Part shown: positions 1-64,000 of the stretch, piece after piece
Numbering within the stretch: the first letter of the stretch is position 1
Layout of the letters: every line of letters begins with the position of its first letter
DNA from: Nymphaea colorata
Lineage: Eukaryota; Streptophyta; Magnoliopsida; Nymphaeales; Nymphaeaceae
Reading direction: 5' to 3'
DNA: 64,000 nucleotides
NCBI RefSeq assembly: GCF_008831285.2
Contig: NC_045139.1
Span: 17,528,354-17,592,353, forward strand
Translations under genes and position numbers: made by a program
Notes under the pieces: model-generated
Told to the model about the DNA's origin: nothing
What the model saw: only the letters and a program-made list of their open reading frames with translations
The model's database searches: none

Positions 1-266
1 TAGACACACTTGAGAACACCAGTCCAAAGGCAAGCTTGATCCTATTATAAAGGCATAAGCCTCTCTTAGTCAGAAATGTGAATGTCCACAGCAATTGAGC
101 ATATAACTCCAACGAAAGCAGGGCAATGAGGAAAAAAATATAAACCGCTAAGCAGCACAGTATGCAAAAGGCATAACCTCCAAAACTACAACTTTCATTA
201 AATTGTACAACTACATAAAATGTACAACTATATAAAGTAAATAGCAAAAAAAATGTTTGAAATAAC

Positions 267-3200
267 CTCAGGTCCATAAGAGGCTTGGGATACATCCACT
301 CATCACCAGTAACCTTCAGCTTGCCCCACATGTACAACTGCCCTCCACCTAAAAGTGCATATTTATCAGCAAATATCAGGGGCAAGAAAAAAAAAATTTG
401 ACTAGTATGTGATGGAATGCATAAGTTTTTTTTTTTTTTGCACTCGCCTTATGATAGAACAGAAAGAAACTTCTTTCATGATGCTATCTAACCAGTATAA
501 ATGTTTCTAGGTCATTACAGGATAGAAGGTTGTGCCCATGCAAATAAAGAAAAACAATAGCAGGCCATTTCTCATACTTGTTGACTTTCTAATCTATTCT
601 TATTATTTTCCTTTTCCTATTCGCTTTAGATGGGCTGCAATATAGGTAGTGTTCTTTCAACAGTAATGTGCATACATATGTAAGTGGTTCAGCAAACCCA
701 AACCCTCAATAGTCAATATAACTCAACCAGCCAAAATTTGTATCTTTGACACCATTCAACTGCATACGTGTGACTTAGCACAAGAAACCATCAATGCACT
801 TGTTACAGAAATAACTACCTTGATAGATAAAATGCATTCTAGCAAGGTTCATGAACGACACACAATAGCTGTCCACAAAATTATGAATTATACTTCAGTG
901 ACGAGCAAAATTAATTTTTAAGAGGTTGATCAGAATTCAGCTACACAAATCAATGCTTACGTCATTTAGTTTGAAGTTTTGAACAGTAAAATTTCTCAGT
1001 CGATTAGAAACTAGTATCTTTCACATAGACCATTTTGAGGCCAACTGCAGTTCAACTTCATAAAAGCAAGGAGATCACAAGCATAAAGGATTTGCTTGGG
1101 ATCGAGTACTGAACCAACAAAGCCAGGCCAGGCCAGGTTCGACCTTGTTTTGCCCTAGATTTGATGGATTCAATAAAAAAGGGAAACAACCTTGAAATGA
1201 GAAAAGGTCTCAAATAAATAGCATATACAGAAAATAGATATTGTTTGACAGAAGTAACCATGCAGAAAACCCAGGCATTTCAACACTCTATATTAACAAA
1301 AATATGTCATCATCCTTTACCTTATACATCAAGTTCAACTTGACAAGTTCTGGCAACACGTCAAACATGAACAACAAAAGACATTTGAACACATGGAACA
1401 CGATAGTGCCATTAAATTGCTTGCACCTAGAAACCTTTATAGTCAATCAACCTAAATCAGCATAACAACTCAATTGAAATGTCATGGCATATGAATCAGC
1501 AATTCAGCACAAAGTAGCACATTATGAATAATTGTATGAGATCAGTAGTGTCTGTCCCATGGAAAGCATAACAAAAATATACAAGCAACAGATAAAGAGC
1601 AAAATAGAAACACTGAAACATAAAATGGAATATGAAACAAACTGAGAAACATGCTACAGATTCAAATGTTGGCAAAATATGCATTGTAAAAGCATACCAG
1701 CAGTACATGCAGAATTAGCAGCACCAGCTGAAACAACAGCATTGGGAGGTAGTACATTCTGTCTTTGAAAAGTTTCAACAAGGCGAGGAATCCATTCATC
1801 CTTCGGCTCCCTGTGTCCCAACCTGCAAACAAGAAGAAAGTTGAAGGGAAAAAATGAACGAGCAAAGAGGAAAGTAGCAAGAGAAGTTTGAGGGCGAAAC
1901 TGCCAGACGAAAAAACTACTACTTATGAATGGTGAAAAATTTTGAAAAACCGCAATTTAAGACATACCTTCCATATCCACCGAATCCCCACCTGCGACAG
2001 GAAAATACCACATTAAGAAAATCGGATGAGGAATGAAAAACATTAAATTGGTGATAGCAAACAGGTCTGACTCAAGACAGTTCCAAATCTACGAAAATTG
2101 GCTTAACCAGATTCAATTAATTGTTTCAAATTTGAATTCAGGTAGTATTAAATATTTAAATCTCAACTCCTTCTCTGTCTAAAATGCGCCCAAATCCAAT
2201 TATGCATTACCCTGACTTGAAGTCATTGCACAAAGTACATAAAAGAACTAACGCCAAGACATTACATTTACAACATAAAATAATAAGCAATACTAGTATT
2301 TTTTTGTGTATAAGGACACTGAAGATGCTACACCTCCTACTTAAATTTAAGGAAGCATCCTTTTCACATGATCACTGTCATTGGAATCAAATATAGTCCT
2401 TAACCAAATCCGATTCAAATCCAAGTGGATAAAAACCAAAATCTGCTCCCAATTTATAGTTGAACCTACAATTGCCAGAGTGGAAAGAGAAAACAAAACT
2501 AGTACAGGATCAAAACCTAGAAGCAGTCATCTCAACATCTTGAATGATCCAGGATGCAGAAAACAACTAGAAATCAACATGGAGAACAGTTCAAGAAGTG
2601 AGGTTAAAATGCTAGATTATGTAAAATAGTGAAGAATTGATATAATAAGAGAACCTTTTAAAGTTTTAACCAACGAAGGGCAAAATTTCAGAAATGATAT
2701 CCCAGACCAATTTAAAGTAAAATGACATGACAACTGGGTAACTGGGATTTCCAAAGATTAGGAACTGGTTTCAAGTTTAGCAATTAATATTCTTGATGAA
2801 TTTCAGTTCTTGCCACCTGGAAACTTGGATTATGTATGATGTGGCCTATTTAAGGAAGCTGCATCCAATCCTAGAAACTGTTTCATTCTTCTTTCACTTT
2901 TGATACTAAAAATGTTGCATCCACACTCACATACCCATGCAGCATTAGACACAGATACAAATATGTGCATAGGATCCATTTTTATAGGAAAGTGGATTTC
3001 ATAGGATTTACTTCTATTGGACCAAATTTTAGGCCATTGAAAAAATAATAGATGGACTTTTTTATGGACTTATACCATCAGCTGTGTGCATTGTTGATTA
3101 TTTAGTAGAAAACAAGTACTAGACTTGCCAGCCTTTTTATGCAAATCTATTGCTTTTTAAAAGGTGAAAAATCAGGGTTCTTTTTCCGATGCATCTTTTG

Positions 3201-6200
3201 GGGGATTATGCACATGCACCCTTCATTTCTTCAAAAAATGAGTGCCAACAAAGGCACTCCCCAGTGGCAACTACATAACATAGTGAAAGTTTGTACTTAG
3301 TCTTAAGTGATTTCAGTAATCACGGTCAGATATGCAATTGGCTTACCAAGCCCATTAGCCCAACATATTGAGTTTGAATCAGTTGGATATATGACAAAAA
3401 CTTGAAAGATTGACATCCCCAAATTGGGTGCTTTTTTTGTTAGTTTATCTAGCATAGACAGCCATTAAAACAAGAATTAACAACTTAACGTGATGGCTGA
3501 GAAAAACAAGAAAAAACGTGTTCAGCAAAGAAATGCAGTTTGGGAAGATAAGCTCCATCTTTACACCAAAAAAGAAGAACTAATAACAAGAAAAAAAAAG
3601 GTTGCAAGACAACCAAGCAATAATAGAATCCAAATAGAACCTAACCCATGATAAGTCAGGCAAAGCCACATGAATGTCAGACACCACAAACATTTTCAAC
3701 AAATCAATGTCAACACAAGAATTTCCAAGAAGTTGCACAAAACTGTATTCCATAAAATGGAAAAAGAAAAGATACAGGCAAGAAGTACTTACGTGTAAAC
3801 ACAGCCATTTGAATCAACTGCAACTGCATAGACACCAAGCAGTACCATCACAACAGTTAGCAAAGGGCACCAAGGAAAAACAGAAAAGGACAAAAAGATG
3901 CCCTACTGACCATCAGGACTAGAAACAATGGTGTACCAAAAATAAATACGCGAAATAGATAAGGTCAAGCAAAAAGACCACATTTTATTGCTAAATAGCA
4001 ACCTGTGTGATTTGTCCCACATGCAACTTTTACAATGGTTTTCTGAGCAAGTGAAGCTATAGCTCGTGGACGAGGCTGTGGTTCATAAGCAAGTCTAACT
4101 GATGCATCCTTCAAATTGTACTGCAAACAAGTGTGACGTTTGCTGCAGACTATTCAGTCAAGTCATGGAAAGACATATTCAAGAATTGAAGCACATGTTT
4201 CACACACCTCATTGTCAGTCCCATGGCCAAGCTGTCCATACTGAGGAAGGCCAGCAGTTCTACAAATAAATAAGAATTCCACGTCAGAAACAAGAGGAAC
4301 AATTTGGAAATGAATCTGGAACTTTGCATCATATGAATATCATTCAGCAGCTAAATAATACACTAACAAATTAGCAAGTCAGGATGTCAGATCAGCAAAC
4401 CATACAGTATGGTTGATCCTTGAATTGAAGAAAGCCACACTGTGAAGTCAGCCCCACAAACAGCATTTGTCACTTGAGAAGCAAGACAGCGAACAGGAGA
4501 CGTCTCAATTTCTGGGAATAAATCAAGACATAAAAAGTGTCAATTTCACAACAAAACAGATGAACCAAAAACAGAAGAGTATATAGACAATTATCTCATA
4601 AAAAGAATAATCATTTCAACTCTGAACAACCATTGAAATCAGAAAACATGAACACTACTCCCAGCCTTACCATTCATTTACATAAATATGAATTAGGATC
4701 TTTAAATAAGCAAAATCACCTTCTTCAAATATTAAAGATAAAAAAAACGCATGATAACATCATTAAGCAAAAGAAGAGGCTCTATATGGTACTATTCCTC
4801 AGACACAGAAAATACAACAATCATTTTAAGGGGAAAATGGATGGGACATTCGAAATAATGTCCACAAAAAGTCTGTTGAACGTTTGAAATGCAGAATCTA
4901 AGAGTAGAAACTACTTCACGAACATTTTAGAAGGTATAATGTCAGCATAGCATTAGAACAAAATAAAGTTAGAAACAGAAGGAAATGCTAATCCAAGAAG
5001 CAACAAGCACACACATAAAGAAAGTAGAAAAAATATAGATATATAGCCATGAAATGGGAGAAAAGGAGGAAACAGGACCACCACATAGGGTGTATAACCA
5101 AATATCACACTGGACAGGAAAGAAAGTTGATATCAGTAGGAAGAATACATATGGAAAACCAAATCTTACAGACATTGATGATCTGGGTAGCTAAAAATGA
5201 CATTCTAAACTAAAGGACATGCCTCATTACATTTTATGTCTCATTACATTTTACTGGGAAAGAAAAATGAGCAACCACAGATAGACACTAAAATACATAA
5301 GATTAGTCTTGTAAAAACCAGATAAAAATAATAGGGCAAAGATTGAAACAAAAAAATGGAAAAGAAAAAAGGGCAGTGCAAGAATAGGAATGGAGGAACA
5401 CATAACAGTAACAAGTTACATAGTGAACATGTGACAGTGATTAGGCAAGTTCCAGGTTGTGTTTTCCAGCTTTCCAGATAAAAAACACATTACATAACAA
5501 TCATGCGACAGTGATGACGCAATTATTATGCAACATTTTACTTCCAATGGTTCATTTTCAAGCAAAATAATAACATAAAACAACACTTCTCATGGTTCTC
5601 CATAACATGTACGGAAGGCTGGAAGGAAAACTTGTTGCAGTAAATGATGTAATCTTGTGTATCGGTGAAAAAATGCAATAAGTGGGAGCAATATTTCGGA
5701 TTTAACTAACCATTTTTTGTGGAACCTGACCCTAATTGCCCATGCTTATTCCAACCAAAAGAAAATGAATCGCCATGTTCAGTGACCACCACAGTATGGT
5801 TCCTCCCAGCACCAGCTTTAATAATTTTATATCTGCATCAACAACAATCTCATCAAACTATCTTCAGGTATTAGTGGAAAAATAAGAAGTTAAATTAAGT
5901 TCAGTATAAAAGCAGCCTGGAATATTTAAGATTGACAAAAGGTGCCCACATAGGCATACATCAACATGAATTTGAAACCACTTCAACACCGATGAAGATA
6001 TCCTACATTTGTACTCTTCAACTTCTATTCAGAATGTTGAATATCAGAAACAAAAAAAAACCATAAAAACCATGCTTGTCTGCTGACTCTGGTCTATAAT
6101 TTACGCAAACTTAGTTATTACATATAAAAGAAATCTAATTTTAGAAAAAACATAACTTTATTAGGATAATGCAATCAAAGAAACCAAACACCAACCTGCT

Positions 6201-8408
6201 GAATATCCAAGTCCTGACTACTGCAAACATGAAACATCTTGACTACTCTTTCTAACCATTTGTTCATTAAATGCTAAAGAGAGTATTCAATCAAGAAAGA
6301 GATAGGCAGAGGAGAACAGTAAATGGAGAAATACTGATATCCAAGCAAAGATGTGCCATATTTGCAGTAACAGGATCCAATTTCCTTCTAACTCAACATC
6401 CCATCAGTTCAGAAAATTTCCTCCTAGTACTGCCTTAAGGTGGAAAACAGTCTACCATATCAACCCAAAAATTACTTAAAAACTTTAGACAATACATCAG
6501 CAGGATAGACCACATGAAGGAGTGTAAATAACTTACTTAGAAAGTTCAGATACTACAGTGGGCCTATCACGCTGAATGAGATCCCCATGCCCCAACTGTC
6601 CCTTCTGCAAAGCAAAGACTTTAAGGATTCTAGAGAAACCAATAAATAAAATACAGTAGTGGATGTACCTCATTCCTGCCCCATGTGTAACAACGTCCAT
6701 GGACATCCAAAGCAACACAGTGACAGGAAGCTGAAAAGCAAAAACAAGAAAACATAGGAAGACAATCAGACAACTTATTGTTTAGGTACCACAAAGTGAC
6801 ATGATCAATAGTCCAACAAGTGATGGCACGTCAGAGACATAGATAGATAAGTAGATGCATAGAGAAAGGGAGATACTGGTTTCACAATCTACATGCAGAT
6901 CAAAGGCATAGTCTACTCAAACCGTAACCAGCAACCAATATCCACTACAGATATTCAAAGCACATTGTTAATTTAGGGGTGATTTTTCTGCTCTGATTGG
7001 AAAAAGGGTCAACCACATTTTGAAAAGCATTCTGAATCTCTGATAATCTAAATTTGAGAAGCAAAAGTAAATCTTCTAGACCAAATACGTCACCATTCAT
7101 TTACTAAAACTAGTGTGTTGGCCTAAAGCGTTTCAACCAAAAGAATTCTTTTTCAACATCAAGCTTTACAGTGATAATTTCCATGAATTTTTAGATCACT
7201 ATAGAAGTAAATCGACCAATAAAAAGGGTGTTATATATAACATCTTTCTGAAAATTGAGTTATATAGAGTACATCTGCAAGCTCACATGAAATAATACAG
7301 TACAAGTATGAGATGTGACTATGTAAACCATGCATTCTTAAAACCAGGGACAGAAACAGAAACCTTTTTAGTCACTATTTAATTGACAACATCTAAGCAT
7401 TTAATGAGGTATTATAATTAATAAGATTAGCCATAAGGTATCGTGTTCACTGCTATCTTGGATGTCCCGTCCAGTACCCTAGGCCGATATATGTATTTTC
7501 AAGTCGTTAGTAAAGCTTAGACCTGCTCGATTCAAACGTGGAAATGTACTCTATTGGGGAGAAGCACCTATTGTATTTTGGAAACATTTTTCATGTTTAC
7601 ATGTGCTGGAGAATGGAAAATCACAGCCTACATCAGGCTTAATTCTGGACTGCGTTTTCCCATCAAGAAGGATTAGATGGAAAAGAACATCTCTTAAATG
7701 GCATCTAAATGTTTCAATGAACCAAAACAACACCGTACGAAATCGTTTCCTTATAAAGACACGAGTGCATGGTCGTGGACGTGCCTCTGTGTGTATGTTT
7801 GTTGGTGGGTGGGGTGCGGAGGGTCAATGAGTGTATGGTGCTTTTCTTTTTTTTGTTGAATTTATATGTGGATTTACATTTATTTTATTCATTTGTTTAC
7901 ATACTTATCTATTTATGTTTACACATACATACACAGAGAAATGGGGTATATGTGTGTTTATAAAAGTAAATAGATAAATATATAACCAAATAAATGTGTA
8001 TTTAATTAATATAAATATATATCTGTTTTATAAATGTAAATAGGTTAAGATGTAACAAAATAAATGTGTATTTATATAAATATAAATAGACATATACATA
8101 ACCATATGTCTGTGTAGCTCTCTCTCTCTCTCTCATCCACATTTCGTCCAACGTTCTTCTATCAGCAGTACGAAGATGAAGGCAGCGATGGTAGCAACTC
8201 AAAACGGGGAAGACTCACCGCATCCGGACGCAACGAAGCAAATGTTGACCCCGAGCAACGGCCTGAGCCTCGTTGGCGACACCAGGTTCGCGGAGCTGGT
8301 GGCGTCCTTCTTCCGGCCCATCGCGTCCCAATTCGTACCCCCGCAGAAGAGGAGCTCCCCGCTCTTGACCACCTCCACCTCCCGCTGCTTCGCCTCCTCC
8401 TCCGCCAT
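267..8408 (-). CDS. RCC2/TD-60-like RCC1-repeat protein, 3' part off the left edge
   Basis: Eleven exons join in frame on the minus strand: 8408-8219, 6730-6669, 6604-6537, 5832-5711, 4511-4406, 4259-4208, 4120-4003, 3823-3793, 1991-1968, 1822-1698, 348-267. They give the first 326 residues. The last exon ends in phase 2 at a GT donor and nothing in 1-266 continues it, so the C-terminus lies outside the window. RCC1-blade signatures follow one another: YTWGRNEKGQLGHGD, AGAGRNHTVVV, FGWNKHGQLGSG, QYGQLGHG, ACGTNHTVAV, FGGYGRLGHRE, GGQLYMWGK. The FGGYGRLGH block followed by a KDE tripeptide points to the RCC2 branch rather than RCC1 itself. RCC1-type beta-propellers act with small GTPases or chromatin; the substrate here is not readable from sequence. 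The start at MAEEEAKQRE is the only in-frame Met before the first blade. Two exons are very small (31 and 24 nt). Confidence 0.88.
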
Positions 8409-11278
8409 TTCGAGCCTATCCGACTGCTATCGCCGGAAAACCGCCGGCCGGCCGGTGATCAGACCCTAGACCTAAAAATCTGTCGAAGAAAACGAAAACC
8501 CTCTTCCCCTCTTTTTCTTCCCCTTGCTCCCACTATTTCCGAGGGGCGGCAGGTCCTTTCCCCCAAAACGAAGACAAAATAAAGGGGGAAAGGAAATCGG
8601 CAACAAAAGGGAGAATAGTAAATGAGGAAGCAACGGATTTAGGGATTCGCCTTTTCTTCATTTTTTCCCCTTCGTTGCTTCACCTTTTTTGGAGCGAGCG
8701 GCGTAATTAAGTTCCCCCTGAATTTTCTTTTCTTTTCGTTTCTTTCTTTTTTTAGGGCAACACAAACGACCTCACCTCAAAAAGAAAACAATTGGAGTTG
8801 GTGTTCCCGCGGTTCAGAGGGCGAAAAATTAAAATCGAGTGATTTGACCGGAATGCCCCTCGTCCTTTGCGCGCGAGGGTCGGGCTTGCATGGATTTTCA
8901 GGTCCGCACTCTCCCAGGTAACCAGATCTTCCTTTCTTTTCCCCCGGATCCAGATCCAGATCCAGTTAAAACTTATTCGTCAATACTCCTTTGTTAGCTA
9001 GATCTTATTGTCTCTAAGTTGGTACTTTTAATCTTGTTTGGCCACATAAATGTGATGTATGAAAAAGTATGTGTTTTCAAATCAATACATTTATGGTGCT
9101 TAGCGACCACTTGTTTTAAATGTTATAAAATCCTGCATACATGTCAGATTGCAACTGCTCAATTATTTATTCTTGTACCTCATAACGAGCTGCTGAATCA
9201 TCGGACCACATGGTGTCAGGTGCCTTGATTCATAATCGAAACATGAACAGGATTCGGATCCAATATAGACCCATTGTGGCATGACAGACTTCTATTTCAA
9301 CTTTGTGCTGTGGTGACGGATCTGGGCAAGGGAAGAGGTTTGGAAGACTTTATTTGACTCCCCAAAGGGTATAACGACAATCTACTTCAGTGTTTCGGTC
9401 CACATAAAGGTTCAAGTGCAAGCCAATCCAAATCCATAACTTCCGCCGGCATCTCCGTGACAGACTTTAAAGTATCCGTTCACTATGCCATTTCAAGACG
9501 AACATTAGAAACTAAAGTCCCGGGTTTAGATCTGAGAACCGAAGAGATCCGATCCATTTGCACCAACCGTAGAGTTCGCCATGTGGCGCCGAGCAGTACT
9601 ATTCGCAAGAAAATACGACGCGAGGTTATTTTTGTAACTCTACGCGACACATGAATTCAAAGCCATAAGGGCCGTTGGATGGAGGCGGGATGGTTCTGCA
9701 TCGACGGCCACCCGTCGTCGGTGTTTGAATCGTGTTGCCGGATCCCGCCAACCACGCGGGCCGCACCTCGCTTTGGGTCCGTAACGGTGCGCTCTTTAAC
9801 CGTCCCCCCGTTTGGTCTTGTGGGTCCCACTTAAGGGTGGGGTCAGCTTCACGAAGACGACGATTGGTGCCCTGTCAGTTTCCCGGACTCCACGGATATG
9901 GACCACTACGAGTCAACGCCCGTTTCCTCAGGTGCTTGACTTAGGGAACTTGAGGAGGAAGAATCCAAAAGAACGGGTCGGCAACCATCTGGGTCTAATC
10001 ATATGGATTTAGATAGGTCCGAATCCAAGTCCACATGGCCCTGGACCCGGCTCAACTACGACGCTACAAGGACAAGGCCAAGCAAAATCGCGTGGAGTAA
10101 AGTAGGAGGGCTTGATCCAGGATCATCGTTATCAACGGGTTTTCAGAGAAACCTCTTTATCATTTGCCGTCACCTATGATAAATTCCAGTTCTGAGTTAG
10201 AATCCGTTCCATTTTGATTTCTGACCCGATCAACAATTAGCAATTTGGGTTTTGGCTAAGATTGGGCCTAACTATGCTCTAAAGTCTTAACTTTGGATTT
10301 TGTAACCACAGGCCTGCTTACCGAGTATGAATGTTGCTAATCAAACGCTACATCGTTTACAAACCTAGCAAACCATTTTGATCTGTTGAAAACCCAACCA
10401 AACTGAATTTTAAGCAGCAGGTCGAAATCTCAGACTGGGTTTTAATTGGATATGGCTTCAGACAATTCAAATGCAGATCAAACTGCATGTTCCCATACAA
10501 ACACCAGATCCAAATCCGACAAAAAAAATTCGAATGTAAAAAAAAGACGTGTAAAGAAAAAAGAATAGATATGTAAGAACCATCAATTCCAACGCTTGGA
10601 TTTCTGTGACAAAATATAGGTCCCATTCCAAGCCACCAAATCAAAAGGCTGCATTGTAAAACCAAGAATTTCTTTTACATATTAATGCCCACTAAATAAC
10701 AAGAAAATTTTCAGTTGCGTGAATGCCTCCCATCACAAAGCACAGATAAAAAACAGGAAGCTACTCGAACATAAGATAACTCAGTGTAAGATATCACTAA
10801 TATCAATATGTTAGAAATGTTAACTACAAAAACATCTTCGCCTCATGCCCTGATTGACATTCTTGCTTGTACAATGTGTTATGGCTGTGCTTTTATAATG
10901 CATAAGACATACTGCAAGTACAGGCAGTTCACAAAAAGAAAGCAATGAAATGTAATCCATTATGAAGACACTAAATTGACAGGAGGAACCGAACCTTGGA
11001 GGCATAAGGGTTTGGCCTTGGAGGTTTCATGCTGAAGGCGGTTTCCCCCAAGTAAACATTTAAAAAAAAAAATGACAGGAGAAACCGACTCTATGTGGTG
11101 CTTCTATGCCTACTTGACACTCCAAGACAATTGTGGATGTATACTCAGCCCTGTAATGTTCTCTTCTGCCAAATTGCTGAATTTACATGAACAGAAATGC
11201 CATTAGAATGAAACCTTTGGACAAGAAATTACTACAAGTTGCGTTGCTTACATTCATAATATCTGCTACAGGTTGTGA
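8409..11278. other. Intergenic: RCC2-like promoter side and DUS3 3' side
   Basis: No gene is supportable here. The stretch from 8409 to about 8900 is the GC-richer upstream region of the minus-strand RCC2-like gene. From about 9420 to 10130 there is a GC-rich segment with short open frames on the plus strand that I do not recognise. From about 10300 to 11278 the plus strand is A-rich, as expected for the 3' flank or UTR of the minus-strand DUS3 gene. Confidence 0.5.
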
Positions 11279-14200
11279 TCAACCATTTTCAGCTTTGTCA
11301 TAGGCATTTGATTTGTGTTTAGGTGTGAAACTAAAGCCACTAGGTACAGGCCCCAGAAGCATTTCCGAAATGCGAATCTGCAGCCAAAGAAGGTGCACAG
11401 TCAGGCACAGAAATACGGATCAAATGCATAAACTAATGCTCCAAACTAGGAGTTCAAAGTTTGTATTGCTAAAGCAATTTACTACAGATCAAGCTCGTGA
11501 GTTGACTGACTTTGACCAAGCAGTCAACAAGATTTACTTGATTAAGCCTTTTATACGTTGATAGGCTGACACAACCGCTGAGATCAAGTGGTGGCAAATA
11601 CATGGGTGCAAGTCAAATCACAAATCAACCAACAGATAAGGAGGTATTCGAGAAATGAAAGCAACAGTCTAGAATAAAACCAATAGTGAATTTCTACCCA
11701 ATCTGCCGCAGAATCAGATGACAAGAGTGTCTCAAGATCATCGCGCCCAAAATAGCTAGGTGGCCGCCAATTTAGTTTCTGAGGTACAACATCCAAGAGT
11801 GCAACTGGTATGTATCTGTAAGTATAACTAAGCCACTCTAACAAAAAATATCTGGTTGTCTCCACACCTGCCAAAAGATAAAAAAGGTCGAACATCACCA
11901 AACTATTCAAATTGCACCCAGTCAGTAAGAATACTTTTTGACAAGGTAATGGAACAATGCACATCAAAGAATGCTATTAAAACAGCACTATCAAGTTTCT
12001 CCGGCATTTACATGCCTTACATGCATCATGCAAGTTAGACAATTTGGATCTGAGGAGCATAATCAAGATAATAAGATCTCTTTACATTCTCAAGTTTGCA
12101 CAACTATTACTGGACCATTGAAGATGCACTCTAGCCAGCCTAGGGAGGGCTTTGAAAAGAAATTGCAAACAAGCACATAAACTAAGATAGTGATTTGATT
12201 CATATCACAGGCATTGGACCAGGTTAATCACACTGCCAACCATGTGCCATAACCAATCACTCCGGATGTATCTACATAGAATTCCAAATATGCCACACCA
12301 TCTTCCAGCCAACGAGGACATGTAAAAGCTTAACGGAAATCAAACAAGTAGTCGTTTTCATGTTCATCAAATTCAAACAAAGGAACATTAAAGGGAAAGT
12401 ACTAAAGCATACCTTTGGAATCGGAACCCCAATGCTCAAGCCCAAAATGTACAAAATCTTTTAGAATATTAAACCGTTCACCTGAACTGATATCCCAATG
12501 TCTCTGCTCTTTAATTTCTGTGAATATCCAAGGCTACATGCAATAAAAGTTTGCTAATCAGAAATAAGGATCTAAGAAACCTAATGCAACCAACTACACA
12601 ATACACATGAAAAAAATATACATTGATTAAATAACACTCAAACTATTTGTTTCTTTATGAAATTAAAGGGTACAACAAATAGCAATCATAGCATGCGTGA
12701 AGAAATAACCTTAATTAGTGCCCCTCGTGCAATCATGCAAGCTGAAAGCTTTCGACAATCCAAAAGGTGCTTATTCCAATCAGTGTATGAGAAAACGTCC
12801 CCATTTCCTAGGACCTGCAAATGGTCTGATGTTTTTTCTGCACATTTATAGATATAATCCCAATCAGCAAGTTTGCTGTACCGTTGCTGTCGTGACCTGC
12901 CATGTATTGTCACTGCACTGGCCCCCCAGCGACTAAGGTCTGCAACCAAAGAATCAATTCGGTTCCTCCCTTCAAAATAGCCTGTTCGCACCTAAAGAAC
13001 AAGAAAAATCAGTAATATGTTCATAGATACTGGAGAAAATAAGCATAGCAGCAGAATAGTACAGAAAAACCTCTGAACAAGTAGGTAGTTATTATGTCCA
13101 ACCTAAACACCACCCCATGTGATAACTAAGGTTGTTAAAAAGTTTAAATGCACAAAACATGATTATCTGAACTCTTATGAGCCCACATCAATGACAACAC
13201 AATGGTGGTTGCTTCACCTAGGCTCCAAGATCAATACCTTAGAGGAAAAAGTCTCCCCACAGCTAGTAAAACAAACACAATTACTCACTTTTGATGTTGT
13301 TACTCACTAGTGACTTTTGAACTTATTTAAACATTAAGACAAAACTGAAAACTAAAGGAACCATACCTTGATTGTTATGGGTTTATCCAGTGTCTTCGAG
13401 GCTGCTTCTATAATATTCTTCATCCTCATGGGCTTTGTAAGAAGCACAGATCCAGCTCCTTTACTAACCACAATATCAATTGGACACCCCATATTTATGT
13501 CAATGAAATCAACAGAGCATTCACGATCAATAAGTTCAACAGTTCTTGCAACAGTATCTGGGTAAGCACCACAAATCTGTACTCCGAACAGGTTCTCAGA
13601 TGAATGCCGCCTCATTAATGCCCATTCAGAGGCTTGCCCCTGTCATATTTAATTGTTTTCAACTATCATTCAGTGGTTAATCCACAACTCGAGTGAAATG
13701 TTCTTAGCAACTGTAGAAGCATGAATCACTAACGGCAGAAACACCAAGGCATGCACAGAGATGCTGAAAAAAAAAAAGAAACCCTCTTTATGTATATAAA
13801 AATCATCATACAGCAAAAGAATGCAGAAATACCAGCTACGAAAACAAAGCAGCACAAAGAGACAGCTAGCACTTCATTGTTATGACTCTTTTCATTTGAT
13901 TTACATAAATACAACATGGCATAGCTATCAAAAGAAGATCTTCAATGGCATTTCTTCAATTCATCATACTTTGCACATTGATATGCATGGAGGTGCAACC
14001 CAGAAAGGAGATAATGTCTTGAGAAATGCAACTTTAAGGTTAAAGATATCAGATAGAACAGTTCTGCAGTAGTTCTAAACCTCTGTTTGCATACAACATT
14101 CAACAATGTCATGGCAATCATTGCCATTTTACAATGAACAATGTTAAAAAATTAATGACATAGGAAACCTTTCTATGGGTCCAAGAAAAGAGACAAAATG

Positions 14201-17200
14201 TATCTACGCAGAGCATGAAATCAGCAAATAGTGATGAAGCAGACAGCCAAACAAAGAAAGGATAAACCTGCAAAAGGTTTGTGCACATAGCCATTTCACC
14301 ACAAGTAATATCAGCTCCCAAGGCCTTACAAACCCTTCTGAACGGTAGATTCCCAACAGTTGTCAGAGGAGCAAGATATAATTTCTCTCTAAAATCAATA
14401 AGTTTCTTTTCTCGATGATTTGATTTAAGGTCTGCATCATTTTCTAACAAGTGAAGATCATCAGCCCCAGAAACATTCAATTTCTCAGCATTTGTGGAAG
14501 TGTCTTCTGAGTCTTTTTGTATAGAAGCACTCCCTGCACAACCATGATAGAGAATTTGTTAATAGTGCATAAACTTATTGAACAAATGCGAAACAGATCC
14601 AGAAGCAGCACAACTAGAAAATCTGACATATAGTATGTTCTCTTTGATATTACCATTATCTAAATTGTTGACGGAATAAGCTTCATCCAATAGAATCTTA
14701 GACATTTTCGATGGTCTGCATTCATCTGTTGCAATAATTTCGTCTGAATAATCCTTCTCAAGCACATGTTCGGATACTCCATCATTAAGAGAATTGCTGA
14801 TTTTATCACTGCTTTCATCATTTTTTAGTACATATGTACAATCTGAAATTGATGAAGTATCATCCACCTTTTTTTCCTCTAGCCCTCGAGTTTTTGAGTT
14901 ACCCTTACCCTAAAATTTTGAACATAACAGACCCATTAAGTCCAGCAACCAATATAATTTAACTTGAAAGAAACCAAATAGAACAATCAGCCAATAAAGC
15001 ATTTTCTCTATGCTCTATAGATAAGCTCTACGAAGAGAACAAAACGGATGGTAAGGCCAAATAAAAATGAAAAAAAAAAATCATATGCTCATTTATAGCT
15101 GCAGCTTCAGCAAGAGAAAAATAGTCATCAAAACCACACAATTCAACAATTCAATTCCTTAAGAAGCAAAAGCTTTAACCATTTCTTACCCTCAAATTTT
15201 AGAGTCCTTCCTCAGAAGATGATTATCGTATACAAGTAGATAATGACAGAAAAAAATTGACCAATGCAGTTTATCCAAAGCAGAATCATGAATGTATAAA
15301 CAAATGGTAAATGCCAAAGATAGTGTGATTAGACAAATAAAAAAGTTGCAGTCATCCAAGCAAAAACACAGACACTTAACATTAGTTAGTTTACCTAAAA
15401 ATGCAAAAGATGCAGGAAAACAACCCAGTTCAAGACTAATATGTACCGAAAGGCCAAGCATCTTAAGCTGAAGATCTGCTTTAGGAAAACTGACTTTATT
15501 CTTCCACAAGAGCTTCTGCACATCTTTGTTCAAACCATTTCTTTCAGACATCCTTTGGTGTGTACCCAAACTTTCTGTTGTACAAACATCTTTGTGACTA
15601 CCGGCAAATCTGCAAGTGATTCCATAAGGACATGGCTCTTCATAATCAAGGAAAGGACAATCTCCAGCCAGATCTTTTGGTTTCTGAAAATGAAAAGCAA
15701 CACTGACATACACAAAAAAGATAAGAAATAAAAAATTCATTCTAAATGTAGAGATTACATGATTGCCAATGTACCTGCGCCATATATGCTTCCACGTCAT
15801 GACTGAAACGGCAGTTGCCTTCATATTTGCATGCTTTAGAATTTCCAGTTTTTGCCACCTCGGAACAAATGTGTAAGGCAGATTCCCGTTCCTGAAAAAG
15901 CAACCACGTTTTTATGTTTGTTGTTCTAGTATTGGTAGAAGTATACTTCCAAATTGCATCTGTCAGCAGCGACACAGGAAGAATTGTGATTACCATCTAA
16001 ATCACTATTTTCATGAGGGAGAAAAATAGAAGACATGAAGCAACAAACATAATATAACAAGCAGTTTATGCTCAATTGCTTTGCGCAGGATAAGCAAGTT
16101 AAATGGATGAAACTAATTGAAACTTTTGCTTGAGTGGTCATTCCTTGTCCTCAAAATAAATACTAAATAGAATGTAACATGGAAAAGCATATAAAAAGAA
16201 AGATGATTCACGCTCTTGTCAAGTTCTTGATTCTTTTCAGAAAGCATACAAGATGTGTGTTACACGCATGACAGCAGATTTTCTTTAGCATTCATATAGT
16301 CACTTCCAATAATAATAAGTACATAGTACATACTATATAGTCATGTCAAAATTTATGAGTATCCTGCAGGAACAGGAGAGGAGAGAAAAGAATATCATAA
16401 AGCTATATGAAGCCAAGTCAAACAAGCACATAGCTAAGTGAGAGACCACAAAATACAAAGATGAAACTTATTTAACAAGATAGGTGTGAACAATCCACTT
16501 TCTTCTTTTTAATTGAGAAAAGACATTCTAGAACTTATGTAGCACCACTAACTCATGGGGATGACAAAGATGTCATTTAAACAACCGCAAAATGTGCTCC
16601 AGAACAGCTCAGGAATCCCATTATGCGGAAGCTATATTATCACCCATGAAATTTCTAGCATGTAACATAGTTTAAGAAATCTGCGTTGTCTGCATGCAAT
16701 TTCAGTAATTTCTCTCAGTGACATATTCCAGTCATTGTTTGGACTTTAAAGACCGACCAAGGTCAATGTCAATCCCATTAACTCTGATTAACCTACTAGG
16801 TCTGACTATCTTAGTTCTTGTATAAGTAGCAATAAAGTTCATTCACATGAAGGTACAGAATAATTATTAAAATGGAAACGAAGATGTTTGGGCTGAATTA
16901 TCTACTGGCAAGGCCAGGATCAGTTTAACTTGTTAAAGCACTGCAGCCAATCCATTTTCCATGTTTCATAACTACTTATTACAATGATCTTGGTGGCACT
17001 AAATGTTCCCATTATTGTAACTTATTTCAGGACAGGATGGTTTCTAACATGGTTTTTTTTTACCACTCACGTGCGTGTTTCTGTGGATATTTGTAGCTTC
17101 CTAAGTACTTAAAACAGGCTAAAGCATACAGAAGATCACTTAATTATCTGTGAGATTAGCCACCAATGTTAAAAACACGATTCACTCCATTTTTTCTCTA

Positions 17201-18629
17201 GTTAATATCCGACTATCTTGGTTGACAGACCACTGACTAGTCTGTAACTCTGTATGACTAGTCAACTGCCTAATCAGGGGTTCAGCACCTAGGCCCTGGC
17301 CCGAAAGTTGCCAGAGCCTAGTTGGGGGACTAGTCCACTGACTAGGCATACGGGTCGGCTAAATAGTTGTTGACCGATTGGTTGGATTTAGGTCCATGCA
17401 ATTTACGTTTGGCTAGTCTATTTTTTTACCTTCTCAAGGATGACAAATTTATAGAAAGTTAAGAGACTGTTACAAAGGTCAGGCGTGCCAATGCCATATT
17501 CTCTCCTTCCTGATGCTTCTGGATCATCGTTCCTGCATGCATGTATAGACACATACACACACACACACATCTTCCTGAAGCTTCTGGAAATACATTCCTG
17601 TGCCTAGGTGCACTCACTCACACAAACACACACTCTCTCTCATCTACCTCGGCAGACTGATGTGGCATTTGAAAATTTCCAACCCACACTTGCAACTAGT
17701 ACAATTATAAGAGGTACTCGGATAAATCCACCTTCATGATTTATTTAACGCTCACTTCGTAGGATAAAAAAAGCCTAAGGTGATACTTGTGGTGACAGGT
17801 AAAGCAAAATAAAGTGCAATGGAAGTGATGGATATGCACAAGTGAAAACGGACAAAGATCATTTAAAACAAAAAAAAACTGGCTAGGATTTATTCGCATT
17901 GGATCTGCTTTCCCGTTTGCAGCATCAATCTCCTTCCTTCGTCGACTCCTCGTTTTGCTTTCCATCTAGCGTTCTTTTGCTCGTTAGTTTGCATAATGCC
18001 GGTCTTTATCTCTTGTGATTATCAGTTGCTCCTGTAATAATTTGTCCCTTTCATTTGTTATCTAAAGTTAAGATAGCCAATACGAATTTCTGTTACCTTC
18101 ACATGATACAATGCTCGTGGTTCATGTGACAATTTATCCTCCCTTCCAGTTCTCTTCAATAATTTCTTAAAGCAACATGGAACGTTATAAGCAACTGAAC
18201 CACCAAAACCACGTGATTCCGTTAATTAAAGAAGACCGATATATGAACAAAACGTAAAGGAAATGTGCACGAGAAAAATGCAAACCGACGAATCGCCATG
18301 ACCGATCGATCAGATTTGCGGCGTTAATGTGATAATGAGAAAAAGTGAAGGGGTGGCGGCCTTACGAGTTGACGCTCCCTCTTGAGCTGCCGCTTCGACT
18401 TCTTTTCCTTCGCGACAACAGGGACTCCGTTCTTCTCATGAACTTCTTCGTCTGGCTTCTCCCTGCGGGCAGCCGATCTCTGGGGCGCGGCGCAGAGGAA
18501 CTCCCTGTTCACGGGGGCGATGGCCCGCGCAACCAATTCCTCCGGCGTCGGAGCCTCCCGCACGGCCGGCAGATAATGCATCGCATCAAGTTTCTCTCCG
18601 TCCACCAAACTCTCGCCGGCGACCTCCAT
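11279..18629 (-). CDS. DUS3: tRNA-dihydrouridine(47) synthase, DUS3-like, with CCCH zinc fingers
   Basis: Ten exons join in frame: 18629-18366, 15891-15775, 15683-15447, 14909-14654, 14533-14268, 13639-13367, 12991-12710, 12533-12413, 11867-11698, 11377-11279. The product is 694 residues, ending in a TGA. The family reduces a uridine of the tRNA variable-loop region to dihydrouridine with FMN and NAD(P)H. Visible features are two CCCH fingers (C97-x11-C109-x5-C115-x3-H119 and C136-x8-C145-x5-C151-x5-H157), a low-complexity linker (about 207-335), then the TIM-barrel starting at [14 protein letters not shown] (345-358). The catalytic Cys is C432 in NMGCPID. FMN/phosphate-binding blocks [10 protein letters not shown] (500-509) and GNGD (533-536) and a C-terminal helical domain follow. 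Length and order match plant DUS3 proteins. The N-terminus (1-88) is charged and Lys-rich. Intron 1 is 2.5 kb. Confidence 0.93.
15892..18365 (-). other. Large first intron of the DUS3 gene (2.47 kb)
   Basis: The intron runs from the donor after residue 88 to the acceptor before the first zinc finger. It contains no coding exon I can support. Within 17215-17400 there is a repeat-like stretch with several CTAG/CCTAGG-type words, and at 17540-17640 there are CA microsatellites flanked by a partly duplicated TTCCTGA-GCTTCTGGA segment. These look like inserted non-coding repeats. Confidence 0.6.
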
Positions 18630-19070
18630 CTTCTCCCCCCTCGCTTCTTCCCTCTCCTAGGGTTTCCTCTGCTCAACCGCTGCAGTTCGTCCTCCACCAC
18701 TAGCAGCGGAGTGGCGGCAGACTGGGCGGGAGGGGCCCCCAGCCTAAACGGATAAAATGCGCTATCTAACGGCCCCTTCTCGTCATTTTGGGGTTGCTCA
18801 ATTTCGCGTTTTTATAACAACAGATGCGATTCGTTTAATTGGTTTCCATATACAAAGTTACGCCCTTTGCTGCTGTGTCGACTTGGTAATAATAGATAAT
18901 TCTCGTATTATGTGAGTAAGAATTAATGAACAAGAACATCACAAAGATAAATAGTTAATAAAAATATGTACTCATGGGACGTCAAAAGCATGTTGGCTAA
19001 TTACCATTAGTTGGATTAACGCGCTTTCCACGAGAGTTGAGCTCGAGCTCGGTCAGCTTTATTAGACTCT

Positions 19071-19124
19071 ACTCATATATTGATCGGCTCAAGCTTGACT
19101 CATATATTGATCGGCTCAAGCTTG
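19071..19124. repeat. 27-bp perfect tandem duplication
   Basis: Two adjacent identical copies of a unit starting ACTCATATATTGATCGGCTC occupy 19071-19097 and 19098-19124. It sits in the A+T-rich part of the divergent promoter region and overlaps no gene. Confidence 0.9.
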
Positions 19125-20300
19125 ACTAGAGTTGTATAATGTCTGCTCAAACTTGTTGTCATGATAGATAGAGTCATGGCTCAAATTTGACTACTTTAAA
19201 TTGGTTTACAACTCCCGTCATTTGGATAAATCCATTTCATTAGTTTTTAATTTTTGAAGATTTAAAAAATAATAAAAAAATTTATATTAGATGAGTGTCA
19301 TTGAATTTAATTGAGAGTATATATATACATATATTTTTGTAAAATGAGTTGTTTTTAACCACATTAACTAATTATAGCATGAGGACGAGCTACACCAATC
19401 AAATTCTCTTCAATCAATTGGTGAGCCATTCCAAAGGATTTCATGTCCAAAGTAAATTGTAAAAGTTAGTTGGCTATTTGTTGTCATGAATGCTATAGCA
19501 TGCCATGCAAAGAAAACCGATAAAAACCGTGGACTTAAAGTCCGACCTTTTGATTTTAAATATTAAATATAACATTTCTTCAATGCAAAAAAAGTAAAAT
19601 AAAAATTTTAAGTATGAAACTTAAGTTAAACATAAAATCTTTAGTTGAATAAACTATGAATTTTACTATAGCTCTATTACCACACCAACCAAAGCATGTC
19701 ATTTTAGATTCACATCAAGTTATAGAGATTTAAACCACTAAGGAACATGTTTACAAAGTTCATTACAATTTCCATATATTTGAAGGCCATATGATATAAA
19801 TTTTACATCAGCATATGGGTCTATATCAAACAACTACTGAACATGTTTACAAAGTTAATTATAATTTTAATATCGTTCCAAAAGGCAAAATACTATAGGT
19901 TTTATATTTTAATACATAAACATTCTTAGAAATAAATTTACTTTTAATTTTCACTAAGCACGAAGAGCGTAGGGAATCCGTTGGTAATTACGAGAATGTG
20001 GGCTTGTTTTAGATTATAGTCACGTTTTGAGAGTGTTTCCGAAAGATTTCCTGATATCGAAAAGAAACAAGAAAGGGAAGAGCGCTCGGCGGCGAGGTGG
20101 ATCAGATAAAACGCACAGGGTGCCGAAAAGAAACCATGTTGGTTTTGTGAAGGTTGCTCCCGGCAGAGTCGTTCTCTGGGGAAAGCTCCGGCCTACCCTA
20201 CCTTTCCGTTTAGCGAAAAAGACGAGGCGGAACGGCGGAAAAGGGAACCCCGAAGCCTCTCTCTTAGAAGCATCCGGTGCTTGTCTTCAATTTCATCGAG

Positions 20301-20717
20301 GTAAGCAATCGCTCTGGCTCCTTCCCTCATATTTGATCGTTTCGTCCTTCGCTCTTTCCTTGGTTGTAACATCTTAATTTCTCTTCATACAAATCGTCTC
20401 GAGTTTTGGTTCCCTTTCAGTAAGGCGAGCAATCGTTTCCATCGTCTCGCTTTTTCTTGGGATTTACAGGGATAGTGTTTAGTGCATTCATGGGTTTCTC
20501 TCGACACTTTGTTTTGGTATATGAATGTCAGGGGTTTTATTTGGAGTTAAATATTGTTTTGTCTGATCGATTATGCGGTTGAGCTTCGGGAGAGGATGGG
20601 TTTAGCTTTTGTAGGATTTAACTAATGAAGTGTAGTATAATTTCTATCGGCTGCTGTATATTATGGGTTTGAGGGTAGTTTGTGATTAAAGTTGCATTGG
20701 TGTTGCTGAGGTCGCAG
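20301..20717 (+). other. Predicted 5'-UTR intron of the hnRNP Q-like gene
   Basis: The donor ATCGAG|GTAAGC at 20300/20301 and the acceptor GTCGCAG|GGG at 20717/20718 flank a T-rich segment. The start codon follows 9 nt after the acceptor. Leader introns in this position are common in plant RNA-binding protein genes. Prediction rests on splice motifs and base composition only. Confidence 0.5.
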
Positions 20718-20726
20718 GGGTTGGAA

Positions 20727-23700
20727 ATGAGGACCCCGAAGTCGGGTTCGGCAAAGAAGACGGCAGCGAAGAAGGATACTGAGAAGGCGCCGCTGAAGGC
20801 CGAGGCTTCATCGACCAGCGGTGCGATTGAACCTTCGTCGAAGACGGTGGAGACGAAGCCAAACCCTGCATCTGGAGGCAAGGTCACGCGGAGCAATGCT
20901 GCTGCTAAACAAGCGACGCCGAAAGCTGTAGAGGAAGCCAAAGGTTTGAGTTATTATCTGTCTCAGTATTGTTCTTGTGCCTTGTTACTCATTAACCTCT
21001 GCCTCACTGTTTTTTGGATAGTGGGATTACTTTGGACGTTGATTGAATTTAGGAAAATTATGAAAAGCAGACGTGTGTATGAGTCGGTTCTTGCCACCAT
21101 TCGTTTACTTTACCTGTTTCGACTGGTTGTTTGATATTGTATTTTCGAGGTCGATTCATTAGCATATAAATTATCGGTCTTTGTTTACCAGTCGATGATT
21201 CTACAAGTGGACCTGCTCGTGCCACCACTCCTGTGGCTGGAGATACCAAAACAACTCCAGCTGGGAATACAAAGAAAACTCCTTCTACGAAGACCCCCGA
21301 AAAGAAAGCAGTTGGGAAAGCAAAATCTGGCACCGGAGCTAAGGCTGCAGCTTCAAAACCAAAGCTGGTTGGATCAGTAGTTGCTGAGGCTGGGAACCGT
21401 GGTGATGCTGTTGCTACAGAAAAAGAGATTGCCATACCAGTGCCCAAGGATGAACCGAAAGAAAACAAGGCACGTGATTTCAAGCGAGATAGACAACTGG
21501 ACAACACAGTAGATGAAGAGGAGACTGAAGATGCAGAGTTGAACGAGGAGGATGACATCGAGGAGATGGACTATGATGCACAAGAAAATTTCGAGGAGCC
21601 CAGTGATGAGGAGGAAGAAGGTTCTGAAGCAGATGAAGAGCAAGAGGAAATGGAAGAAGAGCAGCAACTTCAGATGACTGAGATTGTGAAGGAGAGGAAG
21701 CTAAAGAAAGAGCAGGAGATATTTGTTGGTGGTTTGGATAGAGATGCTGTGGAGGAGGATATAAAGAAGGCATTTGAGGGCATAGGAAAGATTGTTGAAG
21801 TTCGTTTGCACAAGGACTTTCTTACAAACAAGAACAAGGGTTTTGCATTTGTGCAATTTGCCACCAAGGAGGAAGCAAATCGTGCATTGTCTGAATTAAA
21901 ATTTCCTATGGTCTGCTTACATTTTCCCACTGGTTTTGCTTCTTTGATGTTTTAAAATTTATGTGTTTTTTCTCGTCTCTAGGATTGTCATGGTAATCTT
22001 TTAAATACTTGTAATTTCAGATCAAAGGAAAGCGATGTGGAATTGCACCAAGCGAGGACAATGATACACTCTTCTTGGGAAACATTTGCAATACATGGAC
22101 TAAGGAGGCCGTAAGTGAAAGATTGTTGCTAAATCTAGCATGCACTGTCTCTCTCAGGAATGATTCTCTTTGTGAGCTGATATCAGGACATTATTTCAGA
22201 TTAAGCGGAAACTCAGGGACTATGGAGTTGATGGGGTTGACAATATCACTTTAGTTGCAGATACACAAAATGAAGGTTTAAGCCGTGGGTTTGCCTTCCT
22301 AGAGTTCTCTTGTCATCTGGATGCAATGCATGCATACAAACGTTTGCAAAAACCCGATGTCATATTTGGACATCCTGAAAGAACCGCAAAAGTTGCTTTT
22401 GCAGAACCCATTCGAGAACCAGATGAGGAAATAATGGCTCAGGTTCTTTCCTGCTTCCTTTTTTATTGGAGTTCAGAAACTAGAAACCCTTCTTCGTAGC
22501 TTTGCATTTGATGTGGTCTTGTAAGTTTCTATGTTTTCTTGTTGTACAGGTCAAGTCTGTCTTTGTGGATGGATTACCACCACATTGGGATGAAGATCGG
22601 GTGAAGGAGCAATTGAAATCTTATGGAGAAATTGAACGTGTGGTTTTGGCTCGTAACATGCCAACTGCCAAGCGGAAGGATTTTGGTTTTGTTAACTTCA
22701 CTGCTCATGAAGCTGCAGTAGCTTGTGCTAATGGTTTAAACAACAGTGAACTTAGTGATGGAAAGATAAAGGTACTGTACTTTGTCCTAGTGACATGCTT
22801 TAGTCATTTGTTTGTAACTTCATGTGATGGTCAATGTTGATTGAAACTGTTTATGTGAAACAAAAAGGGGACGTCATTTACACTTTATCCATGTATATTT
22901 GTAATTTTGTAGTATCTCCATTTATTTAATTTCTTGTTCGGCAAAGTAGCTTTTGATATAGGTTAGTTTATCTATTTCTATTTCAACAGTGACTTGACAG
23001 TCTACATATATTTTCTGCAATATATTTTTACATGGTAAGCCATAATGTTATATCCTGCTGATTCTATATTCCAATATCACTCTATTGTTGCATGCGGATT
23101 TCTGATGTTGCAGCTGAACTCTATATCAGCGAATTTGAACCCAAGTCACATGCGTGATGGAACGGGGGCAGGTTCGGGTACGGAGATGTGGGTACGGGCA
23201 CGATAACCTTAGAAAATATCGGTACAGTGGTATGGCAGGGTATATATATAGATATATGCAAAATACCAGAAAAAATTCAGAATGAAAGCAACATTTTAAA
23301 TAAAAAAGTAATATAAACAAAAATAGTACATGTTAATGACCAATGACTCACAAAAATAGAATCAAAATTGAGTTAGAAGTAAGCTAAATTAAATAAAACT
23401 GTAAAAGTAAGCAGTTTAGATCAGTTTCGACCCAAAAAGTGCCTTGGTGTGTCCAGGCACCCTTTTTGCTGTGTCAGTACGGTGACACGGGTACGGGGGC
23501 CTTATTAAAATATCCATGTGACTTAGATTTGATTAAAATTATGTTTTAATTAATTAAGATATAGTCAGCCTCATTTCGGTTAAACTCATTGGTGGTTCTG
23601 AGTCTCGGACCCAACCTGTGCCCTGTGCCATAAAAAATATCAATTATGTATTATGCTTTAGCTTGTTACTGAAAAGTTAGGGGTCAATGGGTGGCCCGTT

Positions 23701-25841
23701 AAAAACTAGGCCAACTCGTGTCCTATCCTTTCTTGTACTTGCAGTGTGCTGGTGTTTAGAGTCAGTCTCATATGGTAAGCCTACTGCAGGATCTGATCCA
23801 ATCCTCTGTGCTGTACAATAATTCTAAATAATTTGTTGTCATGCTTTGATTTTTCCCGGAAGGCTAGTCCAATTTCTGAAAAGCTAGTTGCTGATTGGCA
23901 ACTGGTAAAACTTAAAAAGCAGGCCAACATCTATCATGGTCTTTTATGGATGGAGATGTGGTGTTTGCGAGTAAAGATAGGATATATGAAATTAACTGCA
24001 TTTGAAGTACCACTGATCTATGATTGGATCAACAGTTAGCTAGTTCACTTGTTCAACATGCCGTTGCCTCAATGGTGCTGACCTTTGGTTTCTTGAGATA
24101 TATGTTAGCTAGTTCACTTGTTCAACATGCCGTTGCCTCAATGGTGCTGACCTTTGGTTTCTTGAGATATATGGCTATTTTTCCCATATAAAGCATGCTG
24201 TGGTGTATTTTTTTAAAAAATATAAATAAATACATTAAAGGGAAGCTTGTTCCTCATGTGTTTTGCAGAATGTTTGTCTTAAACTGAAGTTATTAATTGC
24301 TGGAGTGTGCATTCCTTTCAAATAAGTTTTATTTTATTATCCAATTTATTTCGTTTTTTAAGTTAAAGCTTGAATAAAGTCACTTCAGAGGATGCCCAAG
24401 CATTCATATTCTGTTCCCTGCTGCTAATGCTGGTGATATACACTTGTTAATTGTAAGACTGCTGTTTATCATGTTTTTATAGATGAAAACAAAAGCTAGG
24501 CTTGCAAATCCTTTACCGAAGACTCAAGCTGTTAAAGGTGGCATGCGTGGTGGGTTTAGGATTGGTCATTCAGGCATTGGAACATACTCTCGCTTTCGTA
24601 AGTTTAGCACGTCAGCCCTTGTCAGCTGTCACGGCAGTCATGCTAGTTAATTTTCACATTCAATACTGCATCTCATTAATGTGTATCACACAGGAAGAGG
24701 CTTTGGCATGGGTAGGCATCCTTTCCAGAGGGGTGTATTTCACCGTGGCAGAGGATTTCATCCGCGTGGTCGTGGAGGTGGCAGGTTTCCTCATGCTGGC
24801 GTAAATGCTGACTCACGGGGAAGATATTCTTTCATCGGGCGAGGTCTATATGAATTTATAAGTTTTGTGAATATTATTTGCTTTAGCTACTGTTTTGGAT
24901 TGATTTTCATCAAACAAGGAGGTTAGATTGTTAAAATTTCTAGTGAGATGCAGTTATTTTCCTTTCTGATTTTTGTTTTCATGCTTGTCTATCATATAGG
25001 AGGTAGGAGGGGATCCTTCAGAGGTGCTTATGAAGGATCTAGCCATAGGTTTGAATTTGACAATGGCAGGCGTGGTTCATTTGAACGAGGCCATGGAAGG
25101 TCTTTCCATTCTAGGAGGTATCCGTATCAATCAGAGCAGGAATTTGAACAACCCTATAGTGGTAGATATTATGGTGATGATTCATATTACTATGGCGATA
25201 CTGGTCGCAGTGCAAAGCGACCTTTTTCTTTAATGGTAGGTAGACTTGAATGGAGCTTAAATGTGTGGAATTATACATTTGCAGAGTTTGATATTTTAAG
25301 ACCCTTTATTTCAGGAGCGTGAACCAGGTTATATAGATGCTGGAAGCAGGCTACGTTCTCGTTATGATCATTCTGATCCGGTGTATAGTGGTTCACATTT
25401 TCAAGGTTTGTAATGTCTTTTGAATTAGCTATTCCGTGACTTGGATATGTAATGTTTCAATTTCATGTACATGTCATGCTAATGTGTAATATGTAGTGAT
25501 TTTATTTTATTCATTTATTTATTTTAGATCCTTTGGATGCTGGAAGGGGACTGTATTCACGTGATTACTATGGTTCAGATGTAAGTACCAACTTGTTAGC
25601 TAGATTGCGATGTTGTTTTTTACTTTTCCTGTTCCTTTTCTCTATTTACTTCTGCTCCCTCCCTATCTTTCTCCACTTCTTGTTGCCATCTTACGGTATG
25701 GTGGATATTCTTCTGTTAGAATATATAACCTGATGATATTTCTATTGCATACTTTTTCATCCTCTTCAATTGCAGCTTGGTGGTGGTGGATACTCATCTT
25801 TTTATGGCGGACACTCATCTGGAAGGGGTTATTACTATTAG
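20727..25841 (+). CDS. hnRNP Q/R-like RNA-binding protein with three RRMs and RG/Y-rich tail
   Basis: Eleven coding exons join in frame: 20727-20943, 21192-21910, 22021-22110, 22200-22442, 22550-22771, 24483-24597, 24694-24843, 25000-25235, 25315-25405, 25528-25580, 25776-25841, giving 733 residues. The N-terminal third is Lys/Ala/Thr-rich and then strongly acidic (runs of E and D before about residue 225). RRM1 spans about 238-325 with RNP2 IFVGGL and RNP1 KGFAFVQF. RRM2 spans about 326-412 (LFLGNI, RGFAFLEF). RRM3 spans about 424-497 (VFVDGL, KDFGFVNF). The remainder (about 510-733) is RGG/RGF-like and Tyr-rich. Three consecutive RRMs with this spacing are typical of the hnRNP Q/R (SYNCRIP) group, which includes plant LIF2 relatives; the acidic N-terminus also resembles nucleolin. 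Expected role is nuclear mRNA processing or chromatin-associated RNA binding. Intron 5 (1.7 kb) carries two repeat structures. Confidence 0.9.
23143..23524. mobile_element. Possible small non-autonomous element with 10-bp inverted ends
   Basis: Inside intron 5 of the hnRNP-like gene, AAGTCACATG (23143-23152) and its exact reverse complement CATGTGACTT (23515-23524) bound a 382-bp segment. Both ends carry GGGTACGG-type words just inside the inverted repeats. No target-site duplication is obvious, so a MITE is plausible but not shown. Confidence 0.35.
24035..24172. repeat. 69-bp perfect tandem duplication in intron 5
   Basis: A 69-bp unit beginning GTTAGCTAGTTCACTTGTTC is present twice in direct succession, 24035-24103 and 24104-24172, with no mismatch seen. 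It lies in intron 5 of the hnRNP-like gene, about 310 bp upstream of the next acceptor. The lack of divergence implies a recent event or an assembly artefact. Confidence 0.92.
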
Positions 25842-25851
25842 TAGCATATTG

Positions 25852-25988
25852 GTAACACAACCCACTTGATTGTCATCTTGTTGCTCTTGTTTAATCCATT
25901 GAAATTACTTATGACCAGTATCCTCCTTTGCATTTTGAGATTATTGTCTCACATTACTTTTGATTTTTGATGAGAAGTATTTTTGCAG
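25852..25988 (+). other. Possible 3'-UTR intron of the hnRNP-like gene
   Basis: Ten bases after the stop codon a donor (ATATTG|GTAACA) is followed 137 nt later by a T-rich tract and TTTTGCAG. An exon-like stretch follows. An intron this close downstream of the stop would normally not trigger nonsense-mediated decay, but this is a motif-based prediction. Confidence 0.4.
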
Positions 25989-28900
25989 ATATGTCACATG
26001 CTACTATTGGGGGACCCCGGGATCTTGCTTGTTGAAGAAGCACACTTCTTTTATTTGCTCTTGCAGGCATAGCTTTTCAACTGATTTCTTTATATGAAGC
26101 ATTTGTATGTTCTTTAGTTTGTCTATTATAGACTATGTATGAGTGGAAAGCCTGAAACCGATGAAGACTGTTAGAGAGTAATTGGCATTGAACAATTTTA
26201 TGTGCCTGCACCTTCAAAGGCAAACTTGATTTTGGGCATACACTTTTATTTTGTATAGACGATGGTCAGTTATGAGTATAAGATGTGAATTGTCTGTACC
26301 GGTTTTGAGAATCTGGCCTATGTGGTGGTCACCGTATAAATTTGATTCATGCAAACATTTGGGAGATAAAGTGGATGTGACTGGCCATGTTGATTTGGAA
26401 TCTGTTTCTTGGTTATTTTCCTAATTCTTTCACAAAGATGATGGAGTGATTCGGTGGATTTTTTCATCAAGTACTTCGACTATGGATGGATTAGATAGGT
26501 TTGTGTTCTTGATTGGAGATGGATCTGTGACCATAAAGAATATCTTAGCATGTGAATTTCACCTTGGACAAGCAAACTCAAGCATGGGATTGGGTGGTTT
26601 TGCTGTGATTTATTTTATCTTTACTTAATCTAAGGCGATGTGACCAATTCAGTTATCAAGATAGTTTGATCATGTCCAGTGGCATTGTTGTTTGGAGATC
26701 TAACTGATCTGCATCTACATGCTGTTCCTTGGAACTTGAGTTTAAGTTTCCAAATGTGACGCCTTGAGTTATTATAATCTAACTGATTGACAATCAATTC
26801 TGGCTTGAATTATTTGGTCCAGAACCATGGAGAGCCTCTATTTCATCTCTTTGGGGACCATTGGGACAATGATCTATCACAAGGATGGCTTGAAAAGGAA
26901 GTGCATTTAAAAAAATTTATGATGGCCTGACTGGTTGCACGTTTAGCTTTTGATTCATGAACAGAAGCCTTCTAATAGTGCATGGTCGGTCTGAAGTTAG
27001 TCCAGGTTTTAGATAAAAATGTAATGGAATTCTTGGTGCATACTCTTTTGTTGTTTGTAATTCTTTTTGATAAGCAAAGAGTGCCTTGAAGTTTTGTCAA
27101 ACTATTGTTGGTCTTGAAGGTGTTGTTGGTGAGAAACTGTTTTGGTGAGGTAATATTGGTGGCAATCTCTTTTGTTGACTTTTGATTTCCTTGTAAGTTG
27201 TAAGTTGATTTTGCTGATTCTGACTGCCTTTGGATTCTTTATCCGTTTGTTAATAAGTTCGGGAGATTTTGTTTGTGGTGTGAAGAATCTTGGGTTATGT
27301 CTTCTGGTGGTGTAGGTTGATGCTACATTACTAAGGTTCCTACCATAAAATTATAGTAGTTTGACTTCATTGTACTGGGACTGTTAATACTGATGAAACT
27401 TTTATGAGGGATTGAGTGCTGCATAAGAAATGTCGATCCTGTGTTGGAATATATGTGAGATTGACCAATGACTGCTGTGGTACTTGAAAAAGTCCATCTT
27501 ATGTTGAACTTTCTTTATATGCTATCCACAGTTGGAACTTTCCTGGAGACATCATATGGCAGTGCATGGATATCATTTCTCACATGGTTAGGTTATATAT
27601 GTTGATTCTCCTTAAGTATAATTCTTGATTCACTAGATTTTAAGATGCTGCCGGTTCTGCTGTGCATGGTGCTTCCACAGAAAGCAAAGACAGTAAGCAT
27701 GGAGCCTCTGTGTGTGCCTGTTGTCAACTGTGGCACCTTTAGGATGAAGTAATGCCATTTTTTTATCTTTTTGCTCTTTTAATTTTTTATCCTTTTTGGG
27801 TATCTATTTCTTTTGTGTCTGTGCTTGTTCACAGTTGCATGTGTATGTATAACTTGGAAAATTCCTGGATGATGTGGTATTCTTAAAATATCATAATATT
27901 TACACTATTGTCTTTTTAGAGGTGGATCCTAAAAGGTGGTATTTTTGAAATATGTTTTCATCTTTAAAGGCTTTTATATGTTTATTTTGTTGGTTTTTGT
28001 TTACTAAACCATTTTAAACTTTTATCACATTGCTGGAGCTTGCGTCTAAATGTTGGCAGTACTGAGGTGGGTTTATACTCTGTTAGGTTGATGTCTGGTA
28101 GAAATGGTGATCCTTTCACCATATAATTTACTTCCATCCAGGTCTGATTTGGGGGTGGTTATTTTTATTCTGCTGCAAGTCATTCTGTTTTTACAAAAGT
28201 TGATGAAATTTGCTCTCTTGGTGTTGTTTTTAGATCTCATGCTGATGATGTATTTCTCTTTTTTTCCTCCATTATGCATGTTCTCTTGGGAAACATCCTC
28301 TAAGCATGTTGTTGGGCGATGTATGTTCCCCCGAATAGTTGCTTAGATTAGGGTCCCCACCCTTTTGTTTGATAAAGTGGATTGTATGCAAAAAAATGCA
28401 ACAACAAATTCCCCCTTTTGGGGTATATAAAGTAGAGAGACCACAGTTGGTACAATTAGTCCAGCAGATAGCTTGTCCACTCCATTTCAGGTCTGCAAGC
28501 CATATTGAAAGTCAATTGCAGAAACTGCTGCAATCTGAACTCTGTTTACCTATACTTTTAATATTGATAAAAGTAGCAAGAACCTTGCAACTACGCTGAT
28601 GCACTGCACGAAGGCTTTATTTCCAAGCTCCATGATTAGCGACAACTCTTAATGTCCCCTCCATCTCGTTCAGCCCAATCTCCAAAAGCTCAGTCTGCGG
28701 CATGAGTTTGTCTACTCCGTTCCCATTTGGCATTCTAATCAGAAATCATCATGTCATTCTTTGACAAAAGAGGCAGTCTGAATCTTGACTGCACAGACAG
28801 GGGTTCCCATGGTATGGGCTTCCAATCAGCAAGCCTGTGTCCACATAGTTTTGTCATGCTTTGGCAACTTGAGAGATAAGTAGCTGTCTGTGCATTGAGA

Positions 28901-30589
28901 AACACTATGCTTAAGTCTGGAACTTGTTACCTTGTTTGCCTGTATGGATCCATTGTGTTGATGATTAAATGTAAGACATTTCTGCTGTGTGTGTGTTTTA
29001 ATCATTGGCAGTTTGCTTTGGTGCATTTACAGGTCATAGCTCCACCATATTTGAGACTAGGATAAATTTTTGTCGTTTGGGAAAAAAAAAAAAACAGCTA
29101 AAGGCATCAAAGTACTTGGTTCAGTTTTTTGTGCTGGTATGATTAGTAAGTTCCTTATTTTTTGGGTTTTTTGCTTAACAGTTCCAATGCACTGATGATG
29201 GAGACTTAGTAGGTTCTCTTTCTCTCTGTGAACCATGGATCCACATGTGTACACAGGTAGAGATGTATATGTGCATGTGCACATCCCCCCACCCCTTCCA
29301 CAGATGCCAATACTTTGTAGTTGTACTAACTGATCTCTATTGGTGTGAACTTGTTATGTCTGCATATGGACAAATAACCATTGATACGACCTATTTCAGC
29401 CAGTCAACTGTTTTTCCAACTGTTGGAACATTGGTCTTGCATAATTTCATTTGGAGCTATGGTTTTTCCATGTTTTTAAACTCTTGGGCGATGCTGTTGC
29501 TTAAAAAAATTGTTCCTCTGGATGTTTCTGCCGTTCAAAGAGAGTCATTATATTTTGTACTTCATATTTTCCTTCTGCATTAACTTCTATTTCTAGTTTG
29601 CGAATACTGTTGGGTGATAACAACATTTTGAATTAGCCATCTGTGCCAGGTCAGTTCTTTCCCTGTTTGTGCTCTTTCGATTAGATTTTGTCTGAGCTGT
29701 ATGCTTCTATGCATTGCCCACCCTGAACAATTTGACTATGATCCCTCAGTATGGGAAGTTCTATAATAATGACATGCAGATGACGAGGAGTTCAAGGAAT
29801 GTTCATGGCGTCAAATGAAGGGCTCCGTAAACACTTTCTGTTCTGGTGAGATGATGAATATGTAGTGCACTGTTTTTTCTTTGAAAACAGTCAGGTAAAG
29901 TGTGTGTATACGTGTGCACGAATGCACGAAGGCAAAGATCTTGTGTACAATATTGTGTTACTGCCAACAGTCTCTGACACCATGTTGCGTCGCACTGATC
30001 AGAAATTAGTGGATATCAGTAGTTGTCGACTCTGTCACGGTCACCCTTTTTCACATGCATTGAAGACTGAAGTTGTGCATTTTAATTGCTGCCCTCTCTG
30101 CTAAGAATCCGCTTGTTTGCACTTGCCTGTTGAGTATGGACTTTCACACCTGAATATATAGTTGATATCGAAATTCAACGGAGATGCGAGGATATCCGGA
30201 TAAAATGTGGAAATTTTGTATTATAATTGTTATTTTGCAAAGAAGCTGATGAGTTGGCCCTTGAAAATGAGTGCGAGGCCGAAACTCGGCACAAATTTTA
30301 GATGATCCAAAGTTTGTATTAATGGCTATGTTGCAAATAAGCTGATAAGTTTCTTTGTTGAAACATTGTGACTGGTTCGAGGACAGATTTTTGAACGGAT
30401 TCGACTAGGATTTGATGTAATTATTATCATAATTGACAAAATAAGTAATGCTTAATGGGACTGAGGAGTTGGGTTGGGGTTGGATGTACAAAATGAGAAA
30501 TTGTCTCTAATTTTTAGTCTTAGCTCGAAATTGTTTAAAACTATTCTGTACGATTCTCTCAAATCGACTAATGAGATTTAGATTTGAAT

Positions 30590-30850
30590 TGAACTACCCG
30601 CCGCAAGGGGCTCTTGGTAGAACAGGCACTACGGTCGACTAGATATTGTGCGCGGGTTTGGTTCTCGATCTTCCCAGGTCTCGCAAGATCTGTATAAGAA
30701 ATGATATCCGATAACGTGATCCACTGAAATAAATGAACGAGGAATTTTTTTTCACTACCAAGGTTTTTAACTGGGAACTTAAATTTTAGGTTTAAGTTTA
30801 GAATGGTTCTCGCATCTTTTCGGGTAATCCGATGCAAGATTTTTTTTTTT
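30590..30850 (+). mobile_element. Candidate tRNA-derived SINE
   Basis: A tRNA-like head has an A-box-like word (TTGGTAGAACAGG, about 30614-30626) and a B-box-like word (GGTTCTCGATC, about 30659-30669), roughly 45 bp apart, as in RNA polymerase III promoters. The segment ends in a T tract at 30839-30850, as some plant SINE families do. The cloverleaf is imperfect and I see no clear target-site duplication. Confidence 0.35.
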
Positions 30851-31918
30851 CATGACAATTGTTTAGTTATTGGGGTGAGTGGAGGGGGTTTTATCTTTTG
30901 GCAGAGTGAAATCTCTCATTTTACCTTTTGTCTCATCACTTTGGCATATTGTTTTTACTGTGCTTTAATTTGTGCATCTGTGTCTTTGTTTTTTCCAATA
31001 CAGGATCTTAATGCCCCTAACTATATGTCAAATGGTTGTGCCAACCCTTTCATGCAATACAAACAATAATTCATTGCAAAAAAAAAAAAAAATCTAGCCC
31101 ATCAAATGCACCCCAAATGGCTTAAGATCTAGACATTTTTTTGGGTAGGGCCGCACAAGAGTTGAGTAAAATAAAAATCTGTGTTTTACTCAATTAGTCT
31201 TGTTTACATAATTTTTTAAGCAACATGTAGAAATCACATATTAAGCAAGAATTATAACAAAGCTAACCACGTTACGGGAGTAAAAGAAAGGGTGTATTGG
31301 CCTGTGTGAACTTGGAGAAATTCGACGGTTTGTAACATTCTTCTAAAAGCAATCGCGAATAATAAGAAGGTTATGATGGCGTTGAACTCTGAGCAACAAG
31401 AAAAAGCAACAACTGAAACTGAATCAAAGTTCCTCATCTCTTTGCCTCATGAACACTCTAAGTTAAAGGTGCGTCAGCCAATATCAATTGCAAGCTTGAA
31501 CAGTATGGCATTCAGTTTTCTAAATCAAACACTTAAAAGATCGGCCAAAATTTGAGAGGACTGAACCTTGAGAAGTATGGCTGTCCAAGCTTGTCACGAG
31601 AGGGAGAAGTCGGGAATGAGGCAATAAATAACAAACTATGAGATCTTTATCGGCATTATGGCTAAAAGACTGGTTCCGACATAAAAGTTTATCTTGTGAG
31701 AAAACGGGTCGAGGGTGAGGCAATCTTTCTCTGGATCCACATGCGCCTCTGCGAGACTGTGACTCTGTCGGACCGGCATCCACTCTGGAGCCCGACCCAG
31801 CGGGAAATTTTCGTAACGGGTGCAGACTTCGGCGTGCGGGTCCTCTCCCGGGATGAAGGGAAGGTTGGGACTACAGCAGACAGTGGCGCGGAGAGAGAGG
31901 AGTTCGGGTCTTTGAGAG

Positions 31919-34727
31919 ATGGCGACGGCCTTCTGGTTGCTCTCTCGAGTTGGTCGCAGACGCGCCTTCTCTCGTCTCTTCTCTCCGGCTGTCGCATTTG
32001 ATTCTTCCTTCTCGTCGATCGGTCGTCCCTCTTCTCCTCCGGTATCACCGATAAACGAGCTCCGGCGCAGCTTCGTGTTTGGGCACTCGAAACTCTTACT
32101 CGGGGCCTCCTGGTCGAGAGAATGGGAAGGGGGGAACTTCGTCGAGAGGATGCCCTTCGCCACTGTCTCTGGTTCCTCCGGCGTGGCGTCGTCGGAGGAA
32201 GGAAGAGGCCGCTGCAACGATGGTGGGGGCAGAGGAAAGGGCAGGGGAGATGCGAGTCAGAGGTCTTGGGTGGATCTCTACCTGCCGCAGGTGGTTCGAC
32301 CATACGCCCACCTCGCCCGGCTTGACAGACCCATTGGAACCTGGTTATTGGCTTGGCCCTGTATGTGGTATTGCTCTCTCTGTGTCTCTCTCTGTCTCTG
32401 TCTCTGTCTCTGTCTCTCTCTCAGGGCGAGGTAGTTTTTTTTCTCAATTTCTTGTCTTAATTTTCTTCTGCTTCTTCTTCTTTCCTAAGTGAAGGTCCAT
32501 CACATTGGCGGCGCCGCCAGCGAGTCTACCCGATTTTAGGCTTCTTTCACTATTTGGATGTGGCGCTATTCTCTTACGAGGTGCTGGTTGCACCATCAAT
32601 GATCTTCTTGATCGAGATATTGATACGTTGGTATGTTTGTTTTCTCTTCTTTTTCTTTCTTTCTTTCTTTATGCTCTTATTGATATTCTGCATGTATCCA
32701 ACTTTAATATGTAAGCATATTTGGTTTCATCCATGTGAAATTGTATAGGAACCTCAATTGTTTTGAACTCCCTTATGATTTGTTATATTTATCTTTGCTG
32801 GAGCTGTGGACCATTAGATTTTTTGTTGAAATCTTCTTCTGCTTATCTAGTTGTTGGTTCATTACTTCTGACTGTTTCCTTATGCTTCTTAGCTTAAATT
32901 ACCCATCATACAGACCTTTTGTGCTCTTATGACCCGCCCCCCCTTAAATTGACGCAACTGCTCACTGCCAAATAGATCACCGTTGGGATAACAAAAGGTC
33001 GTGCATTTCTATGTTCTAAAGGAGAGGCTGTTTATATACTTCTACGCAGAAGGGGAAAAAAAAAGAAGAAAACATGCTTCTATATCTTAGGTTTATTTAC
33101 CTTTTTTTTGCTAGTTGGGTGTGTATATTATGGTATAAAGGACTCAAGTTTGACTAGGGAGAACATGAACATAATCCAAATTATGTACATGATAAACATT
33201 TTTGGCGTAATTTTGAAAAGTAGCCTTAACTCCAGTTGATTTTGCTGTGGATATTAGGAATTTTCGACCCATTGCATTTCATTCCTGCTTCTCAGTATTT
33301 GAAGTGATTAAGTAGCAAAATGACTTATCTTCTTTAACATTTTTAAGTGCTTTGGTTATTTGGGCTGATAAGCTATTCATGCTAGTTTTAATTTTGTTTT
33401 TTGGTGCTTGTGAACTATGAATGGTGCTTATTGATCTTCTCTGCTGATGATGTAGGTAGAACGTACAAAATCACGGCCAATCGCAAGTGGAATTTTGACT
33501 CCTTTTCAGGGACTGTGCTTTCTTGGAACTCAGTTGTTATTGGGTCTTGGAATTCTTCTACAACTTAACAATTATAGGTAGATTTTTTAAAATCAAGTTG
33601 CCTGTTAGTGTAGTAAGTTTGATCAGTTGGTTTTATAGAAAATAGACTACATTTGACTTGGTACTTCTTGACAATGCTTTTCATGGATTATTTGAAGCTG
33701 AAGACTTTGCTGATTGATGTCCTGTAGCTCATTTATGTTTCTTCGTCCCCATTTTTGCCTTTTCTTATGGACAAGTTATATGTTATATATCTGTTGACAC
33801 ATTTTTATTGTCTAATTGGGTGTAGTTTTATCCTTTATTTCGTCAAGATGTTTTCTATGATTCTTTTCCTACTGAATTGTATTTGTCATCTGTTTTACTG
33901 AATATACTGGCTATTATGTACATTGATTACTTCACCTTGGTGGCTTAGTCAGCTCTAATATTGTCTACATTTGTGATATAACATCATTCAATTTATACCT
34001 GTTTAAACTAGAACACAATCACATTTGCTTCAACCTGCTTTGCTGCCTTTCCAGTCAAATGCACGTTTAGCCAAAAATATGCACCGACCTTGCATCACTT
34101 ATTTTGCTTGTTTCTTTGTAAACTTCTGTCACTCATTGCCAAGTTCAGTCTCATATACTGCACGGCTTAAGATTTTCACTTTTTTCTTTTCATGGATGTC
34201 CTATAAGGATTGCTATCCACTGAAAGTTAGAGTTATTGGATGATGCTAGTTTTTTTTTTTTCCCCTTCAAGGTGATGACTACACATATTGCAGATGTATA
34301 TGAAAATGTGCTGTTATTTGTTCCTTTAGAAAGTTCAGCTTGTTCCTATTTACTTCATATAGTGATAATTACTCTGAACTAACTGAGGCAAAATATTAAT
34401 ATTGGTTGCACTGCCCCACTCCTTCCCTCTCTCTTTTCTGTGACCTGTTCAAGAAAAATTAGAAAATTATGAGGCACATATTAGTGATCTATTCCAGTTC
34501 ATATCTTGTGCTTACAACATTTTTTTAGAGTATGCTTTCAGCCGAAGTATATGCACTATCTTGTGACCTCGTCACTTTCTGAAGCAAAAGCAATAGTTTT
34601 GGATACAAATAGTTTTTTTCTTTAATTGGTTTCACTTTTTTTTCTAGTCAAATCTTAGGTGCATCATCCTTGTTGCTGGTTTTCTCCTATCCACTGATGA
34701 AGAGACTGACATTTTGGGTAATTGACA

Positions 34728-34759
<32 letters not shown>

Positions 34760-35989
34760 CGTGTGTGTGTCTGTGTTTGTGTGTCCATACGTGAACGCAC
34801 ATGTAAGTCTTCTAATAATTTTATATATCCTCTATGTTAGCCACAAGCATATCTTGGCTTGACCTTTAACTGGGGAGCATTATTGGGTTGGGCTGCTGTT
34901 AAAGGTAGCCTAGATCCTGCTGTTGTCTTGCCGCTGTATGCTTCTGGTGTATGCTGGACACTAGTATATGATACTATATATGCTCATCAGGTATTTCCTC
35001 GTGTTTTAGAGCCTCTGACTCTGTAAATTTTATGCTTGTGCTTTTTTCCCCATGTCCGTTAGCTTTTTCTGCTTTGTTTATGACGTTTGAGGGTGTTAAA
35101 AAATCAGGATAAAGATGATGATCTAAAAGTTGGTGTAAAATCTACAGCCTTGAGATTTGGTGATCTAACAAAGCAATGGATTTCGGGGTTTGGAGTTGCC
35201 TCTATTAGTTGTCTTGCCCTTAGTGGATACAATGCACATCTTGGTATTTCAAAGATAGAATTTTCTTTTATTCTTGGGTTTCATACTTTTCTGAGCTTTC
35301 TCTCAATGTTCATTTGGTTGATATGTTGATACCTTACATTTTTCCCTGTTGAGTTGAGTTTTACTCCTGAAGGATGGCCATTCTATGCATTTCTGACGGC
35401 TGGCGCTGGACAACTAGTTTGGCAGATTTGGACCGTTGACTTGTCGAAACGTTTGGATTGCAACAAAATGTGAGTCTCATATAGTACTTACTTCAACTAT
35501 TTGCAGATATGAAGAAAGTACAAATTTTCCCAGTATCCAATCGTGTTACAAGATGTTGGGCTTTGTGGCTGCTTTGGCCAATCTAGATTATTGCATGATG
35601 CTATCTCCTTGAACTTTATGAGCCAGACAAACCTATGGTGTTTAGTCATCAATTGGCTAGACCCTCACCAGTACCTTCAGTGATATACACACACCTTTTG
35701 CTTATGCATGCATGTATTTCTGCAACAATATCTTCCAGAATATGCACATATGAGCCTAGATGGTGCATTTCTGTTGGAGGTTTTGCAGTACAACAGCATA
35801 TAAACAAGTTTTAGGTTGTTACAGGTTCCTTATTTTTCTATTTTCAAGAGCTGTTGTGATAAAAAAGGCAAAACTACATTTCACTGATCATTGGTGTTAT
35901 TTGCCAGGTTCATATCGAACAAGTGGTTTGGAGCCTTGATTTTTGGTGGCATTCTTTTTGGGAAGCTTGCATCGTGTGAGTCTTTGTAA
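31919..35989 (+). CDS. COQ2: 4-hydroxybenzoate polyprenyltransferase, mitochondrial (UbiA family)
   Basis: Eight exons join in frame: 31919-32367, 32495-32630, 33456-33577, 34648-34717, 34841-34990, 35108-35243, 35373-35469, 35908-35989, giving 413 residues. The enzyme attaches the polyprenyl tail to 4-hydroxybenzoate in ubiquinone synthesis, in the inner mitochondrial membrane. The first 30 residues ([20 protein letters not shown]) are Arg-rich and acid-free, like a mitochondrial presequence. The core begins at [14 protein letters not shown]. Prenyl-diphosphate/Mg2+ motif 1 is N185-D186-LL-D189-R-D191-I-D193. Motif 2 is in exon 6, D310-K-D312-D313-D314, after YDTIYAHQ. Several hydrophobic helices lie between. 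The C-terminus [13 protein letters not shown] is family-typical. This is the probable parental gene of the two shorter copies downstream, which share every splice position and phase. Confidence 0.94.
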
Positions 35990-38023
35990 TTGGTTGCGGA
36001 TATTTCTAGTTGAAGCAAAGTGGATGATAAAGTTATTGGATATAGATGAGATAGACACTAGATGGTTGGTGCAGTCCCAACATATTTGCTATCAAATGCA
36101 TCTTTGATTATGCATAAAGCGTGCAGGACGGTTGAGCAATATAGTCATAACAAACTACTACGATGATGACAATTTAATGCTATGCCTCCTATGGATTCTG
36201 AGCGTCCAGTAAAGCAAATGTGCTTGCCACAATCAGAAAATGTGTCATCCCTCGCATTGACCACTTGCTGGCAACAATCATCTTTCTTGAAAAGCTTGTG
36301 ATGGCTATAAAATGTATCTCCTCTTGTTCATGTATCATGGAAACATAAGGTTGTTGAGCTATTGTAACAAACCTTGCAAAATCTGTATAACTGCATTAAT
36401 GATTCAGCACATGCATTCCCTGGTATCGAATATATTTAATCTAAAGCATTCCCTGGAGAGAGGTCTGTGCAACAAAAAGATATCCTGATAAACTCGAATT
36501 GCCGGTTGTAAAAATCCACCTTAAACTAAAAGAGATGTATGATAGCTTGGTATGATTACATTAATATAGCGGTGGGTTGCTTTTTCCTTTTAAGTTCGTC
36601 TTAAGTTTTTGATCCAACTTATGGATGTCCTCAAGATGATCTGGTTTCTACTTCGATATGTTCAATTGCCTTTTGTGCCTCTCTTGACGATTATGGCGCT
36701 CGGGAAAATGGTTGAAGAAGCATATGAGATTCGATTCACTAGATTAAGCAGTAAATAAATCATATTATAGCAGTAAATAATTCTCGGGGTGCTTGTCAAG
36801 GTGTGGGAGACGCCCTTCCCTATTATGACATAAGGTATAAACTGTTATCAATAATTAGGAGACCCGTTCAGGTTTTGTCTTTATGCGTGAAAGCCTTCTC
36901 TTTTTATAGACAAGCAACAAAACTGGCCCTTGATAACAGGCCAGACCTATTTTAGAGAAAATGAGGTTCAATTTAACAATGCTCCCGCATAGGCCTGGGC
37001 ATCGGGCCAGCCTGGCCGGGTTTGAACTGGCCTGATAAAAGCCAAGTTCAGGAAACCTGGCCCTGTGCTGGGTCCGGCTCGGTCTGGTTACAATAAAAAA
37101 ATGTTTTTTAAATATAAAATATATTTTAATAATATATTATATATTTCTTAATAAAATAAAATAATTTTTATTTGTTATCGATTCAGCCCCGGTACCTGGG
37201 CCGGTTTTTTCGGGTTTAAGCTCAAATCCGATCGAACAGCGTACACAGGACTAACTCGACATAACTGCGGCCATATCAGAAATAACAGAAATATGGGGTA
37301 GATTTTGAAATATGCTTAGAATCATGGATCCAAATCAATATTCCCCATAAACTGTTTTATCATTTACCATCTGACATGCGGAACTTCTCTTTCGTCTCTC
37401 TCTCACACGCGTAGGTTTCAGTCGACTATCAAATTCTGTCGCTTGTTTTCATATCTGCGAAGCATTGGGGAGGAGTTCCATAGCGCTAGCCAAATCGTAA
37501 GTTTCGGTTTCGCCACGTGGTCGATGTCTTTAGTTTCTAGGTTTTGATGATGTAAAGGTGTGTTGATTTCTGGTTCTCGATTTCTTCCTCCTGTGAAGGT
37601 GCTTTTTTTAGGGTTTTGGAATTGTTCGTTTCCTTCTTTAGTGTTGCAAGAATTTGGTCGGTTGGTGTGATATGGTGAGCGAGTTTTGGGTTTTGGGGGG
37701 TCTTTCCCTTTTTTTCTGATTTTCTTGGTTGTCTTGCTTCTGGATGCTTAATGGTCTACTGGAACTAATAATCTTCCTCAGATTGAACTCTTTCTTAAAA
37801 AGTTATTTGGCCACAAAGTGTGGATTTTGGTTATTGGAGAAGTATATCCGGCGAGAGAGTTTTCCAGGGCATGGAAGTCACGTTGTTTGGGCCTTTCAAA
37901 TGTCTTAAAATTTATACTTCGAGTGGGTTATGATGTATTACTTCGCCCCTCTCTCCTTCTCTAGTTATTATCTATTACTAAGATCGAAGCTCTTCCTATT
38001 TCAGGCGAAACTTTGGTTGAGGT
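35990..38023. other. Intergenic COQ2 to SMU2, including SMU2 leader
   Basis: No coding gene is visible. The first several hundred bases are COQ2 3' flank. A repeat with GGCC-rich ends and an A+T core lies at 36985-37215. From about 37390 the sequence becomes the SMU2 5' leader: a donor at 37497 (CAAATC|GTAAGT) and acceptor ending at 38004 (TTTCAG) predict a 508-nt 5'-UTR intron, with the start codon 20 nt after it. Confidence 0.5.
36985..37215. repeat. Dispersed repeat, GGCC-rich ends with A+T core (copy 1)
   Basis: The ends carry words such as GGGCCAGCCTGGCCGGG and CCTGGGCCGG; the centre (about 37090-37180) is nearly pure A/T. The same architecture recurs at 49140-49405, 61440-61620 and 61900-62045. 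No ORF is present. Confidence 0.5.
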
Positions 38024-41000
38024 ATGTCATCCAAAAAGAAGAATTATAAGGAGAAGCTCATCCGTCGAAAGTAATTCCCATGTTCCCTCATGGTTTCTTA
38101 TTTCCCCCTCCATTCTCTGCTGTTTTTTGGTTCATCGAGTAATTTGTTGAGTGCTATATCTTCTTCAGACATTTTATCAATGCAAACGTTAGGATGCTTA
38201 ACGTATTCCATTATGCACGTCATGGGAAGTTGACTGGAAGAATATGCTAATGGCTAGTTAGTGGTTGTTTTTGTTCTTCCATTCATGTAATGTTCTAATA
38301 GTTTCCTATAACTATTGCATGTTTGTGCACATGCTGCTGTTTACTTCAGTCACAGCTTGGTCGAGGAAAAGTAGTTGTGAAGCTGCTTTTGTTTGCAGAT
38401 GACTTGATTCATTGAGAACCATCTCCAAGTCTGAAATGGAGAAGGAAATCCTGTTTCGCGTAGTGTTTGTTCTATGTTGTCAAAGGCCCTCCTAGGCTAT
38501 CAGGCTTCGCTGATCGTCTAAGCTAGCTGGTTTTATGTGACCTACCATTTGAAAACGCCTAGAACATAATCTAGGATGCTAGGTTTGCTTAGGTGTTCAA
38601 TAGCCTAGGCTTTTCTCATTGGCGACATAATTGTCGCTCTTTTTCTCTTTTTTTTTGTTTTTCCTTTTTTCTTCTTTTGAGGCATAACTTTTTTCTTCTG
38701 CTTTTGTGTAGTTTATTGAATTTTTTTCCTGTTGCATGTGATTTTTCATTAGAAGTACATGTATGTGTATATGCACAGTTATATATATAGTTACGATTAT
38801 AATTCTTATGCTATTATACTTTGAATATTTTGTGTATTTTAAGTTTTAAATTCTCACATTTATGTATGCATATTATCTTCTTAATACTTATGAATTATGA
38901 TTATATGGAGGATTTATGTTTCCTTTTTTTTTAAATTAGTTCAATAATTTTAGCTTTTGTTTTATGATTTTACTTTTAGAAATTAGAAATATACATTTAG
39001 TAGTTAACGTTTAGGAAATGGTAAGATTTGGCACAATCTATAACATTGGTGTTTACTTCCAAGTTTTTTTTTTTTTTGGGGGGGGGGGGGTGCTACTTAA
39101 CTGTTAAATTTTAGTTGTTCAACCTCATTAAATTTGATCTTTCAAACTTTGATTATGTTTGTTATTATGTTATGAAATGCTTAACGTGTTTGTGTTATTG
39201 TTCATTCTAATTGCTTTATTGTTGTAAGTTGATGATTATAGCCCTGTAGATTTTGCGTTTGGAAATGCTGTGGATTTGTTAGTTATTTATTCTAACAATT
39301 AGTATTGCAGTTTACTGGATTTATTCTTTGGTGGTGGTTCAATGCTCCTAGTCTTGCCTAGGCTGTGGATGTATCTGATTGCCTAGACTGTTATATTTAT
39401 GTGTATGTATGTGACTGCGTGTGTACTTAGTTGAATTATTTTATACTATTTTAACAATTTTTATGTGGCTTATGTTACTGCATCTGTGTTTACATATTTG
39501 ACAATATATAACAGCATTTAACGTTGCATTTTATTAGCTTCTACATTTTTGTCCCCTTTCTTTGGGTACCCTTGAAGCACCTTGTCGGCTTGTCCAGCCT
39601 ACGTGTGCCTAGGTGCATACTTTACCTACTGCATCGGCTCCACTAATGCTTTTAACAGCATAATTTGTATCCAAAAAATTTAAACTAACTTTCGAAGATG
39701 TGAAACTATTTCCCTTCCCTTGATCTGGTTGTACATTTATAGGTAGTTCTGTCGACTTGACTGTCACAAACATTGGCTGTTAACTATCAAATTATTTTTC
39801 CAAAGTGAAAACTGAAATTTGAATTCAGGTCCTTATCATCTTCATCTTTAGGACAATGGCCTTTCTCTGGACGTGGCTTTATTTGTGGAACTCCTTTATC
39901 AGATATGGATGATAATTCTTCTTTTCCATACGGATAGATTAATATGTGGATTCCTTTGATGTTTCTATGAAATACCATGTACCACATGCATTCACTTATA
40001 TAATTTTTCTTACTTTTTGGCCTCGACGACCTTCAAATTGGTAGTTTCTGGATCTTAGATTATGTACTGACAATTATAAAGGTGACCTAGACAAAAGACG
40101 GACTCCTCTAACTTAGGAAGTGGCACTGGCATCTTAACAATCTTCTTCTATGAAAAGATGTTTTCTCATGTGTTTGAGGCTCTCTCTCTCATGATTATTG
40201 TTAACAATGGGGTTTGGATTAAGAGAAATGTAAGCCATTTTTTGCTGTTTTATGTTATATAGTTGCATGCTGTTCATGTTCATACATAGAGAAAGTTGAT
40301 GGATTAGATATAATCACCAATTGTTTGGTTTCACACGAGCCTTAAAGCATGGTACGGTGAAGTTCTTTACTTTCTGATGGCCTTCAACCTATGTCACATC
40401 ACATGCGTGTGGGTGCGATTATTTAAAGAAAAAATTGGGTGTAGGTGCAGCAAGAGTATATATATATATATATATATATTTATGTGTATATATATATATG
40501 TATGTGTATATATGTATATCTGTGTGTGTGTGTGTGTGCATAATAATATATTTTCTTTCTGGTTGAAAATCATAATTTATAAGAAGGTCAATGGGTAATT
40601 TTTATAATTTTATGTTGAATAAAATAAAATCTTCTTTTTAATATTGGTAGCCCTGTCATCCTTTAAAAAGGTTGACCAGGTGTAGTCCTTTTCAAAGGAT
40701 AGGAGAGGGAGAGAGAGCAAGCATGACTTAGAACAACTGAATAGGCAGAGAGACATGAGGGGAAAAATGGGAGGGAAAGATAGAAAGAGAGAGAGGGAGA
40801 GCAAAAAAAAAGGATAGAGAGACAGAGTGAGAAAGAGAGAGAAAGAGAGACAAAAAAAGAAAGGGAAAAAATTAGAAGGGAATATGGTGAGGATGCGGTC
40901 AGCAGAACCCAAATGCACGTTGACCACGCTCGCATGCATGTTGGAGCGGTACCCGCATCACATCGACATGGGTGCTACTCCTTTTTCGAAGAGTCCGTGT

Positions 41001-44000
41001 GACATAGTCTTCAACTTGTGTGATGGTGTTACTGGACTTTCTCGTTTATCAGAATCACTGTCCTATTTTTCTAACAAACTCTTTTCTTTTTTTGTCCTTT
41101 TTTGTATTTGAAATGGTCAGAGAAGAAAAGCAAGATGAACCTGAAGTACCAAAATACCGAGATCGTGCAAAGGAGCGCAGAGAAGACCAGAATCCAGACT
41201 ATGAACCAACTGAACTTGGGTCTTTTCATGCAGTTGCACCACCAGGAACAGTTGACCTTAGGTGAAGATTTATCTCTTGTTTCTGTCTGTTATGGACTGA
41301 CTGCAATCATGCTCCCTGAAACTTCTCCAGATGTTTACTCAACAATATGGTTGTCTGCAGGAGTGCTGATGCACATAAGATATCAATTGAGAACAGTAAA
41401 TACCTTGGAGGTAAGTGTTGTTCCATTATTTTAAATTCACGATTATTTAAGCTGGCATTTCCAGTGCTAAAATTAAAATAAACAGTAGTGGATAGAATTT
41501 AATACTCAGAATGACAACTGGTGGTTTTCTGTCACCATATCCCAAGCTTAATGTGTTCTTTTGCAGCCAATGTTCCAATATCTTTAGTTTATCTAGCGTG
41601 GACCCATTGCGCGTATTTGCTTACTGAAATGTCTGGCCTCATTATGGTTATTTGGTCACTGAAGTCTTAACATCTTTGTGATATTTGATAAAGCATAGAA
41701 TATTATCTTCATCTTCAGGTCTTGCTTTTCTTGTTTAGACTTCATTTGCATGGGTTCTTGATAAATTTATGTGTCACTGGTACGTAGGGTACTAAGGTGT
41801 CTTCATAACCTTCTACATAAGCAGTTTGAGAATGTACTTGTTGGCTTCCATTTTCCATTTTATTGTAAATTATCCTAACATTTGCTGAATCATTACTTCT
41901 CAGGGGATGTGGAGCACACACATTTGGTTAAAGGCTTGGATTATGCATTACTTCACAAGATTAGGAGTGAAATTGATAAGAAACCTGAGGTTGCAGGTGA
42001 AGAAGATGGAAAGTCTAGGTATGTTTAAATGCTCTAAAATGATGTTCCAGCTTGCTGTTTCGAATGATTCTTGTGACAAATAAGTATGACTAGTTGACTT
42101 TCTAATTATCTTGAATGCTTTAAAGACTAAGGTGATGAAAGTTCTCAGTTTGTTGTTTCTAGTTGATGTTTATTGATAGAGCTGAATCTTTCTGTTCATT
42201 TTCTGATCAAAGGAGAAATTTGATAATACCCTTTTATTAAATGGTCAATGAGCCTTTATATTGATGTCATAATCTACCAAACATATCTATGTCTGAGCTT
42301 TTGTTTGGTCAAAATCCACTTGCATGTGCTATTGGATTTAATGTGTTGATAGCACCATTCTTGGTCCAATAAGAATGTTGTCTTTGGATGACAATGGTGC
42401 ATATCCCTGTTTTTAAAGAGAGGTCTCACTATTACCTTTTTCTTATCTCCTTTGCTGGTTTTTCCATTTCATCTAGTAATATATGGTTTTTGTCATTTTC
42501 AGAGGTTCTAAAGAAGATCAGCCATTGTCGTTCCGCAGTGCTACAACAAAGGTTCACTTTTCTAGACTCCAAGCATGTTAGCCTTTTGCATCAGGAAAAT
42601 TTGGACCTATTGCTAGTGAAAATGCATTAATCACATTTCCGTCTTTCTTCTTTCAGACAGTGTATCAATGGATTGTCAGACCGCAAAGTGCCATAAAGGC
42701 TAATGAAATGTTCCTTCCTGGCCGGATGTCATTTGTCTTCAGCATTGTAAGTTTTGAGGTTCTTATTATGTTGAGCTTGCCCTCTTTTTACAATGCTATG
42801 CTAGCTTGAAATTATTTGCTGTAGGATGCCCTTTGATTTTGGTTAATGTCATTTTCTCTTTCAAAAGTTGAATTGTTCCTTTTTTTTTGTGAAAATTGAT
42901 TCCAAACCTGCTTTTGTATCAGCTTATTTCTTGTTCTTTAGTCTTCATGGAGGTGTTGTTCTCCTTATCCAATTTGCTTTTTCTGTCATGGCACAGTCAA
43001 CTTCTTCTATTTATACTATTGATATCTTTTTGCCTTTTTTTTATTACCCTTTTGGCTTTTAATTGCTAGAACCTGAAATAGACATCCAAGATTTGTGTTT
43101 TTAGAATTTCTTCTGGGTAGTAGTTGACTTTTCTTGAGCTATCTATTTATAGTTCTCATTGTGAACTATCTGATTCTTATTAGGAGGATAAATTTTCTCC
43201 TGATATTCCTACCACATTGCATCGAAGCAAAGATGACTGTCCAGTTCCACAGGTTTGTATTTTTTGCTTTACTCTCAGGTAAAGTTGCTCTTTGCTTGTT
43301 GGTACAACATGCTTATGGATCTTTATGATTGCAGGAAATGGTTACCGTGAGTGTGGATGGTTCTGTACTTGAGCGTATTGCTAAGATAATGTCTTACCTT
43401 CGTCTGGGATCTTCTGGAAAGGTTCTGAAAAAAAAGAAAAAAGAGAAGGATAGAACAGAACTGAAAGGTTTGGTCCTGCTGAATAAACTGTTCCTTTTAA
43501 AATATTGTGCTCCCTTTCCTTTTTCATTTCACCTTGTTAAGGTTTAATGAGTATGAAGGTAATTTAAGGTTCATTACTGAAATTCCTGTTAATTCTTAAT
43601 TTGACAATAGACTGATGGCACATATCAGAAGCAGGGTTTTTTTTTCTTGTGTCAATTGGGTGTGGCTATAGATGCAGGTGTGGACACCGGTGCAAAGCAT
43701 TTTACAGACACACACATACACATATAGCAAATTTTTTTTTTAAGCAAACAAAAACATATATTCATCAAAATATGAGTCTGTCATGTCCAAGCCATGCCCC
43801 CAGCCATATTGACGTTCTTACGCTGCCGCTTTAGTCATGCTTGTGTGACATAGTTTTTCAGAAGATTACCGTTCTAGTCATGCTTGTGTGACAGTTTTGC
43901 CAGAAGATCTCAGTGTCACGCGTCTTGCAGTTGTAGAACTTTTGCAGTATAGGATGCTATCTTTTGTGAGTTCTTCTACTTTGCATCTTGAGTTGGCATG

Positions 44001-46356
44001 ACTTGTTGAATTCTCCTAGTTGATGTCTTATAATGTTCTTGGAATGTACCATATGGGCCAACAATGAATATCGTCTTGGTTCAATGAAACCTTGCGTTCT
44101 TGATTACTTGAAAAGTGCAGAGGATTTCTTACATCTACCAAATGTTTTTCTTTTTGGTGAGGAAATCAACTGATGTTAGAATACGCACAATAGCACCTTT
44201 TTGTTGTGATTTTCTCGGTAGATGAAAACCTTGGAATATTATGAAGTTTTATGTTTTCTACGGTAACATGTTTATTTCAACCAGCAAAAATTGGTGCTGC
44301 TGTCAATGAAGATGAAGAAAATGAGAATGCATTGCATCATGAAAATGGGGTTTCAGCACATAAAGCTGAAAGAGAAGTGTTGCCACCACCTCCACCTCCA
44401 CGTAAGAACCATGCAAGTTCTGGAGATATACAAACTATAGTTGTTAGTAGAGTTGAAGAGGATGATATTTTCGTGGGGGATGGTGTCAATTATGCAATAC
44501 CTGGAAAAGACACTGGTGCTAGCCCTATTTCTGAGGACATGGAAGAGTCACCTCGTAATCGGGAAAGGCCATCCTACTTTTCTCAGCCCGAATATGGTCC
44601 TGTTCCGCCTGAGCCGATCCAAGATTGGCAACAAATGGTGAGTAGTAAGGCTGACTAATTCACTTGTCATTGTTCTTCTATGTCTATGATTTATTAATCT
44701 GAATATATTCCTGAGCAAATTGTCAAATCTGTTGCTCTAGTTAGTATATAAAGTGTAAGAAAATTTTGTACTGACCCACTTGCCTCATTCTAGGGGTTGA
44801 ATCTTTCTCATTTAATTAAGCTGCTCCATGCTTGTATACGTAATTTTGTTGCCTTTGGATTCTACTTCAGACTGCTCATGTTTTGGAACCTCATGTTTGT
44901 TCATTTTCAACCTTGCACTATCTTCATGAAACCTTGCTATATATTCTTATTCAGTATCTTTTCCTTTAGAAAAGATTTCTATTTATAGTTAAAGTATCAG
45001 TATCTATGAATTTTAGCTGTATCAGATTATTGATTTTTTCTCTCTTCATTTTTGTTGGTAGATATGTTGATGCTTCTAAATCTGCTCTCTCATGGACTTA
45101 CAATCTTAATTTGGCCTCATATTGCAGAATGGTTATGGTGCTGTCTCTGGGCCAGCACTAGCTTCTGGTTACCAGGGTGAGTGGCAAGATTATCAGTATG
45201 CAGAACAGATGGCTTATCCAGACCATTATGTGCAGCAGCCGTTGCCAAGCTATGATACACAGGCATCTGCAGTTGTAAATCAGGATCCTCAATTTATGAC
45301 ACAAGAGGAGAAAGATCGTGGCCTAGGTTCTGTCTTTAAACGTGATGACCGGAGGCTCCAGCAGCTAAGGGAAAAGGATGCTCGAGAGAAGGATCCAAAT
45401 TTCATATCAGAAAGCTATTCAGAATGCTATCCTGGTTATCAAGAGTATAACCATGAAATTGTTGACAGTGATGATGAAGCTGATTTAACTAAAATGGATA
45501 TGGGTGGAAGGGTAAGGATCTTCCTGTCACTATCATGTGCTTGTTTGCTGTTATAAAAACTTACGGCGTGAATATTTCACTCGTTATCAATTTCTTTTAG
45601 AAGAATTTGGTGTGTGCTTCTTCACAAGGGTTCAGTTTACCAGAGGGATCACATGTTTTGTTCCATTTCCTTAATTTTTGTGGTGTGAAGGTCGAGTTGC
45701 TTAGTATCTTGTCAATAATTGAAACCAACATGGTCTACCCTTGTAGCGCCTCTAAATCATGAGAAATTGCATGTCTTTTGCTTTTTCTGCAATGGCGGCT
45801 CTCCCTATGTAGTCGACTCCTTTGGAAGACTTGGAGTTTTGTTACCCTGTTGCATTATCCGAGGTTTTCTTTTTTGTCTCTTAAATTTCTTATTGCTTCT
45901 GTACATGGTTTTTCTTTTAGTGGGAGGGAACCAGGCCAGTCTCAAGTTTGCACATGGACTTGCTTGCTTCTGAAAGTTCGCTTTGTTTTACAAGCTGTAT
46001 TCGCTTCTGCTTAAATTTTTCCTCCTTTTATGGGTTCTGTCATGCGTGCCAATCACATTGTGGTTTCCCTGTTGCAGGCCAAAGGACGGCTTCACCGTTG
46101 GGATTTTGAGACGGAGGAAGAGTGGGCTACTTACAACGAGCAAAAGGAGGCAATGCCTAAAGCGGCTTTCCAGTTTGGGGTGAAGATGCAGGATGGTCGG
46201 AAGACCAGAAAGCAGAACAAAGAACAAAAGCTGACCAATGAGCTGCACAAGATTAACAAACTACTAGCAAAAAAGATGGCCGAAAAAGGTGGGACTTATG
46301 ATGATGGGGAGCAGCATTATGATGACGTACGAACGTCAAAAAAGCTTCGAATATGA
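38024..46356 (+). CDS. SMU2: Spliceosomal RED/IK family protein, SMU2 orthologue
   Basis: Eleven exons join in frame: 38024-38070, 41121-41261, 41361-41410, 41904-42018, 42503-42551, 42657-42746, 43184-43252, 43335-43467, 44285-44637, 45128-45511, 46078-46356, giving 569 residues. RED/SMU2 partners SMU1 in the spliceosomal B complex and affects splice-site choice. The RED N-terminal domain is seen as YRDRAKERRE, SFHAVAPPG (50-58) and GDVEHTHLVKGLDYALLHK. LRLGSSGKVLKKKKKEK follows, then a linker with a PPPPPP run and DDIFVGDGVNYAIPGKD, then EEKDRGLGSVFKRDD, SESYSECYPGYQEY and the RED C-terminal block LHRWDFETEEEW with FQFGVKMQDGRKTRKQN. The start MSSKKKNYKEKL fits the family. Intron 1 is 3.05 kb and repeat-rich. 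A polyadenylation-like AATAAA lies at 46616-46621. Confidence 0.95.
40455..40538. repeat. AT/GT microsatellite
   Basis: Alternating TA and TG dinucleotides with few interruptions, inside SMU2 intron 1. Confidence 0.9.
40701..40872. repeat. GA-rich low-complexity tract
   Basis: Purine-rich run of GAGA and AAAG words in SMU2 intron 1. The apparent Ser/Leu/Phe-rich ORFs on the opposite strand are artefacts of this composition. Confidence 0.85.
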
Positions 46357-49300
46357 ATTGGAAACGGAGCTGGTTGTCTGTTACTATGTGTATCACAGTC
46401 GTATTCTTGTTTAATCTGCATTCCACCTTTGATCCTTCAGTCTATAGGCGAAGATGGCATTTCTATTGTGCTCACTGCTCACGCATCCTCTTCATTGTTT
46501 ATCTGAAGATGCCAGTTATTTTAATAACTGAAGCAGGTCTGTCATCTGCCATTCAATTTTTGAAAGTCGTGCATCTAATCGACCTATTTCCTAATTTATC
46601 TGAAAAATAGTTTGGAATAAAAAAAATAGTATTTGAAGAAAAGCTCGAACTGATCAAAGTTGATGGACTTGACAACAATAGGTGGCCTTCAGGCATCCCA
46701 ATACCGCATTCAACCATCGGAGGGTTCAAAGTCCAACTCAGTTGGATGTGGGAAACGTTACGTGATGCTTATTTTACCTTTACAAGTCCAACTCAAACCC
46801 AATTGGGAGGCCTGATCCGTCTACCAGTGATCCGACTCCCTCGGATGGTCCTTCCGTCAACCGGCTCTCAGTTTTTAGACTCGCGCCTGACACTCGAAGC
46901 CCAATCGCCCATGCCATTGCTCCACGCTTCACAGCTGCTCTGAATCCTCTGATTATTTGCGGCTCCTCAATTGCACGACGGACGTCGGTGGCCGGATGCC
47001 AGGATCAACAGTCGCCCCTGGAGATTGATCTCAGTCTCAGACTGCTTAGTTCCCGTCAACCCTTTCTAGAACTGTCGATGCCGGATTCCGGGAGTCACCT
47101 GCTTCTAAATCTCTCTCTCTCTCTCAATTGGTAGTCCTAGCCCTAGCAATCTGAGGGTTTTGTACTTTGTTGCTTCTAATAGTTGTAGAAGCTTAGGTGT
47201 AATGCTACTATTGTGTTGGTTTAATTACAGAAATGAGAAAACCTGCATCACCCCATGACATGAGATGCAAGTTATTGCTTGCCAAATCTGTTTACAGAAT
47301 ACAGCTTTGATGTTTATATTTTTTTTGGCAGAACGCCGGACGCCATTTACAAAAGGGCCGGGCCGGAACCCCATCAACATGAAGGGGCTTGGTACCTGGT
47401 CCATTTAAAAGCGGGCTGGCCCGGTAGGTGGCCCGGTTTATAGTTTAGAATAAATTGATAAAGTACCGCTTACCTGTCTCGTGGAAGTGGAATTTTCAAG
47501 GGAGTTAGGTGTTACACAAGTCCAGAATTTGAGTGACCCCCAAAAAAAAAAAAATGATTGTACCTGCCCATTCAATACAATTTCCTTTTTTTGCAAGTTT
47601 TTTTCTTTCCAATAATATAATTGATTTGAGACTCAACCCAAACCCCAACTGGGTTGACACTGCCAAAGTAGCTCGCCTCAAAAGGACCGGCACCAACAAT
47701 CTGTACAGAGGAAACTGAACTCCCCAAGTCTTCTACTTCCCATTGGGTCAAGCAAGAAGAATTGGGTTCCAGGGCAGCTTTGGCAAGACAGTGGCTTGCA
47801 TCTGTCCATCAGTCTCAATCGCCGCCTTATTTGAAGTATTAATGGCCGCAACGATAAAGAAAGCCTTCTCTCCAACCATGGCAGTGAAAGTCCTTCGCGC
47901 GTCGCTAAGAGTTCGAAAGTTCGTCAATTTTCTTTGTCTAGAAATGTTTCCGATGAATACAATTCGTCAAACGACTCGGACTCGTGCTTCAAGGTTCAAA
48001 CTGCATTTATTGCGTATATTCACAACAAAGCAAGATTCGAATAGGAACTATCAAATTTCCCACTAAAACTTGTTGGAACAATACTGGAAATAACGTCAAA
48101 CCATATGTGGCAAACGGCGAAGATGAAGTGACAGCCATGAAACAGTAAGGGTCGCCTTAATGGAGGTGGTGGGGCGAGCAGTCTAGCCAAGGTGATGAAC
48201 CGGTGGTTGCCTCGCCATAGCGGTATTGGTGGCGCTAATGGCAGCAGTGATTGATGGTGGCGGAGCCATGGTGGTAAAGTGGTGGCGGCGAGGAGGGCAG
48301 TAGCAAACATGCAGGTAGACGCAGTGAGGGTGAGACTATGGTGCAGGTAGCTCCTGGTGGTTGCAAGTTAAAAACATGGTGGCTGCATTGTTACGAATGC
48401 GCCGCGCAAGTATGCAGTGAAAGAAGGGGTTGCTTTTATAATTTAAAAACAAGTATGTCTTTTTTTAATCATTTCATTTTTTTATTTTCATTTTCATTTT
48501 TATCGTATCAAAAAATTTGTTTTTTTTTTTTGTGAAAAAATACTTTTGTCATTAACTGTGCATGAAATTTTGGAAGGTGGTAGCGGCAACAACAGGTGGA
48601 CTGAAATATTCATATTAAATTAAAACAAGAATAGCTTCTTTTATATATTTATACGTACTTTTGAACATAATCATAAGACATTAAAACGGTGTATGGAAAA
48701 TGCCACCAAAAATTGTTAAGATGGTGGAAGGGGAGGTCCTCCTCGGGTCCGATAGTCGATCCTTCCTCTTAATGTTGCAAGAATTCATGTCGATTTTAAA
48801 GAGTTGAAGAAAAACTCTGCTCGAAAGCTACCCAAGAGCTTGCGACGAATGAAAGTAAGCTGATCATTTATGGTCTTAAAAGATTAAGGACAGTTTCAAG
48901 CAGCGGCAGGATGACACTTCAAAACACATAAAGCATGCCTTATGAAGAAAAGGGGTTGGGTTGAGGCTTGGACAGTTTCAGTTTTTTTTTTAAATGAATA
49001 CACCAATTGAGAGACGGAATTTGACCCAGATTTAAGCTTTGTCCGGCCGGAGCCTTCATCGGGAAAGGGACCCGATGTCCCCCTTCCTCCTGGTAATGGT
49101 GACGCTTGTTCGGTCCCTGCAACTTAGACAAACTGGACGTAAGGGCCAGCCCGTCCGGCCGATGAGCCCAGTCCGGCCCATTTAAAGTTTTAAAATAATT
49201 TTTTAATTATAAAATAATTTTTAAATATAAATATATTGATTAATAATAAATATACATTATTAAAACAAAAAAATTAAAAAAAAATATTTTTTAAATTTAA

Positions 49301-50169
49301 ATGGGGTAAACGGTTTGGTCCGGTCCGACCCGACGGTGGCCTGGCCCAGGCCCGGGCCCAATCAGACCGACCCGACGGCGGCCCGGCCCACACCCACCCC
49401 CTTCACTGGACGCCATTGTTTTTATAACTCATTAACTACATGGGCCACTCCAATGACGGAGCCCAAGAGAAAGATCAACAAAGACCGACTGACTCACATA
49501 CTTTTACAATTTTTTTCAAAGGAAACATTAATTATATCTTTGACAAGCATAATATTTTTTTTTTTATAATTTTCTAGAATTGGAAGAAAAACAAGTCTTC
49601 TACCTTCGTCGTCAAACTGATGCACCGTTCATCTCAGCTGAGTCAAAGTCATCTCCATCCATGAGTCAATGAGAGAGGGAAATACATTAATTGAATCTCA
49701 CGTTAATTGAAAGGCGAAGGCAAGTGTGGGGCATTGTGTGGGCAACTGCCCATGAAGACCAACAAAATATTGCTTATACTCATATTGATATTTCGGGATA
49801 TTTTTTTTTTTCGTTTACATCTTGGTGCCTCTTTCAAAATTTTATAACTAGTGACACTTATCCAGAATTTTCTAGCTCTGCCTTTACATTAATAATTAAA
49901 AGCTTCAACTGTGAATTCATCAAAAGGGAACCCAGCTTATTTATTAGGGCGGCAAGGCAAGAGCCATGTTTTTGCTTTTTAAAATCTGGTTTTTGTTCAG
50001 ACAACAAAGATTAGTTTATATTTCAAACACATGGTCCCTTATTATCAGCCATAACATATAACCTACTTCAGCCAAGGGCTACCAGCTAAGACTTTCAACC
50101 CAAGCAGCATAACGGAAATATGAAAAAATTGAAAGGGGGTATTCTGAAACCTTATATCTTAGGCATGCT
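46357..50169. other. Intergenic SMU2 to first UbiA copy: duplicated flank and repeats
   Basis: No gene is supportable. After the SMU2 3' flank (AATAAA at 46616) there is a GC-rich, promoter/leader-like segment with a CT tract at about 46680-47160. A GGCC-rich block lies at 47330-47445. Segments 48070-48370 and 48870-49130 match, with many changes, 60035-60240 and 60640-60850 downstream of the second copy, so they belong to the duplicated unit. A GGCC/A+T repeat is at 49140-49405. About 49600-50169 matches the region upstream of the second copy. Confidence 0.55.
49140..49405. repeat. Dispersed repeat, GGCC-rich ends with A+T core (copy 2)
   Basis: GTCCGGCCGATGAGCCC and GTCCGGCCC on the left, GGCCTGGCCCAGGCCCGGGC and CGGCCCGGCCC on the right, separated by about 120 bp of almost pure A/T (49187-49305). 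It is the clearest member of the family. Confidence 0.55.
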
Positions 50170-50176
50170 TATAAAT
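50170..50176 (+). promoter_or_regulatory. TATA box of UbiA copy A
   Basis: TATAAAT lies 85 bp upstream of the start codon. The 45 bp before it (AAATATGAAAA...AAAGGGGGTAT...GAAACCTTATA) and the leader after it (CACCATGCA...CTCAACTCAAAC-like) are shared with copy B, where TATAAAAG sits in the same place. Confidence 0.6.
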
Positions 50177-50184
50177 GAAGCACC

Positions 50185-50283
50185 ATGCAGGAGCCCTCCA
50201 ACTCAAACTTGCTCTCTCCTCTTGTAGGTGTTGCACCATCTGTTCTAATCAAGCATGGCATCAGCAGCATCCCTCTTGCTTGA
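50185..50283 (+). promoter_or_regulatory. Overlapping uORF in the leader of UbiA copy A
   Basis: An upstream ATG opens a 32-codon frame that runs past the main start at 50255 and stops at TGA 50281-50283, in the +1 frame. Copy B has the equivalent uORF (55989-56102), same relative frame. A uORF overlapping the main start usually lowers translation unless it is skipped by leaky scanning or removed by leader splicing. Confidence 0.55.
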
Positions 50284-51308
50284 ACAGACTGCAGCTTCTG
50301 TTAGCTCTTGGGAGAAGAGAGTTGCAACTAGCCCACCAAAGGCGGCCGCCACGTTTCGGACCAAGTTGGCGAGCTCAAGCACGTGGCTCGATCACTTGGT
50401 TCCCGCAACATTGCGACCATATGCATACTTGGCTCGTATCGACAAGCCCGTAGGAACTTGGCTTGTGGCTTGGCCCCAAATGTGGTATTATGCTTTTTAT
50501 GTCAATTTTGCGAGCTTGTGTGTGTGTATGTGTGTGTATTATCACCAAATGGGGTTAGAGATATGCATTTATGCTGTGTGTGTGCGCTTGTGTGTGTGTG
50601 TGGGTGTATGTGTGTGTGCTTTAGTGTGTGTATGTGTGTGTGAATTATCACCAAATGGGGTTAGGGATATACGTTTATGCTGTGAGTTTGGTGCAGGGGA
50701 ATTGCTTTGGCTGCAACGCCTGGTAGGCTTCCGGATCTGAGCTTGCTGTGGGTGCTGGCTTGGGCTTCATTCTTCGCGAGAGGGGCGGGCTGCACTATCA
50801 ATGACATATTGGATCGAGATTTTGATGCCAAGGTATAATTTCCCCCTCGCTTGACTTGTCTCTCGTTCATGTTCATGCAGAATTTGTTACTATGAGAGAT
50901 TAAAAAAGAGAAAACATTTCCTTGAGAATTAATTCATGTATCCATTTGTAACGTCTCGAAAATCAAGTCGTCCCTTGTGAATAAATGAAATAATAGGCGG
51001 TAGTTTGTCCGATATTTGAGTTCATTTTCTTCATCTTTGTAACAGCTTGTGTGACATTTAATTTTAACGGACATGATATTTGCTGGCTCAAGGTTATTAT
51101 CGTGTTTCTCAAAAAAGTAACTATTTTAAAGCTCCGAATTTAACCTTCTCGTATGGCATCGCAGGTACAACGTACAAAATCAAGGCCAATCGCATGTGGA
51201 CTCCTCACGCCCTTCGAGGCAACTCTATTTCTTGTCATTCAACTCTTGCTTTACATTGGTGCTCTCTCACTAACAAACACATTTTGGTATCTCTCTCTCT
51301 CTCTCTCA

Positions 51309-51362
<54 letters not shown>

Positions 51363-52666
51363 CGAAATCACGCTGTTGATAGGAAACCTGATAGTTCAGG
51401 TATATGTAACTTATTGTGCTTCAAGATCAGACCTTTTCATTACGTGCAAAACCCAAAAATGAAGGCTTCTTAAATGCTGAAAATGTTTATATATCACTAT
51501 GAAAGAGAAATTTGATCAACTCAAGTGGACAAAAACTATTGATAATGAGGAACTTCAGCACATTATAACATATGGTATATATAAGTTTCAAAAAAATCTC
51601 TTCAACCTCACAAAAAATTTAGGAAGATTATTGTAGGCTCATATGCTTTTCTTCAGCAAATATGCGGCTTGATTCTTTGGAATAACCTCCCTGTTTTTTG
51701 GCAGTTTGGGTGTTGGAATTGCAACGCTGTTGCTGGTTTTCTCTTACCCATTGATGAAAAGATTGACATATTGGGTATGCTTTGCTTTTGATATAGCTTT
51801 TATCAGTAGCTTCTTTTGCTCAACTACAGTTTGTTAACCATGGCAAACTTGATTGCAGCCTCAAGCATACCTAGGCATGACCATGAACTGTGGAGTCTTA
51901 CTGGGTTGGTCAGCAGTTAAAGGGAGCTTAACTCTTGCTGATATCTTCCCATTATACTCTTCTGGTGTATTCTGGACCATTATATATGACACTATATATG
52001 CACATCAGGTACATGAGATTTTTATACTTCTTTGTTACTGCAATCATAAATCCACATACTTTTGAAGGTTTCATGAATTCAAACTTGGAAATACCAAGCA
52101 GTTTCACTGTCTGAATCGATTAAGAGTTCAGAGTCCAACCGATCCCTGTTGGAATCGGTTCTACCTTAACAACTGTAGGTCTTAGTAGAGCCCAAATGAG
52201 ACTAGGAGAGAACTAATCAGGTTGTATCTTCTGTGCGAACCATTTACTGTTTTACATGCATCATGGGGATAACAAGCCAACCTTTTTTTAGAGCACCCAG
52301 TAAATTTCAAAACTATAGTAAGATTATACTGGGGACATGGATGACCATGGTAACTATCTCTGGTGGGCATGTGAGTGCAAAACTTAAGTACTTTCTTCCA
52401 TGGTTAATAATAATTTGGAAGGGAAAGGGGAGGCTTCGGCCTCACTCGGATGGTGGATTAGCCTTTCACACACCCGATCATAATTTGGAGATTTGATAAC
52501 TGCAAGTCCAATTGTATCAGGATAAGAAAGACGACGTGAAAGCTGGTGTAAAGTCCACAGCCTTAAGGTTTGGAGAATCAACAAAGAGTTGGATAAGTGG
52601 ATTTGGAGTTGCCTCCTTTACTTTCTTCCTCCTCACTGGATACACGGCTAACCTTGGTACGTGATG

Positions 52667-52704
<38 letters not shown>

Positions 52705-53038
52705 CTTAACAAACGATCATCGTTCTTCTTAAGCAGGTTGGCCATACTATGCATTCTTGGCAGCTTCAGCTACCCAACTAGTGTGGCAGATTTGGACCCT
52801 TGACATATCAAGACCTGAAGAATGCGAAAAAAAGTCAGTACTACTGATAACTATAATGTCTTAATCGTTATGCAGATTATGTGATTTCTATAGTTTGTAG
52901 AGAATAGAGAATGGGTAGTGAAAGAAAATAAGATGTTTCTTGTTTGTTTTCTTGAATACGCATTTCAGGTTTGAATCAAACAAATACTTTGGAGCTCTCG
53001 TCTTCTTCGGGATTTTGACCGGAAAACTCGTGCAGTGA
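50255..53038 (+). CDS. COQ2-like UbiA aromatic prenyltransferase, copy A
   Basis: Eight exons: 50255-50484, 50697-50832, 51165-51286, 51705-51774, 51859-52008, 52521-52656, 52737-52833, 52969-53038, giving 336 residues. Exons 2-6 and 7 have exactly the COQ2 lengths and phases (136, 122, 70, 150, 136, 97 nt). Motif 1 is N112-D113-IL-D116-R-D118-F-D120; motif 2 is D237-K-K-D240-D241; the N-terminal [14 protein letters not shown] is intact. In exon 5, 36 of 50 residues match COQ2. The N-terminus is about 70 residues shorter, Ser/Ala-rich and contains Glu, unlike an Arg-rich presequence. COQ2-derived enzymes with changed location and specificity are known (p-hydroxybenzoate geranyltransferases of Boraginaceae). 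Activity on a 4-hydroxybenzoate-type acceptor is plausible; donor length and compartment are unknown. Introns 3 and 6 start with CT microsatellites. It looks functional. Confidence 0.88.
51289..51362. repeat. CT/AT compound microsatellite at the 5' end of intron 3, copy A
   Basis: The (CT)n run starts within the donor context itself (TTTTG|GTATCTCTCT) and passes into (AT)n. The same compound repeat starts at the same intron position in copy B but not in COQ2. Confidence 0.9.
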
Positions 53039-53480
53039 AAGGCATATGTGACCGTGGCCATGACTCCTCGTGCCACATTTAAGATGGAAAAGTGGAGTAA
53101 TAAGATCGCTTCTGTCAGGTTCATCCCAAAGTCTTCTGACTGTTGAAGTGAGACCCAAGTGTGTGATTTAGTAGAATAACCATGTACTTGCACTGTACAA
53201 TGTTATCATTGGTTGGTAGTAAAATATATTTTACTATCCCATATATATGATGTACGTCCTGGGAAAATATATTTTGTGTTGACTATATATGATGAATGGT
53301 TTATGGTATCTTATACGAATGCACCTTGGGTACAGGACGAGAAATATGTGCTGTTGTCTCTCATCTCATTGTGATGACAGGCAATATTTTTAAAGTATGG
53401 CCAACAAACAAGCCTAAAGAACTGAGTTTCACGTATTCGATCTTGGCTTCCCTCCTATGGCACGATGAGCTGATATCAAG

Positions 53481-53557
<77 letters not shown>

Positions 53558-54362
53558 AGAGAGAGAGAGAGAGAGATGTAAAAAACTATCTCAACCTTTT
53601 TCTTTTTTTAGGACATGATGGTTTATACACTGCTATTAAATGACCCAATCGTGCTACTAAAAGATCTTAAGACCAGGACTATAGATCAAGTCTCAACCGC
53701 ACCATCTTACTCCTCACGCGCTTTCTCATGGTGTTGCTCCTGTACCAGTATACAACACATGCAAAAAAGGAAGGTGGGCCAGAAGGGGCCATGGCCTCTC
53801 CTCAAATTTCCAAAAAGAAAAATTTGTATATAATTAAAAAAATTCATTTAGCCTATGAAAAAGTTATATTTTAGCCCCTGTCAAAATTCTAAAACTATAC
53901 TTTGGAACTCTAATGAAAAATATCTAATTCCACATTATGGGACTTCGTCTGTGGTTCTGTTCTCTCATTATATGGTCTAATCCTTAATCTCTCCCACTCA
54001 TTCAAATGAGAAATGGAATCACATAGTAATGCAGGTAATATTAGAAACTAATAATGGAGTAACCTGCCGTAATGTTTTGAATTTTTTGCACTTCTCTGGT
54101 TAGGAAGGTAAAAAAAAAAGTAGTGAAATTATGTAATGGAATTTCACAGTTCAAGCTGCATTTTCTAGTCAAATTGGATCTGCATAAATTGTGTTAGGGC
54201 CGACTTGAGAAATCGCAAATCACTCTGTTTCTGACCAAAGCCTCCAGAACTTGATGCACTTCAGTTCAGCCGTTGTTTATTGGAATATCACCAAGAACTT
54301 GATTACCGTCATGACATTCGTAGAATTTGTGCAATTCAAAAGCTAATTTATAGATATGAACG

Positions 54363-54393
<31 letters not shown>

Positions 54394-55972
54394 GGTTTAT
54401 GAGTGTGGAAGAAATGTCAGCAAGGCAAAAGTCTTTTTTTCCTATCACGTGGTTAAGGACTGCATTGATGTCTGGTGTAAAGGGCACATAGTCATGCAAT
54501 TTACACTAGAGATGCGAACGCCTGTGCCACTTTTCTTTACAATTTTCTTTGACCAAATATATTACTTTGACATTGTGTCTGTCTTTTTGCACAATTTTTT
54601 AGTGTGCAGGAGAAAACTTCACGACTCTAACAAAAGCAAGTCTTTCTTTTCCACCCCGAGGTCCAGGGCTGCACTGGGGTCGGGGTTGGAGCTTGCAGTG
54701 CACATCTACTAGTGCATTGCTTTCCTCCAATTTGCACAAGGATTGCGGGGGCCCATGACGCTTACCAGCCACTGACCATCTTTTGTTTCTTGGAACTTTT
54801 GCTGATCACCGAGTAGGTGCATGAGAATTGCAAGCGCCCCATCCCCATCTTACTGTATGTTAGTCGAGAGGGACTGACTTTCAACATCAAAGAAATGTGA
54901 GTTTTGCTCCTTTGAGCTTCTAATCTTTTCCATGGTTGAAGACTTTTTCTTCGAAGCAGCTGAGTCCTAGATCGCAAAAATTCTTATGAACTGTCAACTG
55001 AATCCATTAACTGTTGTGCTAATCTTTTAGGTCCCTAAGCGTAAGGCGACCAAAAGCTTGGGATTTCGTTTCCTTTGAAAACATGGAAGAAAAAACAGCA
55101 TTTCGGCCGTCGTCATCAAACTGACGCAATGGTCAGGTCGTATACCATCGATCATCTCAGCTGAGTCGAGTCTTCCGCCGCTATGAATCAATGAGAAAGG
55201 AAAAGCCATTCTTTGAATCTCACGTTAATACGGGTGTGGAGGCACGGGCATCAGGTGGAAAAAATATTCATTTTCATATTGGTAATTCGTGGTAAGTTTT
55301 TTATAAGTTTACATATTGGTGCTTTCTAAAAATTTAAAATTTCACAAGTAGTGCCCTAGAGTTTTCTGGCTCTGCCCTTGCATTAATAATAAAAACTTTA
55401 GAATGTGCCTTTTTGCCGAAGATGCCTATTTTTTTTCACATGTTTTAGCATTTTTCTCTACCTTGAAGGCTTGAACTCTATCCACAAACCGGCTATGCGT
55501 TTGGAGGACACCTTAAGAAATGAAATTTTGTAAAATTCAGGATTTTTTACTAGCTTCAGGGACCAAGTTTATGCATTTGGGTGACACGATAAGAACCTTA
55601 TTTTCATTTTTTAAAGCCTGGTTTTTGTTTAAATAACAAAAATGATGAGTTAATATAGTAAATATATTGATATCATTAAAATATGAAGTTTTCCATGAAA
55701 AACCAGGGTGGAGAGGGGGGGGGCAAGGTTTTTTTGGCCCTTTGAAAATGAGTTTTGTCAGTATGCCTAAAACCAAGTTGTGGAGAAAATGTCAAACCAA
55801 ATAACCCAAAATATCCATATCATGAGGCATGTCTCTTGTTATGGGCCATAACATTTGACTTGCTTCAGTCAAACGGCCCCATACAGGATAACGCTTTCAA
55901 TGCAAGCAGCATAAGGGAAATATGAAAAGAATTAAAGGGGGTATAGTGAAACCTTATAGTTTTAGATATCAC
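53039..55972. other. Intergenic between UbiA copies A and B
   Basis: No gene is seen. The first 430 bp match the downstream flank of copy B (for example the GAACTGAGTTTCAC to CTATGGCAC block near 53420-53465 versus 59975-60020). A long AT/AG microsatellite follows at 53485-53577. Segment 54035-54305 matches 62095-62360 upstream of copy C. The segment from about 55050 matches upstream sequence of copies A and C. Together these define the duplicated unit. Confidence 0.6.
53485..53577. repeat. AT/AG compound microsatellite
   Basis: (AT)n followed by (AG)n, with one AAGG interruption, downstream of copy A. It lies where similarity to the downstream flank of copy B stops. Confidence 0.9.
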
Positions 55973-55980
55973 TATAAAAG
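55973..55980 (+). promoter_or_regulatory. TATA box of UbiA copy B
   Basis: TATAAAAG lies 104 bp upstream of the start codon and is embedded in the same promoter block as in copy A. Retention of promoter and leader argues that copy B can be transcribed. Confidence 0.65.
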
Positions 55981-55988
55981 AAAACACC

Positions 55989-56102
55989 ATGCACGAAGAC
56001 TCTCAACTCAAACTCTCTGCCTTGCCTCATCTTGTAGTAGATGTTGCTTGCAGTATCTGTTATGTTATGATCAAGCATGGCATCAGCGTCCTTCTTGATT
56101 GA
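55989..56102 (+). promoter_or_regulatory. Overlapping uORF in the leader of UbiA copy B
   Basis: A 37-codon frame starts at ATG 55989, crosses the main start at 56077 and stops at TGA 56100-56102. It corresponds in position and relative frame to the uORF of copy A, though the encoded peptide differs by substitutions and indels. Confidence 0.55.
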
Positions 56103-56731
56103 ACAGAAGAGCCTTGCAACTAGCAAACCCACCAAGCCAGGCGCATGGCCCCATCACTTCATTCCTGCAGCATTGCGAACATATGCTCGCTTGGCTCGTG
56201 TCCACAGGACTGTAAGATTTTGGCTTGTGGCTTGGCCGCAAATGTGGTATTATGCTCGATTGCACGCCCGTGTGTGTGTGTATGTATGTATGTATGTGTG
56301 TGAGAGATTGGTAGCTACCAGATTCTTATTTTAAGTGTTAAACCCATAATTTGGACGTCCCGAGATCGATGGTTGAGAGTGAAAGGAGATCGAGCATTTT
56401 ACTCATCTAATATTAATTAACAAAATTTTCTTTTTATTTTCATGTCAGTCCAAGATAATTCTTTATGGGTTTAGCACTTAAGGGTCCAATACTTACCAAT
56501 TTGTATATGTGTGTAGGCACCAAGCTCTAATGTGTGAGGCTTGCTAGGAATCCTCTTATCTGTCGATTATAGAAACCTGGTAGGGATTTGATTGACAGAA
56601 AAGGAGAGAGACTGGTTTTTGAAGATCTCTCTTTTCTCTCTCCATTGCTATTGTCAAGTTGTTCTTTCAAAAATCCAAAAAACCCTTCAAAAGAGAGAAG
56701 GAGTTTTGTTTAAGGAAACTCGTGTTTCATG

Positions 56732-56775
<44 letters not shown>

Positions 56776-57606
56776 TTTCAAGGGTACTTCAAAGACTTCA
56801 AAAAATGGCTTAACTTCTACGTTTACAATTAGTTAATCTTCATTGTCTAACCTCTTTGGAATCGGTGGCCTAAATGATTCCTATCAAAGTTTGGTTTATG
56901 GTAGCTCCTTGTTTATATATATATATATATATGTATATCTTCATTTGTAATTTTTTTTGTCCGCATGTTATGGCAAAATGGGGTAGGATTATGAGTTTCT
57001 GATGTGAGTTTGGTGCAGGGGAATTGCTTTGGCTGCGCCGCCTGGTAAGCTTCCGGATCTGAGCCTGATGTGGGTGCTCGCTTGGGCTTCGTTCTTCGCA
57101 AAAGGGTTGGGCTGCACCATCAATGACATATTGGATCGGGATTTTGATTCCAAGGTATAATTTCTCCTTCTCTTAACTTGCCTTTCGTTTATGTGCACGC
57201 TGAATTTGTTACTACCAGACATTAAAACGGAGAAAATATTTCTTTGAGAATTAATTCATGTATCCATTTGTAACTTCTCGACAAACAAGTAGTCCCTTGT
57301 AAATAAATGAAATAATATAAGGGCGGTCTTTTGCCGATATTTGACTACATTTTCTTCATCTTAGTAACAGCTTGTGTCATTTAATTTTACGGGCAAGATA
57401 TTTGCTGTCTCAAGGTTATTATCGTGTTTCTCCAAATAACTATTTTAAATCCCCAAATTTAACCTTCTCGTATGGCACAACAGGTACAACGGACAAAATC
57501 AAGGCCAATCGCAAGTGGACTTCTCACGCCTTTCGAGGCAGCTCTATTTCTTGTCTTTCAACTCTTACTTTACATTCGTGCTCTCTCACTAACAAACACA
57601 TTTTGG

Positions 57607-57693
<87 letters not shown>

Positions 57694-59220
57694 TTCAAAA
57701 ACTCTCCTCAACTACAAATTATATATTTTTTCCCTCCTCACAAAACTTTTGGGAAGATTATTGTAAGACTCATATGCTTTTCTTCAGCAAATATGCGTTT
57801 GATTCTCTGGATTAACTTCCCCTTTTTCCACAGTTTGGGTGTTGGAATGGCAGCACTGTTACTGGTTTTCTCTTACCCATTGATGAAGAGAATGACATAT
57901 TGGGTACGCTTTGCTTCTGATATAGTTTCTTTGAATAACTTCTTTTGCTCAATTACAGTTACTTGATCATGGAAAACATAATTGCAGCCTCAAGCATATC
58001 TGGGCTTGACCATGAACTGTGGAGTCTTAATGGGTTGGTCAGCGGTTAAAGGGAGCTTAAGCCTTGTTGACATCTTCCCATTATACACTGCTGGCGTATT
58101 TTGGACTATCATATATGACACTATATATGCACATCAGGTACATTACATTTTTCTGTTTTTTTTTTTTTTGTCACTGCAATCCAGTCAACATGTTTTTGAA
58201 GGTTACATGAATTTGATACAACGGTTGGAAGAGTGTGATAATGAAAAAAAATCACTGAAAGTACTGCAGCCGTATGATAATAAACCTGAGATTGGATCCA
58301 TTTAGGTAGATCCAGTGAAGAAAACCGCATCTACATACTATCTAATTAAACTTGGAAATGCCATGCAGTTTCCTGACTTATTCCATTAAGAGTTCCGAAT
58401 CCTACCGATCCGTGTTGAATTCGGCTTTGTCAATACAACTTTAGGTCTTAGTAGAGCCTGAGTTAGATTAGGAGAGAATTAATCAGGTTTGTATCCTCTT
58501 AAAGTTGGACCTGAACTTGACGGGTACTCGGGTTATGTGATCTCCCAGGTCTCAAAGCAGCTTTGGACTCTCAAAGCAGCTTTGGACTCTGAGGGCAGGG
58601 GGACATGGGAGGGGGGGGGGCATAGGCCATGGCCCCACCCTGGCAAATGAAAAAAAAAAATTACATTAAAAAAATATAATTTTTTAAGTTTGCAATATAT
58701 TTTTTAGAGTTGAATTCAATTTGGCCCTACCCCAGATCCAGAGGTTGGACTGTCGGCCCGTCCCTAAAAAAAATCATGACTTCGCTCCTAGACATGGGTC
58801 AAGTTTTCACCTCTCAGTACGCCTCAACAATGGATTCGATCTGTGTTCGAACCATTTACTTACTTACATGCATCCTGGGGATGACAAGCCAACATTTTTT
58901 TTTGAGGGCCCAGTAAATTTGTAAACTACCTTAAGATTTTACTGGGGACATGGATGACCATGGTAACTACATCTGTTGGGGAATGGGGAATGATAGCGTG
59001 TACTTTTCTCTTGGTTGATCATAATTTGGAGAGATTTGGTAACTGCCAGTGGTCTGTCCGTCCAATTGTATCAGGATAAGAATGACGAAGTGAAAGCTGG
59101 TGTAAAGCCCACAGCCTTAAGGTTTGGAGAATCAACAAAGAGTTGGATAAGTGGATTTGGAGTTGCCTCCTTTACTTTCTTCCTCCTCACTGGATACACA
59201 GCTAGCTTTGGTACGCGATG

Positions 59221-59254
<34 letters not shown>

Positions 59255-59593
59255 CCTATTTTTATCAAACAATCGTCCTTCTTCTTGAGCAGGTTGGCCA
59301 TACTATGCATTTTTGGCAGCTTCAGCTGCCCAACTATTGTGGCAGATTTGGACCCTTGACATATCAAGACCTCAAGACTGCGAAAAAAAGTCAGTACTGC
59401 TGATAACTATAATCTATTAATCATTGTTCAGATAATGTGTCTTTTATAGTTGTAGAGAATAGAGAACAGGTAATGAAAGAAAATAAGATGTTCCTTGTTT
59501 GTTTTCTTGAATACCCGTGTCAGGTTTCAATCAAACAAGTACTTTGGAGCTCTCGTCTTCCTCGGGATTTTGATCGCGAAACTCATGCAGTGA
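56077..59593 (+). CDS. COQ2-like UbiA aromatic prenyltransferase, copy B
   Basis: Eight exons: 56077-56246, 57019-57154, 57484-57605, 57834-57903, 57988-58137, 59075-59210, 59293-59389, 59524-59593, giving 316 residues with all splice sites and phases intact. Exon 5 matches copy A at 44 of 50 residues. Motif 1 is unchanged (N92-D93-IL-D96-R-D98-F-D100). Motif 2 is D217-K-N-D220-E221, a D-to-E change at the last position. The striking difference is in exon 1: the conserved block RIDKPVGTW of copy A reads RVHRTVRFW here, losing the Asp, Pro and Gly that the family keeps. The N-terminus is 20 residues shorter than in copy A. The open frame argues for a gene; the exon-1 changes argue for altered function or early decay. 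No mitochondrial-type Arg-rich presequence is seen. Confidence 0.82.
56738..56771. repeat. CT microsatellite in intron 1 of copy B
   Basis: Uninterrupted (CT)n. Intron 1 of copy B is 772 nt against 212 nt in copy A, so it has gained or kept extra sequence. Confidence 0.85.
57608..57692. repeat. CT/AT/GT compound microsatellite at the 5' end of intron 3, copy B
   Basis: Same position relative to the donor as in copy A: the (CT)n run begins at donor base +4, then (AT)n, then (GT)n. Confidence 0.9.
58550..58587. repeat. 19-bp tandem duplication in intron 5 of copy B
   Basis: TCTCAAAGCAGCTTTGGAC occurs twice in direct succession. Intron 5 is 937 nt here and 512 nt in copy A. Confidence 0.85.
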
Positions 59594-61439
59594 AAGGCAT
59601 ACGTGACCGTGCCCATGACTCCTCGTGCAACATTTATGATGGAAAAGTGGAGGAATAAGATCGCTTCTCTCGGGTTCATCCGAAAGTCTTCCGCCTGTTG
59701 AAGTGAGACCCAAGTGTGGGGTTTAATAGAATAAGCATGTATTTGCATTATACAATGTTTAACATCTCCGCTTGATAGTAAAACTATGCTCCAGAGCGAT
59801 TAGAAGAAACAAATTTTTCTTGAGAAAATATACTTTCTGTTGACTGTATATGATGAACAGTTATGATGTCCTGTATGAAAACACCTTTTTTACATGGCGG
59901 GCAATGCGTGCTGTTGTCTCTCGTTGTTAAGACAGGCAGTATGTTTTAAGTAGGGCCACTAAACAAAACCAAAGAACTGAGTTTCACATATTCAATCTTG
60001 GCTTCCCTCCTATGGCACTTGAACTGGTTTTGAACAATACTGGAATTAACGTCAAACTGTGTGTGGCAAATGGTGAAGATAGAATGATAACTATGAAAGT
60101 GTTGGTGGCGCCAATGGCAGCAGTGACGATGGCGGTGCTATGGTGGTAAAGTGGTTGGCGGCGAAGAGGGTAGTAGCAAATATAGAGGTAGTCGAAGTGA
60201 GAGTGAGACTACGGTGCAGGTAGCTCCTGGTGATTGAAAGTTGAATATATTTCATGAATATGTTCCAAAGTAGTTATAAATACATGAAAGAAGTTATTCA
60301 ATTGTTGGCAGTAAGTGGCAACGGCGACAAGGGGTGGAAAATGAGATATTCATGTTAAATTAAAACTAGAACATAGCTTGTTTTATGTATTTACATCTAC
60401 TTTGGAACATATTCATGAAGCAATAGCACTGTGACTGCATATGAAAAATATCACCAAAAATTGATAAAATAGTCGATCATTCCCCTCAATTTGACAAGCA
60501 TTTATGTCTATTCCAAAGAGTTAAAGAACAACTCTGCTCAAAAGTTACTAAGAAGTAATTTGTTGTGTTGATTCCACAGAATGAATCAGTAGGTGATGAT
60601 TTGAATCATTGATCTGGGATTCTAGTTGCCCGAGAGTTAAGGACGAATGAAAGTAAGTTGATTGTTTATGGTTTTAAAAGATTAAGGGCAGTCTCTGTTT
60701 TTTTTTTCCAAAGAATGAACCAACTGGGCGACGGAATTTGTCCCAGGTTTAAGCTTATTCCGGCCGCCCTCTTCATCGTGAAAGGGAGCCGACGTCCTTC
60801 TTCCATCCTGGTAATGCTGAGGCTTCCGCTGTCTCTGGTGCTCTGCAAGTAAGGCAATTTGGACGCCGCGTTGTTTCTATAACTAGCTGGGGTCAATCCA
60901 ATGGCCCCAGCTATATATACTGCTACAATTTTTAAAGCAAACATTAATTATATTTTTCATAAACATAAAAAAGGCAGCAGAAAATGAGAGATGTGTACAC
61001 CCCTGCATCTCCAAACGAGTTTTTGAATTAATTTGCCACCGATTCTATTGTCAATGGGCTGGTGCGTGCCAGTTTTCACTGATAATAAATCCAATATAAA
61101 TCTAATACCCGACCGAACCGCTTTATAAATGACAATGTTTCATTAAGAAATCGGGACAGATTCATAGTTAAAAATGACACCAAATCGGATTTCAATTTGG
61201 ATTTAGGTGAATTGTTATCATATCTGAATATGTGAACATCCAAAAAAAAAAAAAAAAAAAGCGTAACTGATTCATATCTGAATATTAGTCTGAAGGCAAA
61301 GCTGATCCACACTCTCCCAAGGCTTCAAATATAAGGTCTCTAGAATTCCAATGGAAAAGCTAAGTTCCTCATCTCCCTGTGGTAAGGAAGGAAGCTCAAC
61401 TCTAAGCCTGCAGCTCAGCTTAATTAGGAGTTCAGCTTA

Positions 61440-61620
61440 ATTAGGAGTTGGGCTCTGGCTGGGCCGCAGCTCCTACCTGCCGCTCAGGCCGGCCCAGTTA
61501 AAATTAAAATTTGTATATTTTAAATATAAAATAATATATAAATAAAATTAATCATAATAAATTAATAAAAATAATATTAAAAATATCTTATCAAACTGAA
61601 TTGGATTTAGTGGGGCCTAC
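61440..61620. repeat. Dispersed repeat, GGCC-rich ends with A+T core (copy 3)
   Basis: Left end contains GGCTGGGCCGCAGC and CAGGCCGGCCCAG. About 90 bp of A/T (61500-61590) follow, then a right end with GTGGGGCC. No ORF. Confidence 0.45.
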
Positions 61621-61899
61621 AAGGGCCAAAGATATATATATATATATATATATAGAAAAAATAGATATGTAAATAACTTTATCATCGTTTTACCTTTTTT
61701 TTTTCTATTGACAATTGATAGAAAAAATTGAGAAAAATTGTGAATTGACACCGGTTAATAAAAATGTCACATCTTTTCTCTTTCTTTTTTCTCTTAACCG
61801 CCAACGTCAAAAAAACTCGAAGTCTGTCCACCATCCAAAAGGCCTAGCATATATATAAAAGGGCACTATTACTATTCTCATGGTATCAGCATACAACAC

Positions 61900-62045
61900 T
61901 GGGCTGCCCCTATTTTAAGTCTGGCTCAAGCTTGGACCTCATTTTTGCAACTGATTTATTTTTTTAAAATAATATATATATATAATTATATTAAAAATAT
62001 TTTTTTAAAAAAAAATTGTATCCAGGCCCATCCCGACCCCCACCC
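61900..62045. repeat. Dispersed repeat, GC-rich ends with A+T core (copy 4)
   Basis: CACTGGGCTGCCCC on the left and CCAGGCCCATCCCGACCCCC on the right surround an A/T core (about 61955-62015). Adjacent to copy 3 but separate from it. Confidence 0.4.
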
Positions 62046-63766
62046 TTAAAGAGGAGGCTGGCAAGGGTTATGTCTCACTTCACATAGTAATATGAGTAAC
62101 ATTAGAAACTAATAACGGTGTAATCTTTGGTAGTGTTTTGATTTCTTTTGTACTTCTCTTGTTAAGAAGATTAAAAAAAAAAAGTGGTGAAAACATATGT
62201 AACGGAATTTTACAGTTCAAGCTGCAGTTTCTAGGTTTGCATAAAGTGTGTTGGGGCGGACTTATAAACCTCAAATCACTCTGTTTTTTACCAATGCCTT
62301 TAGAACTTGATGCACTTCTAGTTCTGCCGTTGTTTCTTGGAACCGCACCAAGAAATTGATCACCATCTTTAGTTGTTCACCGCAAACATCCCATCTTACT
62401 ACTGTAGTGGAGAGGGACTGAGTTTAAACATCCAAGGAATGAACGTTTTGCTTCCAATCTTTCCCATGGTTAATGACCTTTTCTTCGAAACCAATGACTC
62501 CTAGATCCCAAGATTTTAAGCTAATCTTTTAGGTCCAAAAGCGTAAGGCGACCAAAAGCTTGGGATTTCCTTTACTTTGAAAACATGGAACAAAGACACC
62601 TTTTCGGCCTTCGATCACCTCAGCTGTGTCAAGTCTTCCGCCGCTGCCGCCAAGAGTCGATGAGACGTGTGTGTGGGCATTTGCCCCACATGTTTTAGCA
62701 CTTTTCTTGAGATCTATCCACAACTTTGTTAGGAATTTTACTCAAGGTTGCGTCTGGCTTCAAAAATGGCGATTTGTGAAATTCATGTTTTTTGACTTGC
62801 TTATGTGTTTGGGTGACAACAAAAGAACCATACTTTCAGATATGGAGACAGAAATTTTGCATGAAAAAGGTCGAATTGAAGTTTCTAAATTTAAACCTCA
62901 AGGAATATCATTTTTCAAAAATTTTAGATAAGACAAATGATTTTTTTAAATTTTACATGCAAATTCTTTATTTTTTTTAGGTGGGGTGGTGGCTCTTGCG
63001 GGCCCTAACCTGTCTCTGCCCCTGCATACTTTCACTTTTTCAAATCTGGGTTTCTGTTTAGAGAACAAAAATGAGTTGGTATAGTAAATTTATTGATATT
63101 ATTAAAGGTTTTCTATGGAAAACGAGGGGAAGGAAGCAAGGCTATTGAGCGTCTTTCCAAAATGAGTTATGTCAAGGCGCCAAAACTGGCGTCCTAACAC
63201 TTTGAATTCTAAGGAGGTCAAAAATTCCATATCTTGAGGCAAAACCTATGTCACTTAGTGCGGGATGAAGGTGCCGGAGCGGCACATCTTAAAAAATTTA
63301 AGTGCGGTGAGGGTATTTTATTATTATTATTATTATTAATTTATTATATAGATAACAAAATAAGCATGTATATATTATTATTACAATTTAGTTATTAATA
63401 TATATATCATAATTAAATAATTGTATTGCATAGAAAAATATCATAACAACCTATATTATATAAGTATTTTAGTAATATGACATTTTAACTGGACTTAGAT
63501 GTAAGTCGAAGCCGCACCCACGTCTAGTGCACACCCCACTTGATGTGACTCAAGTGCAACAATAAAATAAACGAGTCCGGGTGATTTAGGGCAAAACTCA
63601 CCATAGAAAAGAATAAGGCGGCCATATGGTAAAAAAGAAGGAGAATGGTTTCCGTGTTCCTACATGCAGTTTAAATTTGATGGATACTTTTGGTAGGGCA
63701 TTTCTAACCCATACGACAAAAAGGGTATTTTGGACATTTTGAATTTATAATGTATGGTCCAGCTCT

Positions 63767-63805
<39 letters not shown>

Positions 63806-63880
63806 TTTGTAATTTTTGTTGTCCGAATGTTATGGCAAAATGGGGAAGGGTGATGCGTTTATGATGTGAGTTTGGTGCAG

Positions 63881-64000
63881 GGGAATTGCTTTGGCTGTGC
63901 CGCCTGGTAAGCTTCCGGATCTGAGCCTGGTGTCGGCGCTGGCTTGGGTTTCGTTCTTGGCGAGAGGGTTAGGCTGCGCCATCAATAACGTATTAGATCG
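63881..64000 (+). pseudogene. UbiA copy C, exon-1-less fragment running off the right edge
   Basis: After the same acceptor context as copies A and B (TTTGGTGCAG) the exon-2 sequence reads [16 protein letters not shown] and continues open to the window end. Motif 1, which is [10 protein letters not shown] in the other copies, reads CAINNVLDR: the first Asp is Asn and the preceding Thr is Ala. No counterpart of exon 1 or of the TATA-box block is found in the 1.3 kb upstream, although family intron-1 sequence is present directly before the exon. I therefore read it as a truncated, probably inactive copy. The remaining exons, if any, are beyond the window. Confidence 0.7.

Follow-up and report, generated by a model that had tools for sequence, protein, structure and literature searches.

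An intact COQ2-derived gene in a young tandem array of Nymphaea colorata is a predicted aromatic prenyltransferase, possibly of changed specificity

Does any of the COQ2-like genes standing in tandem beside COQ2 in a water lily encode an enzyme with a role other than ubiquinone synthesis? We analysed a window of 64,000 nucleotides from Nymphaea colorata in which an earlier note had described COQ2-derived copies, in the same orientation and 14–28 kb downstream of COQ2, as candidates for a specialised prenyltransferase pathway. The array is real, and its placement was given correctly: copy A starts 14.3 kb, and exon 2 of copy C 27.9 kb, past the COQ2 stop codon. COQ2, A and B (413, 336 and 316 amino acids, respectively) each have eight exons, GT–AG borders at 7 of 7 introns and no internal stops; they have the intron phases 2,0,2,0,0,1,2 in common, and their exons 2–7 are of the same length (136, 122, 70, 150, 136 and 97). 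When the 408-Mb genome (407.8 Mb in 783 contigs) was searched with A as the query, all 33 scored matches fell at this locus. The features are as follows.

31919..35989, + strand: COQ2, 4-hydroxybenzoate polyprenyltransferase of ubiquinone synthesis (gene model; PF01040; TIGR01474, 356.8 bits; 70 of 72 near-invariant columns kept)
COQ2 exons, + strand: 31919-32367, 32495-32630, 33456-33577, 34648-34717, 34841-34990, 35108-35243, 35373-35469, 35908-35989
41075..46356, + strand, limits approximate: RED/SMU2-like gene between COQ2 and the array (RED_C, PF07807)
48061..49552, + strand: probably what is left of a further copy, since lost, upstream of A (resembles the B unit's 3′ flank)
50255..53038, + strand: copy A, intact COQ2-derived UbiA gene (gene model; TIGR01474, 330.9 bits; 64 of 72 columns kept)
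Copy A exons, + strand: 50255-50484, 50697-50832, 51165-51286, 51705-51774, 51859-52008, 52521-52656, 52737-52833, 52969-53038
56077..59593, + strand: copy B, reading frame open, conserved residues altered (gene model; TIGR01474, 308.2 bits; 57 of 72 columns kept; HRTVRFW, DKNDE, GVKPTAL)
Copy B exons, + strand: 56077-56246, 57019-57154, 57484-57605, 57834-57903, 57988-58137, 59075-59210, 59293-59389, 59524-59593
60016..60968, + strand: 3′ flank of the B unit, partner of 48061-49552
63881..64000, + strand: copy C, exon 2 of a pseudogene, cut by the window edge and continuing to 64016 outside (tblastn and sequence)
67210-70288, extended coordinates past the window edge: copy D, full-length and intact, eight exons

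No stop, frameshift or damaged splice site was found in A, B or D. Within the window, C consists of exon 2 only, with GCAINNVLD replacing GCTINDxxD (Asp to Asn). Past the window edge its exon 8 lies at about 64316-64385, and intron 2 sequence is fused straight to intron 7 sequence near 64173-64181; neither tblastn nor the sequence itself, continued past the edge, revealed a recognisable exon 1 or exons 3–7. Copy C is a pseudogene that retains exons 2 and 8 only. The probable remnant upstream of A aligns piecewise, at 68–85% identity, with the B unit's 3′ flank. We disfavoured a dispersed transposon as the source of this repeat, as it occurred in just two places genome-wide in a search that passes over very common words. 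The RED/SMU2-like gene was recognised from ORFs 45110-45556 and 46015-46356, which match RED_C; ORFs 44245-44658 and 41075-41434 had no Pfam matches, so its 5′ limit is a guess.

In profile searches every copy scored exceeded the cut-off of the profile used. Pfam UbiA (PF01040) gave 205.2, 194.9 and 185.2 bits for COQ2, A and B against a curated cut-off of 34.2, and all three, together with D (291.8 bits), exceeded the 275.45-bit cut-off of TIGR01474, the equivalog for 4-hydroxybenzoate octaprenyltransferase/COQ2. All metal- and diphosphate-binding residues are retained in COQ2 and A. The UbiA motif-1 stretches of COQ2, A and B lie at 32592, 50794 and 57116 on the + strand, and A keeps both Asp motifs, the YP..KR stretch and GVKSTAL. 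The Asp-rich motifs are thus retained as the earlier note had said, fully in A, with an exception in B, where Asp is replaced by Glu in motif 2 (DKNDE) and GVKPTAL is found. Copy D has Asn replaced by Asp in motif 1 (IDDIFD) and carries GVKSVAL. The DRPIG loop is altered in both B and D, and both have lost further invariant residues of 4-hydroxybenzoate polyprenyltransferases. At the 72 near-invariant columns, departures number 2 in COQ2, 8 in A, 15 in B and 19 in D.

Six departures are common to A, B and D, at the positions of E. coli UbiA L28, F52, G55, M59, F150 and W152. These residues are 97–100% conserved in 78 alphaproteobacterial UbiA proteins, and E. coli also keeps them. COQ2 retains five of the six, the exception being M59 (Leu), and F52, G55, F150 and W152 are kept in COQ2 and changed in A, B and D alike. 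As read from an alignment to AfUbiA 4tq3, five of the shared departures probably fall in TM2 and TM5, helices that line the prenyl pocket; the available text of the AfUbiA report describes TM2, 4 and 5 as lining the isoprenyl tail (PMC4106721). Because several otherwise invariant pocket residues have changed, A may have altered its choice of donor or acceptor.

In one correction to the earlier picture, the copies did not arise by a recent duplication of the adjacent COQ2, because dS between COQ2 and A (1.3–1.7) is far above that between A and B (0.14–0.19). Among A, B and D, dS is 0.14–0.21, similar to their introns. By these distances the founder duplication is old and the array young.

Over exons 2–8, omega between A and B was 0.49 (p 0.009; 0.38 by a counting method, 95% range 0.24–0.65), which favours A as a working enzyme; over all codons it was 0.66 (p 0.06), which weighs against it. 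Omega between A and D was 0.88–0.96, and neither A–D nor B–D could be distinguished from 1. The earlier note had named a dN/dS near 1 as refuting its reading; such values hold for the comparisons with D, but not for exons 2–8 of A and B. A branch model gave terminal-branch values of 0.19 for A (p 0.24), 0.63 for B (p 0.14) and 1.02 for D (p 0.94), none differing from 1. We set these branch-specific estimates aside because the outgroup, COQ2, has a very long branch and polarises little. Omega between COQ2 and A was 0.18–0.22, a low value that may be due to COQ2 alone. The best topology paired B with D (lnL −3051.8 versus −3059.0 and −3064.1), and exon 1 and the remainder may have separate histories. 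Changes in one copy where the other two agree numbered 15 in A, 30 in B and 43 in D, making A the slowest copy; B-only outnumbered A-only changes by 21 to 5 (p 0.0025). By these measures B and D are faster-evolving, and D is near neutrality.

These data bear on three other accounts of the locus. The copies could be redundant COQ2 duplicates failing in turn, with C broken, D and B inactive and A the last to go. The loss of exons 1 and 3–7 from C, the near-neutral omega of D, the Asp for Asn in its NDxxD motif and the altered DRPIG loops of B and D all agree with such decay, and in AfUbiA alanine at N68, D72, R22 or K146 abolishes GPP binding, according to the portion of the report available (PMC4106721). 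Lithospermum offers a parallel: about 10 kb from LePGT1 lies a tandem copy that is truncated and lacks NDXXD (PMC7261806, in part). Yet the frames and splice sites of A, B and D are unbroken, and exons 2–8 show no length changes among them, where intron rates predict about 6 (A–B) and 12 (A–D) gap openings. In neutral simulations with 50 substitutions, just 10% of runs kept the A frame clear of stops; with 80, the figure was 2.8%. With A–B omega below 1 over exons 2–8 as well, we regard serial decay as rather unlikely. We consider it a good deal less probable still that A, and perhaps B, simply continue to make 3-polyprenyl-4-hydroxybenzoate, with expression or compartment the only difference from COQ2. 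Although every copy scored passes the TIGR01474 cut-off, D included, and A retains all catalytic residues, A has changed six positions that are kept by E. coli UbiA, a protein only 33% identical in the core. Moreover, the N-terminus ahead of the core is 53 amino acids in A versus 126, Arg-rich, in COQ2, so mitochondrial import of A is not evident.

Another account places the split of the A/B/D founder from COQ2 before the split between the host lineage and Arabidopsis. On that account A would share an older role with relatives elsewhere that have gone unrecognised. The Nymphaealean genome-duplication KS peak lies at about 0.9 (PMC7015852, in part), below the COQ2–A dS of 1.3–1.7, and a tree with provisional versions of the AtPPT1 and human COQ2 sequences grouped COQ2 with Arabidopsis (99/90), with A and B outside. 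However, both alternatives, COQ2+A+B (p 0.075) and Arabidopsis+A+B (p 0.18), survived AU tests, and a tree restricted to A with nearer outgroups left the node without support either way (AU p 0.25). Site counts ran 6 to 4 in favour with the human outgroup but 2 to 3 against with a strict outgroup, and long-branch pull is likely. Given these conflicts with the first tree, we set aside dating the founder against the Arabidopsis split, and we think so early an origin improbable.

The account that we prefer, at roughly even odds, is that A is a predicted membrane aromatic prenyltransferase of changed specificity, LePGT-like but of separate origin and with its introns retained, and that B and D are either diverging or in decay. 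An old COQ2 duplicate would have remained near its parent, changed faster than COQ2 and later been recopied in tandem to give the four present copies, A to D, and probably a fifth that has been lost. For the activity, substrates, compartment and product of A, we infer the following. Its two aspartate motifs would hold Mg2+ and a prenyl diphosphate, and the enzyme would transfer the prenyl group onto 4-hydroxybenzoate or a similar phenol, probably with a chain length or acceptor differing from that of COQ2. It would serve a specialised product rather than ubiquinone, which may be a prenylated phenolic compound; to our knowledge, none has been reported from Nymphaea colorata. Copies B and D would be of doubtful activity and C dead. 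The specialised-pathway interpretation therefore survives in part: COQ2-type origin, retained introns, tandem position near COQ2 and an intact A with full motifs stand, and a change of specificity is plausible. The notion of a whole array of working specialised enzymes does not, as only a fragment of C remains, B and D lack invariant residues, and omega for A–D and B–D does not differ from 1.

A pathway encoded locally also found no support. No pathway genes were seen by eye among ORFs of at least 110 amino acids in the window, or of at least 105 amino acids in the flanks (about −10 kb to 0 and 70.3 to 103.3 kb), in an ORF-based search that could miss genes built of short exons. Five of 10 window ORFs matched Pfam (DUS3L zinc finger, RRM twice and RED_C twice).

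The precedent that had been invoked, LePGT1 and LePGT2, the p-hydroxybenzoate:geranyltransferases of the shikonin pathway in Lithospermum erythrorhizon, holds in one respect. Like A, they are UbiA enzymes from a duplicated COQ2-type gene, an origin indicated here by shared exon structure, closeness to COQ2 and TIGR01474; like A, they keep NDXXD and GX(K/Y)STAL, and the truncated copy near LePGT1 recalls C (PMC7261806, in part). It fails in another: the LePGT genes are single-exon, inferred to be retroposed and away from COQ2 (PMC7261806, in part), whereas A, B and D have eight exons and lie in tandem near it. LePGT genes were compared by description, and their geranyltransferase activity has been shown, whereas A is a predicted enzyme. 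AtPPT1 has eight exons, as do COQ2, A, B and D (PMC7261806, in part). With COQ2/AtPPT1-type enzymes A has in common the intron phases (those of the window COQ2), TIGR01474 membership and the catalytic residues; the near-invariant columns changed in A, B and D and the short N-terminus of A set them apart. Three unclassified Lithospermum genes, Leryth_023194, 011510 and 006101, likewise compared by description, are intron-bearing COQ2-like paralogues, as are A, B and D; GX(K/Y)STAL is missing from two of them, as it is from B and D. They have 10, 8 and 10 exons, and the available part of their description mentions no tandem array beside COQ2. We found no papers under the annotation name '4-hydroxybenzoate geranyltransferase 2-like'.

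In the portions of the literature found, COQ2-derived specialised prenyltransferases are reported from Boraginaceae only. We tentatively suggest, as a possibility somewhat short of even, that in an early-diverging flowering plant a COQ2 duplicate was separately drawn into specialised meroterpenoid biosynthesis, through tandem duplication that preserved the introns and not through retroposition, with a pocket re-cut at residues fixed since bacteria and with exon 1 and the active-site loop of the later copies (HR..FW for DRPIGTW) still diversifying. If so, such enzymes would have arisen a second time, separately and with introns, in what is probably an early-branching angiosperm, and the ubiquinone enzyme would prove a repeated source of meroterpenoid chemistry. 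COQ2, A, B and D would then form a natural series tying a few pocket changes to the choice of donor and acceptor.

The array of COQ2-derived prenyltransferase genes that the earlier note placed beside COQ2, the ubiquinone gene (4-hydroxybenzoate polyprenyltransferase), was correctly recognized, and it is larger than claimed; a further relative, copy D, lies beyond the window edge. The gene models are as follows.

31919-35989, + strand: COQ2, ordinary plant type, eight exons
50255-53038, + strand (as COQ2): copy A, complete, eight exons
56077-59593, + strand (as COQ2): copy B, complete, eight exons
Window edge, + strand: copy C, a third relative with only its start inside the window, continuing past the edge
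67210-70288 (extended coordinates, continuing the window numbering): copy D, complete, frame intact, eight exons

Copy A lies 14.3 kb downstream of COQ2. The introns of COQ2, A and B are GT-AG throughout, with phases 2,0,2,0,0,1,2 in all three genes, and exons 2 to 7 are equal in length, which bears out the claim of shared COQ2 splice positions. All three proteins matched Pfam UbiA and exceeded the cut-off of TIGR01474 (4-hydroxybenzoate octaprenyltransferase), against which D scored 291.8 bits. Identity to COQ2 across the aligned positions was 60% for A and 56% for B. Microsatellites of (CT)n sit at or just after the donors of COQ2 exons 1 and 4 (32367-32420 and 34717-34760), and likewise at the exon 3 donor of A (51286-51355), B (57605-57690) and also D, with (AT)n following the (CT)n in A and B; changes in their length could affect splicing.

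Synonymous divergence between COQ2 and A was high (dS 1.27-1.53 by counting, 1.42-1.74 by likelihood) relative to that among A, B and D (0.16-0.21 and 0.14-0.20, exons 2-8 and all codons), which is matched by their introns at 0.148-0.161 differences per site. Thus the founder, the COQ2 duplicate from which the array arose, is old and the array is young. By dS, the founder split would predate the Nymphaealean genome duplication, for which a KS peak of about 0.9 is given (PMC7015852), a comparison across differing methods. Our first tree, which had a long branch and included two provisional reference sequences (AtPPT1 and human COQ2), placed the founder split before the split from Arabidopsis; topology tests did not reject the alternatives to this placement. 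Across the trees built, the A branch exceeded the COQ2 branch in length by a factor of about two to four.

The copies are mosaic along their length. When the copies were aligned by blastn, identity on the promoter side and in exon 1 was 67-77%, with the exception of short 34-46 base pieces at 85-97%, and the stretch from intron 1 through the 3′ flank was 77-88% identical. Exon 1 had a dS of 0.24-0.29 versus 0.14-0.17 for exons 2-8, a contrast that is weak alone because exon 1 spans only 56-68 codons. This pattern fits a downstream part homogenized by gene conversion or unequal crossing-over and an older exon 1.

Read past the window edge, copy C retains only exons 2 and 8; its intron 2 joins intron 7 sequence directly near 64173-64181, and NNVLD replaces NDxxD in its first motif. 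At 63128-63753, where its exon 1 would be expected, the sequence is AT-rich and matches neither A nor B. Upstream of A, 48061-49552 repeats the flank 3′ of the B unit (60016-60968), 68-85% identical in pieces, and a genome-wide search found no third site for this repeat. The simplest reading is that 48061-49552 is the trace of a deleted earlier copy, so that the array would have comprised A to D and probably a fifth copy. The window occupies positions 17528354-17592353 of contig C2 in a genome of 407.8 Mb. Searching this genome with A as query, scoring best candidates only (here 29 of 29), gave 33 matches with E values of 10 or less, every one of them at the array locus. A Pfam UbiA profile search found further matches on contigs C12, C5 and C1 that the A query did not hit, presumably other UbiA enzymes. 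At 159,842 bases, the last contig (C783) corresponds in size to a plastid genome.

Selection was assessed from substitutions and from frame integrity. The A-B omega was 0.49 in exons 2-8 (below 1, p = 0.009) and 0.66 over all codons (p = 0.06); A-D and B-D did not differ from 1. A branch model rejected one common ratio (p = 1.2e-7), and no terminal branch was distinct from 1 (A 0.19, p = 0.24; B 0.63, p = 0.14; D 1.02, p = 0.94). Differences confined to one of the three copies, with the other two in agreement, numbered 15 for A, 30 for B and 43 for D, making A the slowest. With COQ2 as reference and D excluded, 21 changes were B-only versus 5 A-only (p = 0.0025). We found no stops in A, B or D and no length changes across exons 2-8. 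Intron rates of 0.093 and 0.120 gap openings per substitution, applied to 61 and 98 substitutions, predict roughly 6 (A-B) and 12 (A-D) openings in unconstrained exons 2-8, and in neutral simulation the share of runs with a stop-free frame was 10% after 50 substitutions and 2.8% after 80. Judged against these neutral expectations, B and D were probably coding through most of their history. The omega near 1 of D may blend constraint with rapid change.

A RED/SMU2-like gene sits between COQ2 and A; an RRM protein gene and a DUS3-like gene lie upstream. Downstream of the array are open frames that, by eye, we take to resemble a BBR/BPC-type factor, a linker histone and a NAC factor. Among these neighbouring genes and open frames we saw no sign of a metabolic cluster. 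The conserved core is preceded by 126 residues in COQ2, 53 in A, 33 in B and 45 in D. Within the first 40 residues of COQ2 there are 6 Arg and a single acidic residue, and the earliest acidic residue of A, B and D is at position 9 or 10.

To score conservation, we used 78 alphaproteobacterial UbiA sequences (2 of 80 were dropped as short) and E. coli UbiA, which defined 72 near-invariant core columns. COQ2 kept 70 of these, A 64, B 57 and D 53. Genes for ubiA of alphaproteobacterial type also occur in bins assigned to Stygiobacter, Deltaproteobacteria, Anaerolineae and Marinimicrobia, where they may reflect misbinning. In A both aspartate motifs are complete, as the earlier note had stated, and GX(K/Y)STAL is retained, as are the basic residues close to the diphosphate, one of which is Lys in place of Arg, a substitution shared with E. 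coli. In B the DRPIG loop carries His, Thr and Arg, the last Asp of motif 2 is Glu and the Ser of STAL is Pro. The D loop is of the same altered type, and D further has Asp for the Asn of NDxxD, His for the Tyr of YDTxY and Gln-Leu for His-Gln. Alanine at N68, D72, R22 or K146 of AfUbiA is described as ending GPP binding (PMC4106721), which casts doubt on the function of the B and D loops and of the first motif of D, with the qualification that these changes are not to alanine and that a basic loop residue is retained.

All three complete copies differ from the bacterial consensus at positions equivalent to E. coli L28, F52, G55, M59, F150 and W152, and exon 2 of C likewise differs at F52, G55 and M59. 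All six residues are present in E. coli UbiA (33% identity to A), and COQ2 keeps five, with Leu at M59. In our reading of a profile alignment to 4tq3, the first Asp motif ends TM2, and F150 and W152 lie within TM5; TM2, 4 and 5 are described as running along the isoprenyl tail in the UbiA structure (PMC4106721). Inferred from conservation and alignment, these shared pocket departures make the strongest single case for altered specificity.

The known COQ2-derived precedent is LePGT, the Lithospermum p-hydroxybenzoate geranyltransferase of the shikonin pathway. LePGT1, LePGT2 and six relatives are reported as single-exon genes, inferred to be retroposed, whereas AtPPT1 and LePPT1 have eight exons, as do A, B and D, which differ from LePGT in this respect; Lithospermum also has three unclassified multi-exon relatives (PMC7261806; PMC6603238). 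PGT genes number 16 and 19 in two Boraginaceae, according to an Arnebia paper (PMC13253341). Among the titles listed in literature searches, none joined Nymphaea to prenylated, geranylated or meroterpenoid compounds or to a prenyltransferase, which is weak evidence of absence. The proposed specialized prenylation pathway narrows from the array to copy A, for which it is a fair hypothesis; if A is active, the array would work like LePGT.
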